A DNA stretch of 64,000 nucleotides from a virus, in the IMG/VR virus record IMGVR_UViG_3300025853_000035, positions 87,383-151,382 of that record; one strand, 5' to 3'. The position numbers were made by a program, and so were the translations under genes. Below the pieces are notes generated by a model that made no database searches, was not told the origin of the DNA, and was given only the letters and a program-made list of their open reading frames with translations. How positions within the stretch are numbered: position 1 is the first letter of the stretch; each line of letters begins with the position of its first letter. This document shows, piece after piece, positions 1 through 64,000 of this stretch.

Positions 1-54
1 AAATTCAACCTCACGAGCGCCAAGTATGGCCTCCAGACCAAGATGGCTCCCTGA
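1..54 (+). CDS. 3' end of an upstream gene (partial)
   Basis: Reading frame 1 is open from the window edge and ends with KYGLQTKMAP and a TGA at 52-54. The TGA overlaps the ATG of the next gene (TGATG), the same coupled arrangement used throughout this genome. Only 17 residues are visible, so no function can be assigned; a recombination or replication protein would fit the neighbourhood. Confidence 0.6.
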   Translation, partial: KFNLTSAKYGLQTKMAP

Positions 55-1112
55 TGGCTGCAATCAATTTCGAAAACATGTTCGACGCTTACTCGAACTC
101 CGCCGAGAAATCGTGGAAGTATGACCGTAATGCGTCCCTCGGTGCATCCGAAACCTTCGGCTGTATTCGCGCCGCATACTTCAAGAAGTTCCAGTATGAT
201 GTCGATGACGGCCACGAGGCCGATTGGGGCGCTGCCAAGCGCGGCGACATCATCGAAAATTACTTCGCCGTGCCGGCCACCAAGGCAGTGATGCCCGAAG
301 GTGCCGAACTGCTCTATGCTGGTGATGAGCAGGAGACCTTGAAGAAGGGCCGCCTGTCGGCCACGCCTGACGGTCTCGCGATCGGCTTGGAATTCGACGC
401 GCTGGCCCAGCTTGGGATCGACGACATCGAGTCCGACTGTGTCGTGATCGAATACAAGTCGTTCGATCCGCGCGCCACGATCAAGGAAGAGAAGGCGATC
501 CACGCCGGCCAGACGCAGGTCCAGATGGGCTTGATCCACGAACTGACCGAATACCGCCCCGAATATGCGGTGATCATCTACTTCAACGCCTCGTGGTTGT
601 CGGACATCCGGCCGTTCGTGGTCAAGCGCGACCCGAAGATTTACGAGGCGGCCAAGGCCCGCGCCACGCAGGTATTCTCCTGCGAGGACCCCAAGGACCT
701 GATGGCCGAGGGCAAGATCAGCGGTGGCTGCACCTACTGCGAATACACGCAGGAATGTGCTTTCACGCAGGGCGAGGCGACGCCGAAGTCCAAGAAGAAG
801 ATCGAGGATACCGACATTCTGGATCGACTCGCTGTATTGTCTGCCCGGCAGAAGGAGCTTGCCGAGATCAGCAAGACGGCCGACCACGACAAGAAGCTCG
901 TCGATGAGGAGATCAAGCAAATCCTCCGAGACAAGGACACCAAGGGGGCAGGGGACGATCGCTTCTCCATCAGCCTGTCGTGGTGTTCCGGCAAGAAGTC
1001 GCTCGACACCCTGTCGCTCGCGGCCGACCTTGCCGAGAAGGGCATGGATATTGAGGACTATCAGCGCGAAGGCAACGGCTACGAGCGACTGACGGTGAAA
1101 CTCAAGGACTGA
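54..1112 (+). CDS. PD-(D/E)XK nuclease, Cas4/RecB-like
   Basis: 352 residues. Seen: an N-terminal Cys-Arg element (C37, FGCIRAAYF), D106 in SATPDG, the E133-x-K135 pair in VIEYKSFDP, and a downstream Gln-rich helix (QTQVQMGL). A late cysteine cluster follows (C226, C229, C235 in GGCTYCEYTQEC). This order matches the RecB/Cas4/AddB nuclease family, where four cysteines can hold an Fe-S cluster; here C37 plus the three late cysteines could do so. It probably acts as a DNA exonuclease in phage recombination or end processing. The start overlaps the previous stop (TGATG), so translation is likely coupled. Its last 28 codons are copied in the 735-bp tandem duplication. Confidence 0.8.
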   Translation: MAAINFENMFDAYSNSAEKSWKYDRNASLGASETFGCIRAAYFKKFQYDVDDGHEADWGAAKRGDIIENYFAVPATKAVMPEGAELLYAGDEQETLKKGRLSATPDGLAIGLEFDALAQLGIDDIESDCVVIEYKSFDPRATIKEEKAIHAGQTQVQMGLIHELTEYRPEYAVIIYFNASWLSDIRPFVVKRDPKIYEAAKARATQVFSCEDPKDLMAEGKISGGCTYCEYTQECAFTQGEATPKSKKKIEDTDILDRLAVLSARQKELAEISKTADHDKKLVDEEIKQILRDKDTKGAGDDRFSISLSWCSGKKSLDTLSLAADLAEKGMDIEDYQREGNGYERLTVKLKD

Positions 1113-1113
1113 T

Positions 1114-1233
1114 ATGCGCCAGTCCATCATTCGTGTTGCGGTCGCTGTGATTACGCTCAGCGCCCTTTGTTACAGCGCACCCGCCGGCCTCGAATACACC
1201 GCCCGTCACAAGGCCGAAATCGCAGCCAAATAA
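1114..1233 (+). CDS. 39-residue secreted or membrane peptide (copy 1)
   Basis: Starts one base after the nuclease stop (TGATATG) and encodes 39 residues. It has a signal-like N-terminus: basic MRQSIIR, a hydrophobic stretch VAVAVITLSALCYS, then a polar tail ending EIAAK. It could be a small inner-membrane or exported peptide, or a lipoprotein-like leader (the LSALC part is only weakly lipobox-like). Function unknown. An identical copy lies 735 bp downstream. Confidence 0.55.
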   Translation: MRQSIIRVAVAVITLSALCYSAPAGLEYTARHKAEIAAK

Positions 1234-1240
1234 TCCGGTG

Positions 1241-1293
1241 ACCGACATTTTAACTTGACATTCCACCCGGACTTGTTTAGCCAGAATGTCGGT
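1241..1293 (+). promoter_or_regulatory. Promoter with ACCGACATT / AATGTCGGT inverted repeat (copy 1)
   Basis: TTGACA (1255-1260), a 17-bp spacer and TAGCCA (1278-1283). ACCGACATT (1241-1249) abuts the -35 and its inverse AATGTCGGT (1285-1293) follows the -10, so the core promoter is framed by an inverted repeat. It drives the coiled-coil gene and beyond. Confidence 0.7.
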
Positions 1294-1320
1294 CACACAG
1301 ACCACGGAAGACATCCCCAC

Positions 1321-1608
1321 ATGATTCAGAACCTGCTGCTCCGCCTTGTGGCGCGGAGTTCAGACTCGCTCGTCTCGTTCATTTCGGGACTGAGCACCAA
1401 GCTCGACGACATGCTCGAAGCTCACGACGCCAAGGTGAAAGCCATTCGCGTCGAACAGGAAAAGACCCGCACCACGGCCGATCTCGAAGCGGAGCGCATC
1501 CAGCGCGAAGCGGACGAGACGATCGCTGAGTTCGAGGACCGGATCGCCGAAGAGATGAAGAGCGCCAAGATTGTCGCCTCCATCAAGCAGGCGCTGCCGA
1601 CCGCCTAA
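1321..1608 (+). CDS. 95-residue predicted coiled-coil protein (copy 1)
   Basis: The start at 1321 was chosen because it lies after the promoter with a weak purine-rich GGAAG upstream; longer in-frame starts would fall inside the promoter. The protein has a short hydrophobic N-terminus (MIQNLLLRLVARSS), then a highly charged helix with heptad character (about residues 25-85, rich in E, K, A and R). This suggests a coiled coil or a small partner protein. No family recognised. Copied identically at 2056. Confidence 0.65.
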   Translation: MIQNLLLRLVARSSDSLVSFISGLSTKLDDMLEAHDAKVKAIRVEQEKTRTTADLEAERIQREADETIAEFEDRIAEEMKSAKIVASIKQALPTA

Positions 1609-1621
1609 TCGGCACACCCTC

Positions 1622-1640
1622 GCGGGTAGGGCTTACCCGC
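1622..1640 (+). terminator. Hairpin in leader (copy 1)
   Basis: GCGGGTA-gggct-TACCCGC, a 7-bp stem between the coiled-coil gene and the next start, without a T run. It may be an attenuator or an mRNA-stability hairpin. Repeated at 2357-2375. Confidence 0.4.
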
Positions 1641-1664
1641 ACCTTTCCAAAATCTGGAGATAGA

Positions 1665-1847
1665 ATGCCCAATCTCGTTCAACAGAACGGCAGCAACGCC
1701 GTGGCCGTCGCAGGCGCAAACCCGTGGGCCGAAGCTGCCCGTGGCGTCGAAAGCGGTTCCTACCTTGCCGAGAAGGGCATGGATATTGAGGACTATCAGC
1801 GCGAAGGCAACGGCTACGAGCGACTGACGGTGAAACTCAAGGACTGA
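1665..1847 (+). pseudogene. Chimeric fragment made by the duplication
   Basis: A 60-residue frame that fuses the first 34 residues of the Pro/Ala/Glu-rich protein (MPNLVQQNG...) to the last 26 of the nuclease (AEKGMDIED...LTVKLKD) exactly at the duplication junction (ACCT, 1762-1765). It keeps the ribosome-binding site of the intact gene and could be translated, but it lacks both parent domains. Treated as a by-product, not a gene. Confidence 0.8.
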
Positions 1848-1848
1848 T

Positions 1849-1968
1849 ATGCGCCAGTCCATCATTCGTGTTGCGGTCGCTGTGATTACGCTCAGCGCCC
1901 TTTGTTACAGCGCACCCGCCGGCCTCGAATACACCGCCCGTCACAAGGCCGAAATCGCAGCCAAATAA
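1849..1968 (+). CDS. 39-residue secreted or membrane peptide (copy 2)
   Basis: Identical to the gene at 1114-1233, shifted by 735 bp. It follows the chimeric fragment, whose TGA-TATG junction with it is the same as at the nuclease end. Same signal-like sequence; function unknown. Confidence 0.5.
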   Translation: MRQSIIRVAVAVITLSALCYSAPAGLEYTARHKAEIAAK

Positions 1969-1975
1969 TCCGGTG

Positions 1976-2028
1976 ACCGACATTTTAACTTGACATTCCA
2001 CCCGGACTTGTTTAGCCAGAATGTCGGT
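1976..2028 (+). promoter_or_regulatory. Promoter with ACCGACATT / AATGTCGGT inverted repeat (copy 2)
   Basis: Exact copy of 1241-1293: TTGACA at 1990-1995, 17-bp spacer, TAGCCA at 2013-2018, framed by ACCGACATT and AATGTCGGT. It now directly precedes copy 2 of the coiled-coil gene and the intact downstream operon. Confidence 0.7.
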
Positions 2029-2055
2029 CACACAGACCACGGAAGACATCCCCAC

Positions 2056-2343
2056 ATGATTCAGAACCTGCTGCTCCGCCTTGTGGCGCGGAGTTCAGAC
2101 TCGCTCGTCTCGTTCATTTCGGGACTGAGCACCAAGCTCGACGACATGCTCGAAGCTCACGACGCCAAGGTGAAAGCCATTCGCGTCGAACAGGAAAAGA
2201 CCCGCACCACGGCCGATCTCGAAGCGGAGCGCATCCAGCGCGAAGCGGACGAGACGATCGCTGAGTTCGAGGACCGGATCGCCGAAGAGATGAAGAGCGC
2301 CAAGATTGTCGCCTCCATCAAGCAGGCGCTGCCGACCGCCTAA
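2056..2343 (+). CDS. 95-residue predicted coiled-coil protein (copy 2)
   Basis: Identical in sequence to 1321-1608. It lies between the second promoter copy and the intact Pro/Ala/Glu-rich gene, so this is probably the ancestral operon position. Two copies may raise gene dosage. Function not recognised. Confidence 0.65.
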   Translation: MIQNLLLRLVARSSDSLVSFISGLSTKLDDMLEAHDAKVKAIRVEQEKTRTTADLEAERIQREADETIAEFEDRIAEEMKSAKIVASIKQALPTA

Positions 2344-2399
2344 TCGGCACACCCTCGCGGGTAGGGCTTACCCGCACCTTTCCAAAATCTGGAGATAGA

Positions 2400-3554
2400 A
2401 TGCCCAATCTCGTTCAACAGAACGGCAGCAACGCCGTGGCCGTCGCAGGCGCAAACCCGTGGGCCGAAGCTGCCCGTGGCGTCGAAAGCGGTTCCTACCT
2501 CAAGTTCAATGGCAACGACGGCCGGTGGTCGTTCGGTCAGGACGACGAGGACCTGCCCGTCGGCTCGCGCGCGATCGCCGACATGGAAACGCTGGCCTTT
2601 GGCTGGACCTGCTGGGTCGAGTCCAACGTCGAAGAAGAAATCTTCGTCACCGTTGCCTCCGGCCAGAAGCCGCCGGCCGAGCATGAACTGACCGACCACG
2701 GTCCCTACGATGATGACGACGGCTGGCGCGAGTCCGCTTCGCTCTCGCTGATCCTCGAAAGCTACGGCGACGACGATCAGGACGAAGCGGTTGGCACCCA
2801 GCTTCTCTGGAAGTCCTCGACCGGTGGTCAGGTTCGCCAGATTCGCAAGATGACCGGTGCCTATGGCCGCGTCTTCTCGCAGCATCCGGGCGAGTTCCCG
2901 GTCATCGAACTCGGTGCGGAAAGCTACGCGCCGAAGAACAAGAAGCACGGCAAGCTCAAGTGGTCGCCGGTGCTCAAGATCGTCGGCTGGATGACCGCAG
3001 CCGAGGTCGAAGGTCTGGCTGGCGGCTTCGGCGACGATGACCGCGAAGAGCCGGTCGCCAAGGCCAAGCCGAAGAACCTGCCGGCCCCCGAGCCGGAGGA
3101 AGAGGACGAGCCGGCTCCGGCTCCCCGCAGCCGCCGCGCCGCTGCTCCGGTCGAAGAGGAGGAGGAAGCTCCTGCTCCGCGTAGCCGTCGTGCCGCTGCT
3201 GCCCCGGTCGAGGAGGAAGAGGAGGAAGCTCCGGCTCCTGCTCCGCGTAGCCGCCGCGCTGCCGCCCCGGTCGAGGAGGAAGAGGAGGAAGCTCCGGCTC
3301 CCCGCACTCGCCGTGGTCAGACCGCCGCTGCTCCGGCCGAGGAAGAAGACGAGGACGCCGCTCCGGCTCCCCGCACCGGTCGTGGCCGTCGCGCCGCTGC
3401 TGCCGCCCCGGCCGAGGAAGAGGAGGAAGCCCCGGCTCCCCGCACTCGCCGTGGTCAGGCCGCTGCCGCCGCTCCGGCCGAGGAAGACGAGCCGGCTCCC
3501 CGTGCCCGTCGTGGCGCTGCGCCGGCCAACGCCCGCCTGCGTCGCTTCGACTGA
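2400..3554 (+). CDS. DNA-metabolism protein with Pro/Ala/Glu/Arg repeat tail (possible ssDNA-binding protein)
   Basis: 384 residues. The N-terminal two thirds form a globular, acidic and aromatic-rich domain (for example DGRWSFGQDDEDL, WTCWVES, GQVRQIRKMTGAYGRVF, KKHGKLKWSPVLKIVGW). From about residue 222 the protein turns into repeats of the type EEEEEAPAPRSRRAAA, alternating acidic and arginine patches, ending LRRFD. Such a domain plus disordered tail next to recombination nucleases and a helicase recalls phage ssDNA-binding or annealing-associated proteins, but no diagnostic motif is visible. The tail DNA is itself an imperfect tandem repeat (about 3100-3520) and prone to length change. 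Ribosome-binding site GGAGATAGA. The first 34 codons are also present in the upstream duplicate. Confidence 0.6.
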   Translation: MPNLVQQNGSNAVAVAGANPWAEAARGVESGSYLKFNGNDGRWSFGQDDEDLPVGSRAIADMETLAFGWTCWVESNVEEEIFVTVASGQKPPAEHELTDHGPYDDDDGWRESASLSLILESYGDDDQDEAVGTQLLWKSSTGGQVRQIRKMTGAYGRVFSQHPGEFPVIELGAESYAPKNKKHGKLKWSPVLKIVGWMTAAEVEGLAGGFGDDDREEPVAKAKPKNLPAPEPEEEDEPAPAPRSRRAAAPVEEEEEAPAPRSRRAAAAPVEEEEEEAPAPAPRSRRAAAPVEEEEEEAPAPRTRRGQTAAAPAEEEDEDAAPAPRTGRGRRAAAAAPAEEEEEAPAPRTRRGQAAAAAPAEEDEPAPRARRGAAPANARLRRFD

Positions 3555-3560
3555 TCTGTT

Positions 3561-3582
3561 GGGCGTCCCTTCGGGGACGCCC
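3561..3582 (+). terminator. GC hairpin with TTCG loop between genes
   Basis: GGGCGTCCC-TTCG-GGGACGCCC, a 9-bp stem with a UUCG tetraloop just after the stop codon. No T run follows and the next Shine-Dalgarno (AAGGAG) is close, so it may be a partial terminator or a processing/stability element. Confidence 0.6.
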
Positions 3583-3602
3583 ACTTCTTCAAGGAGAAGC
3601 CC

Positions 3603-3836
3603 ATGAGCGCATGGTGGGATGCAGACAAAGTCCTGTGCCTGATTACGCCGCAGGAATTTGCAGAGATCGAGGCAGGCACTCCGCTGACCTGCATCGACGA
3701 CACGATCGCCATCAAGGGTGTCGATACGATCGACCAAGACACCCGCTTTGGTCACCTCGCCTACGGCGTCACCGGTGACCATCCCCTCCGTCTCGCGCTG
3801 CTGGACCTGACTACCCGTCAGCCCGGTTCGCGCTGA
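3603..3836 (+). CDS. Hypothetical 77-residue phage protein
   Basis: A strong Shine-Dalgarno (AAGGAG) lies upstream of the ATG. The sequence begins MSAWWDADKVLCLITPQEFAEI, a compact mixed alpha/beta composition without membrane segments. No family recognised. It sits between the Pro/Ala/Glu-rich protein and the helicase and is presumably co-transcribed with them. Confidence 0.6.
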   Translation: MSAWWDADKVLCLITPQEFAEIEAGTPLTCIDDTIAIKGVDTIDQDTRFGHLAYGVTGDHPLRLALLDLTTRQPGSR

Positions 3837-3861
3837 TCGACCCATTCCCGGAGACAAGAAT

Positions 3862-4179
3862 ATGGCCGAAGCTGCCAAGAACCCCTTTGAATTTCTCGCC
3901 CGCCTGCCCGACGCCCAGATGTCCGGCGAGGTCGTGCGTGAACCCGGCGTCCTGATCAACGGCGCATGGTGCGGCAAGCACGCACTGGTCAACGTCCTCT
4001 ATGGCGACAAGATGCCGAACCCGACCTACACGATCGGCATCGCCGGCCGTGGCACGCTCCAGATGGCCGAGCAGGAATTCCGCGAACTGCTGTCGTCGAT
4101 GCTGGCGCTGTTCGAAATGCGCTCGCCCGGCGCGCTGGCCAAGGCCGCTCCGACTCCGTTCGCACAGGCCGGCGAGTAA
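3862..4179 (+). CDS. Hypothetical 105-residue protein
   Basis: GGAGAC precedes the ATG at 3862. The protein (MAEAAKNPFEFLARLPDAQM...FAQAGE) has a central segment NGAWCGKHALVNVLYGDKMPNPTYTIGIAGRGT followed by an amphipathic helix. No recognised domain. It is directly upstream of the helicase (6 bp gap), which suggests a replication or recombination role by context only. Confidence 0.6.
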   Translation: MAEAAKNPFEFLARLPDAQMSGEVVREPGVLINGAWCGKHALVNVLYGDKMPNPTYTIGIAGRGTLQMAEQEFRELLSSMLALFEMRSPGALAKAAPTPFAQAGE

Positions 4180-4185
4180 TCCTGC

Positions 4186-5514
4186 ATGTTCTCGCTTTCT
4201 CCACAACAGGGGGATGCGGTCCGCAAGATCAATCACTGGTTCAAGAACGACACCGCCATGCGGCTCGTCTTCGTCCTGTGCGGGTTCGCCGGCACCGGTA
4301 AGTCCACGATCCTGCCCGACATCCTCGACGCTCTCGGACTGGAGCCGAGCGAGGTGGCTTTCGCCGCCCCGACCGGCAAGGCCGCGAAGGTCATGGGCAC
4401 GAAGCTGCGCGCCCAAGGCATCAACGTCTACCCGAGCACCATCCACTCGCTGATCTATCAGCCCAAGATGCAGAAGGCCGAGGTGCTGGAGCGCGAACTG
4501 GCTGAGTTGCAGAACTTCATCGTAATGCTCAAGGCGGGTGACGTTCACCCGCCGACCGGCGATTATGAAGCCGATCTGCACGAGGCCGAGAAGACGATCC
4601 ACATCCTGACGAAGGATTTGGACCGCGCCTATGACGTGAACGATCTCCGCTTCTCGCTCAACCCGGACTCGCGGCTGGTCAAGGAAAACATCAAGCTGAT
4701 GATCCTCGACGAAGGTTCGATGATCGGTGAGCAGATGGCGACCGACCTGATCGAATTCGAGATTCCCATCCTCGTGATGGGCGATCCCGGTCAGCTTCCA
4801 CCGGTAGGGGAGGACCCCGGCTTCCTGAACGGGACGCCCGATGCCTTCCTGACCGAGGTGCATCGTCAGGCTGCTGACAACCCGATCATCTATCTGGCCA
4901 CGCTGGTCCGCAAGGGCGGCCGGCCGGAGTGGGGTGATTATGGTGACGGCGTTCTGGTCGTGCCGCCGAACAAGGACGAATACACGCTCGACCTTGAGCG
5001 CGATTGTCAGGTGATCGTCGGCACGAACAAGAACCGCTGGAAGCAGACCAAGCGTATGCGCAAGGCCGGCGGTTTCCTCGATACGCTGCCGCACGCCGGT
5101 GAGCCGCTGATCATGTGCCGAAACAGCCGGGAGCATCCGCCTCTGGTCAATGGCACGCAGGTCTTTTCGGGGATCGACCACGGCATGGCGGACGAGGGTG
5201 TTGCCCGCTTCCTCGCGGACATCCGCGACGAGGACGGCAAGGCGTTCAAGATGTTCGCCTATCAGGGCCTGTTCGAAGAGCACATCGCGAAGGAAAAGAA
5301 CTTCGCGACCGCCAGCAAGAACATGGCCTTCCGTTCGCGGAACACCGATCACCAGCTTGATTTCGGCTGGGCGATCACCTGCCACAAGTCGCAGGGTTCC
5401 CAATGGGATGAGGTGATCGTCCACGACGATTCGGGTTCGTTCCGAAACGACGCCGATAAGTGGCTCTACACCGCGATCACCCGAGCAGCCGAGCGACTGG
5501 TCCTCGTCGCCTGA
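4186..5514 (+). CDS. SF1 DNA helicase, RecD/Dda-like
   Basis: 442 residues. Walker A GFAGTGKST lies at residues 33-41, motif Ia AAPTGKAAKVM near 65, Walker B MILDEGSMI near 175, and motif III MGDPGQLPPVG. The C-terminal UvrD-like motif ITCHKSQGSQWDEV is followed by YTAITRAAERLVL. This order is diagnostic for SF1B helicases such as T4 Dda and the RecD2 C-terminal core. It would unwind DNA 5' to 3' during replication initiation or recombination. The length matches Dda (about 440), so no extra N-terminal domain is present. Confidence 0.9.
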   Translation: MFSLSPQQGDAVRKINHWFKNDTAMRLVFVLCGFAGTGKSTILPDILDALGLEPSEVAFAAPTGKAAKVMGTKLRAQGINVYPSTIHSLIYQPKMQKAEVLERELAELQNFIVMLKAGDVHPPTGDYEADLHEAEKTIHILTKDLDRAYDVNDLRFSLNPDSRLVKENIKLMILDEGSMIGEQMATDLIEFEIPILVMGDPGQLPPVGEDPGFLNGTPDAFLTEVHRQAADNPIIYLATLVRKGGRPEWGDYGDGVLVVPPNKDEYTLDLERDCQVIVGTNKNRWKQTKRMRKAGGFLDTLPHAGEPLIMCRNSREHPPLVNGTQVFSGIDHGMADEGVARFLADIRDEDGKAFKMFAYQGLFEEHIAKEKNFATASKNMAFRSRNTDHQLDFGWAITCHKSQGSQWDEVIVHDDSGSFRNDADKWLYTAITRAAERLVLVA

Positions 5515-5531
5515 CGACGGGCTGAAAACCT

Positions 5532-5571
5532 TTGAATTTGGCCGATTGTTTCGCTTAACAAATAGTTAAGC
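5532..5571 (+). promoter_or_regulatory. Possible promoter with a TTAA-N7-TTAA palindrome
   Basis: GCTTAAC-AAATA-GTTAAGC at 5553-5571 is a perfect 7-bp inverted repeat that also reads TTAA-N7-TTAA, the spacing of the alphaproteobacterial CtrA box. TTGAAT at 5532-5537 is 17 bp upstream of TTAACA (5555-5560), so the palindrome may cover the -10. The 141-bp gap 5515-5655 holds nothing else recognisable. Confidence 0.5.
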
Positions 5572-5655
5572 CAAAATGAAGGTTCCTCAACTCGTCGCAA
5601 AAATCACTCATTTCGCCGCAGGCACTTGTCATGTAGGAAATCGGAAGGCAAAGCA

Positions 5656-6246
5656 ATGACATCGCTACCACAACTCGTCGGACTTATCGGTCGGAAGGGC
5701 GCAGGGAAAGATACGGCAGCAGAGGTTCTGCTGTCGGCAGGTTACGAGAACGTAAAGTTCGCCGGAGCCTTGAAGGACATGATTCGGAGTCTCCTCGCCT
5801 ATCAGGGCGTGGAGGTAGAAGTGATCGAACGAATGGTGGAAGGCGACCTCAAGGAGGTCCCGACGCCATATCTTGCGGGCCGCACTCCTCGGTATGCGAT
5901 GCAGACCTTGGGGACCGAATGGGGCCGAGATCAGATTGCGGACGACCTCTGGGTCGGCACTGCGATCCGCCGGGCTGGTAATTTCGACAAGGTCGTCATT
6001 ACCGACGTGCGTTTCCCGAACGAAAAAACGGCAGTGGACGAGGCTGGGGGTGTGTGCGTTGGCATCACCGCCAACTGGATCACTGCCGCCGAGGGGGAGC
6101 ACGCTTCTGAGGCTTTGATTGATGAGATTATCGAGCGCCTACCTGACGCTCACAAGATCACCAATCTGAGGGCTGCACCGGGTCGAACCCGCGAAGCCAT
6201 CGAAGAGTTTCATCAGCGCTTCCTCAAGTTGCTTAGTAACCTGTGA
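5656..6246 (+). CDS. Deoxynucleoside monophosphate kinase
   Basis: 196 residues from the ATG at 5656 (GGAAGGC upstream; a TTG at 5626 would add ten residues). P-loop IGRKGAGKDT lies at residues 11-20. Also seen: a lid-like region, TPRYAMQTLGTEWGRD, and VVITDVRFPNE, a signature of T4 gp1-type dNMP kinases that phosphorylate dTMP, dGMP and modified dCMP. It fits the nucleotide-supply cluster that continues with MazG-like proteins and ribonucleotide reductase. Confidence 0.85.
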   Translation: MTSLPQLVGLIGRKGAGKDTAAEVLLSAGYENVKFAGALKDMIRSLLAYQGVEVEVIERMVEGDLKEVPTPYLAGRTPRYAMQTLGTEWGRDQIADDLWVGTAIRRAGNFDKVVITDVRFPNEKTAVDEAGGVCVGITANWITAAEGEHASEALIDEIIERLPDAHKITNLRAAPGRTREAIEEFHQRFLKLLSNL

Positions 6247-6283
6247 CCTGTCGCAGGTAGGGTGTTTCAGGGGAGTATCGAAA

Positions 6284-6805
6284 ATGACTGTTATCACGCT
6301 GACCGTAACCGACCACAGCCTTGAAGAAGGCACCTACCGCGTGGACTTCCACGCCGAAGGAAGCCAGATCGATGAGGGCCGGGCGACTGCCGCTTATTTC
6401 ACCGGCTTCTACCTGCACACGTTGATCAACACGCCGGACTTTCTGGCGGGCGCGTCGGAATGCGGTAAGCAATTGTTTGCTGCTGGGGCCGAAGCCGGCG
6501 TCATGCACTACGGCACGGAGAAGGCGAAGGCGATCCTCACGATCACCGATGTCGATACCGATACCGGCCAGATGAGCTTTTCGCTGGAAGGCGAGGGTGG
6601 TGATCTGTCCGGCAAGACGCTCCCCACGCCCGCCCAGATCATCGGCGTCTATATGCGCAGCCTCCTGAGCGACATGAATTTTCAGGTCGCCTGTTGGGCC
6701 TTCGCCGAGGAATTCATCGCCAGCCACGGCGCTGAGATCACCAACCGCGACAGCAAGCCTGCCGCCAACGACATCGACACCGGCGGCGCATCCCGCGCCG
6801 CCTAA
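6284..6805 (+). CDS. Hypothetical 173-residue protein
   Basis: GGGGAG precedes the start. The sequence begins MTVITLTVTDHSLEEGTYRVDFH and ends in a disordered tail (NDIDTGGASRAA). The middle has two helical hydrophobic stretches (AAYFTGFYLHTLI, IIGVYMRSLLSDMNFQVACWAFAEEFI) but none is clearly transmembrane. Family not recognised; only 10 bp precede the MazG-like gene. Confidence 0.6.
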   Translation: MTVITLTVTDHSLEEGTYRVDFHAEGSQIDEGRATAAYFTGFYLHTLINTPDFLAGASECGKQLFAAGAEAGVMHYGTEKAKAILTITDVDTDTGQMSFSLEGEGGDLSGKTLPTPAQIIGVYMRSLLSDMNFQVACWAFAEEFIASHGAEITNRDSKPAANDIDTGGASRAA

Positions 6806-6815
6806 TGGAGAAACT

Positions 6816-7379
6816 ATGACGATCACTCACCCTGAACTGGTCAGCGCGCTCGTGAAGCCGGGCGCAACCATCGCCGCCCAGATGACGGCGACGGAAGCCG
6901 ATCTCTGGCACGGCGCGACAGGCGTGGCCGGCGAGACCACCGAAATCCTCGAAGCGGTGGTGGAGTCCGAACTGACGGACGAACTGCTCGACATGGACAA
7001 CATGCTCGAAGAGCTTGGTGATATGGAATTCTATATCGAGCAGGTCCGCCAGAACCTCGGCATCTCCCGCGACGACACCCTGTGCATGAGCGACGACAGC
7101 GGCCCCAGCAATCTCTTCGACGACGCGGCGATCCTCGCCGTGATCGGCGGCCAGCTTCTCGATCTGGCCAAGAAGGTGGCGATCTACAAGAAGGCGGTCG
7201 AGAAGGATGCGTTCATCGCCGTCCTCGCCCGGCTGGAGGTCGCGATGGCCCGACTGCGTATGCACACCGGCTACACCCGCGATGAAAGCCTGTCGGGCAA
7301 CATCGCCAAGCTGTCGGTCCGCTACGCCGGCCTGACCTACTCGAACGAGGCCGCTCAGGTCCGGGCGGACAAGGCATGA
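6816..7379 (+). CDS. MazG-like nucleotide pyrophosphohydrolase
   Basis: 187 residues. The all-alpha NTP-pyrophosphatase signature is visible as GVAGETTEILEAV (E40, E43 and following acidic residues) and then MLEELGDMEFYIEQV (E65, E66, D69), matching the Mg-binding EExxE...ExxD arrangement. It probably hydrolyses (d)NTPs or modulates alarmone/nucleotide pools during infection. Its stop overlaps the start of a small membrane protein (ATGA). Confidence 0.75.
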   Translation: MTITHPELVSALVKPGATIAAQMTATEADLWHGATGVAGETTEILEAVVESELTDELLDMDNMLEELGDMEFYIEQVRQNLGISRDDTLCMSDDSGPSNLFDDAAILAVIGGQLLDLAKKVAIYKKAVEKDAFIAVLARLEVAMARLRMHTGYTRDESLSGNIAKLSVRYAGLTYSNEAAQVRADKA

Positions 7380-7528
7380 TCCAGCGTCGTCCCAATCGCA
7401 CCGGTGCCGCCCTCACCACCATCTTCGGCGGCCTCACCATCGGCGTCGGCTGCATCGCCCCGCTGGCCGTGATCGGCTTCTGGGTGCTGGTGATCGCCGC
7501 CCTCTGGAAGTATGTTTTCGGCGGCTGA
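7376..7528 (+). CDS. 50-residue membrane protein
   Basis: The start codon overlaps the previous stop (ATGA, 7376-7379). After a basic N-terminus (MIQRRPNRTG) nearly the whole protein is hydrophobic (ALTTIFGGLTIGVGCIAPLAVIGFWVLVIAALW), consistent with two tightly packed membrane helices, ending KYVFGG. Size and topology resemble small phage inner-membrane effectors, but no family can be named. Confidence 0.65.
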   Translation: MIQRRPNRTGAALTTIFGGLTIGVGCIAPLAVIGFWVLVIAALWKYVFGG

Positions 7529-7541
7529 TCGTCTCTTTTTT

Positions 7542-7580
7542 CTTGACCCCACCGACAGTTTAACTAGACGTGGGGTCAAG
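7542..7580 (+). promoter_or_regulatory. Promoter inside an 11-bp perfect inverted repeat
   Basis: CTTGACCCCAC (7542-7552) and GTGGGGTCAAG (7570-7580) are perfect inverse copies separated by 17 bp. TTGACC (7543-7548) and TAGACG (7565-7570, 16-bp spacer) form the core promoter, with ACCGACAGTTTAAC between them. Operator-like architecture; it drives the gene at 7602. Confidence 0.7.
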
Positions 7581-7601
7581 ACATAATGACAAAGGAAGAC
7601 G

Positions 7602-7805
7602 ATGAGTCTCGCAGAAAGTTTGGCGGCCTACAGCAACCGCATCCTCCTGACCGAACCCCTCACTGCTGCGGAACTCGCTCCGCGCGTCGGGATCGAACCG
7701 GATACCGAAGACCCCTATGCCGGCCTCAACCGGGCGCAGCGCCGCAAGGCGATCGCCGTGGAGAGCCGGTCTTTTCGTAAGAGCCTCAAGCAGGGGAAAA
7801 ATTAA
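7602..7805 (+). CDS. Hypothetical 67-residue protein
   Basis: First gene after the palindromic promoter, with GGAAGACG upstream. The sequence MSLAESLAAYSNRILL...DPYAGLNRAQRRKAIAVESR has a basic C-terminal helix ending KSLKQGKN. The NRAQRRK segment resembles tails of other small phage proteins, but no function is known. It overlaps the next start (TAATG). Confidence 0.6.
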   Translation: MSLAESLAAYSNRILLTEPLTAAELAPRVGIEPDTEDPYAGLNRAQRRKAIAVESRSFRKSLKQGKN

Positions 7806-8065
7806 TGGGCTATCACAAGGCCAAGATCGAGCCGGGCGAATACGGCGAGTTCTCCAAGATTCTGGAAGAGGCGGATGAGTTCGCCGACGCGATCGACCAA
7901 GGGATCACCCTCATGGCGCTGATGGAACTGTCCGATCTGGTCGGTGCCATCACGGGTTATCTCGCCAAGCATCACCCCACCATCACGCTCGACGATCTCA
8001 TCGCCATGTCGGAAGCCACCAAGCGGGCATTCGAAAGCGGTGAGCGGGGAGGACCGGCAGCATGA
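7805..8065 (+). CDS. Second MazG-like small protein
   Basis: 86 residues. EFSKILEEADEFADAI (E21, E22, E25) followed by ALMELSDLVGAITGYL (E41, D44) matches the minimal MazG-fold metal site, in a shorter and more canonical form than the protein at 6816. It probably forms a dimeric or tetrameric NTP pyrophosphatase. Start overlaps the previous stop (TAATG); end overlaps the next start. Confidence 0.7.
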   Translation: MGYHKAKIEPGEYGEFSKILEEADEFADAIDQGITLMALMELSDLVGAITGYLAKHHPTITLDDLIAMSEATKRAFESGERGGPAA

Positions 8066-8370
8066 CCGAACTCATCACGGATTACATGGCCGTCCCCGTC
8101 GAATATGTCGTCGAGGGTTCCGATGCCGAGCCGCAGAAGCTTCACGATGACCAGTATCCCGATCGCGTTACGATCTGCCACGCCTATGGCGGCGGTTCGA
8201 TCACGGTCCTGACCCGGTCGCTGAATGGCATGAACCATTGCGGCGTCGCGATCCCTTACGAGGAGTTCGCCCGGATGGTCGCAGAGATCATCTCGAACGC
8301 GCCGCCGGCCGTGCTCAAGATGGTCAATGATCGCCTCGACGCGAAAGGAAATCTCCGCCGTGACGCCTGA
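8062..8370 (+). CDS. Hypothetical 102-residue protein
   Basis: Coupled to the MazG-like gene (ATGA at 8062). It begins MTELITDYMAVPVEYVVEGSDAEPQKL and contains AYGGGSITVLTRSLNGMNHCGVAIPYEEFARMV, a mixed beta/helix protein. No domain recognised. Confidence 0.6.
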   Translation: MTELITDYMAVPVEYVVEGSDAEPQKLHDDQYPDRVTICHAYGGGSITVLTRSLNGMNHCGVAIPYEEFARMVAEIISNAPPAVLKMVNDRLDAKGNLRRDA

Positions 8371-8575
8371 ACTCAAAGCGGACATCACGCGCTTCTTCGA
8401 CATCCTGAATATCCGCGAGGAGTCGGATAGCGGCCGGGAATTTTCGCCGGTCTACATCTCGTGCTGCCGCGTGATGCTGGGTCAGGAATTGGGCGACATC
8501 CTCAAGCGGCTGGAAGAAGCCGTGGATTACAAGAAGCCCGGTCGGTCGCCGCTGCGGGAAGGTAAGGTGCCATGA
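8360..8575 (+). CDS. Hypothetical 71-residue protein
   Basis: GTG start at 8360 with AAGGAAA upstream, overlapping the end of the previous gene; an ATG at 8327 is an alternative that would overlap more. The protein (TPELKADITRFFDILNIREESDSG...) is acidic and helical, ending PLREGKVP. It overlaps the next gene by 4 bp. Unknown function. Confidence 0.5.
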   Translation: MTPELKADITRFFDILNIREESDSGREFSPVYISCCRVMLGQELGDILKRLEEAVDYKKPGRSPLREGKVP

Positions 8576-9183
8576 CGCCCAAGGGAATGATGTCGCCCAA
8601 GATCGACTACAAGCTGCTCGGCAAGGCGCTGGGCGAATATGAGAAGCGCGGCTACCGCTATGTCGAGGTGCCGTGGGCCGTCTCGAAAGACTACATCCGG
8701 GCGACGCTTCCTGAGCAGTTCCCGTCGATGCAGATCGGCCTCCCGGTCATCAACGGCACTAACCCGGATGAACTCTACCCGTGCCATCAGGCTTCCCATC
8801 TTGTCGGTTCGGCCGAGCAGGGCTTCCTCGCCCTCGATCTGCCGGAGGGTGCTTATGTCGGCGTCACGCCGTGCTTTCGCTTCGAGCCATATTTCGATCT
8901 GTTCCATCAGCCGATGTTCATGAAGATCGAGTTGTTCGTGACCGTGCCCTACACGACGGGCGCTCGGTTGATGGCGGACGCCAAGGAAGTGATGTCGCTC
9001 TATCTTCCGGTCGGGACGCACCTCGACGAGAAGAAGACGGATGAGGGTTTCGACCTTGAGATCGGCGGCGTCGAGGTCGGCTCATATGGGGTTCGATCGT
9101 TCCGCGACACGACGTGGGCCTATGGCACGGGACTTGCTCTCCCGCGTTTCTCCGTCACCAAGGCGCTCGATTCGGTCGTCTGA
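8572..9183 (+). CDS. Stand-alone class II aminoacyl-tRNA-synthetase-like core
   Basis: 203 residues. Residues 79-120 read GSAEQGFLAL...YVGVTPCFRFEPYFD...HQPMFMKIEL, closely echoing the seryl-tRNA synthetase catalytic core (TAE loop, TPCFRxE motif 2, HQFxKVEL). Residues 160-192 (GFDLEIGGVEVGSYG...AYGTGLALPRF) resemble motif 3, with the GxGxxxxR arginine at 192. There is no N-terminal coiled-coil arm, no anticodon domain and no long insertion, so charging a full tRNA is unlikely. Such paralogues in cells (for example PoxA, HisZ, AsnA) act on proteins, enzymes or free amino acids. The last gene before the nrd promoter. Function inferred only at fold level. Confidence 0.65.
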   Translation: MTPKGMMSPKIDYKLLGKALGEYEKRGYRYVEVPWAVSKDYIRATLPEQFPSMQIGLPVINGTNPDELYPCHQASHLVGSAEQGFLALDLPEGAYVGVTPCFRFEPYFDLFHQPMFMKIELFVTVPYTTGARLMADAKEVMSLYLPVGTHLDEKKTDEGFDLEIGGVEVGSYGVRSFRDTTWAYGTGLALPRFSVTKALDSVV

Positions 9184-9209
9184 CGTGTCAAGCACTTTAT
9201 CTCGCTGAT

Positions 9210-9256
9210 GCACAGTTAAGTTTCTTGCTTTCCACCGCCATTTTAACTATACTGTG
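9210..9256 (+). promoter_or_regulatory. Promoter of the nrd operon
   Basis: TTGCTT (9225-9230), 17-bp spacer containing ACCGCCATTTTAAC, then a consensus TATACT (9248-9253). CACAGT (9210-9215) and ACTGTG (9251-9256) form an inverted repeat around it. The core spacer motif is a variant of the ACCGACATT element seen at other promoters. Confidence 0.75.
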
Positions 9257-9294
9257 CGGCCGTTTTCCTCCTACCCAGCGGACCCCAAAAATTT

Positions 9295-11052
9295 ATGCCA
9301 ATCTCCCCGAACGAGATCGTGATCGATCTCGGGCGTGATGCCCGTCTGACCCCGCAAGCCCTCGAAACCTTGAAAGATCGCTATCTCGTCGGCAACGAGA
9401 CCAGCCCGCAGCAGGCATTCGCCCGCGCCGCTGCTGCCTTCGCTGATGACGTTGCCCACGGCCAGCGCATCTATGACTATGTGTCGCGCGGCTGGTTCAT
9501 GTTCGCCACCCCGCTGCTGTCGAATGGCGGCACCGAGCGCGGTCTGCCGATCTCCTGCTTCCTGAACTACATGGCTGACAGCCGTGAAGGCATCAACCAG
9601 CACTATGAAGAGACCTCGTGGCTGTCCAGCCTCGGTGGTGGCGTTGGCGGCTATATCGCTGTGCGCGGCGCTGAGCCGACCAGCAAGGGTTCGGCGTCGA
9701 GCGGCGGCATCCCCTTCGTCTGCGTCATCGACCGTTACATGCTGGCCTTCTCGCAGGGCAAGACGCGCCGTGGTTCCTATGCGGCCTATCTGGACATCTC
9801 GCACCCGGACATCGACGAGTTCCTTGAGCTTCGCAAGCCGTCGGGCGGCGATGCCAATCGCAAGGCGCTGAACCTCCACCACGCCGTCAACATCACCGAC
9901 GAATTCATGGCCGCCTGCATCGCGGACGCGGACTGGAATCTGGTCAGCCCGAAGACCGGTAAGACGGTCAAGACCGTTTCGGCGCGCGGCCTGATGCGGA
10001 AGATCGTGGACACCCGTCACCAGACCGGCGAGCCGTTCATCCTGTTCAAGGACACAGCCAACCGCGCGATGCCCGCGCCGTTGAAGGCCAAGGGCCTCAA
10101 AATCCACCACTCGAATCTTTGCACCGAGATCATGCTGCCGACGGCACAGGATCGCACGGCGGTCTGCTGCTTGTCGTCGGTCAACCTCGCACTCTACGAC
10201 GAATGGAAGGATCACCCGACCTTCATCGAAGACCTGATGCGGATGCTGGACAACACCCTGACCGTGTTCATTCAGCAGGCTCCCAAGGAACTGTGGCGCG
10301 CGGTGAAGTCGGCGATCAACGAGCGTTCGGTCGGTCTCGGCGCGATGGGCCTGCACACCTATCTCCAGAACAAGGGGATCGCGTGGGGTTCCGATCTGGC
10401 GCGCGGCTACAATGTGATGATGTTCGAGCATCTGCAAAAGAAGACGAACGCCGCATCGATCAAGCTGGGCGCAGAGCGCGGTGAGGCCCCGGACATGGAA
10501 GGCACCGGCGAGCGCTTCTCGCACAAGATGGCCGTGGCCCCGAACGCCTCGTCGTCGATCTTCCTGAACGTGTCGCCGTCGATCGAGCAATACCCGGAGA
10601 ACATCTTCATCCACAAGACCCTGTCGGGATCGCACAAGGTGAAGAACCCGGCGCTGGAAGCCTTGCTCGAAACCAAAGGCAAGAACACCGACGCCGTCTG
10701 GAAGGACATCCTCGCCAACGACGGTTCGGTCCAGCATCTGGACTTCCTGTCGGCGATGGAGAAGCTGGTCTTCCTCACCGCGTTCGAGACCAACCAGCTT
10801 CTGTCGGTCGAGATGAACAACGATCGCACGCCGTTCGTCGATCAGGGCATCTCGTTCAATCTGTCGGTGCCGGCCGAGGTCGATGCCGAATACATGCTGG
10901 AACTACACTTCGCCGCATGGGCCGGCGGTTCCAAGTCGATGTATTACGTCCGCTCGAAGGCCCCGAACAAGGCCGAGAACATGAACACCAAGGTCGAGCA
11001 ATTCGAACTGGTTGTTCCTCAAGACGAAGGATGCCTGAGTTGTGAGGGGTAA
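9295..11052 (+). CDS. nrdA: Ribonucleotide reductase large subunit, class I
   Basis: 585 residues. C88 (PISCFL), C276-x-E278 in SNLCTEI and the second redox cysteine in AVCCLSSVNL form the active site. The radical-transfer tyrosine pair is Y550-Y551 (SMYYVRS). C580 and C583 at the C-terminus (GCLSCEG) are the reductant-relay pair. It makes dNDPs from NDPs together with NrdB. It is much shorter than cellular NrdA (about 760) because the N-terminal ATP-cone is missing, so dATP feedback is probably lost. Followed by an HNH gene, nrdB and glutaredoxin. The Shine-Dalgarno is weak. Confidence 0.93.
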   Translation: MPISPNEIVIDLGRDARLTPQALETLKDRYLVGNETSPQQAFARAAAAFADDVAHGQRIYDYVSRGWFMFATPLLSNGGTERGLPISCFLNYMADSREGINQHYEETSWLSSLGGGVGGYIAVRGAEPTSKGSASSGGIPFVCVIDRYMLAFSQGKTRRGSYAAYLDISHPDIDEFLELRKPSGGDANRKALNLHHAVNITDEFMAACIADADWNLVSPKTGKTVKTVSARGLMRKIVDTRHQTGEPFILFKDTANRAMPAPLKAKGLKIHHSNLCTEIMLPTAQDRTAVCCLSSVNLALYDEWKDHPTFIEDLMRMLDNTLTVFIQQAPKELWRAVKSAINERSVGLGAMGLHTYLQNKGIAWGSDLARGYNVMMFEHLQKKTNAASIKLGAERGEAPDMEGTGERFSHKMAVAPNASSSIFLNVSPSIEQYPENIFIHKTLSGSHKVKNPALEALLETKGKNTDAVWKDILANDGSVQHLDFLSAMEKLVFLTAFETNQLLSVEMNNDRTPFVDQGISFNLSVPAEVDAEYMLELHFAAWAGGSKSMYYVRSKAPNKAENMNTKVEQFELVVPQDEGCLSCEG

Positions 11053-11097
11053 CCACCCCTCACTTTCCTCACCCATTTACGGCATCCAAGAATAGCT

Positions 11098-11598
11098 ATG
11101 CACTTTCAAGGACAGCGCGGCCTTACCAACGACCAACGGTTTGACGCAAGTTACACAGTTGGTGACGCTTGTTGGGAATGGACCGGGGCGTGCGACAAAG
11201 ACGGTTACGGAATCTTCTGGGACGCTGAAAAGCCGGGACGGGTGCGGGCCAATAGGTTCGCCTTGGAACGTATTACCGGGCCGCTTGGTGAGTTACAAGC
11301 GTGTCACCAGTGCGATAACCCAAAATGTGTCCGGCCCGCCCATCTCTTCGCTGGGACCGGGTCCGACAATATGCACGACAAGGCGTCAAAAGGAAGGACA
11401 TTAGGGTTCGCTTCGTTGAAAGGCGAACAACACACTCAAGCTAAACTCTCAGAGGCAGAAGTAGCTCAGATTAAGCGGCGTCTACTCTCAGGGGAAAAAC
11501 AAAAGACACTGGCGGCGGAGTTCGGCGTCGGGAGTCCTCTAATTTCACGGATCAATTCAGGAAAGATTTGGAAAGATGTCGCTGCTCAAGCCAAGTAA
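11098..11598 (+). CDS. HNH homing endonuclease between nrdA and nrdB
   Basis: 166 residues. N-terminal WEWTGACDKDGYG, then the HNH_3-type core ACHQCDNPKCVRPAHLFAGT (C69/H70 to H82) and DNMHDKASKGR. The C-terminal third (SEAEVAQIKRRLLSGEKQKTLAAEFGVGSPLISRI) looks like a helix-turn-helix DNA-binding tail, a typical free-standing homing endonuclease layout. Codon use and lower G+C differ from the flanking nrd genes, indicating transfer. Its last 23 bp overlap the start of nrdB, so nrdB keeps its own ribosome-binding site inside the HNH gene. Confidence 0.88.
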   Translation: MHFQGQRGLTNDQRFDASYTVGDACWEWTGACDKDGYGIFWDAEKPGRVRANRFALERITGPLGELQACHQCDNPKCVRPAHLFAGTGSDNMHDKASKGRTLGFASLKGEQHTQAKLSEAEVAQIKRRLLSGEKQKTLAAEFGVGSPLISRINSGKIWKDVAAQAK

Positions 11599-12601
11599 AG
11601 CCTACAAGCCTTTCGCCTATCCATGGGCATTTGAAGCCTATGAGGCAATGCAGAAGATGCACTGGTTGCCGAGCGAGGTTCCGTTGCAGGAAGATGTTCA
11701 TGACTGGAACGTCAAGCTGAACGATAAGGAGCGCAACCTCCTGACGCAGCTTTTCCGCTTCTTCACCAAGGGTGACGAAGACATCCTGCACGGCTACAAC
11801 GACCTCTATATCCCGATGTTCAAGCCGACCGAGGTCCGCATGATGCTGTCATGCTTCGCGACGGCTGAGTGCAACCACGTCCACTCCTACTCGCAGTTGA
11901 TCGACACGGTCGGTATGCCGGAGTCGGACTATGCCGCTTTCGCTGAATATGAAGCGATGTCGGCGAAGCACGAATATATGTTCGCGGACCACTCGGTGAA
12001 GGCCGACGGCACCAAGTTCACCAAGCTGGAGCAGGCCGCGCTCAACCTCGCGATCTTCTCCGCGTTCGGGGAGGGGATGCAGCTTTTCTCCAGCTTCGCA
12101 GTGCTGCTGTCGTTCAAGCGCCGGGGACTGATGAAAGGCATGTCCACGATCGTCGAGTGGTCGCTGCGCGATGAATCGCTCCACGTCGAGGCGATGATCA
12201 AGCTGTTCCACACGCTGATCAAGGAAAACCCGAAGCTGTGGACCGACGACCTCAAGACCGCGATCCGCAACATCGCGAAACAAATGGTCGGCCTCGAAGA
12301 CAAATTCATCGACCTGATGTTCGCCATGGGCGAGATCGATGGTATCACTGCCGATGATACCAAGAAATATATCCGCTACACGGCGGATCGTCGCATGATT
12401 CAGTTGGGCCTCAAGCCGATCTACCGGCAGAAGGAAAATCCGTTCGAGTGGATCGACGAGATGATGGTCGCCCACACCCACACCAATTTCTTCGAGGGCC
12501 GGGCGACCGAATACTCGAAGGGCGGTATCACCGGATGGGACAAGACGCCGTGGGGCTTCATTTCGAAGCTGAAACAGTTCATTGCTGGAGAAACAAAATG
12601 A
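11576..12601 (+). CDS. nrdB: Ribonucleotide reductase small subunit, class I
   Basis: 341 residues. The diiron ligands are visible as D67, E98-x-x-H101 (AECNHVHSY) and the later RDESLH. Y105 sits at the position of the radical tyrosine (ligand E+7), as in E. coli Y122, so this is a radical-bearing class Ia/b-type subunit. Start at 11576 with AGGAAAG, inside the HNH gene. Translationally coupled to glutaredoxin (ATGA). It pairs with NrdA to supply deoxynucleotides. Confidence 0.93.
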   Translation: MSLLKPSKAYKPFAYPWAFEAYEAMQKMHWLPSEVPLQEDVHDWNVKLNDKERNLLTQLFRFFTKGDEDILHGYNDLYIPMFKPTEVRMMLSCFATAECNHVHSYSQLIDTVGMPESDYAAFAEYEAMSAKHEYMFADHSVKADGTKFTKLEQAALNLAIFSAFGEGMQLFSSFAVLLSFKRRGLMKGMSTIVEWSLRDESLHVEAMIKLFHTLIKENPKLWTDDLKTAIRNIAKQMVGLEDKFIDLMFAMGEIDGITADDTKKYIRYTADRRMIQLGLKPIYRQKENPFEWIDEMMVAHTHTNFFEGRATEYSKGGITGWDKTPWGFISKLKQFIAGETK

Positions 12602-12861
12602 AGGACATCGTCGTCTACTCCAAGGAAGGGTGTCCCTTCTGCTCCCTCCTGAAAGCCGAGCTTCGCAAGCGCGGGCTTGCTTATCAGGAATTTGACCTGA
12701 CTGACGACGCCACGCGGCAAGAATTTTACGCGAACACGAATACGAACAGCGTGCCGCAACTTTTTCTCGCCGAGGGCGTTTGCGGCTTGACCGCACCTAC
12801 AGGGACTCGTATCGGGGGCTGGACAGAGGTGTCACAAAACTGGACGGTCTTCGAGTCGTAG
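12598..12861 (+). CDS. Glutaredoxin
   Basis: 87 residues. VVYSKEGCPFC gives the redox pair C12-P-F-C15, with the cis-proline loop NSVPQLFL and the GGWTE glutathione-side motif. It probably reduces the C-terminal cysteines of NrdA. The start overlaps the nrdB stop. It is followed by a terminator, making it the last gene of the nrd operon. Confidence 0.9.
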   Translation: MKDIVVYSKEGCPFCSLLKAELRKRGLAYQEFDLTDDATRQEFYANTNTNSVPQLFLAEGVCGLTAPTGTRIGGWTEVSQNWTVFES

Positions 12862-12900
12862 GTTACTGCAACCCCTCAAATATGTCCTGTTGTGAGAATG

Positions 12901-12937
12901 GCGGTCGCGCAATCAATATGCGCGGGCCGCTATTTTC
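12901..12937 (+). terminator. Terminator after the nrd operon
   Basis: GCGGtcGCGC...GCGCggGCCGC hairpin followed by TATTTTC. It ends the nrd transcript before the regulator promoter. Confidence 0.6.
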
Positions 12938-12939
12938 GC

Positions 12940-12987
12940 TTGACACTGTTTTGGTTTTGCCTGAATTTGTGTTCACCGAAACGAATC
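12940..12987 (+). promoter_or_regulatory. Promoter/leader of the XRE regulator
   Basis: TTGACA at 12940-12945 with TGAATT 16 bp downstream. The leader contains GAAACGAATCA (12977-12988 region), which matches the sequence around and after the -10 of the array promoters at 52-64 kb and contains a GANTC site (12983-12987). Confidence 0.5.
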
Positions 12988-13000
12988 AGGAGGACATCAA

Positions 13001-13798
13001 ATGACGACGGTGAAGGAACGCGCCAAGCTTAGCATTGCGACCGATAAGAATGCACCCGGAAAGGGTGTCATATCGGTTCAAACCATGCCGGACGCACCGG
13101 CCCCGCCGAAGCAGGCGGTCAAGAGCAGCCACCTCGCGCGGCGCTCGGATTTGATCGGCTCCGACATCGGCCTCGATCTTTCCACCCTTGGCGGCCGACT
13201 GGCTTATGCCCGTCTCAAGGAAGAAGTGACTCAGGAAACGCTCGCCGAGGCGATCGACAAGGTCCGGGGCACGATCAACGCCTACGAGGCGAACACCATC
13301 AAGCCGCCGATCGCTGTCGTCGAGATTCTGGCCAAGGTGCTCAAGGTCTCCCCATCCTTTCTCGCCTTTGGTGAGCATGGCGTGAAGGCCGCGCCGAATG
13401 GCAACGCGGCCGAGAACACGGTCAGCGTCGAAGAGGTCACGTTCGGCCGGGACGGTCGTTTCGTGAGCGGTGCCTTCGCCATGCCGCGCACGCTCGCTCA
13501 GAGCTTCGTTGCCGAAGTCCGCGATCTCAAGATTTTCGTGCTGGACCACGATGCCCCGGCATTCAACCTGCGGGCAGGTGCCCGTATTTTCGCTGACACC
13601 AGCGCGGATGCGATCTCGCCCAGCCACGATACCTATCTGATCGAGGTCATCGGCGGCATGGAAATCGTCCGGGCGCACGCCGGCCTGACGAAGTCGGCGA
13701 CGATCGAGCTTGAGGACTCGCGGGGCAAGCGCTCCAACGTCCAGCTTTCCAAGCTCAAGGTGCTCGGCGCGGTGGTCTCCACCCTCAACCACAATTAA
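13001..13798 (+). CDS. XRE-family regulator with S24/LexA-like C-terminal domain
   Basis: 265 residues, strong AGGAGG upstream. Residues about 65-123 (GGRLAYARLKEEVTQETLAEAI...INAYEANTIKPPIAVVEILAKVLKV) form a helix-turn-helix of the Cro/C1 family. The C-terminal half (IFVLDHDAPAFNLRAGARIFADTSADAISPSHDTYLIEV) has the outline of the LexA/CI S24 fold, but no GxSM catalytic serine is evident, so self-cleavage is doubtful. The first 60 residues are basic and disordered. It is the only dedicated transcription factor on this side of the window and a candidate reader of the ACCGACATT elements. Confidence 0.8.
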   Translation: MTTVKERAKLSIATDKNAPGKGVISVQTMPDAPAPPKQAVKSSHLARRSDLIGSDIGLDLSTLGGRLAYARLKEEVTQETLAEAIDKVRGTINAYEANTIKPPIAVVEILAKVLKVSPSFLAFGEHGVKAAPNGNAAENTVSVEEVTFGRDGRFVSGAFAMPRTLAQSFVAEVRDLKIFVLDHDAPAFNLRAGARIFADTSADAISPSHDTYLIEVIGGMEIVRAHAGLTKSATIELEDSRGKRSNVQLSKLKVLGAVVSTLNHN

Positions 13799-13825
13799 GC
13801 CTCTTGGCGTTTCGGTAAAATAAAA

Positions 13826-13856
13826 GCCCGGCGAGATCGCCGGGCTTTCTTTTTAC
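13826..13856. terminator. Bidirectional terminator between converging operons
   Basis: AAAGCCCGGCGAGATCGCCGGGCTTT is a strong GC stem flanked by A and T runs on both sides, separating the plus-strand regulator from the minus-strand operon. Confidence 0.85.
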
Positions 13857-14113
13857 TCGAATGGCCACTGCGTGAAATCCCGCTTTGGCGGAGCCTTGGG
13901 TCGCAAGGCTTCTACCGGGAACGGACGTGGCTCGAACAGCGTGTCGGATGTATCTACGGTGAGCGGCGTGAGCGGGTGATCCTCGCCATACCATTCGTTG
14001 GCATTCTCGGCCCACGCGTAGGCTTCATCCTTGTCCATGAAAACGGCCATGACCATCATGATCATGCCGTCTACCTTCCGTTTCTTAACGACTGGATAAC
14101 AGCGCGGGATCAC
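13853..14113 (-). CDS. Hypothetical 86-residue protein
   Basis: Last gene of the minus-strand ligase operon; its start overlaps the upstream stop (ATGA). It contains a methionine-rich hydrophobic strand (GMIMMVMAVFMDKDEAYAWAENANEWYG) followed by a proline-rich tail. The strand-then-helix pattern is common in small phage proteins that display data-poor domains. Not recognised. Confidence 0.6.
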   Translation of the reverse strand: MIPRCYPVVKKRKVDGMIMMVMAVFMDKDEAYAWAENANEWYGEDHPLTPLTVDTSDTLFEPRPFPVEALRPKAPPKRDFTQWPFE

Positions 14114-14493
14114 TGCGTCTTCACCGGCGTCAGGAGAATGTCACAGCCTTGCTTGGCGAAGGTCCACTGGCCTTCGAAGGCACCGTCGCCTACCTTCATC
14201 CGGCCGGCCTGAACCAGCATGAGGAGATCGGTGGCGCTTCGCACGCCCATCAGATATTTCACATCCGGCGCGTCCTTGAAGTAACCATGGAACTTCGCGG
14301 CCGATTGTCCGCGCGACATGGTTTCGATGACGAACGCACCTTCGAGAATGACGTTGCGTCCCAACTCCATGTTGGCTCCCTTGGCTCGCCACGAGCCGTT
14401 CACATAGCCGGTGAAGAAATGGTCCGGGCGGTCGTTGTGAGCGGCCACGCCCCATGCCGCGCCTTTGACGGGCACGTCCTTGATATGCTTCAT
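14110..14493 (-). CDS. Hypothetical 127-residue protein
   Basis: MKHIKDVPVKGAAWGVAAHNDRPDHFFTGYVNGSWRAKGANMELG... is a beta-rich, basic protein with no membrane segment and no known motif. A GGAACC-type Shine-Dalgarno lies upstream. Part of the operon downstream of DNA ligase. Confidence 0.6.
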   Translation of the reverse strand: MKHIKDVPVKGAAWGVAAHNDRPDHFFTGYVNGSWRAKGANMELGRNVILEGAFVIETMSRGQSAAKFHGYFKDAPDVKYLMGVRSATDLLMLVQAGRMKVGDGAFEGQWTFAKQGCDILLTPVKTQ

Positions 14494-14502
14494 TGTGGTT
14501 CC

Positions 14503-14808
14503 TTAGATGGAGTGAGCTTCGAACTCGTAAGGCAGGCCGCGATAGGTCCGCTCGATCTTGACGCCCTTGGATCGGACGATGGCAGTCATCGTCTCCCAGC
14601 TTGACAGGCTCAGGCGCATCGGATTGCCCGTCTCAGCGTGCAGGAAGGTCAATCCGACGGCTTCCCACCGGTAGCAGTCCTGTGACCGCCAGAAGCCCTC
14701 AGCAGGCTCCAGATCGTCTCCAGTGAATGGGACCATATCGATGCCCATGGCAGCAAGCTCGGCCGCGATCATCTGGGCCAGTTTCTCGCGGGTGGTGAGG
14801 CGGGTCAA
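14503..14808 (-). CDS. Hypothetical 101-residue protein
   Basis: A TTG at 14808 overlaps the upstream stop (TTGA) with GGGGTG before it; the in-frame ATG of MIAAELAAMG is a shorter alternative. Longer frames upstream only shadow the neighbouring gene. The sequence TREKLAQMIAAELAAMGIDMVPFTGDDLEPAEGFWRSQDCYRWEAVG looks like a small alpha/beta protein. Unknown. Confidence 0.5.
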   Translation of the reverse strand: MTRLTTREKLAQMIAAELAAMGIDMVPFTGDDLEPAEGFWRSQDCYRWEAVGLTFLHAETGNPMRLSLSSWETMTAIVRSKGVKIERTYRGLPYEFEAHSI

Positions 14809-15245
14809 ATGAACGTCACCCCATCCAGCATCTCCTCTACCATCTTCGTGAACGCCAAGGCGTGGCTGCGCTTGGCGAAGAAGATGGAAGGACTGGAATC
14901 TCGCCCGCAAAGCGGCGGAGGCTGGACGCCCCAGCCGGGAGCATTCTCGTTCAGCCAGTAGGTGACATAAGTGCTGGGCTTTCGGTGGGTTACATGGATC
15001 GGCAGCATGATCGTCTCGCCATCCATCTCGTATGGCTTCTCGACCACTTCTTCCCATTCGTCCCAGATGAACTGCTCGGCCATGGACTGGATGTTACCAT
15101 GGGCCGTGCTGTGGTCGGGGAAATAGAGGCCCTGTGCCCAGACCACCGCGTTGAACTCGTGCAATGCCTTCTCTTCATCACGGAAGAAGAAGACGTTACC
15201 GGAGCCAAGGATGAGTCCGTGCTTCTTATCGACGTATCTGCTCAT
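14805..15245 (-). CDS. Hypothetical 146-residue protein
   Basis: MSRYVDKKHGLILGSGNVFFFRDEEKALHEF... is rich in aromatics (WDEWEEVVEKPYEMDG, YWLNENAPGWGV) and ends MVEEMLDGVTFI. No known domain. It overlaps both neighbours by 4 bp, so it is translated as part of a coupled chain. Confidence 0.6.
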   Translation of the reverse strand: MSRYVDKKHGLILGSGNVFFFRDEEKALHEFNAVVWAQGLYFPDHSTAHGNIQSMAEQFIWDEWEEVVEKPYEMDGETIMLPIHVTHRKPSTYVTYWLNENAPGWGVQPPPLCGRDSSPSIFFAKRSHALAFTKMVEEMLDGVTFI

Positions 15246-15469
15246 GCAGTGGTCCTATCAAATCGCTCGTAATAATAACCGTCCACGATCTTTCCGCCCT
15301 CTTCGCAGGTGCCATTATCGATCGCGGTGAAGCCGTCAGCAGAGATGCCGAGACAGGTGTATATTTCGCCATGGCGAATCCCGTGTTCTTCATCCCACGG
15401 ATGCCACTCATCGACGACCACAACCCTGTCACCGGCGGTATAGTGCCTCACTTCGTGGTAGGCGCGCAT
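15242..15469 (-). CDS. Hypothetical 75-residue protein
   Basis: MRAYHEVRHYTAGDRVVVVDEWHPWDEEHGIRHGEIYTCLGISADGFTAIDNG reads like a small SH3-like or KOW-like beta barrel, as in many short phage proteins binding nucleic acid or ligands. This is a resemblance only. Coupled by ATGA to the next gene. Confidence 0.55.
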   Translation of the reverse strand: MRAYHEVRHYTAGDRVVVVDEWHPWDEEHGIRHGEIYTCLGISADGFTAIDNGTCEEGGKIVDGYYYERFDRTTA

Positions 15470-15672
15470 CAGGTGCGGTCCTCCTCGCCGGGATCGTCGT
15501 GCCGGGCGATCGACAGGCGGCTCTCATCACTGCGGACGAGAAACACCCACTCGCCATCCTTCCACTCGTCCAGATAATACCAGAGCGGTTCCATGCAGCG
15601 GATGTAGGTGATCGCACCTGCCAATGTGTTGAACCGGCGAGGCCACCGCGCTTGCAGATGCACCCGATACAT
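15469..15672 (-). CDS. Hypothetical 67-residue protein
   Basis: The start at 15672 overlaps the upstream stop (TGATG). MYRVHLQARWPRRFNTLAGAITYIRCMEPLWYYLDEWKDGEWVFLV has a short beta-helix-beta layout (basic strand, helix, tryptophan-rich strands). No family recognised. Confidence 0.5.
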   Translation of the reverse strand: MYRVHLQARWPRRFNTLAGAITYIRCMEPLWYYLDEWKDGEWVFLVRSDESRLSIARHDDPGEEDRT

Positions 15673-15856
15673 CAGGTGTTCCTCAAGATGTGGATTTGCG
15701 TGGCGGTCCACTTGCTTTCGAGCCAGTCCGCGTGCTTCTCCGCCTCCTCGAACGTATCGAACGGGGCGATGATCCACTTCGGACCAACCCGGAAAATCAC
15801 GAGATACCCGCCTTCGACATCGAAGGAGATGTTGCTGATCGGAATCTTCACGGCCA

Positions 15857-15857
<1 letters not shown>
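15672..15857 (-). CDS. Hypothetical 61-residue protein
   Basis: The start at 15857 overlaps the ligase stop (TGATG). MAVKIPISNISFDVEGGYLVIFRVGPKWIIAPFDTFEEAEKHADWLESKW: a beta hairpin plus one helix, similar in layout to its downstream neighbour. Unknown function. Confidence 0.5.
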
Positions 15858-18921
<3,064 letters not shown>

Positions 18922-18929
18922 GTCGGGGA

Positions 18930-19238
18930 TCAGTCCTTCTTGGCTTTCTTGTTCATTTCGGTGACCACCTCATTGAAGACCTCGACCTTCATTCGGGCAC
19001 GGGCGAGCTTCTGGCGGCAGTCTTCCCCGGCTTCGTCAATATCGACGATCCGGTCGTTGACCTGTTCAACGGTGGCGGTGGCCGGCAACTGCCCACGGGG
19101 GCGGTTGAGGCATTCGAGTTCAGCCGACTGGAACTGAGGTGTCAGGAACCCCAGCCGGCTGGTCCCGGAGGGATTGCAGGCGGTCAAGCTCATTGAGAGT
19201 ATCAATGATAAGGCGAGGGGCTTGAGCGTTGCGCTCAT
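18930..19238 (-). CDS. Outer-membrane spanin lipoprotein (Rz1-like)
   Basis: 102 residues from the ATG at 19238 (another ATG at 19271 is possible). MSATLKPLALSLILSMSLTAC is a lipoprotein signal with lipobox LTAC; the mature part is polar and helical. It begins inside the overlapping inner-membrane spanin gene in another frame, the classical Rz/Rz1 arrangement. The two would fuse inner and outer membranes after the endolysin acts. Confidence 0.8.
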   Translation of the reverse strand: MSATLKPLALSLILSMSLTACNPSGTSRLGFLTPQFQSAELECLNRPRGQLPATATVEQVNDRIVDIDEAGEDCRQKLARARMKVEVFNEVVTEMNKKAKKD

Positions 19239-19548
19239 CGGCTGGCGCGGCTGCTGCTTGGTTGCGGACATTGGTGTAATCCTTGATCGTCTGCTCGCGC
19301 TTGATGATGTATTGCGTCTCGATCGGAGCGGTGCGCGCCTCCACCTCCTCCTTGGCCTCATGCGACTGGATCGTCGCAGCGGTGTCGGCTCCCTTCACCG
19401 CCGTCGCGACCGCCTCGTCCTTGCTCTGGTCGAGATACCAGTAGGTTCCGCCTGCCACTGAGATCAGCAGCAGGACGGCCCAGAACCATTTCGAGGAGAA
19501 GAAGCTCTTGAGCTTCGCGCCGAGAGAGACGGCGGTGATCGGGTCCAT
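19120..19548 (-). CDS. Inner-membrane spanin (Rz-like)
   Basis: 142 residues with one N-terminal membrane segment (WFWAVLLLISVAGGTYWYL) and a long charged periplasmic helix (SKDEAVATAV...NELDRLQSLRDQ), the usual i-spanin layout. It overlaps the Rz1-like gene by 119 bp and follows the endolysin by 3 bp. Confidence 0.8.
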   Translation of the reverse strand: MDPITAVSLGAKLKSFFSSKWFWAVLLLISVAGGTYWYLDQSKDEAVATAVKGADTAATIQSHEAKEEVEARTAPIETQYIIKREQTIKDYTNVRNQAAAAPADERNAQAPRLIIDTLNELDRLQSLRDQPAGVPDTSVPVG

Positions 19549-19551
19549 GGC

Positions 19552-20391
19552 TTACCCCTTCTTGAGGTATTGGTCGGAGAGGTAGCCCTGCTGGCCCGGT
19601 GCGTATTCCACGAGGCTCCAGACGCCCAAGTCCTCGATCACGACCACCTCCGATCCGCCGCTCAGCACCGCCAAGACCATCGCGTCCGAGCGCGGGGACT
19701 GGCGGACATTGAGCTTGGGGACGTTCACGAGGAAGCGGCTGACGGCCGGCTTTGCACCGTCCGAGCGATCGTCCGAGGCGGCGTTGATGACCGCCTTGAA
19801 ACGGCCCATCGGGAACGCTGGACCGGGGTCGGTCTTCCACTGCCGGGTGTCCACATCTTCGTGGCCGGCGATGAGGGTGAGGCCGTAGGCTTCCTTGATG
19901 GCCTCCAACGCAGCGAGGCCGGCTTCGATCTGGGCATCGGTGTAGCCCGGCCAGATGAAGGTGCCGCCGCCGATCTTCTTGTTGGCGGCCCGGACCGACA
20001 GGTCATACAGGGCGAGGCGCGCGGCAGGGACGGCGCTCTTGCCTTCCCAATCCATGATGGTCTTGCCGTCCTTGCCGATGCGGAAGTAGCCCGGATTCAC
20101 GAACTCGAAGCCGATGGTGAAATTGTTGCAGCCGCTGCGGCCGGCCAGCTTCGACGGCCCGGCGTGCCATGCGATACGGTTGAACGGGACAAGCTGGGTG
20201 ATAGTGCCATCGGTGTCGATGACCAGATGCGCCGACACCTTGGCCGCCGGATTACACAGGGTCTTGATGGCGCTGTCCGCCGTGTAGCCGGCGGTGTAGT
20301 GCATGATCGCCCCGGTCGGAGTCATGAAGCCGGAGACGTTCGGCGAACGCACGACTTCAACCCCTTCGAGGAGGTGGTTGACAACTTTCAT
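19552..20391 (-). CDS. Endolysin: N-acetylmuramoyl-L-alanine amidase with SH3 domain
   Basis: 279 residues. Amidase_2 domain with zinc ligands H31 (GAIMHYTAG) and H177 (AGHEDVDTRQWKTDPGP), the latter followed by catalytic K186 and D188. The C-terminal part (LNVRQSPRSDAMVLAVLSGGSEVVVIED...YLSDQYLKKG) is a bacterial SH3_3 domain for wall binding. No signal peptide or SAR segment is evident, and a holin was not identified in this window. AAGGAAA precedes the start. Confidence 0.9.
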   Translation of the reverse strand: MKVVNHLLEGVEVVRSPNVSGFMTPTGAIMHYTAGYTADSAIKTLCNPAAKVSAHLVIDTDGTITQLVPFNRIAWHAGPSKLAGRSGCNNFTIGFEFVNPGYFRIGKDGKTIMDWEGKSAVPAARLALYDLSVRAANKKIGGGTFIWPGYTDAQIEAGLAALEAIKEAYGLTLIAGHEDVDTRQWKTDPGPAFPMGRFKAVINAASDDRSDGAKPAVSRFLVNVPKLNVRQSPRSDAMVLAVLSGGSEVVVIEDLGVWSLVEYAPGQQGYLSDQYLKKG

Positions 20392-20405
20392 TGATTTTCC
20401 TTGTG

Positions 20406-21929
20406 TTAGGCCGGGAGGACCTTGACCGTCGCGATCAGGCCCTTGGCTCCCGTGCCGGCGGCGTCGATGTCGAACAGGATGATGTCGCCCTTGGTCAGAG
20501 CGGTCGTGCCGAGCGCGGCGAGCGTCCCGGTAAGGTTGGTGGTTTCGGTCGCGTCGATCGACGGGTTGGTGGTGAAGAGATCGACACCGCCCAGCCGGGC
20601 AGCGACAGTGACCGCGCCCACGGACGATACCGCTCCGGCGAGCGCCGTGAAGACCTCGACCAGCGTGCAGTCATAGGGAACCACCCACGCCGCTTTGCCG
20701 TCGCCTGTCGTCAGGTCCGTGACCATGTCCGAGAGGTTGATCTGGTAGGGGTAGGAAGTCAGGGAAGGGACGGACAGACCATTGACCGTGAAGGTCGTCG
20801 GAGCGCCAGCGACATCCCACTCGGCCGTCCGCTGCCCCAGCGCGATCCAGTTACCATCGACATAGGCTTCGATGATGAACTGCGTCGGGGAGAAGCCGGG
20901 GAAGCCGTTGATGGGCCACAGGCGAACGGAGCGGACCACTTCGGGATCGTCGAACGTATATTCGACCCACGAGTCAGCGACGTTACCTTCTTCGGAATAC
21001 CATCCCATCCCTTCGGCCGTGTCGCCGTCGAACGCATAGGCAGGCTCCCGGCCGGTGTCGTAGCTCGACGAGGAGGCGACGCCGGTTCCGGTCAGGTTGA
21101 TCCCATCCACGTCGCGGAAGGCGATCTCGCCCCAACCGATCTTGGTTTCGGTGCCGCCCACGATCGTGCGGACGCGCCAGCGGGTCGAGGATGCGTAGGT
21201 GACCACCTCGGCGGCCGGTGGGTCGATGAATTCGAGCGCGTCTTCGTCACCGTTGACCGCGACCAGCTTACCGCCCGATCCGGCGAAGCTGTTGGGCGCG
21301 TCGTTCAGTTCGGTGAAGGCGACAGCGTAGGTCGGCGTGATCCACTCGATACCGTTCTCGGTTGCGTTGACCACCAGAAACTGCCCGGCTTTGTCCGCAT
21401 AGGACGGGAAGACCGGTGCGTCGATGAACACCAGCGCATTTTCTTCGGTGTTAGCGGCGAGCAGCTTGCCAGCCATCCCGGCATAGCTGCCGGGAGAGTC
21501 CGACAGGGCCATGAAGGACAGCGTCGTCGAAGCTTCCGCACCCACGAACATGTCAACGCCGTTGCTGGCGAAGATCAGGCGTGATTGGTTGTTGGGGATG
21601 ACCACCGCACCGCCGGTGCCTGTGCCGAATTTGACTGTGAGGGCGAAGCCGGACTCGTTGCGGACCACGAAGCAGCGGTTGAGTGCGAGGCCGTTGACCT
21701 CAGCCGGGAAGCGTAGTTCGCAGGCGGCCGAGGCTGCGGTTGTTTTGAAGATCATGTTGCGGGTCGCCTGAGCCGCTGACAGGGTGTAGGCGTTACCCGA
21801 TGCCATCGAGACCGACAGGACGGCATTCGTCGCCGCCTCCAACGCGAGGATCGCGTCGTTGATGGTCACTTCTTTCTGATTTTGGGCGATGGAGACTTGG
21901 GTGATACCCAGAATCGGCGTGGTCGGCAT
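20406..21929 (-). CDS. Tail fibre / receptor-binding protein with discoidin-like domain
   Basis: 507 residues. Residues 1-130 (MPTTPILGITQVSIAQNQKEVTINDAIL...) match the N-terminus of the large fibre at 24776, so both probably attach at the same tail site. Next come three repeats of the type LSDSPGSYAGMAGKLLAAN...FID, then an F5/8 type C (discoidin) domain (SSTRWRVRT...GWYSEEG...IEAYVDGNWI). A short conserved tail closes the protein. Sugar binding is expected. SD GAGGATA upstream of the ATG. Confidence 0.75.
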   Translation of the reverse strand: MPTTPILGITQVSIAQNQKEVTINDAILALEAATNAVLSVSMASGNAYTLSAAQATRNMIFKTTAASAACELRFPAEVNGLALNRCFVVRNESGFALTVKFGTGTGGAVVIPNNQSRLIFASNGVDMFVGAEASTTLSFMALSDSPGSYAGMAGKLLAANTEENALVFIDAPVFPSYADKAGQFLVVNATENGIEWITPTYAVAFTELNDAPNSFAGSGGKLVAVNGDEDALEFIDPPAAEVVTYASSTRWRVRTIVGGTETKIGWGEIAFRDVDGINLTGTGVASSSSYDTGREPAYAFDGDTAEGMGWYSEEGNVADSWVEYTFDDPEVVRSVRLWPINGFPGFSPTQFIIEAYVDGNWIALGQRTAEWDVAGAPTTFTVNGLSVPSLTSYPYQINLSDMVTDLTTGDGKAAWVVPYDCTLVEVFTALAGAVSSVGAVTVAARLGGVDLFTTNPSIDATETTNLTGTLAALGTTALTKGDIILFDIDAAGTGAKGLIATVKVLPA

Positions 21930-21949
21930 AGTATCCTCGATTGGCCGAT

Positions 21950-21988
21950 AGTCTATTGAAACTGTCGGTGAATGTCAAGTCAGAATGT
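21950..21988 (-). promoter_or_regulatory. Promoter of the 507-residue fibre gene
   Basis: Minus strand TTGACA (21978-21973), 17-bp spacer with CACCGACAGTTTCAA, TAGACT (21955-21950). A second element CGACATTCTGAC abuts the -35, so two copies of the element lie 22-23 bp apart. A GGAGGCG...CGCCTCC hairpin (21990-22015) ends the upstream unit. Confidence 0.75.
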
Positions 21989-22022
21989 CGGAGGCGCGGG
22001 CGGAACCACGCCTCCTGACAGA

Positions 22023-22190
22023 CTAGGTGATGATGAAGAACTGGACCCGGCGGGGGTCGAAGGAAATTCCGCCGCCGGTATCATCTTCGGTCGTCATCTC
22101 GAACACAACGTCCGGGGTTACCGGCGGTGTGTAAGGTGTCGTGGTGAAGTTGAAGATGATGTTCGGGGTTTCAGGCGGATCGTATGCCAT
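22023..22190 (-). CDS. 55-residue small virion-cluster protein
   Basis: The ATG at 22190 overlaps the stop of the 510-residue virion protein (TAATG). MAYDPPETPNIIFNFTTTPYTPPVTP then ISFDPRRVQFFIIT. Proline/threonine-rich, no membrane helix. Too short for a domain assignment; it may be an accessory tail peptide. Confidence 0.55.
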   Translation of the reverse strand: MAYDPPETPNIIFNFTTTPYTPPVTPDVVFEMTTEDDTGGGISFDPRRVQFFIIT

Positions 22191-23722
22191 TATCCGGGGA
22201 CCACGTTATCGAAGACCTTGGCGTTATATTCCGGGTCATCGAAGGCCACGACAAAATGAGGTGCATCAGGCTCCGAAGACGGGATCACGAAGTTCCCATC
22301 AGCATTCGTGAAGGCTTCCCCAAGGAGGTCTCCCGTGCGCTTGTTATAGAGCAAAACGCGCTTACCTTCGACGCCAACGCCATTTTCCTGAACCGCACCA
22401 GCTACGGTCTTGAGCGGACCAGCCGGCATGGCGAACGACGTGATGCGTCCACCAACAGGCGGCTCACCATGAACGAATCCGAAGTTATGCGTCATTTCAA
22501 TCGACGAATAACGCGGCGAGGTATCAATGATCGGGATCGAGAACGTGTCGGTCTCCATGCTGCGGTAGCCCACCGGAGGGGTGTAGAGGAAATCCTCCGC
22601 TGCCAGTGTGAGGGTGATTACCCCATTGAGCGCAGAGAAGCTGGCCGCAGGGAACGCCATGACCGGATCGTAGGCGCTAACATCGATCCCCCCGACCTGA
22701 GCCGCCGGGTCGGCGGTGCCGTTATTATTCCAGCTTCCGGTGTTGACTTTGAACCACACCTGCTTGGAGCCGGGGTGGTAAGCAACAGAGACACGGTCGC
22801 CGGTGGTGAACGCCGCCAGTGTTGCCAGAGTGACGTTGTTGAGGCGGACGAGGCCGTCGTTCTGGTAGACGAAATTGTTGGTGGTCGTGCCGAGTGCAAT
22901 GACGCCGCGATTCTGGTGAATGTTGACAAATCCAACACCCATCGTTCCAACCAAGGCTTCGATCTTGGCTTCGAAATAGGTCATACCGGAAATCTGGCGG
23001 GTGCCCGCAGCGGCATTGCACGCCGTCACCGCAGTCGCCGTCAGTCCTCCATTCGCCGCGCCCCGGCTGACACGCACAGCGGCGGCGTAGCTCTGCACGT
23101 TTGCGCCCAAGGTGATGGTATCCTTAACCTTGCGAGCAGCGGGGGCGGACAACACCCCGAACGCCGAGCACACCGGGCGACCGGTGATCGTATGTGTCAT
23201 CGGGTGATCAGCAAAGCTTACCGTGGTGTTCGTTTCGATCGCAGCGAACAGCAGGTAAGTATCATTCGCACCATATCCAATATACATGTCGAACGGGGCG
23301 GTCGTCGTGTTGGATTGACGCGACCACAACAAGGAAGCCGACGGGTTCTGAGACCCGTCAAAGGTGGCCACACCAATCCCGCCAGAGGAAGCGTTGCTAC
23401 AGATAATCGTAATACCGCCTGCTGTGATGTGGTCGGCTGTAACTTTGATGGAGAAAGCATAACCAGAGACGGGCGTGCCGCCTCCACTCCGATACTCCAT
23501 GCGGATTTCGTTGGGGACGGCGCTGAAATCCCAGCCCGACGAAGCGATGAACACAGCGAGGTCACCCTCCTGCGTGCCGGCTGGCCACGGCACGAAGATG
23601 GTGGGGCTGGTGATGTCCGACAAGAGGGAGCCGCGCATGGTAACGGCTTCGCGGCTTCCCGATAGCACCACCGAAGTGGCGGCGCTGGAGCGCTCTTGGG
23701 TAAAGGCGGATCGAGTGGTCAT
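22190..23722 (-). CDS. Virion protein with SPRY-like lectin and carboxypeptidase-regulatory-like domains
   Basis: 510 residues. The first ~200 (DITSPTIFVPWPAGTQEGDLAVFIASSGW...) resemble a repeated phage surface domain. Residues about 240-370 (MTYFEAKIEALVGTMGVGFVN...YQNDGLVRLNN...VSVAYHPGSKQVWFKVN) have a SPRY/concanavalin-like pattern. The end (GAVQENGVGVEGKRVLLYNKRTGDLLGEAFTNADGNFVIP) is a carboxypeptidase-regulatory-like beta sandwich. It probably contributes to host adsorption, between two fibre genes. Confidence 0.65.
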   Translation of the reverse strand: MTTRSAFTQERSSAATSVVLSGSREAVTMRGSLLSDITSPTIFVPWPAGTQEGDLAVFIASSGWDFSAVPNEIRMEYRSGGGTPVSGYAFSIKVTADHITAGGITIICSNASSGGIGVATFDGSQNPSASLLWSRQSNTTTAPFDMYIGYGANDTYLLFAAIETNTTVSFADHPMTHTITGRPVCSAFGVLSAPAARKVKDTITLGANVQSYAAAVRVSRGAANGGLTATAVTACNAAAGTRQISGMTYFEAKIEALVGTMGVGFVNIHQNRGVIALGTTTNNFVYQNDGLVRLNNVTLATLAAFTTGDRVSVAYHPGSKQVWFKVNTGSWNNNGTADPAAQVGGIDVSAYDPVMAFPAASFSALNGVITLTLAAEDFLYTPPVGYRSMETDTFSIPIIDTSPRYSSIEMTHNFGFVHGEPPVGGRITSFAMPAGPLKTVAGAVQENGVGVEGKRVLLYNKRTGDLLGEAFTNADGNFVIPSSEPDAPHFVVAFDDPEYNAKVFDNVVPG

Positions 23723-23730
23723 GCGCTAAC

Positions 23731-24774
23731 TCAATATTCGAGGAGGAACTGCGTCGGAGTGCGGGTGTTGTCGAGGCGGCGGTAGTTGGAATTGACCGCA
23801 ACGAAACTCTTACCCGTAAGCGTCCCTTCCGATGCAGTGATCGTGTCGCCGGGGCTGAAAGGCGCTTGATGCTGGGGCACCCAGAAGTTGCGGAGATACC
23901 CCCGCATCCCGGCCTGATTGATGTAGACCGGGGCGAGCCACAACGCCCCATCCACCGGATTTGGATAAGGGAAGTAGTTGCGGTCGTTGTCGCTCCACCC
24001 GTTTGCGGCTGATCCTTCTTCGCCGTTTCCGGGCGTGCCGCCGCTGCCTGTCCACTGCGAGTAACCCCCGGAGCGGAGGTCGGCAATCTTACCGGCACGC
24101 GCCGAGGGAGTGATCTGGTTCCAGTGGCGCGAGCAATAGTGGCCGGGAATGTCCGAGAAGACAGTATAGCCGCTTTGTCCCCACGACCACGAACTCAGCG
24201 TTTCATTTCCGCCGTCGGTGTAGTTTTCCCTGAGACGACCGATAATGATCTGTGCGTAAGAGTCGCCTGTCTTGAAGCTCTCGAAGTCACCGAATACGAA
24301 ACCGAAACCCGGCTCCCACGGCGGCGTATCGTCTCCCGTCTGCACGAAGAGGTAGAGGGTCCACGCATCCGCAACAATCCACCAGCGACGGGCGGTGGCG
24401 TCGGTGGTGTTCGATTTGCGGACCGACAAGAAGCCCGTGCCGATCGAAGACTGCGAGGCGTTCGGGAACTGGCCTGTGCCGACGGGAGTAATAGCCGTCA
24501 TGGTCTCGAAGCCGCAGACACGCACTTCACGAGCGCCACCTGCGCCCGGCGCGGTGTCGTCCATATAGAGAATGATACCGGTTGGGTGGTTTCCTCCGTC
24601 CCCTTGCTGGTAGCCACGCTTGTTGGTTCCGGTCTGCGCGATCGTCCAGCCGGCGGCGGGCTTGGTTCCGTAGCCGTTGACAAGAACTGCGTCCAACAGA
24701 TTGGTCAGGGAACCGATCTGCCCATTCAGCACCGGGGCCGAGTCATCATCGTGGCGATAGAGTCGGAAAGTCAT
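23731..24774 (-). CDS. Hypothetical tail-associated protein
   Basis: 347 residues. MTFRLYRHDDDSAPVLNGQIGSLTNLLDAVLVNGYG... followed by an aromatic beta-rich region (RRWWIVADAWTLYLFVQTGD, FGFVFGDFESF). This architecture occurs in phage distal-tail or fibre clusters. Position between the large fibre and the SPRY-like protein supports a virion role. Confidence 0.6.
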   Translation of the reverse strand: MTFRLYRHDDDSAPVLNGQIGSLTNLLDAVLVNGYGTKPAAGWTIAQTGTNKRGYQQGDGGNHPTGIILYMDDTAPGAGGAREVRVCGFETMTAITPVGTGQFPNASQSSIGTGFLSVRKSNTTDATARRWWIVADAWTLYLFVQTGDDTPPWEPGFGFVFGDFESFKTGDSYAQIIIGRLRENYTDGGNETLSSWSWGQSGYTVFSDIPGHYCSRHWNQITPSARAGKIADLRSGGYSQWTGSGGTPGNGEEGSAANGWSDNDRNYFPYPNPVDGALWLAPVYINQAGMRGYLRNFWVPQHQAPFSPGDTITASEGTLTGKSFVAVNSNYRRLDNTRTPTQFLLEY

Positions 24775-24775
24775 G

Positions 24776-27700
24776 TTAGGAAATCCTGTTCAGGAGAAAG
24801 GTGAGGTTGATGTTGGCGAGGGTGGCGTCCGGTGAGTCAGGGCTTACGACTTGAAGGATGTCCCCCGCCGAGAAAGTGATGACGGCGGCCCCGGCGGTTG
24901 CGAAGGTCGGGGTAAGCGACCCGGTGCTGTAAGTGATCGTGCCTACATCGGAGAACACGGTGGGGGTCGCAGCAGCGGCTCTCTGGAGTTTGTAAACTGC
25001 TGACAGGGACGCCAGTGCGGATGCCCCTCCCTGCGACCCGGCGCAGTTTGCTGGAAGCTGTGCCTCGGTGACGAAAGCGTGACGCAACAGGATCACACCC
25101 GCAGCAGTCATGATACCGGGGTAGAAAAGCGACGGCGCATAGATGAACGGGATCGTCGCTGATCCGGTGGCCGAGATGGTGATCGTATTAGCGGCATCGT
25201 TCACGCCGATACCCACACCGGCCCCTGCGACGAGAGTCGCGCCGACCGTGTCACGGATGAATTCCGGGTCTACCGCGAAATTGATGACGTTGTTGGGATC
25301 ATCATAAGTAACGACCGCCCCCGATGCCCCCGACACAGACGCTGCGACCGTGTCAATCAGAGACTCAGTATTCATCCCCAAGGTGATCGTGTTCGCGGTG
25401 TCGTCCACCGTCACTGACATGCCGGCACCGGCCTGCATGGTTGCGCCGATCGTATCCCGGATGAACTCCGGGTCGCTCTCGACATAGATCAGGTTGTTCC
25501 CGTCATCCTCCGTGATGAGGACGCCATTGCGCGGACGGAAGGCGGCCATCATCACGTCGCGAATGGTCTCCGCGTCCTGCGTTCCGAGACCAAGGTTGGT
25601 GATGGTGATCGAGTTCATGAAATCGTTGTGAACGATCTCGATACCTTGCCCGGCCACCAGTGCTGCTGCCACGGTATCGCGCACCGCTTCCGGGTCGGGC
25701 GTCACGTCGATCTGGATGGAATTCGCGGCGTCGTCGGGCGTGACGGTGACATAGGGACCGCCCACGAGCGAAGCACCGATCAGATCGAGAGCTTCTTCCG
25801 CGCCGAACGTCGCATTGACCTTGATGGTGTTGGCGTCGTCGTCAACGGTGACAGTGGTCCCCGTCCCGGCAACCAGCGCGGCTCCGATGGTGTCGCGGAT
25901 ATATTCCGCATCGGTTGTCCCGCCGGTTCCGGTGGCCGAGATCGTCACCGTGTTTGCGGTGTCGTTCACGTCGATGGTGATACCATCACCCGCCACGAGC
26001 GTGGTGCCGATCGCATCACGCACGGTTTCCAGATCGATACCCGCAGACGAGATCGTGACCGTGTTGCCAGCATCGTCCACAGCGATGGTCACGCCCGTGC
26101 CGGCAACCAGCGTCGCGCCGATCAGGTCTCGGACGATTTCGGAATCGTAAGACGCCGCCGCGATCGTGATGGTATTGGCCGCGTCGTTGACGCTGATGGT
26201 AACATTGGCCCCGGCGACCAATGTTGCGCCGATCGTGTCGCGGATATACTCCGGGTCCGTCGCGACAGTGATGGTGTCGGCCGCATCATTCGCGGCGATC
26301 TGGATGCCGTTACCGGCCACCAAGGCGGCAGCGATCGTGTCGCGCACGCTCTCGGCATCGAAGCCTCCCTCGCCGCCACTACTCGTCGCCGTGATGGTGA
26401 TGGTGTTGTTGTCGTCGTCAACCGCGATCGCGATGCCAATGCCCGCGACCAGCGCCTCGCTGACCGTATCCCGGATGAACTCCGGGTCGGAGTTGACGGC
26501 GATGGTGTTGCCCGCATCGTTGACCGTGACGGTCGTTCCCGTGCCGGCGACGAGAGCGGTTCCGATCGTGTCTCGGATATATTCCGGGTCGGCCGCGAAG
26601 GTGATGGTGTTGGCTGCGTCGTCCACCGAGACGGTGACGCCGACGCCACTACGCACCGCGTCTCCAATGGTGTCGCGGATGAACTCCGGGTCGGCGGAGA
26701 TCGTGATGGTGTCCGCGCCGTCGTTGACCACGATCGAAGCGCCGCTGCCCGAACGGAGCGCGGTGCCGATCGTGTCACGGATGAACTCGCCGTCCGACGT
26801 GCCGGTCGAGTGGATCGTGATCGTGTCGTTGGAATCGTTGACCGTGATCGCGATATTGGTCCCGGCGACCAGCGCGGCCCCGATCGTGTCGCGGATGAAC
26901 TCCGGGTCAGCAGTGCTGCCCGGCGTGATCGAATTGATCGTGATCGTGTTGGCGTTGTCGTCCACCACAAGCTGGGTGTTCGCGCCGGCCACGAGCGCAG
27001 CCGCCATCGTGTCGCGGACGACTTCCGGGTCGGTCGTGTTGGTCGCACTGATCGTGATGGTGTCAGCCGTATCGTTCACGCTGATCGAGACGTTGGACCC
27101 CGCGCGCAAGGCGGCCCCGATCGTGTCGCGGACGACTTCACTGATCTCTTCCCACTCGCCGTTGCGACGCGCATAGGTTCCACCACCCGAGGGAGCTTCC
27201 TCGATAGTTTCAAGCGCTATACCGTTAACTGAGAATGTCTGTGAAATGCCGCTTTCCCATGCGGCCGGCTCGCGTTGCCCAAGGTCAACCCATTCGATGC
27301 CCGAAGCGGCTTCGATGATGAACTGCGCCGGGCTGAACTCGGGGAAGCCATTGATGGGGTAGAGGCGGACGTTGCGGATCGACTGAGCGGTCGGGAACTC
27401 ATACTCGATCCACGAGCCGATCAGGTCGCCCTCGACCGAGAGCCAGCCATTACCCTCGCTGGTCAGGCCGTCGAAGGCGTAAGCAGCTTCCCGGCCTGTA
27501 TCGAACGACGAGGCCGTTACCACGCCCGATGCGACGCGGTTGAAGCCATCCACGTCGAGCATTTCAATCTCGCCCCAACCGACCTGCAACTCCGCGCCCG
27601 CCTCGACGGTGCGGATGCGCCAGCGCGTGGACGAGACCGATGACATGGCTTCGATCGGTGGGATGTCGATGAACTCGACACCAGTTTCGCTTGGGTTGAC

Positions 27701-28366
27701 GGCAACGAGCTTACCAGACATCCCGGCAAAGCCTGTCGGCGTATCGGTAAGCTGGGCGAACGTCATCGACAGCGTGCGCCATTCGACCGCTGTTGCCGTT
27801 CCGTTGAGCACCAGATATTTGTTGGCGTTCCCGGTGTAGGAGGGGAAGACCGACACATCGACGAACTCGATTGCGTTCTCTTCGAGATTGACCGCGAGCA
27901 CCCGGCCGGCATTGCCGGCGTAGGTTCCCGGCGAGTCATTCAGGCTCATGAACGAGACCGGCACTTCCGGCTCGGCCGCGACGATCATGTCCTGTCCGTT
28001 GACAGCCGCGACCAAGCGCGCCTGTCCGTTCGGCACGACGACGGTGTCGCCGGTGCCGGAAGCGAACTGGACGGTAAGAGGCTGGGTGGAGGTGTTGCGG
28101 ACCACGAAGGTCCGGTTGAACGGGATGCCGTTGACTTCGTTCGGGAAGCGAAGCTGACAGGGTTCTGTCGCTTCGATCCCGTGGAAGATCATGTTGCGCG
28201 AAGCCTGCATCGCCGACAGCGAGTAGCTGTTGGCGGGGGCCAGCGAGACCGACAGGGTAGCGTTCGTCGCCGCTTCCAACGCGAGGATCGCGTCGTTAAT
28301 GGTGACTTCTTTCTGGTTCTGGGATGCGGAGACTTGATTGATCCCCAGAATCGGCGTTGTCGGCAT
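24776..28366 (-). CDS. Large repeat fibre (receptor-binding) protein
   Basis: 1196 residues from the ATG at 28366 (GAGGATAG upstream). N-terminal tail-attachment region shared with the fibre at 20406, knob-like repeats, and a discoidin domain (SSTRWRIRT...SVEGDLIGSWIEY). These are followed by 18 tandem ~30-residue repeats of the form DPEFIRDTIGAALVAG-x-G-(beta strand)-VDDAANTITI. A C-terminal tip (TIPFIYAPSLFYPGIMTAAG...) closes the protein. The repeats are typical of trimeric phage fibre shafts. Repeat number could change by recombination and alter fibre length. Confidence 0.8.
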   Translation of the reverse strand: MPTTPILGINQVSASQNQKEVTINDAILALEAATNATLSVSLAPANSYSLSAMQASRNMIFHGIEATEPCQLRFPNEVNGIPFNRTFVVRNTSTQPLTVQFASGTGDTVVVPNGQARLVAAVNGQDMIVAAEPEVPVSFMSLNDSPGTYAGNAGRVLAVNLEENAIEFVDVSVFPSYTGNANKYLVLNGTATAVEWRTLSMTFAQLTDTPTGFAGMSGKLVAVNPSETGVEFIDIPPIEAMSSVSSTRWRIRTVEAGAELQVGWGEIEMLDVDGFNRVASGVVTASSFDTGREAAYAFDGLTSEGNGWLSVEGDLIGSWIEYEFPTAQSIRNVRLYPINGFPEFSPAQFIIEAASGIEWVDLGQREPAAWESGISQTFSVNGIALETIEEAPSGGGTYARRNGEWEEISEVVRDTIGAALRAGSNVSISVNDTADTITISATNTTDPEVVRDTMAAALVAGANTQLVVDDNANTITINSITPGSTADPEFIRDTIGAALVAGTNIAITVNDSNDTITIHSTGTSDGEFIRDTIGTALRSGSGASIVVNDGADTITISADPEFIRDTIGDAVRSGVGVTVSVDDAANTITFAADPEYIRDTIGTALVAGTGTTVTVNDAGNTIAVNSDPEFIRDTVSEALVAGIGIAIAVDDDNNTITITATSSGGEGGFDAESVRDTIAAALVAGNGIQIAANDAADTITVATDPEYIRDTIGATLVAGANVTISVNDAANTITIAAASYDSEIVRDLIGATLVAGTGVTIAVDDAGNTVTISSAGIDLETVRDAIGTTLVAGDGITIDVNDTANTVTISATGTGGTTDAEYIRDTIGAALVAGTGTTVTVDDDANTIKVNATFGAEEALDLIGASLVGGPYVTVTPDDAANSIQIDVTPDPEAVRDTVAAALVAGQGIEIVHNDFMNSITITNLGLGTQDAETIRDVMMAAFRPRNGVLITEDDGNNLIYVESDPEFIRDTIGATMQAGAGMSVTVDDTANTITLGMNTESLIDTVAASVSGASGAVVTYDDPNNVINFAVDPEFIRDTVGATLVAGAGVGIGVNDAANTITISATGSATIPFIYAPSLFYPGIMTAAGVILLRHAFVTEAQLPANCAGSQGGASALASLSAVYKLQRAAAATPTVFSDVGTITYSTGSLTPTFATAGAAVITFSAGDILQVVSPDSPDATLANINLTFLLNRIS

Positions 28367-28390
28367 ACTATCCTCAATTGACAGTGTGTT

Positions 28391-28419
28391 CACTTAAACT
28401 GTCGGTGCTCGAAAGTCAA
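28391..28419 (-). promoter_or_regulatory. Possible promoter of the large fibre gene
   Basis: Minus strand TTGACT (28419-28414) overlaps the stop codon of the tip-protein gene. A 17-bp gap containing ACCGACAGTT precedes TAAGTG. The ACCGACA element is clear; the -10 is poor. Confidence 0.5.
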
Positions 28420-31400
28420 TAGACTTCGGTCATGTTCCAGCGGTTGGTGTCGATGCGTTCGAAGTGCATCCATTTGGGTGTGCCGTCCGCATACCCCGTC
28501 TCATATGCCTTGAGCAGGAAGCCCGTAGCGCCACCAAGAGAAGCGAGTGGGAAGGTGACAACCGGCGGGATGTCCAGCCCGGCCGCGTCAAACAACGGGA
28601 GCGGGGCGGAGATCGTCGGCGTCTTGACGGTTGCCGTGTCGTTCAAGGTGAGTCCGGCCCAGACGCTCCACATGATACGGGCGCTTGCCTTGTCGCCCTC
28701 TCGATAGTGGATGAACTCGCCGCCGTCCCGCATCGGGTCGATCACCCGCGAGCGACGGCTCATGGTGATCGATACCGTCGTGCCGTCGTCCTCGATCCCG
28801 AAGTCCTCCGGGGTGTAAGGCATCAGATCGCGCGGAACCAGCTTGGAAGCGTAAGGGACCGCGTCTTCCACTGCACCGGTGTCCGGCACAGCCTTGAAGG
28901 TATCGGTCGTGTAATAATCTTCCGGCGGGCGGCTGTTTTTGATCAGGACCGATTCAGCCAGCAGGAGGAAGCGCTCACCCGGCTTGTGGTTGTTGACGGC
29001 ATAGTTGGTGCCACGGCGGGCACGCAGGATGCCAGACAGATGCCACGAACCGTCTTCCTGCTTCGCCGCGTCGCGGAACTGGATGATCTCCTCACCCACG
29101 ACAGCGGCGTTCAGGTAGTCGGTCAGCATATCCTCTTGCAGGACCGATTCCAGTTCGGCGTCGTCGTCGGTCAGGCGCACCCGGAGGACCGTCTGTTCGT
29201 CGGTGGACTCGTAGCTCTTGGTCTGCGGGAGGGCATTCACCACGAGGCCGGAGAGGTTGTCCGCCGAGATGTGGCCGATGGCTTCGAAATTGACCCCGCC
29301 GCCGGCATTCATGTAGAGGTAGGCCCCATTGAAGACCGGCGCGTCGGTGACCACCGTCAGATACAGCGTCGAGTTGCCGTCCGTGTTGTAGTCGATGTCA
29401 CGCAGCAACGGCGTGTTGATGACGAACGGCTGGCACGGGTAGGTGACCGGGATATATTGCACCGGTGCGTCGCCCGAGCTACCCACGGCGGTCGAGACAT
29501 AGGCGGCAGCGCGCTCGCTGACGGCATCGATTTCCATCGTGAAGTCAGCGCCGATGTTCACCGAGTTGAAGCGCATGGTGTAGGTCGTGCCGTCGCGAAG
29601 CTGGACCGAAGCAATGTCTGCCGGGTCATACTTCATGTAGCGCCACGGCAGCGTGAACTGGTAGCTCCAGCGGTTCGCCCACATCATCTTGAGAATCTTC
29701 TCGGCGCACTGCTTGGCGTTGGATGCCTGCCATGTGATCGGCAGTTCCATGATCTCTTCCTTCGCCGTCCACATGGTCGGGACAGGTGCGGAAACACGCT
29801 TGGCAGATTGAGTGTTCTGCTGATGGTCGCGGGCAACGTCGTAATAGTTGACCGAGACGCGCATCGGCATTTCGAGTTCCTGCGTCAGCGTTTCCTTGAC
29901 GGTCATGCCGTCATCGCCCGATCCGATCCAGTCCTCCGGGATGGTGACAGCCGTGGTCAGGCCGCGCGAGCGCAGCTTGAGCCGGTAGTCGCTCTCGAAC
30001 CCGTCGAACAGGTAGCCGGTGGCAAGCTGCTTGAGGGCATCGCGCGCCGAGCATTCGCGATCGATCAGGTAGCCGACGAGGCTCCCTTCCGACAGTTCCG
30101 TGAAGTCGAGGTCATCGTTGGTCAGGACGCCGCTGCGAAGGCAGATGGCGCGGGCGACGTTCTCCACCGTGCTGGCTTCGCCGGTCGATCGGAAATAGAC
30201 GCGCCGGTAGGCGTTCTGCGTGGCCATGACCAAGCTGCCGGACTGGTCGTCCCAATACTGGTTGCCGCCGGCGGCTGCTGCCGATCCCCACTGCATATCT
30301 GTGGTGGAAATACCCTTGTTGAGGGTCAAGGCTCCGGTCTGGATGTCGATCTCTTGGAACAACGCCCCGGTGGACAACGTGTAGGTATACCAGCCGAAGG
30401 AGCCGCCAGCGATCCGGCTGTGCTTCATGTCCGTCGGTGGTTTCAGGTTCGCAGGTGTGGTGACGAACTTGTAGGTGTTGTTCGGGACCGACCACTTGAA
30501 AGCGACAGCCACGCCGCTCTGGTTGATGCCCATCGCGAAGATGCAGTCGTCGGTCGGATCGTAAAGCACAACCCGAGGGGTGAAGCGTGTGTGTCCGGTC
30601 GGGACAAGATAAGCCGTGCGGCTGGACCAGCCGCTGGACTGAGTCCAGCGAGAACCATTCGCGTCAGTTGCGACGTTGCCTTTCGACCCGGCCGGGATGT
30701 TATAGATCAGGAGTTCGAGGCGGTTGTTCGCCGAGCGCCAGCCAATGATCTCCGAGGAGTTGTCGCCTTGACGGCCCGAGAATGCGTTGCTCGGGGTGAA
30801 GGGAGCCTTCTCGGTGAACACAGGGATGCTATCGTTCTGGGCGAAGCACCACACCGACCGGGTGTGGTCGAAGTGCATGTAATAGAGTTGCCGGCCGGTG
30901 CCGCCGTTGACATAGGTATGGCCTGCCGTCCCCAGCGCGCCATACTGCTCGATCAGGTTCCCGGAGGCATCGATGAACACGCCGCCCAGCGACGACCCGT
31001 CCTTACCGATCGTGTCCATTCGGCTGAACCCGTTCATCTCATACATCTCGATCGGGCGCGAGTTGCCGGTCCCGACTTCGGAGAAGTAGAGACCTGCGCC
31101 CGGAACGACATAATTGCCCGAGTTCCCGGATGGCGTGAACGCAGTGGTCCGCCCGCCGGACAGCGGGGTCGCATACATTTCGGCCATGGTGCCGAGGTCG
31201 AAGACCTTGACGGAGCCTCCGCCGACGTTCGCGTAGATGCGGCCGGTCTCCCAATCAGGATACCAAGTGCTGTAGATCGGCGAGGTTGCGCCCGACGACG
31301 TAGCAGCGATCGCAGGGAAGGCGGCTGCTTCGGTCTTGCTCACCTCGACGGTGATCGACGGGATGCGATTACCGAAATCGTCAAGCTGGAGCTTTTCGAA

Positions 31401-32000
31401 CACGAGATAGCACAGGCCACGGTGCGCCGAGACATTGCCCGCGCCCTTATGAGCCGAGATCAGCGAGTCAGGAAGCTGGTCTTCGGTGCCACGATAGACG
31501 CGGACCTTTACGCTCTTCTTGCCCTTCGATTTCGAACTCATCAAGGTGACCAAAGCGCTGCCAAAGTCGAAGTTACCGAACGTGCCACCGATGGTGCGTG
31601 AGGTGCTGCTCGATTGATCCCAGATCAGTTTGCCGTCGGCCCAGATACGCAGGACGTTCGTGATCGGTCCCCGGCACAGGCCGACGGCGAAGGTGGCGTC
31701 GTAGGTATAGGTCGTCTGCTTGGGGGCACCCTTACCGCCGCTCTTGTGCTTGGTTTCCTTGATGCCGGAGGTCCAGATCAGGTTCGTGCCAAGGCGGACC
31801 GTCCCATAGATTTCCGGGATGGCCGCGCCGTAGGTCGAGGCGGTGACCTTGAGGTCTTGCAGGCGCGGGCCTTTGATCGACGGACCGAACAGCAGGCCGC
31901 CCACCATGCCACCGAGTTGCATACCGATAGCAGCGCCCATCGGGCCGCCGACCAGAAAACCTGCGACGCCGCCGACGACGGTCATGACTAGCTGACCCAT
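28416..32000 (-). CDS. Tail tip / central attachment protein (J-like, GTA ORFG15-like)
   Basis: 1194 residues. The N-terminus (MGQLVMTVVGGVAGFLVGGPMGAAIGMQLGGMVGGLLFGPSIKGPRLQDLKVTASTYGAAIPEIYGTVRLG) is the hallmark of GTA-type tip proteins; then a Phage-tail_3-like region (CSARDALKQLATGYLFDGFE...) and a C-terminal fibronectin-like part. It starts by overlapping the NlpC stop (TAATG). It forms the distal tail tip and links to the fibres. Confidence 0.85.
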   Translation of the reverse strand: MGQLVMTVVGGVAGFLVGGPMGAAIGMQLGGMVGGLLFGPSIKGPRLQDLKVTASTYGAAIPEIYGTVRLGTNLIWTSGIKETKHKSGGKGAPKQTTYTYDATFAVGLCRGPITNVLRIWADGKLIWDQSSSTSRTIGGTFGNFDFGSALVTLMSSKSKGKKSVKVRVYRGTEDQLPDSLISAHKGAGNVSAHRGLCYLVFEKLQLDDFGNRIPSITVEVSKTEAAAFPAIAATSSGATSPIYSTWYPDWETGRIYANVGGGSVKVFDLGTMAEMYATPLSGGRTTAFTPSGNSGNYVVPGAGLYFSEVGTGNSRPIEMYEMNGFSRMDTIGKDGSSLGGVFIDASGNLIEQYGALGTAGHTYVNGGTGRQLYYMHFDHTRSVWCFAQNDSIPVFTEKAPFTPSNAFSGRQGDNSSEIIGWRSANNRLELLIYNIPAGSKGNVATDANGSRWTQSSGWSSRTAYLVPTGHTRFTPRVVLYDPTDDCIFAMGINQSGVAVAFKWSVPNNTYKFVTTPANLKPPTDMKHSRIAGGSFGWYTYTLSTGALFQEIDIQTGALTLNKGISTTDMQWGSAAAAGGNQYWDDQSGSLVMATQNAYRRVYFRSTGEASTVENVARAICLRSGVLTNDDLDFTELSEGSLVGYLIDRECSARDALKQLATGYLFDGFESDYRLKLRSRGLTTAVTIPEDWIGSGDDGMTVKETLTQELEMPMRVSVNYYDVARDHQQNTQSAKRVSAPVPTMWTAKEEIMELPITWQASNAKQCAEKILKMMWANRWSYQFTLPWRYMKYDPADIASVQLRDGTTYTMRFNSVNIGADFTMEIDAVSERAAAYVSTAVGSSGDAPVQYIPVTYPCQPFVINTPLLRDIDYNTDGNSTLYLTVVTDAPVFNGAYLYMNAGGGVNFEAIGHISADNLSGLVVNALPQTKSYESTDEQTVLRVRLTDDDAELESVLQEDMLTDYLNAAVVGEEIIQFRDAAKQEDGSWHLSGILRARRGTNYAVNNHKPGERFLLLAESVLIKNSRPPEDYYTTDTFKAVPDTGAVEDAVPYASKLVPRDLMPYTPEDFGIEDDGTTVSITMSRRSRVIDPMRDGGEFIHYREGDKASARIMWSVWAGLTLNDTATVKTPTISAPLPLFDAAGLDIPPVVTFPLASLGGATGFLLKAYETGYADGTPKWMHFERIDTNRWNMTEVY

Positions 32001-32416
32001 TAGTAATCAAATCCCTTGAAGCGGCGAATTTCGATCAGCAGGCGCGGCCACTCGTGGAGGAAAGGCTCCTCCATGACCTGCCCGACCGAAGCGTTGGAAT
32101 GGATGAATCCGAGCACGCCCTGATACTCGGTGAAGATGCCAATGTGGCAGGGCTGGGAACTGCCCCGGAAGATCGCCATGGTTCCCGGCAGCGGCTCGAT
32201 CTCGGGGAGGGTGTTGTCGCGGATGTGGCCGAGGAACTTCTCAGGGTCAGGCGATCGGCGGTAGCCCTGCATGTCCGCGATGGGCGAACCGGCGTCGGCC
32301 GTCGCACAGACGATGAGACCGGCGCAATCGATACCAGCACGATTGCGGCCTTGGTGCATCCACTTGCAGCCCATATAGCTGCGGGCGGCTTCGATCAGAT
32401 CATGATTACTTGGCAT
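32000..32416 (-). CDS. NlpC/P60 family tail peptidase
   Basis: 138 residues. C31 in GIDCAGLIV and H91 in QPCHIGIF form the catalytic Cys-His of NlpC/P60 cell-wall peptidases. GTA ORFG14-like, in the canonical place after the DUF2163 gene. It probably cleaves peptidoglycan peptides during DNA entry. It overlaps both neighbours. Confidence 0.85.
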   Translation of the reverse strand: MPSNHDLIEAARSYMGCKWMHQGRNRAGIDCAGLIVCATADAGSPIADMQGYRRSPDPEKFLGHIRDNTLPEIEPLPGTMAIFRGSSQPCHIGIFTEYQGVLGFIHSNASVGQVMEEPFLHEWPRLLIEIRRFKGFDY

Positions 32417-33911
32417 CGGGATACTTCATGTATTCGTCGTTGCCGGGGATGTAGTCCTCCGCACGACGGTTGATGACGTTGTTGTAGAGCTTGCACCGGG
32501 CGAGGGAGCCGTCGCATCCTTGGGTGATCTCGAAGGTGTCGCCAACCGCGATCGCGTAGGACATGCTCTCGAACAAGGTGACCGTGTTCGTGTCGTCCGC
32601 ATAGTCGGTGATCTCGACCACGCGGCCCATATTGCGCCCTGACAGCCACTTGATCGTCCCGCCCTCGTAGGTCGAGACGGAGTTGTAGGGCGGCGGAATA
32701 TCGACCGGCACGTCCGCGATGTTGATCGGAGTGTCGTCACCCGACCCCAGCCCCCAGATGGCCGACTGGCCAGCGGCGGTGAAGACGTGCGAGCAATCCT
32801 TGGCGACGCCCCATTCGAGGTTGAAATAGGCCGTGCGGGCTTGTGCCAAATCCTTGATGCGATCGACGGCGTCGATGTCGTCGTCGGTATATTCCAAGGT
32901 GAAGGCGGTCGGCGCTTCCTCGAATCGCGAGGGGGTGATGATCTCGACGGTCTTCACATCGACCGGAGTGTCGAAGGTGAAGATCAGGCGGATGTCCGTC
33001 ATCTCAGTGACGGTGTCCGGGATCAGCGTGGTGCGCCAGCCCGTGTCCATGCGGGCGTCGCGCGCCTTCTTCGGGCCGCGTCCCTTGACGATCTCCTTGT
33101 AGGTGCCCTCGTCGTAGTCATACTCGCTGGCGTCATCCACCTCGTTCAAGGCTTTCTGGATCGACTTGTCCTTGCTCACCAGATAGGCCATGTCAGTGAC
33201 CCGGCCGCCTTCGATGAGATTACCCTGCTGGTCCCACAGACGCACCTCGGCGATGCCGACGATCTGTCCCAAGGGGAACCCATAAGGGTGGATCGCCCAT
33301 GTCTTGTGAGCACCGGCTGAGGTCCCGGTCGTCGGTGCGTCCGGGAGCGCGCTGGCCGCGAAGCTGTCAAAACCGGAACTGGACGTGACCGTCCCGCTGT
33401 TGGTGAAGTCAGCGATGTTGAGCTTGCAGCGGGAATCGCAGAAGTCCGCCCGGCACTCCGGCGAATAGACTTCGATGAAGTTGTGCGACAGCGCTTGGGC
33501 GAGGCCGCGAATCTCGGTGGTGAAGGTGCCGTTGTTGAGCAGCGAGACTTCACCAAACCACCCACGACGGACGCGGAGAATGCCTTGGCTCAGGTCTGCC
33601 CAATTGACGACGAAGACATACACATCGGCGCGGTTGAACAGGCCGGCGCGCAGATCATATTCGGTCATGCGGTCGGAATCGAGGATGCCGCTGACATCGA
33701 GATTGGCGACGGAGAAGTCGGACGAAGTCGCGATCGCGGTGCGGTTGTAGCTGGCCTCGGCCTCGTAGAGGACATCGTCGATGAAGATGTCGCGGTCGTG
33801 GTCCGTGAAGCCGAAGACGACACCGTCCCGACGCACGATCTTCCAGCACGAGCAAAGCGTGGTGACTTCCTGATCGAGGTGATCAGAGAGGGCGGCGGAG
33901 ATTTCTTTCAT
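32406..33911 (-). CDS. DUF2163-type tail protein with a central insertion (GTA ORFG13-like)
   Basis: 501 residues. The first ~190 (YNRTAIATSSDFSVANLDVSGIL... FIEVYSPECRADFCDSRC) and the last ~90 (ending CDGSLARCKLYNNVINRRAEDYIPGN) are DUF2163. They are separated by an insertion of about 200 residues with a discoidin-like segment (TDIRLIFTFDTPVDVKTVEIITPSRFEEAPTAFTLEYTDD). Usual DUF2163 proteins are about 290 residues, so the insertion is unusual. Part of the tail tip. Confidence 0.8.
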   Translation of the reverse strand: MKEISAALSDHLDQEVTTLCSCWKIVRRDGVVFGFTDHDRDIFIDDVLYEAEASYNRTAIATSSDFSVANLDVSGILDSDRMTEYDLRAGLFNRADVYVFVVNWADLSQGILRVRRGWFGEVSLLNNGTFTTEIRGLAQALSHNFIEVYSPECRADFCDSRCKLNIADFTNSGTVTSSSGFDSFAASALPDAPTTGTSAGAHKTWAIHPYGFPLGQIVGIAEVRLWDQQGNLIEGGRVTDMAYLVSKDKSIQKALNEVDDASEYDYDEGTYKEIVKGRGPKKARDARMDTGWRTTLIPDTVTEMTDIRLIFTFDTPVDVKTVEIITPSRFEEAPTAFTLEYTDDDIDAVDRIKDLAQARTAYFNLEWGVAKDCSHVFTAAGQSAIWGLGSGDDTPINIADVPVDIPPPYNSVSTYEGGTIKWLSGRNMGRVVEITDYADDTNTVTLFESMSYAIAVGDTFEITQGCDGSLARCKLYNNVINRRAEDYIPGNDEYMKYPDAK

Positions 33912-33917
33912 GGGGGA

Positions 33918-34529
33918 TCAGCGCGGCTTGAGTTCGACGAGGGGGATCGACGGCCACGACATCAGTTCATAATCGTCGTGGGTGACCAGCATTTCGTCGG
34001 TGTTGAAACGGACCGGGACATCGAACTCGCACTGCGCTTCGACCACCGCGTTGGGCGTCAGGCCGGATGCAGAGATGATGCCGGTGGTGGTGCTGATGGC
34101 GATCGGGTCTTGCGCTTCGCCGTTGACCCACCAGTGGACGGTATCGGGCACCAGCTTGAGCAGGGGGCGATCGTAATAGTGCGCGGTCAGCGGCTCGTAG
34201 CGCTTGTAAATCTGGAGTTCGACATCGCCGTCGGTGTCAACCTGACCGATCACCTGCCGATCCAGCGCGAAGTCCATCCAGTCCTTGAAGCGGAAGCCAT
34301 ATGCCTTGCCGCGCCGGGCGTGGAAGAAATCGAGCACGTCTTCCATCGCCTCGCGGTTCTTGACGCCATAGGAGGCGTCATAGGTGGCGCGAGCCAAGGA
34401 CCAGTCGATGTTGCGCTGCTCGTGACCCGAAGCCAGTTCGATCACGGTGGTCTTGAAGCCCGGACCACCGGAGGACCCATAAGAGATGTCCTCCGGGAAT
34501 CGGACTTCATGGAATTGTGCAATTTGCAT
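33918..34529 (-). CDS. DUF2460-type distal tail protein (GTA ORFG12-like)
   Basis: 203 residues. FHEVRFPEDISYGSSGGPGFKTTVIELASGHEQRNIDW and FFHARRGKAYGFRFKDWMDF are DUF2460 signatures. It forms the distal-tail ring next to the tape measure. AGGAATC precedes the ATG. A promoter lies just upstream, so the tip cassette has its own transcription start. Confidence 0.85.
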   Translation of the reverse strand: MQIAQFHEVRFPEDISYGSSGGPGFKTTVIELASGHEQRNIDWSLARATYDASYGVKNREAMEDVLDFFHARRGKAYGFRFKDWMDFALDRQVIGQVDTDGDVELQIYKRYEPLTAHYYDRPLLKLVPDTVHWWVNGEAQDPIAISTTTGIISASGLTPNAVVEAQCEFDVPVRFNTDEMLVTHDDYELMSWPSIPLVELKPR

Positions 34530-34556
34530 GAAGATTCCTGCTTGAATGAGCCTGAC

Positions 34557-34598
34557 CGTCTACTGACAATGTCGGTGCATGTCAAGTTAGAATGTCGG
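34557..34598 (-). promoter_or_regulatory. Promoter with two ACCGACATT elements before the tail-tip cassette
   Basis: Minus strand: ACCGACATTCTAACTTGACA, then TGC, a second ACCGACATTGTCAG as spacer, then TAGACG (34562-34557). The -35 is 34585-34580 and the spacer is 17 bp. The elements repeat every 23 bp. This is the best example of the phage promoter type. Confidence 0.8.
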
Positions 34599-34604
34599 TC
34601 AGGC

Positions 34605-37600
34605 TCAGTTGTTGCGGCGGTAGGCGCGAGCGGCCTGTGCGTGCATGTTCGAGGCAATCTGCTGGTCGCTCTTGCGGAACGAGTTCGCGTCTGGCGTCTG
34701 GATGTTGAACACCTGATTGACCTGCGTGCCCTTCTTGGCTGCGCCACCCAGATCAACCGGGACCTTGCGGCCACGGCTCAGCGGAATGACGGCCTCGTTG
34801 TCGTGCAGGACGGCCGGGATGCCGCCGCTGGTGTTCGCCGTGCCTTCCTTGTAGTGAGGGGCATTGACGAACATCGACGGGGTCGCGAAGCTCTTGGTCA
34901 CCGGCGAACCGACGATACCACCTTCCTTGAAGCCGCCCAGATAAGCGCCGCCGACGGTGCCGGCGATGGTGCCCAGAGCGCCACCGATAGCCGCGCCGGT
35001 CTTGCCGCCGATGGCCTTGCCGAGCGTGCTGCCCAGCATACCGCCAACAGCGCCGAGGGTGCTGCCCATACCGCCGCCCGTGCCGCCCGTCATCTGCTGC
35101 GCCAGCATCTGGGCGAACATCTGGGAGATACCAGCGATCGGGCCGTTGAACGCTGACGAGAAGGACGCGCCGATCGCCGGCATCAGGCTGGTCAGCGAGG
35201 AGCCGAAGGTTTGCGCCGTCTGGGTCGCAGCCTCGGTCACCGCCGGAGGAGGCGTGCTCGATCCGGTGGTGGAGGTGGTGGTGCCTGCGGCGTTTCCGCC
35301 CGTGATCGACGCCACGGCGTTCACGATCGTCGAAGCCGGGTCGGTTCCCGACACGGCTGCATTGTTCGGAAGGCCGGTGGTCGGGTTGATGGCCGTCTGC
35401 TGGCCAGTCGTCGGACTGATCCCGTTGACAAGCTGGACCCACATGGCCGAAGCGGCGGACGAACCCAGCGGGGCCGCCTGCTTCGGCTCATACTTACCAA
35501 GGCCGATCATTTCGAACAGCTTGCCCATCGGCGAGGCGGTCCCGTTCTCACGGTCCTCCTTGCTCGTGAACATCTTGGTGATGCCTTCGGTGATCTTCTG
35601 CGACGAGGCACGGATCAAGCCCTGCTGGATCGTGTCGAAGATCGCCTTGAAGCTGAACTTACCCTTCGTTCCGAGATTGAAAAGCTGATCTTCCAGCGAC
35701 TGGAGGACATTCTTGTCAAGCTCGTTTGCAGCTTCGCCAACCGACTTGAGGCCGTTGAGGTAGCTGCGGATGCCGTTGTTCTCGAAGAACTCCTTGTTGC
35801 GCTTCAACTGGTCGTTGAGGCTCGACAGGGCTTCGGCCTGACGGACATAGCCCTGAATCTGGGCCTGCGTGACGGATTCGCCCTTCTCCAGACGCGTGCG
35901 GACTTCCTCCAGCACGTCCGAATAGATGCTCTGCTGGCTCGCGTTGAGCATCAGCACCGCATTTTCTTCACGCATCTGGCGAAGACGCGTCGCGCCAAAG
36001 GCGGCGTTCTCGGCCGCTTGAGCCTTCTGGTAGTTGAGGGCCGCCAGATTACGGTTGGTGGCGGCGGTCAGTGCGTCCGTCTGTTCCTTGGTGAGCTTGG
36101 TGATGTCGGCGCTGGCGAGCAGGCGCGTGTTGAACTCCGCTGTCGCGGCTTCGGCGCTGACGGTGCCTGCACGCAGACCACGCAGCGTGTCGGTGAAGCC
36201 GACGAACTGGTCCTTCGACATAAGGCCCTTGGCCCCTGCCTGCATGTCCGCAGCGAAGTCGATGTTCAGCTTGATCGCCGGGCTGTTGTCAGCCAGACGG
36301 TTCATCGCCCGGTCGAGGTAAACCAACTGGCGGTCGATCTGCTTGATCGTCGCGTCCTTTACGGCGTCCTCGTAATCCGCCTGCTGAGCGCGCAACATGT
36401 CGATGATGCCTTGGACATCCGTGCCGTAACGGTTCTTGAGTTCCGTCAGCGTCTTTTGCGAGATCGCGCCCGGCTGCTCCAGCGACTTGATCAGGCTGTC
36501 AGCGCTGACCTTCCCCGCCTTGAAGTCGGTCTGGAGGTTCTGCGACCACTGCTTGAACGAGCCATCGTTGAGAAGCGTGCGAGCTTCGGAGGTCAGGTCC
36601 GCGACATAGTCCTGCGACAGCTTCCACAGGTCGTTGGACTCCGACAGCTTACGCATCAGACCATCGACAGCCGTGGACAGTGCCTTGGCTTCGCGCGCGG
36701 CCTTACCTGCGCCGTCACCCTTTTCGGTCGGCGTGACACGGTCTGGCTTGGTGACACCAGCCGCCCAGCGCTCGCGGTCTCGCTTCATACCATCGACGAT
36801 GTCCATGGTCGTGGTGCCCTGCGCCTGTGCGAGGGTGGCTTCGGCTTGTGCAAGGGTGTTGCGGTTGGTTGCGACAGCCGAGCGCTTGTCTTCGACGCTC
36901 GGATCGATGCCGCTCCACGACGAGAACTGCTCGCCATAACCACGCAGGGTGGAATAGGTGCCGAGGACGCCCTTCTGGAACCAACCACGACCGTTCTTGC
37001 GGAGGTTCCGCCCCTGTGCGAACAACTCGTCCGGCGTTTCCATCTGCGACGCGGTAAGGTTGGCGCGAGCCTCGGTGACTGCCAGCTTCGCCTTCTCGAT
37101 CGCGAGGTTGCGCACAGCATCAGCCTGCGACCACAGGCCGCCGGTGACTTCGTCCATCTTCTGGCGATAGATTTCCATCGCCGTCGTCACGAGACCCATG
37201 ACGCCACCAAGGCCGGACTGCTTGTTCCGTGCTTCGATCGCCGCCGCGTTGTTGAGATACAGTGACGTGGTCACCTCATTGAGGCGATCCTTGATCTTCT
37301 TCGATGCCTCTTCGGTCCCCGTGATCGCCTTGGTGCCCTCGTTCCACTGGTCCCAGAGCATATAGCCCGACGCCGCGACAGCAGCCATCGTCAGGATCAC
37401 CGGACCGCCCAGCAGGTTGACCAGCCCACGCAGACCAGCAGCAGCAGCAAGACCAGCGTTGTTCAGCGTCATCAGCGATGCTGCCGTCGCGGCGAAGCTG
37501 AGGCCAGCAGCGCGTGACACGGCGATGGAGGTGGCGACACTGTTGCGGAACGCCAGCATCGAAGTCGCAGCGACGCGAGCATAGCCGCTCAATCCCTGCA

Positions 37601-39542
37601 TCGCCTGCGACGAGGCGATCAGGTTGAACTTCTGGCCGGCCAGCATCGCCGAGAAGCTGGCACCGGCCGTGCGGGCAGCGCCGAGCGCGCCGACAAGCTG
37701 GAGCAGCGGCGTGACCATGAAGCGACCGATCTGGAGGGTGGCCGACATGATCATCCACTTACCCATCAGATTGAGCGTGGTGGACAGCGGTCCCTTGATC
37801 GAATCCCAATTCTCGAAAAGCCAGTTGAACGCGTTGGACAGGCTATCGACAGCCTTCTTCAAGCCCTCGCCGATCGCGGTGGCGTAGCGGTCGATCGCCG
37901 CCGGGTCCATCCGGTCGGTGATGCTACGCAGCAGGTTCGCGAAGGCTTCGTTACCACCGCGTTCGCCGACTGCCTGATAGAACTCGTTGACCTTGTTCTT
38001 GAGAACAGTCATCTGGAACGAAGGGCGATCCATCGCCTGTGCCATGGCCGGACCGAAGTCCTGCTTCATGCGGTCAGCGACGTGCTTGAGGACGCCCTGT
38101 GCGTCGAGCGCCTTTTTCTTGAGGCCGTCTTCCAGCGTCATCCCCAGCGACTTGGCGTATTCGGCGGCATAGGCCATCGCGCCCGGCAGCTTTTCGTTAA
38201 GCTGCTGGTTGAGTTCTTCGGCCGACAGATAGCCCTTGTTCATGACCTGTTGCAGCGCCAGCCACACGTCATTCTGCCCTGCGGTCGTAACACCGAGAAC
38301 AGCCATGGAGGTCGAGAAGCCTTCGAAGATGTGCTGCGTCTGCGAGACCGTCATGCCGGTCTTGTTCGCGGCGATCGCGACCTTACCGAAGCCTTGGGCA
38401 GCAGCCAGCGCGTCCATACCGAACTTGTTGGCGGTCTGGTTGATGTAGCTAAGCTGCGTGTTCGCGAAGGCGGTTTCCTTGTTCATGACGCTCATCTGCG
38501 CCTTGAACTGGATTGCCGCGTTCGCGGCCTCGAAGAAGTTACGTCCGACTTCGGCGATCGTCAGCGATCCCAGCAGCGATCGCAGCAAGGAGCCAACTTG
38601 GAAGGTAGCCGAGAATGCGTTTTGCAGCCCCATCATCTGGAGCGACGCGCCTTGCGCCTGCGAGCCTACACGGCCGAGTGATCCGCCCAGACCACCGAGG
38701 CCCGAGCGGAGTCCGCCAAGGGACTTCCCGGCGTTGGCTGCGGCGTTTGCGATGGCGTGAAGCGCGGTGGCAACCTGCGTCGCGTTCGGCGGCACACGCA
38801 TGGAAGCGACTGCCGCAACGAAGGATTGCAGGTTACGGATTTGAGCCTGAGTGGGAGCACGGAACGAACCGATCGCGCCGAGGGTCGCGTAGAAGTTGCC
38901 CGATCCGCTGAGGTTGTTGAATCGGAACTGACGCATGGCCATCGCCAACGCGTTGAGGTTCGTGATCTGGTTCGCCGACGGCGCACGCAGGCCCTTCATC
39001 GCGCCCGAGATGGTGTTGATCCCAGCAGCGGCCGACGAGAGATTCTTGATTCCGGCAAGCGCGTTCAGGCCCGGCGCAGCCTTGAGGCCGGCAGCACCGA
39101 ACGCAGCGAGATTTTTGGCTTGGGTTTGCGACGGGGCCTTGAACCCGTTCATGGCTTCGGTCAGGCCCTTCAACGACTTGACCGAGCGATAGGCCGCCGA
39201 CAGGTCGGGTAGGCCGCTCAGGGTCGAGAAGAACTTCTTCGCGTTGGCGCTTTGCGCTTGGCTCGGGGCCTTGAAGCCGACCATAGCCGACGACAAGGCG
39301 GACAGCTTCTTAGCTGCGCCCGTGTCGATGTCGATCTTGGAGAATGCCTGAACCGACTTCTTGAAAGCGTTCAGGGCTTGGGGGTTGGAGGACGCCTTGG
39401 CGACGCCCTTCATCGTCTTATCGACGTGAGCTTCGAACTGACTCAGGGACTTGAAAATGCCATCGACAGCCGCCCGGTAGTCGCGAAAACCTTTCGCGAC
39501 CCCGGTGGTGTCAACTACAAACTTCATGCCATGGGTGTCCAT
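34605..39542 (-). CDS. Tail tape measure protein
   Basis: 1645 residues; the largest protein here. A helical N-terminal half with repeated NKPxxSQxxKLxAL-type segments (APSQAQSANAKKFFSTL, APSQTQAKNLAAFG, APSANQITNLNAL), a hydrophobic region (IIGLLNLLGG...MAAVAASGYMLW) and a glycine/alanine C-terminus. The tape measure sets tail length; by the usual 0.15 nm per residue rule the tail would be around 240 nm. The start at 39542 has AGGTGAG and follows the G/GT stop. Confidence 0.9.
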   Translation of the reverse strand: MDTHGMKFVVDTTGVAKGFRDYRAAVDGIFKSLSQFEAHVDKTMKGVAKASSNPQALNAFKKSVQAFSKIDIDTGAAKKLSALSSAMVGFKAPSQAQSANAKKFFSTLSGLPDLSAAYRSVKSLKGLTEAMNGFKAPSQTQAKNLAAFGAAGLKAAPGLNALAGIKNLSSAAAGINTISGAMKGLRAPSANQITNLNALAMAMRQFRFNNLSGSGNFYATLGAIGSFRAPTQAQIRNLQSFVAAVASMRVPPNATQVATALHAIANAAANAGKSLGGLRSGLGGLGGSLGRVGSQAQGASLQMMGLQNAFSATFQVGSLLRSLLGSLTIAEVGRNFFEAANAAIQFKAQMSVMNKETAFANTQLSYINQTANKFGMDALAAAQGFGKVAIAANKTGMTVSQTQHIFEGFSTSMAVLGVTTAGQNDVWLALQQVMNKGYLSAEELNQQLNEKLPGAMAYAAEYAKSLGMTLEDGLKKKALDAQGVLKHVADRMKQDFGPAMAQAMDRPSFQMTVLKNKVNEFYQAVGERGGNEAFANLLRSITDRMDPAAIDRYATAIGEGLKKAVDSLSNAFNWLFENWDSIKGPLSTTLNLMGKWMIMSATLQIGRFMVTPLLQLVGALGAARTAGASFSAMLAGQKFNLIASSQAMQGLSGYARVAATSMLAFRNSVATSIAVSRAAGLSFAATAASLMTLNNAGLAAAAGLRGLVNLLGGPVILTMAAVAASGYMLWDQWNEGTKAITGTEEASKKIKDRLNEVTTSLYLNNAAAIEARNKQSGLGGVMGLVTTAMEIYRQKMDEVTGGLWSQADAVRNLAIEKAKLAVTEARANLTASQMETPDELFAQGRNLRKNGRGWFQKGVLGTYSTLRGYGEQFSSWSGIDPSVEDKRSAVATNRNTLAQAEATLAQAQGTTTMDIVDGMKRDRERWAAGVTKPDRVTPTEKGDGAGKAAREAKALSTAVDGLMRKLSESNDLWKLSQDYVADLTSEARTLLNDGSFKQWSQNLQTDFKAGKVSADSLIKSLEQPGAISQKTLTELKNRYGTDVQGIIDMLRAQQADYEDAVKDATIKQIDRQLVYLDRAMNRLADNSPAIKLNIDFAADMQAGAKGLMSKDQFVGFTDTLRGLRAGTVSAEAATAEFNTRLLASADITKLTKEQTDALTAATNRNLAALNYQKAQAAENAAFGATRLRQMREENAVLMLNASQQSIYSDVLEEVRTRLEKGESVTQAQIQGYVRQAEALSSLNDQLKRNKEFFENNGIRSYLNGLKSVGEAANELDKNVLQSLEDQLFNLGTKGKFSFKAIFDTIQQGLIRASSQKITEGITKMFTSKEDRENGTASPMGKLFEMIGLGKYEPKQAAPLGSSAASAMWVQLVNGISPTTGQQTAINPTTGLPNNAAVSGTDPASTIVNAVASITGGNAAGTTTSTTGSSTPPPAVTEAATQTAQTFGSSLTSLMPAIGASFSSAFNGPIAGISQMFAQMLAQQMTGGTGGGMGSTLGAVGGMLGSTLGKAIGGKTGAAIGGALGTIAGTVGGAYLGGFKEGGIVGSPVTKSFATPSMFVNAPHYKEGTANTSGGIPAVLHDNEAVIPLSRGRKVPVDLGGAAKKGTQVNQVFNIQTPDANSFRKSDQQIASNMHAQAARAYRRNN

Positions 39543-39545
39543 GGG

Positions 39546-40375
39546 TTAGCTCACCTGTTTTCTTGGAGGGGATCGCCGTCCGCCACCGCGAGGCGGGGAG
39601 TGGGACGGAGGAGGAGGGGCTGGGGTGGTTTTGTTTTCCCGTTCCGATTTCTCGACGTAAGCCTTCATCCAAGCGGCATCGAGCGCGTCGAGGAGTCGAA
39701 GGAGCCGTTCCCGCTCGTTGAGCGTGGTGATGCCTTTCAGTCGGCAGTAGGCTTCGATTTCGATATAGGAGAAGGGGAGGTAGCCTCCCATGCCGGCCAC
39801 GGGGCGGCGGGCGTTTAGATCGGTGAAGGCTTTCCACACCCAAAAGAGGTGCGGCGAAAGCACTGGTTCGTCCTCAAGGGTCTTGACCCTGATCCCTTTT
39901 TCCTCCTGAACCTTCCGCAGCCACTCCGAATTTTTCGAAGTGGTGCGGGAGGACCAGTTCAGGTAGGCGATCAGTTTCCCTCGTCGGCCTCGGCCTTGGC
40001 GGCTTCGAAGGCCGCGTCATTGGAGGCCATGCGGATGATCAGGGCGAAGAAGCCTTCCAGCTTCTTGTCGCTGAACAGCGCCTTGGCGTTATCGACGGTG
40101 AAGGCGATGTCTTCCTTGCCGCCGCGATCCTTGATGCCGGTCCAGCCCTTGACGATGTGTTCGGCATAGAAGCGGACGTTGAGCGCCTTGTTCTCTTCCT
40201 CGGTCAGCTTGCCGCCGGCATTGAGGCGCGGGCTGTAAGGCTCCATCATGCGCTCAAAAGCGCGCCGGGCCTTTTCGCCGCCCATCGGCAGCAGCGTGAT
40301 CGAAGCCGTGTCGCTCAGCGGGAACGTCTTCGGGGTGTCTTCGAGGTTACGCTCAAATGCTTCGTAAATATCCAT
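39546..40375 (-). CDS. GT tail-assembly chaperone made by -1 frameshift
   Basis: Ribosomes that slip -1 on GGGAAAC (39980-39974) change from ...DEGN to LIAYLNWSSRTTSKNSEWLRKVQ and continue through LSPHLFWVWKAFTDLNARRPVAGMGGYLPFS to a stop at 39546, giving about 276 residues. No stop interrupts the new frame between the slippery site and the C-terminal part. The C-terminal half alone starts only with a GTG lacking a ribosome site. As in lambda G/GT, the T-extension would recruit the tape measure. Confidence 0.75.
39971..40375 (-). CDS. G tail-assembly chaperone
   Basis: 134 residues in the zero frame: MDIYEAFERNLEDTPKTFPLSD...DNAKALFSDKKLEGFFALIIRMAS. It ends EGN* just after the slippery heptamer. 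It corresponds to gpG-type chaperones that coat the tape measure during tail assembly. Immediately downstream of the major tail gene. Confidence 0.8.
   Translation of the reverse strand: MDIYEAFERNLEDTPKTFPLSDTASITLLPMGGEKARRAFERMMEPYSPRLNAGGKLTEEENKALNVRFYAEHIVKGWTGIKDRGGKEDIAFTVDNAKALFSDKKLEGFFALIIRMASNDAAFEAAKAEADEGN
39974..39980 (-). promoter_or_regulatory. Slippery heptamer G-GGA-AAC (programmed -1 frameshift)
   Basis: Reads GGGAAAC on the minus strand, in phase X-XXY-YYZ with the G frame, six bases before its stop codon. The type matches slippery sites of siphovirus tail chaperones (lambda uses GGGAAAG). Confidence 0.8.
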
Positions 40376-40399
40376 GTCGGGTATTCATCCTTGTCGGGG

Positions 40400-40603
40400 A
40401 GGGGTGGGGACGGCCTCCCGACAAGGCCGCCCCCGTTTCGCCAGCGAAAATTGATGTCGGGAAAGCTGGTAAGGCGGAGGTCGGCTCCGCCAATTCGGTG
40501 GGGGCGGTCAGCCGCCGGGAAGTTCTTCGGGGAGGTGGTCAGCCACCGGGAACGTCTTCAATGAAGGCGCTCCCGGCATCCTCTCGGAGGATCAGCCGCG
40601 CCA
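40400..40603 (-). promoter_or_regulatory. Spacer with several hairpins upstream of G
   Basis: 228-bp gap 40376-40603 without a gene. Minus-strand stems include GGTGGctgaCCACC, GGCGGctgaCCGCC and GGCGGagccgacctCCGCC, then GGGGGCGGCC...GGCCGTCCCC. Three near-identical small hairpins in a row may act as an attenuator between the abundant tail-tube protein and the chaperones. Confidence 0.5.
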
Positions 40604-42427
40604 TTACAGCGCGGTGATCGGGGAGGTGCTGGAGAAGCGATCGATCTGGATCATGCACTTCGTCGCCGCGTCGCGGAACGCGGTGAACTCCATCGTCTCC
40701 ATGACATCCTGATCGATGCCGGCCGGAGCGATCGGGTCCGAGGAGACCTTGAACGCCGGGATGGTGAAGTAATAGGTGTTGTGATCAATATCGATGATCG
40801 GGAAGGCGAGGCTGACAGTCTCGTGGCTGAGGAACTTGTCATACAGCGTGCCGTCGGCGAAGTAGGCTTCGATCGTGCCCGTCAGGTTCAGACGACCTGC
40901 CGCGATGCCCACCGGGAACTTGGAACCCACGGCGGTCTGGTTGCGGAGGTTGCCGTCGATCGAGAAGGTGATCGAGCGGATCGCCGTCGCCTGCTCAACG
41001 CCATCGACGCTCAGCATACCGACGTTGGCGGTCGCCGAGACGACTTCCGTGGCCGGCGCTTCCAGCGGCGTGTAGTTGACGCCCGTCAGCTTCTCCGTGT
41101 TCGCGCGCTTGGTCTCGCGACCTTGCAGCGTGGTGGAGCCGGTGACGATCGAACCCGAGGTCACTTCCAGTCCGACGCTGCCGGTGCGCAGACCGTCAAC
41201 GGTGAAGAACTGACCAACGTCATGGAAGCCGGTTTCGACCGAAGCCGACTGCGGCGTGATGGCGGCGTTGTTGCTCGGGTTGCGAAGCATCGAACCCTTG
41301 ATCGTGACGCGCTTGCCGGCTGCGAGCAGCGGGACTTCGCGGTCCACGGTGATCGCGTCGTTGGTGATCGCGAGGATCGTGTAGAAGCCGCCCAAGTCTG
41401 CGTTGCCGTCGGCGAAGTTCACGACCGCCAGCGTTGCGTCCACTTCGGTGATCGTGCCGCCGACCTTGTTCAGGTTGGTCAGGGTGATCACAGCGGCTGC
41501 GGCCGAGGCGACGATGTTCAGTTCACCGGCGTTGCGGAGGGCGTTGATCGCGGCGGCGAGATTGGCAGCGGTCTCGCTGTCATCCGCGCCCAGCGCGAAC
41601 ACAACGGCGCTCGCCGTGGCGTAGTCGCTGTCGGACTGTGCTTCGAAGGTGAAGGTGTTGCTGCCGTCCGAGATCGTGACCTGCTCGTTGTCGGCAGCAG
41701 CCGCGACCGTGATGGTGCCCGCTTCGTAGCCGACGCCTTCGACGAAGATGCGCTGGCCCGAGACAAGCTGCCCGGCGGCGATCGCAGCGGCGAACGCGTT
41801 GGTGCCGTTGGAGTCGATCGTGTCCGAGAAGGTGCCGAAGCGGATCGCGGTGCTGTTCAGGATGATCACGTCGTTGGCATCAGCCAGCGTGGTGACAGCC
41901 GATCCGGCTTCTGCGACCAGCGACGTGCCGCTGACAACGACGTTGGTCTTGCCGTCGGTGAAGTCCACCGAGGCGATCTGGAGATAGTCGTTGTTCGAGC
42001 GAGCCAAGAAGCCGCTCGTCTTGACGCGGCGGCCGACCGTGAAATAGGCCGTATAGTCGCCGCCCGAGATCGTGATGGTGTTGTTGGCCGTGATCGCTAC
42101 CGTCTTGCCACGGAACACGTCCCACTCCATCGGACGCGACCAAGCGCCCATCAAGGCGCGCTGGAAGTCAAGGTCCGGGGTGCCGGCCGCGAATTCCCAT
42201 GCGATGTCGCCGCCCGAGGTCGCAGCGGTCTCGATGACCGAGGAGACCATGCGGTCGTCGCGCAGTTCGTCCGAGGTTGCGGTTTCCTTGGTCGCGGTGA
42301 TCGACGAAGAGGTGAAACGACGAGCGCGCGTGCGGCCGACCTGCGGCGTTTCGCCCCAGAAGTTGTTGTCTTCGATGATCTCGCGGAGCGAGGCGCGATT
42401 GGAATCGGCCAGCAGCTTGTTTGCCAT
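40604..42427 (-). CDS. Major tail (tube) protein
   Basis: 607 residues from the ATG at 42427; a longer frame adds 16 unlikely residues. The N-terminal LADSNRASLREIIEDNNFWGETPQVGRTRARRFTSSSI and IETAATSGGDIAWEF match major tail proteins. A repeat/insert region in the middle (VTISDGSNTFTFEAQSDSDYATASAVVFAL...) includes Ig-like decorations, making it long for the family. It should polymerise as the tail tube. Confidence 0.8.
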   Translation of the reverse strand: MANKLLADSNRASLREIIEDNNFWGETPQVGRTRARRFTSSSITATKETATSDELRDDRMVSSVIETAATSGGDIAWEFAAGTPDLDFQRALMGAWSRPMEWDVFRGKTVAITANNTITISGGDYTAYFTVGRRVKTSGFLARSNNDYLQIASVDFTDGKTNVVVSGTSLVAEAGSAVTTLADANDVIILNSTAIRFGTFSDTIDSNGTNAFAAAIAAGQLVSGQRIFVEGVGYEAGTITVAAAADNEQVTISDGSNTFTFEAQSDSDYATASAVVFALGADDSETAANLAAAINALRNAGELNIVASAAAAVITLTNLNKVGGTITEVDATLAVVNFADGNADLGGFYTILAITNDAITVDREVPLLAAGKRVTIKGSMLRNPSNNAAITPQSASVETGFHDVGQFFTVDGLRTGSVGLEVTSGSIVTGSTTLQGRETKRANTEKLTGVNYTPLEAPATEVVSATANVGMLSVDGVEQATAIRSITFSIDGNLRNQTAVGSKFPVGIAAGRLNLTGTIEAYFADGTLYDKFLSHETVSLAFPIIDIDHNTYYFTIPAFKVSSDPIAPAGIDQDVMETMEFTAFRDAATKCMIQIDRFSSTSPITAL

Positions 42428-42489
42428 GTGGTGTTTACCCTTTGGAGAATGCAGGGGAGCGCGGCCCCGATTCATGAGGGGCGGGACTG

Positions 42490-42625
42490 TCGCTGTGTTA
42501 AGCTAAAATGTCGGTGACATTCGCTCTTGGCACACAGTGATCCCCGATCACCGCACAAGAAGCGGAAATAGAGCGCAATGGTAACTGAAAATGGTTAATA
42601 TGTCAAGGGAGAATGTCGGTGGATG
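42490..42625 (-). promoter_or_regulatory. Promoter region ahead of the tail terminator/tail-tube genes
   Basis: Minus strand TTGACA (42606-42601), 17-bp spacer starting TATTAACCATTTTC, TACCAT (42583-42578). ACCGACATTCTCCC abuts the -35 and a second ACCGACATTTTAGC lies further downstream (around 42515). The gap 42428-42630 holds only this promoter and a leader for the tail-tube gene. Confidence 0.7.
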
Positions 42626-42630
42626 GCAAA

Positions 42631-43071
42631 TTAGATGCCGATCTGCACCTGCTCGATCGAGTCCCGCTTGAAGGGCACGCGGTAGACGAAGCACTCCCAG
42701 CCAGCCTTGGTTTCCGGGGTGTAGTCTTGGATCGAGCCGAACTTGTAGGTCTGGCCGGCGGTGTCGCGCCCCACCTTGAACTGGAACAAGTCCTTGAACG
42801 TGTCGCTGGACACGGTTCCGGTCTTCGTGCCCTTCTCCTTTGGAACCCAGACCGTCAACTGGACGAGACCGGCATAGCGCATACGGACCCGGCCGCGCCC
42901 CTCGCCTCCGACCACCACGCCCTGCGGAGAGGAGATGATGTGGAACTCGGCGTAGGGCGCGTTGGTGGGGATGTCGAAGGGGAGGTTCGGATAGGCGATC
43001 GGGAAGGCATAGTTACCCTCTCCGGTCTTCATCTTGTTGGTCAGATAGACCCGCTCGGCTTCTTTGCTCAT
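42631..43071 (-). CDS. Tail terminator-like protein (DUF4128)
   Basis: 146 residues. ERVYLTNKMKTGEGNYAFPIAYPNLPFDIP...AYAEFHIISSPQGVVVGGEGRGRVRMRYAGLVQLTVWVP is typical of DUF4128/tail-terminator proteins that cap the tube at the head end. Coupled to the gene at 43068 by ATGA. Confidence 0.7.
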   Translation of the reverse strand: MSKEAERVYLTNKMKTGEGNYAFPIAYPNLPFDIPTNAPYAEFHIISSPQGVVVGGEGRGRVRMRYAGLVQLTVWVPKEKGTKTGTVSSDTFKDLFQFKVGRDTAGQTYKFGSIQDYTPETKAGWECFVYRVPFKRDSIEQVQIGI

Positions 43072-43553
43072 TTGAGAATTCCTTGCGCCGCGACGAGAAT
43101 GTTGAAGTGTTGCGAGGTGATGCCGAACATACCCTGTGGGGATCGCGAACGATAAGGCGGTCCCGGCAGGATGCCAAGCTCCAATCCGACGATGTCCTGT
43201 GCGACGTTGGACAGGTAGATCGTAGCGAAGGGGTTGGCTTTCAGGTTGAGCGACTTGAGGCTTTCTGCCGCCGCCGCTTCATTGGCCGGCCGGCGCGGTT
43301 CGCTGCCCAGCCGCATACTGTTGGTCGGACCGGTCGGGCCGTTTGCGATCGCCTTGTAGACGGTGCTGTTCGGTGTCCCGGTCGTCCAGATATAGTTGCG
43401 GACAGCCTCACCGGTGTTGACAGGGGTGAGCGCCTTGATGTGCTTGTCGATGTCCTCGCACAGGGTTTCGATGTTCTGTGCGAAGCGGGCTTCCAAGGCG
43501 TCGATCGAAGCCATGGCCGCCGCCCGCGCCTTGTCTTTACCGATGAGAGGCAT
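43068..43553 (-). CDS. HK97 gp10-like head-tail connector
   Basis: 161 residues. The IKALTPVNTGEAVRNYIWT segment is the conserved element of the HK97 gp10 family. Located between the stopper and tail-terminator genes as expected. No membrane segment. Confidence 0.7.
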   Translation of the reverse strand: MPLIGKDKARAAAMASIDALEARFAQNIETLCEDIDKHIKALTPVNTGEAVRNYIWTTGTPNSTVYKAIANGPTGPTNSMRLGSEPRRPANEAAAAESLKSLNLKANPFATIYLSNVAQDIVGLELGILPGPPYRSRSPQGMFGITSQHFNILVAAQGILK

Positions 43554-43556
43554 GGA

Positions 43557-43943
43557 TCAGGTCCGATAGATGAAGACGGTCCAGACGCCGCCGCCGGGCA
43601 CGCCGACGACCTTGCGGATGTCCCACTCCTCGCCGTTTGCTCGGATGACCTTGTCGGTATCGACCTGCGGCTCGGATGGGATGAAGGGGCCGGGGATGAT
43701 GAGCTTGGCGTCGGAGAAGACGACGCCGTGATTCTTCACGTCGTCGAAGCCCGGCTTGGCGACGATGACCACAACGTCTTTCACCTCGTTGTAGATCGTC
43801 TCGGTCGTGTCGTCCTCGACGTTGTGTGCGCCTTCGCTGACGAAATACTTGACCGTGATTTCCTCGGACAGGCCGTTGGGCGCAAGGATGTTCTTGAACG
43901 CGTTCGAGACCTGCTGTTTGATGAGATCGTTGTAGCCGGCCAT
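43557..43943 (-). CDS. Putative head-tail stopper
   Basis: 128 residues: MAGYNDLIKQQVSNAFKNILAPNGLSEEITVKYFVSEG...VVFSDAKLIIPGPFIPSEP...GGGVWTVFIYRT. Size, beta-rich pattern and position between adaptor and gp10-like protein match head-closure proteins; assigned mostly by synteny. Confidence 0.6.
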   Translation of the reverse strand: MAGYNDLIKQQVSNAFKNILAPNGLSEEITVKYFVSEGAHNVEDDTTETIYNEVKDVVVIVAKPGFDDVKNHGVVFSDAKLIIPGPFIPSEPQVDTDKVIRANGEEWDIRKVVGVPGGGVWTVFIYRT

Positions 43944-43945
43944 GA

Positions 43946-44455
43946 TCAGTGCTTCACGATGCGCTTGGGACCGCCACGGCCCATGGAGACGGAGCCAAGG
44001 CCACGCAGGGCGTAGCCGATTTCAGCCGGATATTTCTCAGGCGCGAGGCGGGCGTCGAACTTGAGCGCGATCACGTCAACCTGCAACGAGGTCAGGTTCG
44101 ATCCGGTGTTCGCGACTTCCGGGTTGCCGGCGATCAGGTGATCGGCGAGCAGCGCGGTCGCGATCTTGACGGCGCGCGGCACGACGGAGTCATCGACCAA
44201 GATGTTCTCCTTGTCGCGGATGTGCGACCGGGGCCACGCGAGGCCGGAGGTCTCGTGCGTCTTCTTGCCGAACCAACGCACGCGCTCGTCGAGGATGCGG
44301 CTGGCCCACATGATCAGATTCTCTTTGGTCGTTTCGTCAGCAATGACGCTCCACTGCGAGTGGATGTTGACCGAGAGGATGTCGTCCACCTCTTCGACGG
44401 ACGCATAGGCATTCGCCGTGACGCGGCCGGTGCCGTCTTCAACTAGGATGTCCAT
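43946..44455 (-). CDS. Head-tail adaptor (DnaT-like connector family)
   Basis: 169 residues: MDILVEDGTGRVTANAYASVEEVDDILSVN...LIMWASRILDERVRWFGKKTHETSGLAWPRSHIRDKENILVDDSVVPRAVKIATALLA. This is the family often annotated as putative DnaT-like but structurally the Ad1 adaptor that docks on the portal. Its start codon lies within the end of the HNH gene (17-bp overlap). Confidence 0.75.
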   Translation of the reverse strand: MDILVEDGTGRVTANAYASVEEVDDILSVNIHSQWSVIADETTKENLIMWASRILDERVRWFGKKTHETSGLAWPRSHIRDKENILVDDSVVPRAVKIATALLADHLIAGNPEVANTGSNLTSLQVDVIALKFDARLAPEKYPAEIGYALRGLGSVSMGRGGPKRIVKH

Positions 44456-44885
44456 GATGTGTAGCCTCTATGGAAATGGGCGTGGAATTGTTGAACCGAT
44501 AAATTCCATCGCCATTCAGCTTCGTTTTAAGACGATGGCAATTGGCGCAGAGCGTCTGGAGATTGGCGGGATCATCGTTGCTGTGATCACCGTCGATGTG
44601 GTCCACATCTAATTGACAAGGGTCTTCTGCGACGAAGCCGCATTTGACGCATGAGTCCCCTTTTACGGACGTGTAACGGTATTTTTCCCATGCCCACCAA
44701 TAATTTGGTGGGCGAATGCTTTTGGTCTTTTGCGGGTTTCGCTTATGGGAGCATACGCCGCAGAGGGCTGAATATGTTTGCTCACCTGCCGCGTTCAGTC
44801 GATTTTTTCTTTGAGGCCGCTCGTCGCAGGAAACGCAGATACCTTGGACTGTTTCCGACTCTCTTTTGCGCCGTTTCGCGCCCAT
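44439..44885 (-). CDS. HNH endonuclease in the head-tail cluster
   Basis: 148 residues. Core SCVKCGF...CQLDVDHIDGDHSNDDPANLQTLCANCHRLKTK: zinc cysteines C79/C82 and C113/C116, catalytic H96 with N109 and H117. Upstream a second CxxC pair (CVSC, CGVC). Lower G+C than neighbours. The 3' end runs 17 bp into the adaptor gene, repeating the arrangement at nrdB. A free-standing homing endonuclease is likely. Confidence 0.85.
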   Translation of the reverse strand: MGAKRRKRESETVQGICVSCDERPQRKNRLNAAGEQTYSALCGVCSHKRNPQKTKSIRPPNYWWAWEKYRYTSVKGDSCVKCGFVAEDPCQLDVDHIDGDHSNDDPANLQTLCANCHRLKTKLNGDGIYRFNNSTPISIEATHHGHPS

Positions 44886-44905
44886 GTAATTCTCTGGAAT
44901 GAAAA

Positions 44906-44935
44906 GCGCTCGACAAGCGGGGGCTTGTCGAGCGC
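44906..44935 (-). terminator. Terminator upstream of the HNH gene
   Basis: GCGCTCGACAAG-loop-CTTGTCGAGCGC followed by TTTTC on the minus strand. It separates the capsid transcript from the HNH/adaptor genes. Confidence 0.8.
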
Positions 44936-45001
44936 GAAGCCGCCTGAGCGGTAATGGATGTCGGTGGCGCTTCTACGAGTGGGGCCGGTCCGACTGATGG
45001 C

Positions 45002-45445
45002 TTAGCCGTTGGTCAGTTCGACCAGCTTGGCGACGAGGCCGTCGCGGCTGGACTTGTGATGCGGCTTGAATTCCGGGAAATGTTCCGCGAGGTAGGCGAC
45101 GACAGCGTCGCGGTCTTCGAGGTGGGCGAAATCTGCGTCGGTCACCGCGTCGTTTTCTTCGGCGGCTTCTTCGACGGCTTCGGTGCTGGTTTCAGCTTCG
45201 GCTTCGACGACCGGGGTGTCGGAAGCTTCGACGCTTCGTGCGCTGTCAGCGTTGCTCGGGGCATCGGCGGTTTCCTTGACCACCGGCGGAACGGTGCAGG
45301 CGGCGATTTCGGCCGGAGCCTTGATTTCGGTGGGAGCCTTGAACGACCAGCCGGCGTGGGTGGTCAGATCGTGCGCGTTGGCGCGGCTCATCTCAAACAT
45401 CTCTCCCGACGGGGAGTAGACCTTGAGGTCGTTGGGGTTGCTCAT
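45002..45445 (-). CDS. Hypothetical acidic protein of the capsid cluster
   Basis: 147 residues. Globular N-terminus (MSNPNDLKVYSPSGEMFEMSRANAHDL), an acidic Ala/Glu/Thr linker (VVEAEAETSTEAVEEAAEEND), and a C-terminal helical domain (DADFAHLEDRDAVVAYLAEHFPEFKPHHKSSRDGLVAKLVEL) reminiscent of HeH/SAP or Rho-N folds. A head-associated protein is plausible. Confidence 0.6.
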   Translation of the reverse strand: MSNPNDLKVYSPSGEMFEMSRANAHDLTTHAGWSFKAPTEIKAPAEIAACTVPPVVKETADAPSNADSARSVEASDTPVVEAEAETSTEAVEEAAEENDAVTDADFAHLEDRDAVVAYLAEHFPEFKPHHKSSRDGLVAKLVELTNG

Positions 45446-45481
45446 GCTTCGAAAGCTCCTGTTTCGTCAGCCGGGAAAGAA

Positions 45482-45506
45482 GGCGGGAGGTGTCGAGCCT
45501 CCCGCC
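45482..45506 (-). terminator. Attenuator hairpin between cement and acidic-protein genes
   Basis: GGCGGGAGG-N7-CCTCCCGCC followed by TTCTTTC on the minus strand. It may reduce read-through from the abundant capsid genes. Confidence 0.6.
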
Positions 45507-45524
45507 TCTCATTCAGATCAGGAC

Positions 45525-45965
45525 TTAGTGACCGACGATGCGGCCAGCGATCCACGCGTGCAGCGTGATCGACGGGGTCGTGCCACCGATGGTGCCCGCC
45601 AGACGGATCGCAGCGGCATCAGCCTTCTGGGCCTTGACCGTGTCTGCGTCCACGAGGATCACATACTGGCCGGTGCCCGCGATCGTGACCTGACCCACGA
45701 CGACCGAGGTGGCGAAACCGACCGGGCCGGCTTCGAGTTCGAGGACGTAGGTTTCGTCAGCGGTCAGATCGACAGCGGTGACGTTGATGGCGACGGCGAA
45801 AACGTCATCGGCCAGTTCGCCCGAGGTCCAGTAGCCCTCCAGCACGTCGAGGACCTTGGCGGTGCCGTCGAACGATGCGGTCTTGGCGACGCCGTCCTTC
45901 GCGATCAGTTCCGATGCCGGCGCGGCATCATACATATACTTGAACTTGCTCTTCATCTTCGACAT
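45525..45965 (-). CDS. Capsid cement protein (Bbp16-like)
   Basis: 146 residues: KYMYDAAPASELIAKDGVAKTASFDGTAKVLDVLEGYW...VVVGQVTIAGTGQYVILVDADTV...ITLHAWIAGRIVGH. Sequence pattern and position directly after the capsid gene match Bbp16-family decoration proteins that stabilise capsids. Confidence 0.7.
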   Translation of the reverse strand: MSKMKSKFKYMYDAAPASELIAKDGVAKTASFDGTAKVLDVLEGYWTSGELADDVFAVAINVTAVDLTADETYVLELEAGPVGFATSVVVGQVTIAGTGQYVILVDADTVKAQKADAAAIRLAGTIGGTTPSITLHAWIAGRIVGH

Positions 45966-45974
45966 GGAAGATAC

Positions 45975-46040
45975 TCCGAAAAGGGTTGGTGAGGGGAGGG
46001 TGGGAAGGGGTGACCCTTAGGACCACCCCCACCAACCAAA
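45975..46040 (-). terminator. Hairpin between capsid and cement genes
   Basis: GGTTGGTG ... CACCAACC (8-bp stem with a long GC-rich loop) then CTTTTC on the minus strand. Probably a partial terminator or processing site. Confidence 0.45.
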
Positions 46041-46041
46041 C

Positions 46042-46968
46042 TTAGCGGGTGACCGCCGCGTTGGTGATGCCCCAGACGCGGCTGACGGCCTTGCCGTGCA
46101 TGACGGCCATCGAGACCAGCCACTCGACGCGGGTGCGGTAGACCGGCTGCGCGTCGATTTCGCCGAGGTCACGGACATCCATGATGCCGTTCTGGAGGCC
46201 GACGATCTTGCCGTCGCCGAAGCTCACGACATACAGCGACTGGCTCGCGGTGCCGCCGGCCGGACCGGCTTCGTTGAAGTCGATGATCTTCTCACCGGCT
46301 TCGTCGTCCTCGGTGATGAGGATCGGCAGGTCGTTGTAGAAGCCGATGCGACGACCGAAGTCATCCTTCGACCACTGGAGGTCGCCACCAACGTCCTTGT
46401 CCTTGGCCGCCTGCGACAGCAGGTTGCGCATACGCTTGGACATGATGATGTGCGTCGGGTTATCGACGCGGTCGATCGCTTCGTCCAGCGTGGCCAGCGA
46501 CAGAGCGCCGTTCGCGTTCGGAGCGTCTTCGTTTGCCGCCAGAAGCTGGTAGCCGGTCACGCGCTTGCGCAGACCGTCGAACGACACGCCGTCGCCGCCG
46601 TCGCCGTTGATGAAGGCCGAGGTGATCTTGGCACCCATGGCCTTGACCTGCATGGCTTCCTGACGCGTGCGAACGCCGATGCCGTGGGTCTTGACCAGCG
46701 CGGTGTCAACGTCGAGTTCGCCGCCCGCGATGCGGAGGGTTTCGCTCTGCGGGTTGATCACGCCGATCGAGGCGTCGTAGCCTTGGTTGTAGCCACGGAA
46801 GCCGACGGACGGCAGCTTGGCTTCCTGAGCATAGCTATAGCTATTGCCCGGAATGTCCATCAGCGGGAGAGCGGCCATGAGGTCCGTCGAGCCGGCGAAC
46901 ATTTCGATGATCGCCTGACGCTTGAGGTCCCCATCGACCAGCTTCGATGCTTCGTGAAGGGTCAACAT
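46042..46968 (-). CDS. Major capsid protein
   Basis: 308 residues: MLTLHEASKLVDGDLKRQAIIEMFAGSTDLMAALPLMDIPGNSYSYAQEAKLPSVGFRGYNQGY...GGELDVDTALVKTHG...VRTRQEAMQVKAMGAKITSAFINGDG...THIIMSKRMRNLLSQ. An HK97-fold capsid of the type found with Bbp16-like cement. Placed between scaffold and cement. Confidence 0.85.
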   Translation of the reverse strand: MLTLHEASKLVDGDLKRQAIIEMFAGSTDLMAALPLMDIPGNSYSYAQEAKLPSVGFRGYNQGYDASIGVINPQSETLRIAGGELDVDTALVKTHGIGVRTRQEAMQVKAMGAKITSAFINGDGGDGVSFDGLRKRVTGYQLLAANEDAPNANGALSLATLDEAIDRVDNPTHIIMSKRMRNLLSQAAKDKDVGGDLQWSKDDFGRRIGFYNDLPILITEDDEAGEKIIDFNEAGPAGGTASQSLYVVSFGDGKIVGLQNGIMDVRDLGEIDAQPVYRTRVEWLVSMAVMHGKAVSRVWGITNAAVTR

Positions 46969-47014
46969 TTGGAAAAACTCCTAAGTGAGTTCGGGGTGGT
47001 CGTCGGCCGCCTAG

Positions 47015-47060
47015 AGGTGGTGGTGGAACTAACACCCGACAGGCGGCCGAAAGCCGGGGT
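47015..47060 (-). terminator. Hairpin between scaffold and capsid genes
   Basis: TCGGCCGCC and GGCGGCCGA pair across a GT-rich loop in the 133-bp gap 46969-47101. No T run; probably a stability element in the capsid mRNA. Confidence 0.45.
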
Positions 47061-47101
47061 GTATCTCTTGGTGAACCGACGACCGACCTAAGTGGTGGAG
47101 A

Positions 47102-47884
47102 TCAGCGGTTACCGCTGGCCTTGTTCGCCAGTTCGAGGCGTTGCAGGGGGGACATCGCGGCGATCTGAGCAGCGGTGAAACCACCGATCTTCTCGTCCTT
47201 GCCGCCGGCAGCGCCACCGCCACCGTTGCCCTTGAAGTAGTGCGGCGCTTCGTCGCGGAGCTTGACCAGCCACTCGGTGACGGTCATCGCATCTGCGCCG
47301 TTTGCGCCGAAAATCGTTGCTTCGCCGCGCTTCGGGATGAGCTTTTCGTCCTCGACCTTGAACAGGCGGTAGGCACGCTCCAGCACGTCCGGCAGGGCTT
47401 CGGGGCGGACACCGCTCTCGGGGACGATCACGGCTGCGGTGACTTCCTTGTCGATCCGCGTCCGGTTCAGCCGCTCCACGAGGGTGACTGCCTTGGCATT
47501 CGCAGCGTCAAGCTCGCGCTTGAGGCTGCGGGAATTGTCTTCGTAGCCGTCGCGCATGACCTTGATGCGGTCCTGCACAGCCTGCTCGATCTGGTCGTCG
47601 GTCTTGAGTTCCCCGTCCTTCACGCGCTGCGAGATGTCGCGCAGACCGTTCAGGTCGTTGGCGAAGGCTTCGAGGTCGTCACCGGCGATTTCCTTGACGC
47701 GAGCGAGGATCGGAGCCTGCGCTTCCAGCTTCTTGGAAAGATCGATGTTCTTTTCGCGGAACTCGTCGAGCTTGACGGTCGCGGTCACATTGACTGCGAA
47801 CTTGCCCGTTTCGTCGTTCTGCTTGGCGAACTCCTTGAGTCCCTCCGGGACTGCGTCGATGGAGTCGAAATTGATGATTGGCAT
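47102..47884 (-). CDS. Capsid scaffolding protein
   Basis: 260 residues, strongly helical and charged with a central coiled coil (EFREKNIDLSKKLEAQAPILARVKEIAGDDLEAF...DRIKVMRDGYEDNSRSLKRELDAANAKAVTLVERL), gly-rich linker and C-terminal helix (FTAAQIAAMSPLQRLELANKASGNR). Typical scaffold layout and position before the capsid gene. GAGGAAC precedes the start. Confidence 0.75.
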   Translation of the reverse strand: MPIINFDSIDAVPEGLKEFAKQNDETGKFAVNVTATVKLDEFREKNIDLSKKLEAQAPILARVKEIAGDDLEAFANDLNGLRDISQRVKDGELKTDDQIEQAVQDRIKVMRDGYEDNSRSLKRELDAANAKAVTLVERLNRTRIDKEVTAAVIVPESGVRPEALPDVLERAYRLFKVEDEKLIPKRGEATIFGANGADAMTVTEWLVKLRDEAPHYFKGNGGGGAAGGKDEKIGGFTAAQIAAMSPLQRLELANKASGNR

Positions 47885-48096
47885 TTGAAGAAGTTCCTCA
47901 CCGAGGGACTGGAGAAAGCACGCACGAAGTCGTGACCTCCGGGACCCTCCCAGAGGATTTCCTCATTCCGGCGTGTCGGACGCACGGAAGAAATCGAGTG
48001 GGGGAATAATTGGTGGTTCCCCCGGAACCGGATGTGATGGAGATTGGAAGAGCGAAATCGGTCCCCGATTTGGCTTCAATTCCGAATATGGCGACA

Positions 48097-48137
48097 AGGA
48101 TACGAGAAATTAACCTTAATGTCAAGCTAAAATGTCG
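48097..48137 (-). promoter_or_regulatory. Capsid operon promoter with TTAAGGTTAA in the spacer
   Basis: Minus strand ACCGACATTTTAGC, TTGACA (48125-48120), 17-bp spacer TTAAGGTTAATTTCTCG, TATCCT (48102-48097). It joins the late ACCGACATT element and the TTAAC-type element of the small-gene array. A 200-nt leader with hairpins (47890-48060) precedes the scaffold gene. Confidence 0.8.
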
Positions 48138-48165
48138 GTGGAGCCTAAAAAAGTGCCTGACTTAA

Positions 48166-48348
48166 TCACTTTCGGATGTGATTATAGCGTCGGCGCGGCC
48201 TTGTTGATCCCAACTCCTCCGCGATCGCGCGGTCGATGTCGTCAAGGTCTTCGCCGAAAGGGAACCCCTCGGACTCCCCGTCCCCTTGATCCAGCAGCCG
48301 TTCGTAGCGGTCTGGATCAAGGTGGATTTCGTAGTCCGGGGAGGCCAT
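48166..48348 (-). CDS. 60-residue acidic protein coupled to portal
   Basis: The start overlaps the portal stop (TAATG) with GGAGGTAAT upstream. MASPDYEIHLDPDRYERLLDQGDGESEGFPFGEDLDDIDRAIAEEL then a basic tail STRPRRRYNHIRK. Conserved position suggests a head-assembly role, unproven. Confidence 0.6.
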   Translation of the reverse strand: MASPDYEIHLDPDRYERLLDQGDGESEGFPFGEDLDDIDRAIAEELGSTRPRRRYNHIRK

Positions 48349-50129
48349 TACTGATTACCTCCCGCCGGAGCGGCCGGCTTGGGCTTTGCCGGTGGGGTGG
48401 TGCTCCCCTTCTGCATCGCCTGCTGGGCTTGTGCCGGGACCGGAGGAATCTTCGGCTGTTCCTTGGCGACCTTCTCGGCGGACTTTCGGGAAGCCTCGGC
48501 CTGCTCGGCGTCGTGCTCCAGTTCGGTGTCCGCCCGGTCGGTCTCGTTGTCGTCGAGATCGCGCGCCAGTTCGTCCGAGCGCTGGGCGCGGGCATCCGGG
48601 AAGCCATCTTCCCGCGCTTCGAAGTCCGGGTTGTTCGGGAACTGCTTGGCGTCTTCCAGCATCTTGGTGAACATCTCCAGAGTCACATACTCCGGGATGA
48701 CATCCGCCTTGAGGAAGTATTCGTAGATGACCTCGATCGGCAGGATGCCTGCCTGATACATCATCGTGATGGCGCGGAACTCGCGGGCCGCAGCCGCGTC
48801 GATGAGGAAGTCCTGATTGACCCGGAACTCCATCTTGTCGGCCGGCTCGTTCAGCCACGCGGCGATGATGGCCAGAAGCTCGGTGAAGTTCTCGTTCATC
48901 ACCGTGGTGACGTTGAGCAGCAGCGATTGCTCGTTGCGATCCTTCAACTTGATCTGGTTGTCGGACTGGCCGGCGGTCTTGGAATCGCCGAGCAGCCGGC
49001 CGCCGAGTGATGCGACCTGCGTCTCCTTGGCGATCAGCGCGTTCTCCAGAGTCTTGAGACCCTGTCCGTTGAACTCAAGGATGCCGGCCTTCTCGCCGTT
49101 GCCGATTTCCCACACGACCGACGGGCCGATGTGATATTCGTCTTCTTCCTGCCCGCCCGTGACGTAATAGACCGGGTTGGCGGTGTAGAAGCGGCCATGC
49201 TCCAACTGCGCATAGGTCTTGTAATGCGACATGTTGAGCGTGAGGATGTCGAGGACCGGCGGCTTTTCGATGTCCGGCAGGTTGGTGGTGCCGTTGAAGA
49301 AGCGGAACGGGATGCGCTTCATCGGGACGCCGTAGACCATCGGCTTGGTGATGACCGGGGTTTCCGTCAGGTCAGCATCCTCGGCGTCGCGGGCATAGAC
49401 TTCCTGCTGATATTCCCAGCGGAGGTCGGTGTCGTTCCAGATCAGGCGCAGGACGCGATAGCGCGCGAACAACTGGCCGTAGGAGGTGTTGGGCTTGGCT
49501 TCACTGCCCTCGAAGCGGAACAGGCGGCGATCGACCGTGAACTCGCGGAGCAGGATGTAGTCGTGCTCGTCGCGGCCATCGATCTCGACCGTCGTCCAGT
49601 CAAGGATGTTCTCGCAGGTATAGCCGGCAAGGTAGGGCTTCGCGAGCGGGTCGTTGGAATCGGGCTTGTCGGCGAGGATGCCGTAGCGTCCCACCGACAG
49701 CATTTCTTGGCTCACCACCTTGGTGAAGACGCGCAGGGACAGGCCGTCCTTGCTGACCCGCTTGCACAGTTCGGTCAGCTTGGGGCCGGCACGCAGCAGG
49801 CGGGGGTCGCGGCGGAAGATCGAGCCGGTGAGGCCCGTGACCGTGCGATAGACCATGTTGTAGAAGACCGCGCGATCGAGGTAGGCGACATACTGGCCGT
49901 CATCCATGCCTTCCGGCTGGGGCAGATATTCCTTGCCGTGCTTCTTGATCTCGACCTCGCCGATCATGGCGTGGCGGATCGCCTGCCAGATCATGCGCCA
50001 ATTGTTGTAATCCCAATTGGTGTAGAGCGGGGCGGAGGAGAGCAATTCCTGCTTGTTGCGCTTGGTCGCATAGGCGGCCTGACGCTGGGCAAAGGTGCGC
50101 GCCTGTCGTTTGGTGATATTGTCAGCCAA
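48348..50129 (-). CDS. Portal protein (DUF4055 family)
   Basis: 593 residues from a TTG at 50129; the frame stays open to 50330 but the extra residues read as noncoding. Core: NWRMIWQAIRHAMIGEVEIKKHGKEYLPQPEGMDDGQYVAYLDRAVFYNMVYRTVTGLTGSIFRRDP, a DUF4055 portal signature, and a C-terminal acidic/Gln-rich tail (ERDNETDRADTELEHDAEQAEASRK). No Shine-Dalgarno is visible before the TTG, and an intrinsic terminator ends only 18 bp upstream, so the start is uncertain. It forms the dodecameric DNA channel. Confidence 0.85.
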   Translation of the reverse strand: MADNITKRQARTFAQRQAAYATKRNKQELLSSAPLYTNWDYNNWRMIWQAIRHAMIGEVEIKKHGKEYLPQPEGMDDGQYVAYLDRAVFYNMVYRTVTGLTGSIFRRDPRLLRAGPKLTELCKRVSKDGLSLRVFTKVVSQEMLSVGRYGILADKPDSNDPLAKPYLAGYTCENILDWTTVEIDGRDEHDYILLREFTVDRRLFRFEGSEAKPNTSYGQLFARYRVLRLIWNDTDLRWEYQQEVYARDAEDADLTETPVITKPMVYGVPMKRIPFRFFNGTTNLPDIEKPPVLDILTLNMSHYKTYAQLEHGRFYTANPVYYVTGGQEEDEYHIGPSVVWEIGNGEKAGILEFNGQGLKTLENALIAKETQVASLGGRLLGDSKTAGQSDNQIKLKDRNEQSLLLNVTTVMNENFTELLAIIAAWLNEPADKMEFRVNQDFLIDAAAAREFRAITMMYQAGILPIEVIYEYFLKADVIPEYVTLEMFTKMLEDAKQFPNNPDFEAREDGFPDARAQRSDELARDLDDNETDRADTELEHDAEQAEASRKSAEKVAKEQPKIPPVPAQAQQAMQKGSTTPPAKPKPAAPAGGNQ

Positions 50130-50146
50130 GGGGGAGGGAGTCCGGG

Positions 50147-50181
50147 AAAAAGCGGCCGGTGATCCGAAGATCGCCGGCCGC
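50147..50181 (-). terminator. Strong terminator just upstream of portal
   Basis: GCGGCCGG-C-GATC-TTCG-GATC-A-CCGGCCGC followed by TTTTT on the minus strand; a 12-bp stem with a UUCG loop. It would end RNA started at the 50.65-kb promoter before the portal gene. Confidence 0.85.
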
Positions 50182-50636
50182 AGGTCAGGAGGAGACAGGC
50201 TGATGTCGGAGCCACCCGCCGGAGGGAAAAGGACAAAGCCTCCGGGAACTAGGTCAGGAAGGACCGGCCTTTTGCACCATCGGTGTGCCGGACCATGACC
50301 TGAAACAATCCGTGCGCTTCGAGCGGCCACAGGGACCTACCACACATCGGAAAGGGCTTGCCCATCTGGCCCAACGAGGACCGGGCTTACCTACCACATC
50401 CGTCTCCAGCGCTTTGGAGGTTGGAAGCCTTCTCGATCGCATGACGGTTGGGTTCCGGGGGTCAGCCCGACCAAGGGCCTACTGTCCATTCCCGCGCGCC
50501 AAGTGGTCTCGATCTTACGCCTTCCAGCCGCGAAGGGTCTGGGATGCTACATGAATGGGGTTGAGGCTCGCGAGATCGCCTAGTGCGGAAAGGAGACACA
50601 CTTCGGGGGAGATCAGCGCTCATCACGAGCCTCATG
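50152..50636 (-). ncRNA. Candidate ~485-nt structured leader or stand-alone RNA
   Basis: Lies between a good promoter (50643-50671) and the terminator at 50147-50181, with no convincing gene. Visible pairings on the minus strand: GAGGCTCG (50633-50626) with CGAGCCTC (50570-50563); CTCCA/TGGAG near 50420; AGGTC...GACCT enclosing CCGGC...GCCGG near 50300-50250. GATGTGGTAGGT (50400) and GATGTGTGGTAGGT (50348) are a near-repeat. It could be a large phage RNA or a long regulatory leader of the portal. Family not recognised. Confidence 0.45.
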
Positions 50637-50642
50637 ATTATT

Positions 50643-50671
50643 AAGCTACCACGTCTTTCTTGATTTGTCAA
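50643..50671 (-). promoter_or_regulatory. Promoter for the 50.2-50.6 kb RNA
   Basis: Minus strand TTGACA (50671-50666), 17-bp spacer, TAGCTT (50648-50643). No ACCGACATT element; constitutive-looking. Confidence 0.75.
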
Positions 50672-50744
50672 GCCATACCGTATAGCGTGTCGTGCTAGAA
50701 TGACTGTGAGTCGGATGGCTACGCCTTTGTCGCCCAAAGAAAAA

Positions 50745-50764
50745 GGGCCGGATCGCTCCGGCCC
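50745..50764 (-). terminator. Terminator after phoH
   Basis: GGGCCGG...CCGGCCC followed by TTTTTCTTT on the minus strand. Confidence 0.85.
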
Positions 50765-50770
50765 TTCCTA

Positions 50771-51580
50771 TCATGCTGCGTAGAGGTAAAGCACCTCTTC
50801 GATCACCGGGTGGCGGACCACGTCGGCGCGGGTCAGGGCGTAATAGCCGATCCGCTCCCAGCGGCGGGGTTCGGCCGGCAGGCGCTCCTCGCCCGTGATG
50901 AAGCCCGGCAGTTCCGGCTCGAACGCTTCCTCCTCGGCTTCCTCGCGCTGCTTGAGACGGCGCGTGATGTCGGCCAGACCGCTGACGGTGGTGCCGAGTT
51001 CCTTGCGATCCCACTGCTCGGTGTCGCCGGTGACGATCATCTTGCTGTTCTCGCCGATGCGGGTCAGCAGCATCTTCATCTGGTCGGCGGTGGCGTTCTG
51101 CATTTCGTCGGCGATGATGATCGCGTTCTTGAACGTGCGGCCACGCATATAGGCGAGTGGCGCGATCTCGATCTCCTCGCGCTGGAGCATCTGCTGGACG
51201 GCGATGACGCCGAAGCATTCGTTCAGCACGTCCACGATCGGGCGGGTCCACGGAGCCATCTTCTCGTTGAGCGTGCCCGGCAGGTAGCCGAGGTCGTCGC
51301 CGGTCGCGACATTGGGGCGGGTAATGATGATCTTGTGGAATTCACCGGCGATGTATTTGTCCGCTGCTTCACGAACGGCCATGTAGGTCTTGCCGGTGCC
51401 GGCCGGCCCCTCGACGATGAGGATGTCGTGCCGCATCTGGCGGAGCTTGCGCAGATAGCCTTTCTGGTTGGGAGTGGAAGCGGTGAGCTTGGGCGGGGCT
51501 TTGTGCTTGGTGGATTCCATCTTCTCTGCGATGTGTGAGGCGTTGGTGGGGAAGAAGGTCTGCTTCTTGTTGCCGGACAC
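50771..51580 (-). CDS. phoH: PhoH-like ATPase
   Basis: 269 residues from a GTG at 51580 with AGGAG upstream; longer frames lack a ribosome site. Walker A GPAGTGKT (58-65), RPNVATGDDLGYLPGTLNEKM, and Walker B IIADEMQNATADQMKMLLTRIG, then VTGDTEQWD. PhoH is common in phages; suggested roles are RNA/DNA helicase activity and phosphate stress. It has its own promoter and terminator. Confidence 0.9.
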   Translation of the reverse strand: MSGNKKQTFFPTNASHIAEKMESTKHKAPPKLTASTPNQKGYLRKLRQMRHDILIVEGPAGTGKTYMAVREAADKYIAGEFHKIIITRPNVATGDDLGYLPGTLNEKMAPWTRPIVDVLNECFGVIAVQQMLQREEIEIAPLAYMRGRTFKNAIIIADEMQNATADQMKMLLTRIGENSKMIVTGDTEQWDRKELGTTVSGLADITRRLKQREEAEEEAFEPELPGFITGEERLPAEPRRWERIGYYALTRADVVRHPVIEEVLYLYAA

Positions 51581-51642
51581 AGAAAACTCCTGTGAGCGTG
51601 TGAGGGAGGGAGCAAAGGAACGCCCATCACTCGGCAAAATTT

Positions 51643-51672
51643 ATATAACGTCGCGGCATAATGGCGGTGAAA
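51643..51672 (-). promoter_or_regulatory. phoH promoter with ACCGCCATT element
   Basis: Minus strand TTTCAC (51672-51667), 18-bp spacer starting in ACCGCCATTATG, TTATAT (51648-51643). It belongs to the ACCGACATT promoter class in its variant form also seen at nrdA. Confidence 0.6.
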
Positions 51673-51680
51673 CGATACGG

Positions 51681-52083
51681 CCGATACGCCTTTGGGTCCC
51701 CGGCTATGCCGTGAACGCCTTCGGTGGTCCCCCTACGGGGTCGCAAAAATAAAATTTGCCGGGGTGGCTTTTGGGCGTGATGCTGCGATGGGGAGGTGGT
51801 CTGGGTCCCTCCGGGGGGTCCCAATTTTCATTCCGACCGGGGTGGCGTGATGCCGATAGGTGAAGGGGAGTGATGTTCCGGTGAAGGGTTGCCGGTTCGG
51901 AACGGAGTGGTTAACGGTTGAGGTGGCCGTTGGGCGTGATGGTAGCACAGCTATATGGGAAAGTCCACCTATTTTGATTCAGGTAGACACTTAGTGCGCC
52001 CAGAATCGGGGCAATGGGTATACCCCCAAAGGAACCCCGCCCGGCCAAAAAATTTCGCTAAAGGATGCGATCCGAACAAAAAA
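51681..52083. other. Non-coding gap between phoH and the accessory array
   Basis: About 400 bp without a supported gene. It contains three imperfect copies of GGTGGC...GGGCGTGATG (near 51760, 51838 and 51920) and a GATTC at about 51980. A 71-codon minus frame here has no ribosome site or family and is not called. Confidence 0.5.
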
Positions 52084-52109
52084 GAGCGCGACTCGATCGA
52101 GTCGCGCTC
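52084..52109 (-). terminator. Perfect 26-bp palindromic terminator of the accessory array
   Basis: Self-complementary hairpin from GAGCGCGACTC to GAGTCGCGCTC followed by TTTTTTG on the minus strand; its arms carry GACTC and GAGTC (both GANTC). Confidence 0.85.
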
Positions 52110-52160
52110 AGTGATTCGCTTTCGCTTATGTGATTCGTTTGGTGATTCGTTATGCGATTC
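52090..52160. repeat. Cluster of six GANTC sites
   Basis: GACTC (52090), GAGTC (52099), then GATTCG at 52113, 52132, 52144 and 52156, with 12- to 19-bp spacing. One GANTC per 256 bp is expected by chance. Followed by nested GGCATGGCCATG palindromes (52172-52230). Confidence 0.8.
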
Positions 52161-52171
52161 GTTTACGTTAA

Positions 52172-52231
52172 TGCGATGGCATGGCCATGGGTAGGGCATG
52201 GCCATGCCATGGCTAGGCTATGCCATAGCGC
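52172..52231. repeat. Nested CATGGCCATG palindromes
   Basis: Repeats of GGCATGGCCATG, CCATGCCATGGC and GGCTATGCCATAGC form overlapping inverted repeats at the 3' end of the SciP-like gene. Could fold into a cruciform or bind a protein. Confidence 0.6.
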
Positions 52232-52457
52232 CACGATAGGTCTGGCAACGGGTCACGCGCAGGGCTTGGCGGCCAGCGAAGGCAAGGGAGTCGCGCCATG
52301 CGCCTAGTTCCGCCTCAGTCAGGGCATAGCGTGCCGCCGCGTCCGCCAGCGTGATTGCGCCCGCGTCGATAGCGGCGACAATGGCAATCTTGCGCTTAGG
52401 CGTGAAACGCGCGTTTGAGGCGGGAAGGGCGTTCAAAAGGGTTTCGATGTTGTTCAT
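52218..52457 (-). CDS. SciP-like DUF1153 protein (CtrA inhibitor family)
   Basis: 79 residues, GGAGAC before the ATG. FTPKRKIAIVAAIDAGAITLADAAARYALTEAELGAWRDSL...ALRVTRCQTYR matches the DUF1153 helix-turn-helix found in SciP, the small CtrA inhibitory protein of Alphaproteobacteria. In Caulobacter SciP blocks CtrA-dependent transcription in G1. A phage copy could reset host cell-cycle transcription or act on its own promoters. Last gene of the minus-strand array. Confidence 0.8.
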   Translation of the reverse strand: MNNIETLLNALPASNARFTPKRKIAIVAAIDAGAITLADAAARYALTEAELGAWRDSLAFAGRQALRVTRCQTYRGAMA

Positions 52458-52479
52458 TGCCTGTCTCCATTTGGTTAGT

Positions 52480-52514
52480 GATTCGTTTATCTATTATTCC
52501 ACCGATTCGGTCAA
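52480..52514 (-). promoter_or_regulatory. Array promoter 1 (SciP-like gene)
   Basis: Minus strand TTGACC-GAATCGG..., -10 GATAAA, then CGAATCA; GANTC sites 24 bp apart (52480 and 52504). TTAACCAT-like half-site near 52549. Confidence 0.8.
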
Positions 52515-52607
52515 GCACATTATCCTTAATATCTCATGCCATTTCGTTAACCATATCTGTTAGGGTTAATATCCATGGCTTTGCTGTTAACCCTAACGCC
52601 TAGCAGG

Positions 52608-52727
52608 CACGGGCAGGGAAGGCCGCTAGGGCAGGCAGGGGCACGGGCAGGGAAGGCCGCTAGGGCAGGCAGGGGCACGGGCAGGGAAGGCCGCTAGGGC
52701 AGGCAGGGGCACGGGCAGGGAAGGCCG
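52608..52727. repeat. 34-bp GC-rich tandem repeat, 3.5 copies
   Basis: Unit beginning CACGGGCAGGGAAGGCCGCT, repeated at 52608, 52642 and 52676 plus an 18-bp partial copy. Identical units. The CCGCTAGG core recurs at 53175, 53204 and 53262. No spacer structure, so not CRISPR. Confidence 0.9.
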
Positions 52728-52732
52728 GAATC

Positions 52733-52760
52733 GAAAGGGCCGCCCTAGGGCGGCCCTTTT
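52733..52760. terminator. Bidirectional terminator
   Basis: AAAGGGCCGCCCTAGGGCGGCCCTTTT, after the 92-residue gene. Confidence 0.85.
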
Positions 52761-52773
52761 GGGGTGGCGGCCC

Positions 52774-53052
52774 TTATGCTTGGGCCGCTTTCCACTTGGC
52801 AATTTCAGCCTGCCGACGGGCCTCAAAATCACCCGTTGCGTAGGGGCTGCGGCCATGGGTGAAGCTGGAGTCGGCCCGTTCGATCCGCGACTTTTTCGGC
52901 AGATTGCGGTCGCTGTTATCGCTCAGCATGACTTCACAACGGCCATACTTGTAAAGCGCCGTTTCGTGAGCCTGACGCTCAGAAACCGCCGAAATGAAAG
53001 CCACGAAAACCTTGTTCTTGTAGATTGCGAAGGTGGGGATGTTCTTGGCCAT
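52774..53052 (-). CDS. Hypothetical 92-residue basic protein
   Basis: The ATG at 53052 follows GGAGACAGACA, the standard array leader. MAKNIPTFAIYKNKVFVAFISAVSERQAHETALYKYGRCEVMLSD then a basic, disordered C-terminus (RSPYATGDFEARRQAEIAKWKAAQA). No family recognised. Confidence 0.65.
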   Translation of the reverse strand: MAKNIPTFAIYKNKVFVAFISAVSERQAHETALYKYGRCEVMLSDNSDRNLPKKSRIERADSSFTHGRSPYATGDFEARRQAEIAKWKAAQA

Positions 53053-53083
53053 TGTCTGTCTCCGTTTGCGTCTCGATGACTTA

Positions 53084-53112
53084 CTTCTAGGGCCGATTTT
53101 TGATTCGGTCAA
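53084..53112 (-). promoter_or_regulatory. Array promoter 2
   Basis: TTGACC (53112-53107), 17-bp spacer starting GAATC, TAGAAG (53089-53084). Single GANTC. Confidence 0.8.
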
Positions 53113-53169
53113 ACACTTTCTGCAATTATTTTGGCGCGTCACTTCCTCCACCAAAACAGGCGGATTCAT

Positions 53170-53332
53170 GATCTAGGCCGCTAGGGCGGGCGCGTCATGG
53201 CCCGCTAGGGGCGGCGCTGGGCGTCGATAGGCCGCGCCGGGCAGTCTGGCCGCGCTTTGCCGCTAGGCGCGCTCCTTGGGCGTCTGGGCGGCTCCTACGG
53301 GCGCAAAATGACCGCGATCCATAATTAGGCCC
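53170..53332. other. GC-rich non-coding spacer
   Basis: About 160 bp with four CGCTAGG motifs (53175-53265) and no gene; downstream of the 46-residue membrane protein. No hairpin terminator is obvious. Confidence 0.5.
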
Positions 53333-53473
53333 TCAGAAACCGGCTTGCAGCTTGCTGAAAACCTCATTGACGAAATCCGCCACTTCCATCGCCACGAACA
53401 CGGCACCGACCGCGACCGCAATCTTTACAGAAAATCCGCCGATCAGCAGGCCAACAATTCGGTTCATGTCCAT
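53333..53473 (-). CDS. 46-residue single-span membrane protein
   Basis: ATG at 53473 after GGAGACAGACC. MDMNRIVGLLIGGFSVKIAVAVGAVFVAMEVADFVNEVFSKLQAGF: one hydrophobic span (GLLIGGFSVKIAVAVGAVFVAM) and a short amphipathic tail. Could be an inner-membrane effector. Unknown. Confidence 0.6.
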   Translation of the reverse strand: MDMNRIVGLLIGGFSVKIAVAVGAVFVAMEVADFVNEVFSKLQAGF

Positions 53474-53495
53474 GGTCTGTCTCCTTTCCAGACAT

Positions 53496-53524
53496 AGGAT
53501 GGACGCGGCGACCGATTCGGTCAA
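53496..53524 (-). promoter_or_regulatory. Array promoter 3
   Basis: TTGACC (53524-53519), 17-bp spacer, CATCCT (53501-53496). Single GANTC; followed upstream by GGTTAAC and TTAACCTTAAC (53580). Confidence 0.75.
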
Positions 53525-53612
53525 GCACTTTCTCCACTTATTTTTCGACTCGTTATGGTTAACGCGGCTGGGCAATTTATTAACCTTAACAGATTGTTGG
53601 GGCGCAAAAAAA

Positions 53613-53630
53613 GGGAGGCTTTCGCCTCCC
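53613..53630 (-). terminator. Array terminator
   Basis: GGGAGGCTTTCGCCTCCC followed by TTTTTTTGCGCC on the minus strand; the standard array hairpin. Confidence 0.85.
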
Positions 53631-53638
53631 TCCTTGGC

Positions 53639-53983
53639 TTAATGGCCGTAGTTGCAGCCGATATAGTAGAGCCGCCCGGCGACCAGATAAGCGATGTCCG
53701 CCGATCCGCAGCAGCCCGCATTAGCGGCTTCCTCATAGGCCGCCCATTCGGTGGCGCGGTCGGCGAAGGCGGCGCGATAGTTGTCGCGATAATCCTCGTC
53801 CGCAACCGCGTCATGGAAAAGCGCGTGCGCCTCTTCCACCGTGGCAACCGCTGCCAGCGCGCGGACCATGGTGCGCTCGCCCTCGAACGCGAGGAGGGCC
53901 GCAGCCGCCTCCGCAGCGGCGAGGTCCGCAGCCTCGATCACCGAAGCGGAGCAGTTGGAGCGGAGGAAGAGGAAGTAGTTCAT
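53639..53983 (-). CDS. Hypothetical 114-residue alanine-rich protein
   Basis: MNYFLFLRSNCSASVIEAADLAAAEAAAALLAFEGERTMVRALAAVATVEEAHALFHDAVADEDYRDNYRAAFADRATEWAAYEEAANAG then GCCGSADIAYLVAGRLYYIG. Helical with an alanine-rich core; Cys pair near the end. No family recognised. Confidence 0.65.
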   Translation of the reverse strand: MNYFLFLRSNCSASVIEAADLAAAEAAAALLAFEGERTMVRALAAVATVEEAHALFHDAVADEDYRDNYRAAFADRATEWAAYEEAANAGCCGSADIAYLVAGRLYYIGCNYGH

Positions 53984-54014
53984 GGCTTGTCTCCTAGCCG
54001 GGTTGATGAGTGAT

Positions 54015-54042
54015 GATTCTCATATTCCACCGATTCGGTCAA
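54015..54042 (-). promoter_or_regulatory. Array promoter 4
   Basis: TTGACC (54042-54037), spacer GAATCGGTGGAATATGA, then GAATCA 17 bp after; two GANTC sites 17 bp apart. Confidence 0.75.
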
Positions 54043-54055
54043 GCACTTTGTTTGC

Positions 54056-54256
54056 CTATTGGTATTGTCTTTTTGATGCGGACATAAGCACAACATGCCC
54101 AGCCATTTTCGCAATCATGCCCAGCGCCAGCAGGCTGGCGGCGTTCATCTCCAGCGGCGTTTCTGGCCATGTCATATCAGGGGCGATTGTCGTGGCCGCC
54201 CAGACGCAAAGCAAGGCGAAGGCATAAAGGGCGGCGATCAGGATGGCTTTAGGCAT
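54056..54256 (-). CDS. 66-residue two-span membrane protein
   Basis: ATG at 54256 after GGAGACAATACC, 19 bp downstream of the 75-residue gene with no promoter between, so co-transcribed. MPKAILIAALYAFALLCVWAATTIAPDM and LLALGMIAKMAGHVVLM are two likely membrane helices. Unknown. Confidence 0.6.
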   Translation of the reverse strand: MPKAILIAALYAFALLCVWAATTIAPDMTWPETPLEMNAASLLALGMIAKMAGHVVLMSASKRQYQ

Positions 54257-54275
54257 GGTATTGTCTCCGGTTCGA

Positions 54276-54503
54276 TCAGGCGGCCAAAGGCGCGGCATAT
54301 TCAGCGAAAAGCGATTCCGCTTCCGCGAGCGTCAAGCCCTTGGCGACGCATTCCCAATCGTGGACCATTGCGCCCGAAACGGACTCGGCCCGATAGATCG
54401 GCGCGGCCTGCACCCACTTAGGCGCGCGGATGGAAACGGCGAAACCCGCCGCGCGCTGCACGATCATGACATTTTCGTTAGCTGACTTGCGAATGACTTT
54501 CAT
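54276..54503 (-). CDS. Hypothetical 75-residue protein
   Basis: ATG at 54503 after GGAGACAGACC. MKVIRKSANENVMIVQRAAGFAVSIRAPKWVQAAPIYRAESVSGAMVHDWECVAKGLTLAEAESLFAEYAA: small beta-hairpin plus helix. No family recognised. Confidence 0.6.
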   Translation of the reverse strand: MKVIRKSANENVMIVQRAAGFAVSIRAPKWVQAAPIYRAESVSGAMVHDWECVAKGLTLAEAESLFAEYAAPLAA

Positions 54504-54537
54504 GGTCTGTCTCCATCGGCGCTGCGCCGTTGGACGG

Positions 54538-54566
54538 TAAGTCACATACTCCACCGATTCGGTCAA
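54538..54566 (-). promoter_or_regulatory. Array promoter 5
   Basis: TTGACC (54566-54561), 17-bp spacer, weak GACTTA. Single GANTC. Confidence 0.7.
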
Positions 54567-54641
54567 GCACTTTCGCAAGAAAAACGACGCCACAAGGGAA
54601 GCTGGCGTTAACCTTAACAGATTGTTACCACCAAAAGAAAA

Positions 54642-54655
54642 GGGCCTTTCGGCCC
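54642..54655 (-). terminator. Array terminator
   Basis: GGGCCTTTCGGCCC followed by TTTTC on the minus strand. TTAACCTTAAC lies at 54608. Confidence 0.8.
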
Positions 54656-54660
54656 TTCGC

Positions 54661-55047
54661 TCAATATGGCGAGCAACCATATTTGGCCCATTCCTTCACG
54701 GCGATTCCGCGCTTCCATAGGGCGTGTTCGCGATCCTGCGCATCCTCGCAGCCTTCCGCCTCAAACCACCACCGGAGGGCGTCCGCACGGGCGATTCCGT
54801 GGTCGTGCTGGAGGTCGGTCAATTCCTCCTCCAGCTTGGCGATAGCGGCGGCAGAACGGACGGCCTCGCGGTCATTCTCTTCCGCGATCATCTTGCCCAA
54901 TTCATCGAATGCGACGGCGTAGTCCTCCAGCGTGACAGGGCAATGCACGCCGCCATTGCGCGGGCGGAAACCGTAGGCGTCTTTGTGCATGTCCGAATAG
55001 ATGACGGCGGCCTGTTCGAGGTCGGTGAGTGCGTTCCAGTCGGTCAT
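54661..55047 (-). CDS. Hypothetical 128-residue helical protein
   Basis: MTDWNALTDLEQAAVIYSDMHKDAYGFRPRNG...DYAVAFDELGKMIAEENDREAVRSAAAIAKLEEELTDLQHDHG...WKRGIAVKEWAKYG. A helical hairpin with a charged coiled-coil-like segment. The arrangement recalls small phage-conserved proteins of unknown function. Confidence 0.65.
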   Translation of the reverse strand: MTDWNALTDLEQAAVIYSDMHKDAYGFRPRNGGVHCPVTLEDYAVAFDELGKMIAEENDREAVRSAAAIAKLEEELTDLQHDHGIARADALRWWFEAEGCEDAQDREHALWKRGIAVKEWAKYGCSPY

Positions 55048-55082
55048 TGTCTGTCTCCTCCGGCACCGCGCCGGTGACTTCC

Positions 55083-55111
55083 TTCTAGAGTCGTTCCAGC
55101 GATTCGGTCAA
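55083..55111 (-). promoter_or_regulatory. Array promoter 6
   Basis: TTGACC (55111-55106), 17-bp spacer, CTAGAA (55088-55083). GANTC at the -35 side (GATTC) and in the spacer (GAGTC, 55088-55092). Confidence 0.75.
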
Positions 55112-55168
55112 GCACTTTGTTCGGTAGATAGTTGTTAAGGTTAACGCCGGGCCGGGCACAAAAGAAAA

Positions 55169-55182
55169 GGGCCTTTCGGCCC
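55169..55182 (-). terminator. Array terminator
   Basis: GGGCCTTTCGGCCC followed by TTTTC on the minus strand. Confidence 0.8.
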
Positions 55183-55187
55183 TTCCC

Positions 55188-55811
55188 TTAATCCTCCCTC
55201 CTTCCGTCTTCCCGGAAGGTGTAACCGTTCGCCTCCATAGCGTCGGCAATCTGTTCATCGCTTCGCAAATATTCGTCCTCGTCCCGGAGGCGATCATAGA
55301 GCCACCGGCCCAAATCCTTGGCGATCTCCTTGATCTCCTCGGCACGTTCATGCGCGCCGTCGGTCCAATCAAATTCGCTGGGTTCCGCTTGCGTGCCGTA
55401 ATAGTGATGATAGGTGACGACATAGGCGGAACGGTAGAAGGTCCGGGCGTGCAAGGCCGCGATGCGGTCCGCTAGGGCGTGTAAGACCGTATCCTGCGGC
55501 GCATAGTCCCGCACGGCCTTTGCCATCCCCTTGGCATAGGTCATCGTGCCTTCAAAGGCCGCATAATCGCTTTGCGAGTAGCCCAGCGACCACCAGATGT
55601 TTGCATCGTAGCGCGTTGCGCCCGACATCAGGGTGACAGGGTGCGTCTTGAAACTGACGCCCATAAGCTCGGCGATCGTCTTGAAGTCGTCGATCGTGGA
55701 TTCATAATCCGTCTCGTCGCGGCAATCCAGCCACCACTGCTTGGCGGTCTCCTTGGCCGAGTCGCTCAATTCGTCATAGGTGTAAAGCGTGATCGTCGTT
55801 TCGGTCGGCAT
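55188..55811 (-). CDS. Hypothetical 207-residue protein
   Basis: ATG at 55811. MPTETTITLYTYDELSDSAKETAKQWWLDCRDETDYESTIDDFKTIAELMGVSFKTHPVTLMSGATRYDANIWWSLGYSQSDYAAFEG. Members of this family are common in phages and sometimes labelled as antitoxin-like without proof. An acidic C-terminus (DEDEYLRSDEQIADAMEANG) closes it. Confidence 0.6.
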   Translation of the reverse strand: MPTETTITLYTYDELSDSAKETAKQWWLDCRDETDYESTIDDFKTIAELMGVSFKTHPVTLMSGATRYDANIWWSLGYSQSDYAAFEGTMTYAKGMAKAVRDYAPQDTVLHALADRIAALHARTFYRSAYVVTYHHYYGTQAEPSEFDWTDGAHERAEEIKEIAKDLGRWLYDRLRDEDEYLRSDEQIADAMEANGYTFREDGRRED

Positions 55812-55844
55812 TGTCTGTCTCCTCCGCATTGGTGCGGTAGGGCT

Positions 55845-55873
55845 GGAGTAGAGGGCTAAAGTGATTCGGTCAA
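55845..55873 (-). promoter_or_regulatory. Array promoter 7
   Basis: TTGACC (55873-55868), 17-bp spacer, TACTCC (55850-55845). Single GANTC. Confidence 0.75.
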
Positions 55874-55952
55874 GCACTTATTCCAGATCAAGAATGGTTA
55901 ACGGGCTGGGGCGATTTCGTTAAGGTTAACGGATGAGGCGGGCGGAAGAAAA

Positions 55953-55970
55953 GGGAGGCTTGCGCCTCCC
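55953..55970 (-). terminator. Array terminator
   Basis: GGGAGGCTTGCGCCTCCC followed by TTTTC on the minus strand. Confidence 0.8.
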
Positions 55971-55975
55971 TTCGG

Positions 55976-56320
55976 TCATTCCGCCGGGGAGTAAATTACC
56001 CGCCCTTCGTCGCGCAGCTTCTCCAGATCGCATTCGATAGCGTAATTGTTGAAATACCAGCAGCGGCCGATGATTTCGTTTGCGCCGTCGTCGTGCGTCG
56101 TCATTTCCTCCGCAACGCATGGGGCGGAAGTCAGCCCGACGAAAGGATTTGCCTGCCCCGCGTCAAAGTGGGTGAAAGAGCCATTGCAGGCGTAAGACTC
56201 GAACAAGTCCGCCATGACAAGCCAGTAATTGCGGTCGGCGTGGTCGGCGATATATTCCCGCGCTTCTTCGTCGGCGGTGATCTCCAGATCGCCATTTTCG
56301 AGGATCGTGCATTCAATCAT
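55976..56320 (-). CDS. Hypothetical 114-residue protein
   Basis: ATG at 56320. MIECTILENGDLEITADEEAREYIADHADRNYWLVMADLFESYACNGSFTHFDAGQANPFVGLTSAPCVAEEM...EIIGRCWYFNNYAIECDLEKLRDEG. Beta-rich, acidic, with scattered cysteines. Unrecognised. Confidence 0.6.
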   Translation of the reverse strand: MIECTILENGDLEITADEEAREYIADHADRNYWLVMADLFESYACNGSFTHFDAGQANPFVGLTSAPCVAEEMTTHDDGANEIIGRCWYFNNYAIECDLEKLRDEGRVIYSPAE

Positions 56321-56339
56321 GGTCTGTCTCCGTTGTGAT

Positions 56340-56373
56340 GATTCGTTTTGGCATAATCCATCGATTCGGGCAA
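56340..56373 (-). promoter_or_regulatory. Array promoter 8
   Basis: TTGCCC variant (56373-56368), spacer GAATCGATGGATTATGC, CAAAAC, then GAATC (56340). Two GANTC sites. Confidence 0.7.
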
Positions 56374-56395
56374 CCACTTTATCCATAAAAAGAAA

Positions 56396-56420
56396 GCCCC
56401 GGCGCGCTAGGCTCCGGGGC
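56396..56420 (-). terminator. Terminator with long loop
   Basis: GCCCCGG...CCGGGGC followed by TTTCTTTTT on the minus strand, after the mini membrane peptide. Confidence 0.75.
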
Positions 56421-56425
56421 GATGA

Positions 56426-56491
56426 TTAGAAGCTGGCCGCAACGGTAATCAGCAGCAGGCCGGTAAAGAGGCGGGAAAGGGCTATCAGCAT
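56426..56491 (-). CDS. 21-residue membrane mini-peptide
   Basis: The ATG overlaps the stop of the upstream 101-residue gene (TGATG). MLIALSRLFTGLLLITVAASF is one hydrophobic span. A very similar peptide occurs at 57802. Coupled translation supports it being real; function unknown. Confidence 0.45.
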   Translation of the reverse strand: MLIALSRLFTGLLLITVAASF

Positions 56492-56796
56492 CAGGCCGCC
56501 GCGTCCTCCTCTTCGTCAAACTCCTCGGCAAGATAGACGCCGTGGCCGCTATGTTCCACCTGCCCGGCGGGCTGGATCGTCATGGCCGGGCTAAGGCTCA
56601 TTTCGGGCATGTCAGGGCCGAACGCTTCGCCGGTGATGTAAAGGCCGTCCCCGACCTCCTGCCGCCTGTTGCTGAACTCGATAGCCGCCCCGTCAGCGGT
56701 GAGGGCGTCGGCCTTGGCCTGCGCCTCCTCCAGCGTGTCGGCCAAAATATAGAGGCTGGCGCAAATCATGATTTCGGTCTGGAACAATTTCTGCAT
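56491..56796 (-). CDS. Hypothetical 101-residue acidic protein
   Basis: MQKLFQTEIMICASLYILADTLEEAQAKADALTADGAAIEFSNRRQEVGDGLYITGEAFGPDMPEMSLSPAMTIQPAG...YLAEEFDEEEDAAA. No promoter separates it from the 99-residue gene upstream (27-bp gap), so both form one unit. Unknown. Confidence 0.6.
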   Translation of the reverse strand: MQKLFQTEIMICASLYILADTLEEAQAKADALTADGAAIEFSNRRQEVGDGLYITGEAFGPDMPEMSLSPAMTIQPAGQVEHSGHGVYLAEEFDEEEDAAA

Positions 56797-56823
56797 GGTC
56801 TGTCTCCTTGCGCGGTGTGCTGA

Positions 56824-57123
56824 TTAGTGGTGGCGGCGGTAGGCGGCGTTCAGGTCGCCATAGGGATCGTAGCGCACGGCGCGAGCCACTGCCCGGCGCT
56901 TCGCCTCCTCCAACGTCTCGCAATATTCCCCGCCGTGATAGCCGCCCAACTGTGTGTTGGCAAAGTGGACGGCGTAGGGGTGCATCTCATTGTGCGGAAG
57001 GTGGCGGATAACCACCGCGCCCGGCGCGGTCGCGCCTCGTCCGGCCATACCATAGAACTGGACGGATTCCTCTTTGGCCTTGGCAATCAGGGCAGGGCTT
57101 CCGTGGGTGAAAGGTGCGGTCAT
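56824..57123 (-). CDS. Hypothetical 99-residue basic protein
   Basis: MTAPFTHGSPALIAKAKEESVQFYGMAGRGATAPGAVVIRHLPHNEMHPYAVHFANTQLGGYHGGEYCETLEEAKRRAVARAVRYDPYGD. Glycine-loop and alternating helices suggest a nucleotide-binding-sized fold but no P-loop. Unknown. Confidence 0.6.
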   Translation of the reverse strand: MTAPFTHGSPALIAKAKEESVQFYGMAGRGATAPGAVVIRHLPHNEMHPYAVHFANTQLGGYHGGEYCETLEEAKRRAVARAVRYDPYGDLNAAYRRHH

Positions 57124-57152
57124 TGTCTGTCTCCCTCCGGCTGGGTGCCGGT

Positions 57153-57187
57153 GATTCGTAACTAGGGGAGGGGACCGATTCGGTCAA
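57153..57187 (-). promoter_or_regulatory. Array promoter 9
   Basis: TTGACC (57187-57182), 17-bp spacer GAATCGGTCCCC..., TAGTTA (57164-57159), then CGAATCA. Two GANTC sites 24 bp apart. Confidence 0.8.
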
Positions 57188-57266
57188 TCACTTATTCCAG
57201 AAAAGAAATGGTTAACGGGCTGGGGCTGGGCGTTAAGGTTAACAGGAAGGGCAAGCGAAAGAAAAA

Positions 57267-57284
57267 GGGAGGCTTTCGCCTCCC
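57267..57284 (-). terminator. Array terminator
   Basis: GGGAGGCTTTCGCCTCCC followed by TTTTTC on the minus strand. Confidence 0.8.
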
Positions 57285-57288
57285 TCCC

Positions 57289-57651
57289 TTAGCGTGCCCA
57301 ATAGGTTACGCCGTTGAACTCGCCGCTTGTGTAATCCATCTGGAGGGCGCGGGCGGCGGCCTCCCAATCGATATGACAGGCAGGCCATGCGGACTCCTTC
57401 GGGATCGCGCCGATCTCCTCCGCCAACTCCTCGGCATAGTCCTTGAAATAGGAGTCACGAATGAAGGTGACAGGGAACCACGAATTTTCCCATTCATGAT
57501 CGCCGCCGTATCCCCGGAACTGCTCGATAAAGGCGCGCATGGCGGCGGCCTCTTCCTTTTCGTCGCTTTCCGGGTCCGCCTCGATCTCCTCGATCAGGTC
57601 GATGATGTCGCGGATGTCCATAACGTCTTGATATTCGTCGATGGTGGTCAT
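57289..57651 (-). CDS. ArdA-like antirestriction protein candidate
   Basis: 120 residues from the ATG at 57651. The C-terminal half (FIRDSYFKDYAEELAEEIGAI...HIDWEAAARALQMDYTSGEFNGVTYWAR) resembles the ArdA end motif (DWEAxARxLxxDY...). The N-terminus (DVMDIRDIIDLIEEIEAD) is acidic and helical. ArdA proteins mimic B-DNA to block restriction enzymes. Shorter than ArdA (about 165), so assignment is tentative. Confidence 0.5.
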   Translation of the reverse strand: MTTIDEYQDVMDIRDIIDLIEEIEADPESDEKEEAAAMRAFIEQFRGYGGDHEWENSWFPVTFIRDSYFKDYAEELAEEIGAIPKESAWPACHIDWEAAARALQMDYTSGEFNGVTYWAR

Positions 57652-57681
57652 TCGGTCTGTCTCCGTCGGCTCTGTGCCGGT

Positions 57682-57716
57682 GATTCGGAGATAGGGGAGG
57701 GGACCGATTCGGTCAA
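57682..57716 (-). promoter_or_regulatory. Array promoter 10
   Basis: TTGACC (57716-57711), 17-bp spacer, TATCTC (57693-57688), then CGAATCA; two GANTC sites. Confidence 0.8.
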
Positions 57717-57794
57717 GCACTTATTCCAGAAAAGAAATGGTTAACGGGCTGGGCCGGGGCGTTAACCTTAACGAATGATTACCAGCGAAAGAAA

Positions 57795-57817
57795 CGCCGC
57801 CCTATTTGAGGGCGGCG
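57795..57817 (-). terminator. Terminator overlapping the mini-peptide stop
   Basis: CGCCGCCC-N7-GGGCGGCG with TTTCTTTC on the minus strand; the hairpin spans the stop codon of the 24-residue peptide. Confidence 0.75.
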
Positions 57818-57876
57818 GCTATGAGGATAAGGAAAAAGCCGGTTATCGCCCCGGCTATGGCGCGTAGCAGCGTCAT
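57802..57876 (-). CDS. 24-residue membrane mini-peptide
   Basis: The ATG overlaps the stop of the 136-residue gene (ATGA). MTLLRAIAGAITGFFLILIAAALK is a short basic-hydrophobic peptide closely like the 21-residue one at 56426. Probably membrane-inserted. Confidence 0.45.
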   Translation of the reverse strand: MTLLRAIAGAITGFFLILIAAALK

Positions 57877-58283
57877 CGGCTTGCCAGATCATCAAAGCGG
57901 CGTTGCATCAGGTCCGATACGTTGCCGTCGTCGGGCATGTCCGCAAAAGTGATGTCGGCAAAGTCATCCCACACCCAATCATAGCCTTGCTTCCACTCGC
58001 CCAGCACGGCGGGATTGCCCCGGCCCGTCTCGACAAATTCGCGGAAGGCGTCGCGGACATAGGTTTCCCCGTCGCCGGTCAGGGGATTGTCAAGGAAGGT
58101 CCGACAATGGCCGCAATGCTGCGGGCAATCCGCTTCCCCGCCGCCTTCCGAATAGGGGCCTTGCGGGAAGGAGTTGGAGTCCGGCTCATGCCCATCGGCC
58201 GCGCCTGAACGGATCAGGTCAGCCTTGATGTCGGTCGCGCAATTGTCGCAATAGATGTCGGATTGAAAGATGTAGGCGTCCAC
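57873..58283 (-). CDS. Hypothetical zinc-ribbon protein
   Basis: 136 residues from a GTG at 58283. CDNC (12-15) and CPQHCGHC provide a plausible zinc site; between lies SFPQGPYSEGGGEADCPQHCGHCRTFLDNPLTGDG, a pattern seen in many phage small proteins. C-terminus acidic. Unknown function. Confidence 0.65.
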   Translation of the reverse strand: MDAYIFQSDIYCDNCATDIKADLIRSGAADGHEPDSNSFPQGPYSEGGGEADCPQHCGHCRTFLDNPLTGDGETYVRDAFREFVETGRGNPAVLGEWKQGYDWVWDDFADITFADMPDDGNVSDLMQRRFDDLASR

Positions 58284-58308
58284 GGTCTGTCTCCTAGTTG
58301 CCTAGCCT

Positions 58309-58336
58309 GATTCGCATAGTCCACTGATTCGGTCAA
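58309..58336 (-). promoter_or_regulatory. Array promoter 11
   Basis: TTGACC (58336-58331), shorter spacing, second GANTC at 58309, 17 bp from the first. Confidence 0.7.
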
Positions 58337-58411
58337 GCACTTTGTTCGGCGACAAGTTAACAAAGGGTGCGATTTTGTTAAGGTTAACGGAAGCGTCCGG
58401 GTAAGGAAAAG

Positions 58412-58430
58412 GGGAGGCGTTTACCTTCCC
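58412..58430 (-). terminator. Weaker array terminator
   Basis: GGGAGG...CCTTCCC with imperfect stem, CTTTTCC on the minus strand. GTTAAC and TTAAGGTTAAC lie at 58356-58388. Confidence 0.6.
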
Positions 58431-58438
58431 TCTTTGGT

Positions 58439-58945
58439 TCATCCCCACATCCACACCTTGCCCGACTCATGGTCAAAGCCAAATTCAAGCCGGTTTGCCC
58501 GCGTCGCGTCGTTCAACCGTTCCAGACAATCGGCGTTGCCGTCGTCGGTGAAGGATACGCCATGCCCTACGGAAAGCATGTAGAGGGTGGAGCCGATGCG
58601 CTCATATGACAGGCCGTTGCTGGTATAGCGCAGGCCTTCGCTTCCGGGTTCCAGATCAAGCGCCGATTCGATGTCGGCGGCGTTGGCGGTCATGAACGCT
58701 TCGCAATAGGCCTTGCAGCGCTGATAGGTTTCGTCGTCCAGCGTGTAGATTGTGCCGGTGTCGCCTTCCTCGCGCTCTTCCTCGCAAGCTTCATCCATCT
58801 CGCTATATTGCAAATCCTGCAACATGGTCGCGACGAAGTCGGCAAGGATCGGGCAGGCCTTAAAGTCAGCCTTGCGGGCGGCTTCCCGTTCGCGGGTGGC
58901 GTCGTCGATTTCGTGGAAGCCGGTATAGTCGCGGGCGTCGGGCAT
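58439..58945 (-). CDS. Hypothetical 168-residue protein
   Basis: MPDARDYTGFHEIDDATREREAARKADFKACPILADFVATMLQDLQYSEMDEACEEEREEGDTGTIYTLDDETYQRCKAYCEAFM...SYERIGSTLYMLSVGHGVSFTDDG. Long charged helix then beta part; an acidic stretch may mimic DNA. No family recognised. Confidence 0.6.
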   Translation of the reverse strand: MPDARDYTGFHEIDDATREREAARKADFKACPILADFVATMLQDLQYSEMDEACEEEREEGDTGTIYTLDDETYQRCKAYCEAFMTANAADIESALDLEPGSEGLRYTSNGLSYERIGSTLYMLSVGHGVSFTDDGNADCLERLNDATRANRLEFGFDHESGKVWMWG

Positions 58946-58974
58946 TGTCTGTCTCCTCCGGCTTGCTTGCCGGT

Positions 58975-59009
58975 GATTCGTTTCTGAAACATTCCGCTGA
59001 TTCGGTCAA
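58975..59009 (-). promoter_or_regulatory. Array promoter 12
   Basis: TTGACC (59009-59004), 17-bp spacer, CAGAAA (58986-58981), CGAATCA; two GANTC sites. Confidence 0.8.
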
Positions 59010-59088
59010 GCACATATTCCAGATTTAGATGGTTAACGGATCGCTCGATTTCGTTAAGGTTAACAAATGGTAGTGGTCAAAAAATTTG

Positions 59089-59117
59089 GTTAACGGGGAG
59101 GGCTTCCCCGTTAACCT
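59089..59117 (-). terminator. Terminator built from TTAAC motifs
   Basis: GGTTAACGGGGA...TCCCCGTTAACC, a long perfect stem followed by AAATTTTTTG on the minus strand. Confidence 0.8.
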
Positions 59118-59123
59118 TTGGTG

Positions 59124-59516
59124 TCAGGCCATTTCCTCCTCGGCCTTGTCGATGACGGGCCGGAGTTCTTCCCAGATCGCTTCCGCGAAGTCGTTGGCGC
59201 TGTAGTCGCTGATAACGTCATAGCCGTCATTCCCATAGACCAGATACCACTGGCCCAACAGGGTGCCTTCCGCGTCGCGGGCGACGATCCGGTCCTCGTC
59301 GGTCGTGAAGAGCGCGCCGATGATGGTGCCCTTGTCGGTCGAGCGCTTGACGGTCCATTCCTCGCCATCGTTGACGCTGACAGCGCAGCCCTTGGCCAGC
59401 AGGGCGTCCACCAGTGCGGCGCAGATGCGGCCTTCGATGCGGATGCGCTTGGCGAGGCGCTTTTCGCCCTTGGCTTCGGCGTTCTGGGCGTAGATGGTGA
59501 AGTTTCCGTAGTGCAT
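59124..59516 (-). CDS. Hypothetical 130-residue protein
   Basis: MHYGNFTIYAQNAEAKGEKRLAKRIRIEGRICAALVDALLAKGCAVSVNDGEEWTVKRSTDKGTIIGALFTTDEDRIVARDAEG...DYSANDFAEAIWEELRPVIDKAEEEM. Mixed alpha/beta with a basic N-terminus. Unrecognised. Confidence 0.6.
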   Translation of the reverse strand: MHYGNFTIYAQNAEAKGEKRLAKRIRIEGRICAALVDALLAKGCAVSVNDGEEWTVKRSTDKGTIIGALFTTDEDRIVARDAEGTLLGQWYLVYGNDGYDVISDYSANDFAEAIWEELRPVIDKAEEEMA

Positions 59517-59536
59517 CGTCTGTCTCCGTTTGCGGT

Positions 59537-59572
59537 GATTCGTTCTTAGGACGGATCAGGTGATTCGGTCAA
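59537..59572 (-). promoter_or_regulatory. Array promoter 13
   Basis: TTGACC (59572-59567), GAATC spacer, CTAAGA, CGAATCA; GANTC sites 25 bp apart. Confidence 0.75.
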
Positions 59573-59651
59573 GCACTTCCTCCATTTTTCTTTTGGTTAA
59601 CTTTTCCCGGCCGTTCGTTAAGGTTAACAGACGCGGGCGGTCAAAGAAAAA

Positions 59652-59669
59652 GGGAGGCTTTCGCCTCCC
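59652..59669 (-). terminator. Array terminator
   Basis: GGGAGGCTTTCGCCTCCC followed by TTTTTC on the minus strand. Confidence 0.8.
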
Positions 59670-59673
59670 TCTC

Positions 59674-60066
59674 TTACTCGCCGAACCAGTAGCAGCGGAT
59701 ATAGGTTTCGATTGCGGAGTCTTCCTCGTTCGTCGTGGTGAGGTCGGTCCACGGCGTGCCCCAATCCTGCCATTGCAGCCGCCCATAGCTGGGCTGACAG
59801 TAGGCGTCCAGATCGCCCACGATGCGAAGGGCAGGGCCGCCGGTCGAAAGGAGGATTTCAAATTCCTCCGGCGTGGCGTCTTCCTTCGCGCCGGGGGAAT
59901 ACCAGCCAGTCCGAACGGAAACCGAAAGGGCGTCTTGCTGGCATTCCTCGCGGAACGTGTCCGCCGCGTCGTGGTCGCCTTCCTGCTCCGCTGCGGTGAG
60001 GGCCTGCGCCTTCTCCACGATGTCGGAAAGCCATGCTTTGGCGTTGGCGATTGCGTGCTGAGACAT
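59674..60066 (-). CDS. Hypothetical 130-residue protein
   Basis: MSQHAIANAKAWLSDIVEKAQALTAAEQEGDHDAADTFREECQQDALSVSVRTGWYSPGAKEDATPEEFEILLSTGGPALRIVGDLD...LQWQDWGTPWTDL. A phage-conserved protein; function unknown. Downstream of the 43-residue gene without its own promoter. Confidence 0.65.
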   Translation of the reverse strand: MSQHAIANAKAWLSDIVEKAQALTAAEQEGDHDAADTFREECQQDALSVSVRTGWYSPGAKEDATPEEFEILLSTGGPALRIVGDLDAYCQPSYGRLQWQDWGTPWTDLTTTNEEDSAIETYIRCYWFGE

Positions 60067-60077
60067 TGCCGGTCCTT

Positions 60078-60209
60078 TCAGGCGAAAGTGAAGAGGTTGC
60101 GGCGGGCGTTCTTCGCCTTGCGCTGCGCCTTGCGGTCGCGCTTGTCGGCGCGCTCAACGCGCTTGAGTTCGCGGCCATAGCCCTTCTTGTCTTCCAGAAT
60201 GATCTTCAT
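60078..60209 (-). CDS. 43-residue highly basic protein
   Basis: ATG at 60209. MKIILEDKKGYGRELKRVERADKRDRKAQRKAKNARRNLFTFA; lysine/arginine-rich, helical. Possibly nucleic-acid binding. Shares its promoter with the 130-residue gene. Confidence 0.55.
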   Translation of the reverse strand: MKIILEDKKGYGRELKRVERADKRDRKAQRKAKNARRNLFTFA

Positions 60210-60238
60210 GGTGTCTGTCTCCTCCGCTTGATTGCGGT

Positions 60239-60273
60239 GATTCGTTTCTGGACCATTTAGATGATTCGGTCAA
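60239..60273 (-). promoter_or_regulatory. Array promoter 14
   Basis: TTGACC (60273-60268), 17-bp spacer, CAGAAA (60250-60245), CGAATCA; two GANTC sites. Confidence 0.8.
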
Positions 60274-60353
60274 GCACTTATTCCAGAAAAAGAATGGTTA
60301 ACTGGCTGGGGCGGTTTCGTTAAGGTTAACGCAGGTGGCCGGGCGAAAGAAAA

Positions 60354-60372
60354 GGGAGGCGCTGGGCCTCCC
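60354..60372 (-). terminator. Array terminator
   Basis: GGGAGGC...GCCTCCC followed by TTTTC on the minus strand. Confidence 0.8.
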
Positions 60373-60376
60373 TTGT

Positions 60377-60634
60377 TCAAACGCCGCGCCCGTGCGGACC
60401 AGCCTGCTCGCAGAACACGGCCCGGCCTTGCTCCGCGTTGGCCTTGGTCAGCCATGCGCAATCTTCGCCGGTCAGGCTATGGTCGATGACATATTCGTCC
60501 GCGCCCCGCGTCTCGATCAGCAGCCACAAGTCGGGCGCTTGTGCGATCTCCGGCGGGGCAGAGGGCTGGGCCTCCCCGCAGGCCGCCAGCGGCAGCAGGG
60601 AGACCATGGCGAGCGCGATGACAAGGCGGCTCAT
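60377..60634 (-). CDS. Small lipoprotein
   Basis: 85 residues. MSRLVIALAMVSLLPLAAC is a signal peptide with lipobox LAAC; mature part contains LIETRGADEYVIDHSLTGEDCAWLTKANAEQGRAVFCEQAG with two cysteines. It might act at the envelope, for example in superinfection exclusion; unproven. ATGA-coupled. Confidence 0.65.
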   Translation of the reverse strand: MSRLVIALAMVSLLPLAACGEAQPSAPPEIAQAPDLWLLIETRGADEYVIDHSLTGEDCAWLTKANAEQGRAVFCEQAGPHGRGV

Positions 60635-60873
60635 GCGTTCGCCTCAGCGGCGGCGTTCAGCGCCTCCTTGGCGTCGTCCGGGAAGCGATCCCAGAAGTCG
60701 GCGACGCAATCCATGCCGTAGCAGGGTTCTTCCGACACCTCCGGCGAAGGGGCCTTGTAATCGGCCACACAACCCCAAAGCATCTGATACAGGTCGGCGT
60801 TGATGCCGTCCCAGCATTCAGCCACTTCGTCCGGGCGGACGACTTCAAGAGCGGGGTGAGGTGCGATGGTCAT
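60631..60873 (-). CDS. Hypothetical 80-residue protein
   Basis: MTIAPHPALEVVRPDEVAECWDGINADLYQMLWGCVADYKAPSPEVSEEPCYGMDCVADFWDRFPDDAKEALNAAAEANA. Acidic and helical with several cysteines. It overlaps the lipoprotein start. Unknown. Confidence 0.6.
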   Translation of the reverse strand: MTIAPHPALEVVRPDEVAECWDGINADLYQMLWGCVADYKAPSPEVSEEPCYGMDCVADFWDRFPDDAKEALNAAAEANA

Positions 60874-60905
60874 TTCGTCTGTCTCCGTGCGGCTTGCTTG
60901 CCGCT

Positions 60906-60940
60906 GATTCGGGGATAGACAAGGGGACCGATTCGGTCAA
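60906..60940 (-). promoter_or_regulatory. Array promoter 15
   Basis: TTGACC (60940-60935), 17-bp spacer, TATCCC (60917-60912), CGAATCA; two GANTC sites. Confidence 0.8.
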
Positions 60941-61019
60941 GCACTTATTCCAGAAAAAGAAATGGTTAACGGGCTGGGCTTGGGCGTTAAGGTTAACAGG
61001 CGGCGGGCGGCGCGGAAAA

Positions 61020-61037
61020 GGGAGGCTTGCGCCTCCC
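61020..61037 (-). terminator. Array terminator
   Basis: GGGAGGCTTGCGCCTCCC followed by TTTTCC on the minus strand; TTAAGGTTAAC at 60990 next to it. Confidence 0.8.
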
Positions 61038-61042
61038 TCCAG

Positions 61043-61249
61043 CTAGGCCGCCTTTACCGTCACCTTGACCGGGCCGCCGAGGTCGCACCGGCCATCGGTC
61101 AAGCCTTCGCTGATTTCGATAAGCCCGGCGCGCAGCGTGTCGCGCCCGATCATGTCATCGGCGAAATAGTCGAAAAGTTCGGTCGCATAGCGCCGGGCGG
61201 TGGCGACGCATGGTTCGGCGCGGAAAGCGTCTTGGCGTTCGTCAAGCAT
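61043..61249 (-). CDS. Hypothetical 68-residue protein
   Basis: ATG at 61249, overlapping the upstream gene. MLDERQDAFRAEPCVATARRYATELFDYFADDMIGRDTLRAGLIEISEGLTDGRCDLGGPVKVTVKAA. Helical with a beta end. Unknown. Confidence 0.5.
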   Translation of the reverse strand: MLDERQDAFRAEPCVATARRYATELFDYFADDMIGRDTLRAGLIEISEGLTDGRCDLGGPVKVTVKAA

Positions 61250-61463
61250 GGGCGGGCACCTCCGTGATGACAAGAGCGCCTTTGCGGGCGGCGTTGTGTC
61301 CTACGGCCTTCGCCACGGCGGACGAATAGAAAAGGCTCTGCCCGATGAAGTCGCCGCAGAAGCGGGCGACGAAGCGCGCTTCGGGGTAGCCGCAAAATTC
61401 CGTGGTGATGGTATAGCGCCGATCCGGGCGACCGTCGTTCGTTACAGGGTGATTAGCGGGCAT
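61242..61463 (-). CDS. Hypothetical 73-residue protein
   Basis: ATG at 61463. MPANHPVTNDGRPDRRYTITTEFCGYPEARFVARFCGDFIGQSLFYSSAVAKAVGHNAARKGALVITEVPAHA. Small mixed protein; unknown. Coupled with the gene at 61249. Confidence 0.55.
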   Translation of the reverse strand: MPANHPVTNDGRPDRRYTITTEFCGYPEARFVARFCGDFIGQSLFYSSAVAKAVGHNAARKGALVITEVPAHA

Positions 61464-61481
61464 GGTCTGTCTCCTTGTTGT

Positions 61482-61516
61482 GATTCGTGGATAGACAAGG
61501 GGACCGATTCGGTCAA
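61482..61516 (-). promoter_or_regulatory. Array promoter 16
   Basis: TTGACC (61516-61511), 17-bp spacer, TATCCA (61493-61488), CGAATCA; two GANTC sites. Confidence 0.8.
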
Positions 61517-61594
61517 GCACTTATTCCAGAAAAAGAATGGTTAACGGGATAGGGCTGGGCGTTAAGGTTAACAGGAGGGGCCGGGTAAAGAAAA

Positions 61595-61610
61595 GGAGGC
61601 ATAAGCCTCC
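61595..61610 (-). terminator. Array terminator
   Basis: GGAGGCATAAGCCTCC... with TTTTCTT on the minus strand. Confidence 0.7.
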
Positions 61611-61619
61611 CTATCTCCC

Positions 61620-62042
61620 TCATTCGTTGATAAAGAATGGCTTATACGCGCCCCGGTCATGGAACCCACCGCGATAGGGAACCACGCGGGGCCAGTAATG
61701 TCCGCGATTCTGGACTCGCCCATCGTCGGCATAGTCCGCCGGATCGATTCCATGCTTCCCATAGTAATCCTCGCGATTGCTATGGGTGGAATAAAACACG
61801 CCATCGAAGAATCCGCCGAAAATTAAATGGTCGCGGTAAAATTCGTCACGCCGGGCGGCCATATAACCATCCAGATAGGCCCATACCCAGCCGGGCGTTC
61901 CCTTGGGCGTGTCGGCGCGCATTGCCGACAGGGACGCTTGAATCTCAGCGTTAGGCAAGCCGCAAGTGATGGCCATGCTGCACAGGTCAGCCATCCGAGT
62001 CTTGAAAGAGTCACGAAGGGCGAGGGCGCGTTCAAGGCGCAT
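61620..62042 (-). CDS. Hypothetical 140-residue protein
   Basis: ATG at 62042. MRLERALALRDSFKTRMADLCSMAITCGLPNAEIQASLSAMRADTPKGTPGWVWAYLDGYMAARRDEFYRDHLIFGGFFDGVFYSTHSNREDYYGKHG... Helical N-terminus with aromatic C-terminal half. Unknown. Confidence 0.6.
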   Translation of the reverse strand: MRLERALALRDSFKTRMADLCSMAITCGLPNAEIQASLSAMRADTPKGTPGWVWAYLDGYMAARRDEFYRDHLIFGGFFDGVFYSTHSNREDYYGKHGIDPADYADDGRVQNRGHYWPRVVPYRGGFHDRGAYKPFFINE

Positions 62043-62070
62043 AGTCTGTCTCCAGCCGCTTGATTGCGGT

Positions 62071-62105
62071 GATTCTTTTCTGGACCTTTCGCCCGATTCG
62101 GTCAA
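62071..62105 (-). promoter_or_regulatory. Array promoter 17
   Basis: TTGACC (62105-62100), 17-bp spacer, CAGAAA (62082-62077), then GAATC (62075-62071); two GANTC sites. Confidence 0.75.
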
Positions 62106-62183
62106 GCACTTATTCCAGAAAAGCATTGGTTACTAAATGACCGCGCCGCGTTAAGGTTAACAGGTTCGGCACGGTAAAGGAAA

Positions 62184-62199
62184 GGCGGCCTAAGCCGCC
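62184..62199 (-). terminator. Array terminator over the 50-residue gene stop
   Basis: GGCGGCTTAGGCCGCC followed by TTTCC on the minus strand; it includes the stop codon of the upstream gene. Confidence 0.6.
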
Positions 62200-62342
62200 A
62201 TCTCCTCCAGAACCTTGTTAATCGCCGCTTCCCGGCTCATGCCGCCCTTAATCAGGGGCTGGGCTTTCGTTTCGATCTCGTCGGCCAGTTGGAAGGCAAT
62301 GGCGCGAAGTTCGCGGGGCGATCGGCGGGTCGGCTGGGTCAT
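62190..62342 (-). CDS. Hypothetical 50-residue protein
   Basis: ATG at 62342. MTQPTRRSPRELRAIAFQLADEIETKAQPLIKGGMSREAAINKVLEEMAA: basic N-terminus and amphipathic helices, DNA-binding-like in size. Unknown. Confidence 0.5.
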   Translation of the reverse strand: MTQPTRRSPRELRAIAFQLADEIETKAQPLIKGGMSREAAINKVLEEMAA

Positions 62343-62363
62343 TGGTCTGTCTCCGGTTTCGAT

Positions 62364-62397
62364 GATTCGGTTTCTCATATCCCACCGATTCGGTCAA
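62364..62397 (-). promoter_or_regulatory. Array promoter 18
   Basis: TTGACC (62397-62392), GAATC spacer, weak -10, second GAATC at 62368-62364. Confidence 0.7.
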
Positions 62398-62419
62398 GCA
62401 CTTATTCCACAAAAAGAAA

Positions 62420-62437
62420 GGGAGGCTTTCGCCTCCC
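62420..62437 (-). terminator. Array terminator
   Basis: GGGAGGCTTTCGCCTCCC followed by TTTC on the minus strand. Confidence 0.75.
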
Positions 62438-62443
62438 TCCTTT

Positions 62444-62704
62444 TCAGGCCAGCCGCCCGACATAACAGTAACTGTTATATTGTTCGGGGTGAATCTCACC
62501 GTCCTTGCAAAGCATGTCGGTCCAGTTGTTGAACGCTTCGGAAATGGCCGGTTCGTCGTCCTCGCCATATGCCTCGATAACGTCGGGCAGGACTTCGGAG
62601 TCGAAGCGTGCGCTCAACTCCTCTTCGCTGGCGATTCCGCCAAAATCCACGGCGTAGGATTCGACCATGTCCAGCAGGTCCACGCGGTTCCAATTAATGG
62701 CCAC
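62444..62704 (-). CDS. Hypothetical 86-residue protein
   Basis: GTG start at 62704 within the end of the 32-residue gene. MAINWNRVDLLDMVESYAVDFGGIASEEELSARFDSEVLPDVIEAYGEDDEPAISEAFNNWTDMLCKDGEIHPEQYNSYCYVGRLA. Acidic helical protein. Unknown. Confidence 0.55.
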   Translation of the reverse strand: MAINWNRVDLLDMVESYAVDFGGIASEEELSARFDSEVLPDVIEAYGEDDEPAISEAFNNWTDMLCKDGEIHPEQYNSYCYVGRLA

Positions 62705-62792
62705 GGCGCGTCCTCCCCTTGGCGATCCGCTGGGCGAGGGCGGCGATGCGCTTGGCGCGCTCCTCGCGGGCTTTTTTCTGGCGGGCGGTCAT
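62694..62792 (-). CDS. 32-residue basic peptide
   Basis: ATG at 62792. MTARQKKAREERAKRIAALAQRIAKGRTRRGH: arginine/lysine helix. It shares the array promoter and overlaps the next gene's GTG. Confidence 0.45.
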   Translation of the reverse strand: MTARQKKAREERAKRIAALAQRIAKGRTRRGH

Positions 62793-62822
62793 GTCTGTCT
62801 CCTTGGCGGCTTGATTGCCGTT

Positions 62823-62857
62823 GATTCGTTTCTAGGGCAGGGGACCGATTCGGTCAA
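62823..62857 (-). promoter_or_regulatory. Array promoter 19
   Basis: TTGACC (62857-62852), 17-bp spacer GAATCGGTCCCCTGCCC, TAGAAA (62834-62829), CGAATCA; the clearest member, two GANTC sites. Confidence 0.85.
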
Positions 62858-62936
62858 GCACTTATTCCAGAAAAAGAATGGTTAATGGGCTGGGCCGCCG
62901 TGTTAACCTTAACGAATGGTGAGGCCCAAAAGAAAA

Positions 62937-62950
62937 GGGCCTTTCGGCCC
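62937..62950 (-). terminator. Array terminator
   Basis: GGGCCTTTCGGCCC followed by TTTTC on the minus strand; TTAACCTTAAC at 62904 next to it. Confidence 0.8.
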
Positions 62951-62955
62951 TTCCC

Positions 62956-63207
62956 TTAGAAGGAACGGTCAGCCATATCCTCCAACGTGCAAACCAGCCC
63001 GTCGAAGTCTTCTTCCGGTCCCAGCAATTCGGCCATCTCGATAGCCATGGGCAGATCGACGCCGTGGTCGTCCGCCAAGTCGCGGATATAGCCGTAGCGA
63101 TCGAAGCAGCCGTCCTCTTCGTAGCGTTCGAGCGGGATGGTGCGCGCCGCGTTAAGCCGGAGGACGGTGGCGAGGGGGATGCCTTCCGGCGAGCGAAGAT
63201 TGGTCAT
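62956..63207 (-). CDS. Hypothetical 83-residue protein
   Basis: ATG at 63207. MTNLRSPEGIPLATVLRLNAARTIPLERYEEDGCFDRYGYIRDLADDHGVDLPMAIEMAELLGPEEDFDGLVCTLEDMADRSF. Acidic helix-turn-helix-like segments. Unknown. Confidence 0.55.
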   Translation of the reverse strand: MTNLRSPEGIPLATVLRLNAARTIPLERYEEDGCFDRYGYIRDLADDHGVDLPMAIEMAELLGPEEDFDGLVCTLEDMADRSF

Positions 63208-63238
63208 CTGTCTGTCTCCTTGCAGCTTGCTTGCTGCT

Positions 63239-63273
63239 GATTCGTTTCTGGCATTGTCAGATGATTCGGTCAA
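63239..63273 (-). promoter_or_regulatory. Array promoter 20
   Basis: TTGACC (63273-63268), 17-bp spacer, CAGAAA (63250-63245), CGAATCA; two GANTC sites. Confidence 0.8.
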
Positions 63274-63352
63274 GCACTTATTCCAGAAAAAGAAATGGTT
63301 AACAGGCTGGGCGATCCTGTTAAGGTTAACGGGAAGGCCGGGCGCAAGAAAA

Positions 63353-63370
63353 GGGAGGCGAAAGCCTCCC
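63353..63370 (-). terminator. Array terminator
   Basis: GGGAGGCTTTCGCCTCCC followed by TTTTC on the minus strand. Confidence 0.8.
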
Positions 63371-63373
63371 TCC

Positions 63374-63586
63374 TTAGTGGACCTTGTTGCCGCGCGCGTC
63401 GCGCTGAAAGCGTCCCTTGATATTGGACCGGGCCAGATTGGAATGGAGCCGGGCCAGATGGTCGGCGGCTTCCCGGCACGTCCGACTCCATGTCGTCGTG
63501 CCGACATATTCCCACCGCTTGAGAGCTTCGCTGAATACGAAAAGGTCAATCTTGGGATAGTCCCGCTTGTCGCCATAGCTTACCAT
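63374..63586 (-). CDS. Hypothetical 70-residue protein
   Basis: MVSYGDKRDYPKIDLFVFSEALKRWEYVGTTTWSRTCREAADHLARLHSNLARSNIKGRFQRDARGNKVH: small, basic C-terminus, perhaps RNA/DNA-binding. Overlaps the 96-residue gene by 7 bp. Confidence 0.5.
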   Translation of the reverse strand: MVSYGDKRDYPKIDLFVFSEALKRWEYVGTTTWSRTCREAADHLARLHSNLARSNIKGRFQRDARGNKVH

Positions 63587-63870
63587 GCGACGACTCCCTT
63601 TTCCTTGGCGTCGTGGAAGTCGGGCAGGACGGCTTCGCTGATAGGGCGCAGGCCGCTAACCGGGCTGCAACGGCTATAGCTTTCGCCCTTGAAAAGCTGG
63701 AAGCCCAACAGGCCGGGCTTGACGAAGCGCAGGCGGTGCGCCTGTTCGCGGGCGGCAGCGCTGGCGCGCTCCTTGCTGAAACGCCCGTCAATCTGGACAA
63801 CGCCATCCGAGCCGCATGTGGGCGAAAGCTGGCCGGAAAGGTTGGCGTGATAGAATACGGCGAAAAACAT
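63580..63870 (-). CDS. Hypothetical 96-residue protein
   Basis: ATG at 63870 after GGAGACAGACC. MFFAVFYHANLSGQLSPTCGSDGVVQIDGRFSKERASAAAREQAHRLRFVKPGLLGFQLFKGESYSRCSPVSGLRPISEAVLPDFHDAKEKG. Unknown. Head of the last complete array unit in the window. Confidence 0.55.
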   Translation of the reverse strand: MFFAVFYHANLSGQLSPTCGSDGVVQIDGRFSKERASAAAREQAHRLRFVKPGLLGFQLFKGESYSRCSPVSGLRPISEAVLPDFHDAKEKGVVAW

Positions 63871-63899
63871 GGTCTGTCTCCTCCGGCTTGCCTGCCGGT

Positions 63900-63934
63900 G
63901 ATTCGTTTCTGTCATTGTCCGCCGATTCGGTCAA
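63900..63934 (-). promoter_or_regulatory. Array promoter 21
   Basis: TTGACC (63934-63929), 17-bp spacer, CAGAAA, CGAATCA; two GANTC sites. Confidence 0.8.
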
Positions 63935-63958
63935 GCACTTATTCCACAAAAAGAAAGA

Positions 63959-64000
<42 letters not shown>

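Follow-up and report, generated by a model that had tools for sequence, protein, structure and literature searches.

The question raised by this locus is what occupies the nearly 500 nucleotides between a promoter and the start of the portal gene in the 64,000-nt stretch of viral DNA analysed here (in the following, the window). The hosts of the virus are sphingomonad-type bacteria. A preliminary description had proposed a structured RNA between promoter and terminator, perhaps of the GOLLD or ROOL type, or alternatively an attenuated leader of portal. The locus contains the following features:

50771–51637: PhoH-like gene with its own terminator near 50744, neighbouring the RNA unit on the side away from portal
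50671–50643, minus strand: sigma70-type promoter TTGACA-17-TAGCTT, with an equivalent promoter in relatives
50636–50147, minus strand: predicted structured RNA of ~490 nt (portal leader or sRNA), from promoter to terminator, with homologues upstream of portal
50181–50147, minus strand: intrinsic terminator, its stem varying freely in sequence with pairing kept
50130–48348, minus strand: portal protein gene (PHROG 145, E 9.6e-104) with TTG start and weak Shine-Dalgarno sequence

Read along the minus strand, promoter, a non-coding stretch of ~490 nt and intrinsic terminator follow one another, and the portal start at 50130 comes directly thereafter. Both signals had been recognised correctly: the sigma70-like promoter is present at 50643–50671 on the minus strand, and the terminator at 50147–50181 consists of a 13-bp stem (50181–50152) with one mismatch, followed by UUUUU. 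A scan of both strands for TTGACN-16..18-TANNNT yielded only four sites in 64 kb, and nearly all relatives possess a promoter at the equivalent place before portal and another one before the scaffold gene. A generic promoter scan found none at the RNA unit, because the -10 element matches in only 3/6 positions. The segment had been said to lack a convincing gene, which agrees with zero PHROG matches for the ORFs inside it and with an opposite-strand frame that is not conserved. In this unit and in relatives the portal start is located 12–20 nt after the terminator, with no other promoter between. The TTG start of portal (50130, minus strand) has hardly any Shine-Dalgarno sequence and lies ~16 nt past the U-tract of the terminator; in relatives, starts are TTG, GTG or ATG with a weak GGA(A).

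Homologous DNA upstream of portal was found in the Erythrobacter phages XM05 and vB_EliS-L02 (L02) and in metagenomic contigs (portal identity 67–79%), and a similar, shorter unit occurs at the same place in Sphingobium phage Lacusarx; among relatives, the RNA ranges from 190 to 490 nt. A covariance model from which Lacusarx had been withheld detects the Lacusarx unit immediately upstream of portal (E 2.8e-8). Model R1, which describes the core (see below), finds one copy per phage genome; across 385 genomes of the class it gave three weak matches, all bacterial (L084, L085 and L086; E 4.3e-4 to 9e-3 per genome), which are probably due to chance, being near expectation for that number of genomes. 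A pattern scan with CGAAGCNCGNGGAYNGNTTC matched 41 contigs, and only the matches upstream of portal were real. Promoter, leader and intrinsic terminator stand directly before portal in the relatives, except in a sub-clade of Citromicrobium phage RXM and contig L078, where the U-tract terminator and the conserved body are missing and the promoter and an antisense motif in a hairpin loop (see below) have been kept. In contig L012 (2860–3001) the RNA before portal is reduced to its 3' end, the 5' part being replaced by unrelated sequence, which may reflect a chimeric assembly. In the more distant phages RcXuper, DSS3P8 and Cp1R7A-A1 the RNA is absent and a promoter-like sequence immediately precedes portal; thus the promoter looks like that of portal, into whose leader the RNA appears to have been inserted in this clade.

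This arrangement would suit a purely cis-acting attenuator that keeps the portal level low or regulated. In phage lambda, the pR' transcript ends at tR', i.e., a strong promoter, a leader of a few hundred nucleotides and a terminator precede the late structural genes. The layout of the present locus is the same; here, however, no Q-type system was identified, and the RNA covaries and carries an antisense motif. Attenuation in cis would be consistent with the constant position of the RNA upstream of portal, the short distance from terminator to start codon, the distant relatives with promoter-like sequence and no RNA, the frequent TTG or GTG starts of portal with weak Shine-Dalgarno sequences, and the separate promoter of the scaffold gene. 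The layout bears out the preliminary description in its consideration of an attenuated leader; as a whole, that description was supported in part.

Folding of single sequences was uninformative: the energy of the minus strand is ordinary (z -0.56; 26/100 shuffles), and the plus strand gave z -1.57. Since the folding energy is no better than that of shuffled sequences, support for a structure comes from comparison, i.e., from conservation and covariation of the following elements:

50633–50563, minus strand: lineage-specific 5' hairpin closed by GAGGCTCG (50633–50626) and CGAGCCTC (50570–50563)
50547–50542, minus strand: GCATCC, 5' arm of helix H1, pairing with 50401–50396
50508–50504, minus strand: conserved GACCA, which may pair with the UUGGUC loop in a pseudoknot (by inspection)
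50474–50469, minus strand: conserved loop UUGGUC (from the alignment)
50401–50396, minus strand: GGATGT in the first copy of GATGTGGTAGG, 3' arm of helix H1, pairing with the 5' arm
50391–50302, minus strand: two-hairpin core (model R1, from covariation), its second hairpin with internal loop UGGUA/CGAAG

An 8-bp stem of GAGGCTCG and CGAGCCTC had been pointed out previously; its pairing is perfect, but most relatives lack this 5' hairpin or have a different one. The repeat GATGTG(TG)GTAGGT, also noticed earlier, is conserved in two copies, one forming the 3' arm of a long-range helix and the other lying in the internal loop of a hairpin. Helix H1 (GCAUC.. with ..GAUGU; arms chosen by eye) closes the 5' domain, and 10/10 sequences keep 5–9 of its pairs, several with compensatory changes. 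In the 90-nt core, with ten sequences aligned, 95.4% of the cells are paired and four pairs change on both sides, with 8 cells changed in this manner; neither that number nor the covariation score was reached by any of 500 shuffles. When the core structure was slid along the alignment the paired share dropped to 26–52%, a comparison that flatters the structure, as it had been named by hand from the same sequences. The UUGGUC loop and the GACCA upstream may form a pseudoknot, as judged by eye; L015 has GACGAA/UUCGUC in place of GACCA/UUGGUC (by inspection). Terminator stems have almost no sequence in common among relatives and retain complementarity, which fits a terminator that is needed and shows no sign of a conserved antiterminator; judged from this variability and from the alignments, no alternative antiterminator helix is apparent. 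Conservation and covariation thus bear out the proposal that promoter and terminator bracket a structured RNA.

The RNA belongs to no described Rfam family. A search of the window gave no match at the gathering threshold, and a permissive search (E up to 10) no match to GOLLD or ROOL; its best E-value was for sX13, with 20.2 bits versus a gathering score of 50. The weak permissive matches to sRNAs were rejected, being driven by the terminator and C-rich sequence. GOLLD and ROOL are large structured RNAs, often present in phages. The RNA described here is likewise a large structured phage RNA, but much smaller than those and without a match to their models. Its size, phage location and complex fold with conserved internal loops could still suggest a large ornate RNA of that kind having its own structural role; given the Rfam result, the range of only 190–490 nt in relatives, and the loss of the body in RXM and L078, which yet retained the antisense motif, we consider this very improbable, and the GOLLD/ROOL proposal was not upheld.

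The most informative feature, which was missed in the preliminary description, is that the RNA matches, in antisense, the ribosome-binding sites of neighbouring small genes:

50198–50188, minus strand: antisense motif CUGUCUCCUCC, complement of the Shine-Dalgarno sequence GGAG(GAG)ACAG of small genes
63870–52457 (first and last start codons), minus strand: proposed target block of 22 small genes with Shine-Dalgarno sequence GGAGACA(G), nearly all with promoter cassette GTGCTTGACCGAATC

The sequence CUGUCUCC(UCC) at 50198–50188 is located just before the terminator; the 22 small genes have the complement, GGAGACAG, as their extended Shine-Dalgarno sequence, in which GGAGACA(G) occurs mostly as GGAGACAGACMATG. 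The most constant piece of the 3' region of the RNA is CCUGUCUCCUCC (50199–50188), adjoining the terminator. For an unbiased test, the start regions of each genome were searched for complements to all 8-mers of the RNA from that genome. Any ATG opening a frame of 40 codons or more counted as a start site; this includes many false starts, and the test is therefore conservative. The antisense motif ranked first in 9/9 phages (p 3.5e-57 to 1e-4), with ~180–480 8-mers tried per RNA, so that the p value for Lacusarx is marginal after correction. Matching sites numbered 37 in the window (vs. 0.45 expected), 24 in XM05, 34 in L02, 29 in G002, 16 in G004, 12 in G005, 10 in G007, 7 in RXM and 5 in Lacusarx. 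Complementarity to the predicted target ribosome-binding sites beyond chance is therefore present in nine phages, representing about three independent switches, since six of the nine are close relatives. The distance of the top 8-mer to the 3' end is 37–58 nt, except in Lacusarx (91 nt). How exposed the motif is predicted to be differs among the RNAs (mean unpaired 0.13–0.92); it is open in the folds predicted for the window, L021, L014, L015, RXM and L078, and partly or fully paired in others.

GGAG by itself pairs with any CUCC. Sites with the ACAG extension numbered 0 in Novosphingobium plasmid pNL2 and in phages DSS3P8 and Cp1R7A-A1, and 3 (2%) in RcXuper; the extension is thus not a general Shine-Dalgarno sequence of the host type. 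Mesorhizobium phage Cp1R7A-A1 (L172–L178) has a frequent Shine-Dalgarno extension of its own, GGAGTTTC (11 vs. 2.2 expected). The sRNAs sX13, RNAIII and alphaproteobacterial CcsR/cuckoo have a C-rich stretch by a hairpin or terminator which is complementary to the Shine-Dalgarno sequence. The phage RNA resembles them in its C-rich sequence next to a hairpin or terminator; it is not homologous, as the sX13 score indicates, and its motif differs in extending into ACAG and following the phage's own Shine-Dalgarno sequence.

The motif could also be merely the beginning of an opposite-strand gene, with its ribosome-binding site and start codon, since the plus strand of the window reads GGAGGAGACAGGCTGATG there and XM05 has a 90-codon frame at this place. 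In 6/14 relatives, however, there is no start codon, the others have unrelated frames of 7–90 residues, and the stems of the RNA covary; this is the least probable of the explanations considered, and such a gene start was rejected, as its frame is not conserved among the 14 relatives.

The small genes share a promoter-like cassette, TTGACCGAATC (consensus GTGCTTGACCGAATC), of which 20 exact copies are found between 52514 and 63934, all on the minus strand, ~50–70 nt before the start codons. Many GTTAACC sequences were noted near these cassettes. With a common promoter and a common Shine-Dalgarno sequence, the small genes of this phage look like one regulon. The exact cassette is not universal among relatives: there are 24 copies in XM05, 32 in G002, 2 in L02, one each in Lacusarx and G007, and none in RXM. 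The sites of XM05 are found among small hypothetical genes, outside structural and most replication genes; the predicted target genes are probably an early class. As the Shine-Dalgarno sequence is conserved past its complementary part (GACAGAC) and the cassette is common, part of this rigidity may be due to copying or homogenisation of the cassette.

Comparison of relatives suggests that the motif changes together with the Shine-Dalgarno sequence, with one clean switch (RXM) and two weaker ones (Lacusarx, G007). RXM, in which the count of GGAGACAG is zero, has the sites AGGAGCGA/GGAGTGAC and in the RNA UCGCUCCU/GUCGCUCC, i.e., Shine-Dalgarno sequence AGGAGYGAC and RNA GUCGCUCCU. Lacusarx has sites GGAGACAC and RNA GUGUCUCC (n = 5; ACAC with GUGU), and G007 sites AGGGAGAC and RNA GUCUCCCU (n = 10). 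When nine contiguous pairs were counted, the main-clade motif preferred main-clade sites and the RXM motif RXM sites; the motifs of Lacusarx and G007 showed no preference for their own sites. A matrix of duplex energies did not separate the motifs, as GGAG can pair with all of them, save that RXM sites preferred the RXM motif.

These results bear on the attenuator acting purely in cis, for which the Shine-Dalgarno match would be functionless. It leaves unexplained that in nine genomes the highest-ranking antisense match falls at one and the same place in the RNA, and that the motif of RXM changes with its Shine-Dalgarno sequence; nor is an antiterminator helix apparent, since the terminator stem varies freely. 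On balance we regard it as unlikely, if the most serious of the alternatives. The same co-variation would fit a reverse relationship, in which abundant early mRNAs pair with CUGUCUCC and alter read-through, portal being turned on once they vanish, and the motif does directly abut the terminator stem. One RNA facing many identical sites is, however, more simply understood as a regulator of many genes, and RXM and L078 have no intrinsic terminator to regulate; such a relationship is less economical than a trans-acting RNA, and appears quite improbable.

The explanation which we favour, and consider probable, is an attenuated portal leader which doubles as a trans-acting antisense RNA and blocks translation of the small genes. 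A structured, single-copy RNA would be transcribed from the portal promoter, and most transcripts would end at the terminator before portal; the few reading through would give low portal expression, the start codon and Shine-Dalgarno sequence of portal being weak as well. The released RNA would offer CUGUCUCC(UCC) near its 3' end for pairing with GGAGACAG or GGAG(GAG)ACAG of some 20–35 small genes, and ribosome binding or initiation on their mRNAs would be prevented. Onset of portal transcription could then shut off translation of a probably early gene class. The c4 antisense RNA of P1 and P7 is a structured RNA encoded by a phage which prevents translation by pairing around a ribosome-binding site (PMC12197685), and the mode predicted here, a structured phage RNA acting at the ribosome-binding site, is the same. 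c4, however, acts on the ant mRNA, whereas the RNA described here, the leader of portal, has some 20–35 separate predicted target genes at other genomic positions.

A literature search revealed no phage RNA aimed at a Shine-Dalgarno sequence common to many phage genes, a weak negative, as subscription journals were mostly outside its scope; the passages of the Lacusarx and vB_EliS-L02 papers that were searched contain no mention of a portal-leader RNA. To our knowledge, known phage antisense RNAs act on one or a few mRNAs. One RNA directed against the ribosome-binding signal of 20–35 genes would, if the explanation is correct, constitute a regulon-wide translational switch, and the retention of an unusual Shine-Dalgarno extension not needed by the ribosome would be explained. 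The sequences suggest that with the start of particle assembly a single RNA could turn off an entire class of genes. We see about an even chance for the wider proposal, in which one leader RNA, released by attenuation ahead of the first head gene, would pair with a phage-specific extended Shine-Dalgarno sequence and thereby silence a complete early regulon, with the motif and dozens of sites co-evolving, as an early-to-late translational switch tied to the onset of assembly. The cultured phages Lacusarx, vB_EliS-L02, XM05 and RXM make the idea directly testable, and a search route for such RNAs using sequence only starts from the extended Shine-Dalgarno sequence peculiar to a genome and looks for the complementary sequence beside a terminator.

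Another conserved leader, ~200 nt long (47884–48125, minus strand), was observed between a promoter TTGACA-17-TATCCT and the scaffold gene. It carries GGTTCCGGGGGAACC..ATTCCCCC and AAATCCTCTGGGAGGGTCCCGGAGGT..CCCTCGGTGAGGAA, and its 3' part is kept in 11/11 sequences compared, RXM and L078 included.

Follow-up and report, generated by a model that had tools for sequence, protein, structure and literature searches.

We examined the final 64 kb of a 151,382-bp IMG/VR phage record, hereafter the window. Its portal protein (48348-50330, minus strand; phrog_145, E 1.4e-103) is 78.7% identical to that of Erythrobacter phage XM05, 74.6% to that of vB_EliS-L02 and 70% to that of Sphingobium phage Lacusarx. 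L02 and Lacusarx are phiCbK-like siphoviruses of Sphingomonadales (PMC9127768, PMC9437464), and on the strength of these three relatives the window phage probably infects a marine sphingomonad. Read along the minus strand, gene order runs from TerL (contig 4107-5870) through an array of small ORFs (contig 2546-1, then window 63934-52218) to a PhoH-like gene that borders the array (50771-51637, minus strand; PF02562, E 1.2e-68) and on to the portal gene. The window part of this accessory array (52218-63934, minus strand) consists of small ORFs, most with a TTGACC/GANTC promoter of their own, and TTAAC elements precede the majority of these promoters; the array extends into contig 1-2546, and the contig opens within it. 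A poly-G run at the contig end (window about 63940-64000) is probably a sequencing or assembly artefact. XM05 has the same gene order, 42 small genes being annotated in the interval from its PhoH to its TerL, and phiCbK carries a 10-kb terminal repeat at the equivalent place, starting at the TerL end (PMC3556154). The window phage likewise has, between TerL and the structural genes, a block of small genes in which CtrA-type sites are concentrated. The last array gene ahead of PhoH and portal, at the array end where the initial annotation had placed it, is an ORF of the DUF1153 (SciP) family (52218-52457, minus strand).

This 79-aa ORF has an ATG start, contains its stop within those coordinates, and is preceded by a Shine-Dalgarno sequence (GGAGACAGGC ATG, with GGAGAC as the SD). 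Its promoter (52486-52514, minus strand) comprises a -35 hexamer TTGACC (52514-52509), a 17-nt spacer and a -10 hexamer GATAAA (52491-52486). The same architecture is found in 91 array promoters collected from the window and its relatives, for which a 17-nt spacing and a -10 of TAGAAA type gave the best fit. One GANTC site lies just 3' of the -35 hexamer (GATTC, 52504-52508; CGATTCG on the plus strand, of YGAKTCK type) and another around the expected start site (52480-52484; TGATTCG on the plus strand). About 33 nt upstream of TTGACC is TTAACCAT, an element of CtrA half-site type that is inverted relative to the gene (52547-52554, plus strand; genome position 139929), followed further 5' by another TTAA element (GTTAATAT, 52565-52572) and by a 34-bp tandem repeat in 3.6 perfect copies (52606-52727). 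A Rho-independent terminator with an 11-bp stem and T6 (52084-52109, minus strand) ends the unit; with its own Shine-Dalgarno sequence, its own promoter and this strong terminator, the gene is predicted to be transcribed as a unit of its own. Four YGATTCG (GANTC) sites fall within 50 bp between the stop codon and the terminator (52112-52162); part of this cluster is a 12-bp tandem repeat, and the 151-kb contig holds no second such cluster.

The product is basic (pI about 10) and matches PF06627 (DUF1153) at 63.8 bits (E 1.6e-17, Pfam) against a curated cut-off of 23.5 bits. The ORF lies exactly at the position first given for it and contains the DUF1153 motifs quoted there. The runner-up Pfam family, HTH_Tnp_1, scored 19.8 bits, under its own cut-off, and with DUF1153 44 bits above it we rejected a transposase HTH or a chance similarity. 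A phmmer search of the PDB returned 2oa4 (E 3.5e-11) and 2jrt (E 1.9e-10), both NMR structures of DUF1153 proteins and the only clear solved relatives of the ORF by sequence. AF2 models of the protein, of modest confidence (pLDDT 66-67), begin with a short helix at the N-terminus and continue with helices at residues 20-31, 37-44 and 48-77. Foldseek searches with the model ranked 2jrt first (prob 1.00) and 2oa4 second (prob 0.82), at weak E-values, in keeping with the fold of the solved DUF1153 proteins. The 79-aa ORF is a true DUF1153 protein.

The family match does not extend over the whole profile. ORF residues 9-75 align with positions 20-87 of the 87 in PF06627, and because the protein lacks the N-terminal arm (the first ~19 profile positions) or has it in degenerate form, the "full DUF1153 pattern" of the initial annotation was an overstatement. 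In many cellular lineages, Sphingomonadales included, the SciP arm reads (V)IGPxGxPLTxxDLPPPxT(K/R)RW. Phage copies begin at the RF/RY position or slightly ahead of it: the arm is absent in XM05 and in the L014-type proteins and degenerate in the window protein (LPASNARF), and the hallmark PLTxxDLPPPxT is intact in no phage copy in the alignment. Two loss-of-function changes of Caulobacter sciP are T24I and T65A (PMC4241560). Mapped by the 41-residue distance in other cellular SciP proteins, rather than on the Caulobacter sequence itself, T24 would fall in the PLT of the lost arm and T65 at the threonine of LTxEE in the HTH core, a residue that is retained as T47 in the window protein and as S or T in its relatives.

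The gene recurs in other phages. Three other IMG/VR contigs encode an identical protein, the gene and its flanks being identical over 640 bp except at one contig end. XM05_97, a DUF1153 protein of 64 aa without annotation, shares 42% identity with that of the window, and eight IMG/VR contigs carry a 70-aa version, in every case downstream of an array-type promoter. Within the array, the gene occupies different places in the window phage and in XM05. PF06627 scores of these relatives were 65.0 bits for XM05, 71.5 for L014 and 39.8 for L022, the last a 77.6-kb contig of an unrelated phage in which a 66-aa DUF1153 ORF has a DnaB-type helicase and a terminase nearby. The end of that ORF overlaps a 149-aa GcrA-like ORF (L022:5977-6623; PF07750, 33.3 bits, cut-off 26.9), placing homologues of two host cell-cycle regulators side by side. 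We left out of the phage set the IMG/VR proteins that closely resemble cellular SciP (L216-L219), because some of them are encoded next to a contig end and could be of host origin. DUF1153 had no match in L02, Lacusarx, RXM, Cp1R7A-A1, Ccr34, Colossus or RcXuper; since L02, Lacusarx and RXM possess the same kind of array, the gene is dispensable. A GcrA match was present in Ccr34, with none in the window phage, XM05, Lacusarx or L02, and a CcrM-type N6_N4_Mtase was found in none of the 12 phage records searched. In the window phage, then, the profiles found neither GcrA nor a CcrM-type methyltransferase.

To place the phage proteins among cellular ones, we scanned cellular genomes with an alignment of two phage copies, which gave no matches; cellular relatives were therefore collected with a Rhodobacterales query and by searching the whole class for the family. 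By family search DUF1153 is present in 114 of 290 alphaproteobacterial genomes, and among 14 control genomes it matched in Caulobacter only. In a tree of 92 rows all six from phages cluster together (89/89), nested within the Sphingomonadales branch of SciP (85/99), so that the phage copies group with cellular SciP; the enclosing branch holds Novosphingobium and Sphingomonas plasmid copies and four further genomes. As the alignment has few columns and the phage branches are long, this placement is a lean and not proof. The residues DRSG(M/Q)QGLR(V/I)TR(I/L)QHYR are common to phage and Sphingomonadales copies, and phage DUF1153 likely derives from a Sphingomonadales scip. Pairwise dN/dS among four related phage copies was 0.03-0.39, indicating purifying selection in close relatives; the window protein is too distant for dN/dS. 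Plasmids of Novosphingobium, Sphingomonas and Paracoccus carry DUF1153 as well. Copies on Novosphingobium and Sphingomonas plasmids (L201, L202, L203 and L206) are full length, and three of these four plasmids were typed as conjugative.

The array around the gene is built from recurring promoters. TTGAC(C/T)GAATC promoters number 18 in the window, all on the minus strand between 52.5 and 63.9 kb, with four more at the contig start, and 76 of the 91 promoters from the window and relatives have a second GANTC at +28 to +31. The initial annotation had noted GANTC-bearing promoters next to the DUF1153 gene and TTAAC-containing promoters in the phage, and both hold: two GANTC sites lie in the gene's own promoter and pairs occur array-wide, and the TTAAC elements resemble CtrA half-sites and are enriched in the array. 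Specifically, TTAACCAT occurs 13 times in the 15-kb array against 3 times in the other 136 kb, an enrichment of about 34-fold, and GTTAACCTTAAC 18 times against 9 elsewhere in the genome; Markov-shuffled array sequence never came near the observed counts of either. CGAATC(A/G) is the complement of YGATTCG, which is covered by the extended GcrA motif YGAKTCK (PMC7987155), and CGAATC[AG] was found 48 times in the array and 30 times elsewhere in the genome. The pattern GTTAACCAT-N5-35-TTGAC gave 71 matches in 8 of the 12 phage records, L02, Lacusarx and RXM among them, and its reversed-pattern control gave none in the same 12; GTTAACCAT followed by TTGAC was absent from the Caulobacter and Mesorhizobium phages tested.

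The array promoters (window 52480-63934, contig 1-2546) share a compound layout of GTTAA(CC/GG)TTAAC, GTTAACCAT, TTGACCGAATC, a TAGAAA-type -10 and CGAATCA, which is conserved among Sphingomonadales phiCbK-like phages. The stretch that separates TerL from the first gene of the array (L023:2634-3953) holds nine copies of GTTAACCTTAAC, five of them spaced 27 bp apart (contig 3834-3942). Lacusarx has been listed among phages with an unusual distribution of CtrA sites (Mascolo 2022, PMC9437464), and in Sphingomonas phage MMDA13 a TGCGTTAACCAT-type repeat overlaps predicted CtrA sites (PMC9437464).

The array departs from Caulobacter promoters in several respects. It contains no full CtrA site of the form TTAA-N7-TTAA. 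The recognition motif of SciP, GCGAC or GCGNC-N5-GNCGC, is known for Caulobacter only (PMC4287350), and GCGAC is unenriched in the array (ratio 1.0). The TTAACCAT box lies some 25 nt upstream of the -35 hexamer, whereas in CtrA-activated promoters of Caulobacter the CtrA box is mostly on the -35 (PMC11264516). Among the 91 promoters, those of the DUF1153 gene in L014, L019, L020 and L021 are the only ones with TTAACCAT in the spacer between the -35 and -10 hexamers. TTAA-N6-TTAA, a form termed a full CtrA motif at podJ (PMC4287350), occurs only at the DUF1153 units of XM05, L014, L019 and L021. These cases are few, their sequences are related to one another, and neither form is present at the DUF1153 promoter of the window itself.

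We propose, with just short of even confidence, that a SciP core derived from Sphingomonadales tunes down the CtrA-wired promoters of the phage and perhaps also of its host, probably as feedback. A phiCbK-like sphingomonad phage would have taken scip from its host lineage, cut it to the HTH core and the conserved GLRVTRxQxYR tail, and placed it among the small genes that separate TerL from PhoH/portal, the site of the terminal repeat in phiCbK. The array promoters are of host sigma-70 type, with GANTC sites in pairs and CtrA-type TTAAC boxes further 5', so that host CtrA, and possibly GcrA/CcrM, probably sets their output. The phage SciP core would most likely join CtrA and/or DNA both there and at CtrA targets of the host, lowering CtrA-dependent transcription. 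Homology, likely origin, gene anatomy, promoter motifs and, in the close relatives, purifying selection are shown by the sequences; we infer that host CtrA binds TTAACCAT, that the phage product contacts CtrA or DNA, and in which direction it acts. Such wiring would repeat that of the host, in which CtrA switches on sciP and SciP restrains CtrA-activated genes: Caulobacter sciP is CtrA-activated (PMC7987155), and its product, which binds both CtrA and DNA (GCGAC), represses the promoters that CtrA activates (PMC4287350). CtrA~P also activates phiCbK and Cp1R7A-A1 promoters with predicted CtrA sites (PMC9437464).

This proposal is supported by the DUF1153 match, the tree group, the motif enrichment, the purifying selection and the overlap with GcrA in L022, as well as by the spacer TTAACCAT and TTAA-N6-TTAA forms at DUF1153 units and by the activation of phiCbK promoters by CtrA~P. 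It is weakened by the loss of the arm, with the T24 that Caulobacter needs (PMC4241560), by the unenriched GCGAC, by the absence of TTAA-N7-TTAA, by TTAACCAT lying off the -35, by a window promoter that lacks the special forms, and by a gene that is dispensable. Of the roles suggested initially, tuning of the phage's own TTAAC promoters fits best; the lost arm and the unenriched GCGAC weaken a simple reading of the protein as SciP. A self-contained CtrA-SciP negative feedback within the phage, timing its programme to the motility/CtrA state of the host, is conceivable at somewhat less than an even chance.

Loss of the arm would also suit a protein that acts as a decoy against host SciP, the arm-less core occupying CtrA/SciP sites without repressing, so that CtrA-driven phage promoters stay on. 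Every phage copy keeps the core without the T24-bearing arm, T24I being a loss-of-function allele in Caulobacter (PMC4241560), and genomes in the Sphingomonadales branch encode their own full-length SciP. The arm is, however, variable among cellular copies as well, and the T65-equivalent T47 is retained; we consider such a decoy unlikely. The chances also seem low for a repressor independent of CtrA, whose HTH core would bind an element of the array's own, such as GTTAACCTTAAC, and time or switch off the array. A basic HTH protein (pI 10) amid many copies of a 12-bp element 5' of promoters, with weak similarity to HTH_Tnp_1, would fit that description, but the same promoter arrays occur in phages without DUF1153, and so a different protein, most simply one of the host, must recognise the elements.

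SciP family membership could point instead to manipulation of the host cell cycle, with CtrA targets blocked and division, or flagella and pili, halted. In Sphingomonas melonis CtrA controls motility and biofilm (Francez-Charlot 2015, as cited in PMC7200025 and PMC9437464), yet it is dispensable there (PMC7200025), so that a division block is unlikely and motility may be affected, and outside Caulobacterales and Hyphomicrobiales, hence in this order, CtrA has no known cell-cycle role and governs motility and related traits (PMC9437464). The earlier suggestion that the protein blocks division is accordingly unsupported, and host cell-cycle manipulation as a whole strikes us as very unlikely. 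A captured host gene kept as selfish or neutral cargo, with no present role in infection, might be missing from several close relatives and differ in array position between the window and XM05, as this one does. Purifying selection in close relatives, a promoter and terminator of its own and presence in several phage lineages speak against cargo, which we regard as extremely improbable.

In our literature search no paper treated DUF1153 and phage together, and the SciP-and-phage literature it retrieved, in the parts accessible, describes no phage-encoded SciP; a phage-encoded SciP thus appears to be unreported. Phage homologues of GcrA and CcrM are already known (PMC3556154, PMC9437464), and host CtrA controls the small terminal-repeat genes of phiCbK-like phages, for which "lytic deferment" is a speculative role (PMC9437464). 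A SciP homologue in the CtrA-wired region of XM05 (host Erythrobacter sp. JL475) and of its metagenomic relatives supplies a named, testable player, a candidate antagonist or mimic acting on CtrA. If this is true, no phage-encoded SciP would have preceded it, and a CtrA-wired region would for the first time have a gene of predictable function; counted with phage GcrA and CcrM, it would bring to three the arms of the alphaproteobacterial circuit that viruses have captured. The phage may have borrowed part of its host's control circuit.

Compared with cellular SciP, the phage proteins share the HTH core with its R(W/F)xxRK start and (S/T)xxE(F/L)xxW helix, as well as the C-terminal G(L)RVTRxQxYR. 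They differ from it in length (64-79 aa against ~90-125 aa), in the lost or degenerate VIGPxGxPLTxxDLPPPxT arm, and in the lack of GCGAC enrichment around the gene. Plasmid DUF1153 of Sphingomonadales and Rhodobacterales likewise places the SciP family on mobile DNA, but the Sphingomonadales plasmid proteins, unlike that of the window, are full length with the arm. The phiCbK-like Caulobacter phages (Gill 2012, PMC3556154) also carry a copy of a host cell-cycle regulator; theirs is GcrA, without DUF1153 in those tested, and the window phage shows the converse. Closest in layout are the CtrA-regulated terminal repeats of phiCbK-like phages, Lacusarx included (Mascolo 2022, PMC9437464), which also combine a block of small genes with intergenic CtrA-type sites. 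The CtrA-regulated genes there have no function predicted by homology, whereas the block of the window phage encodes a homologue of a CtrA antagonist.
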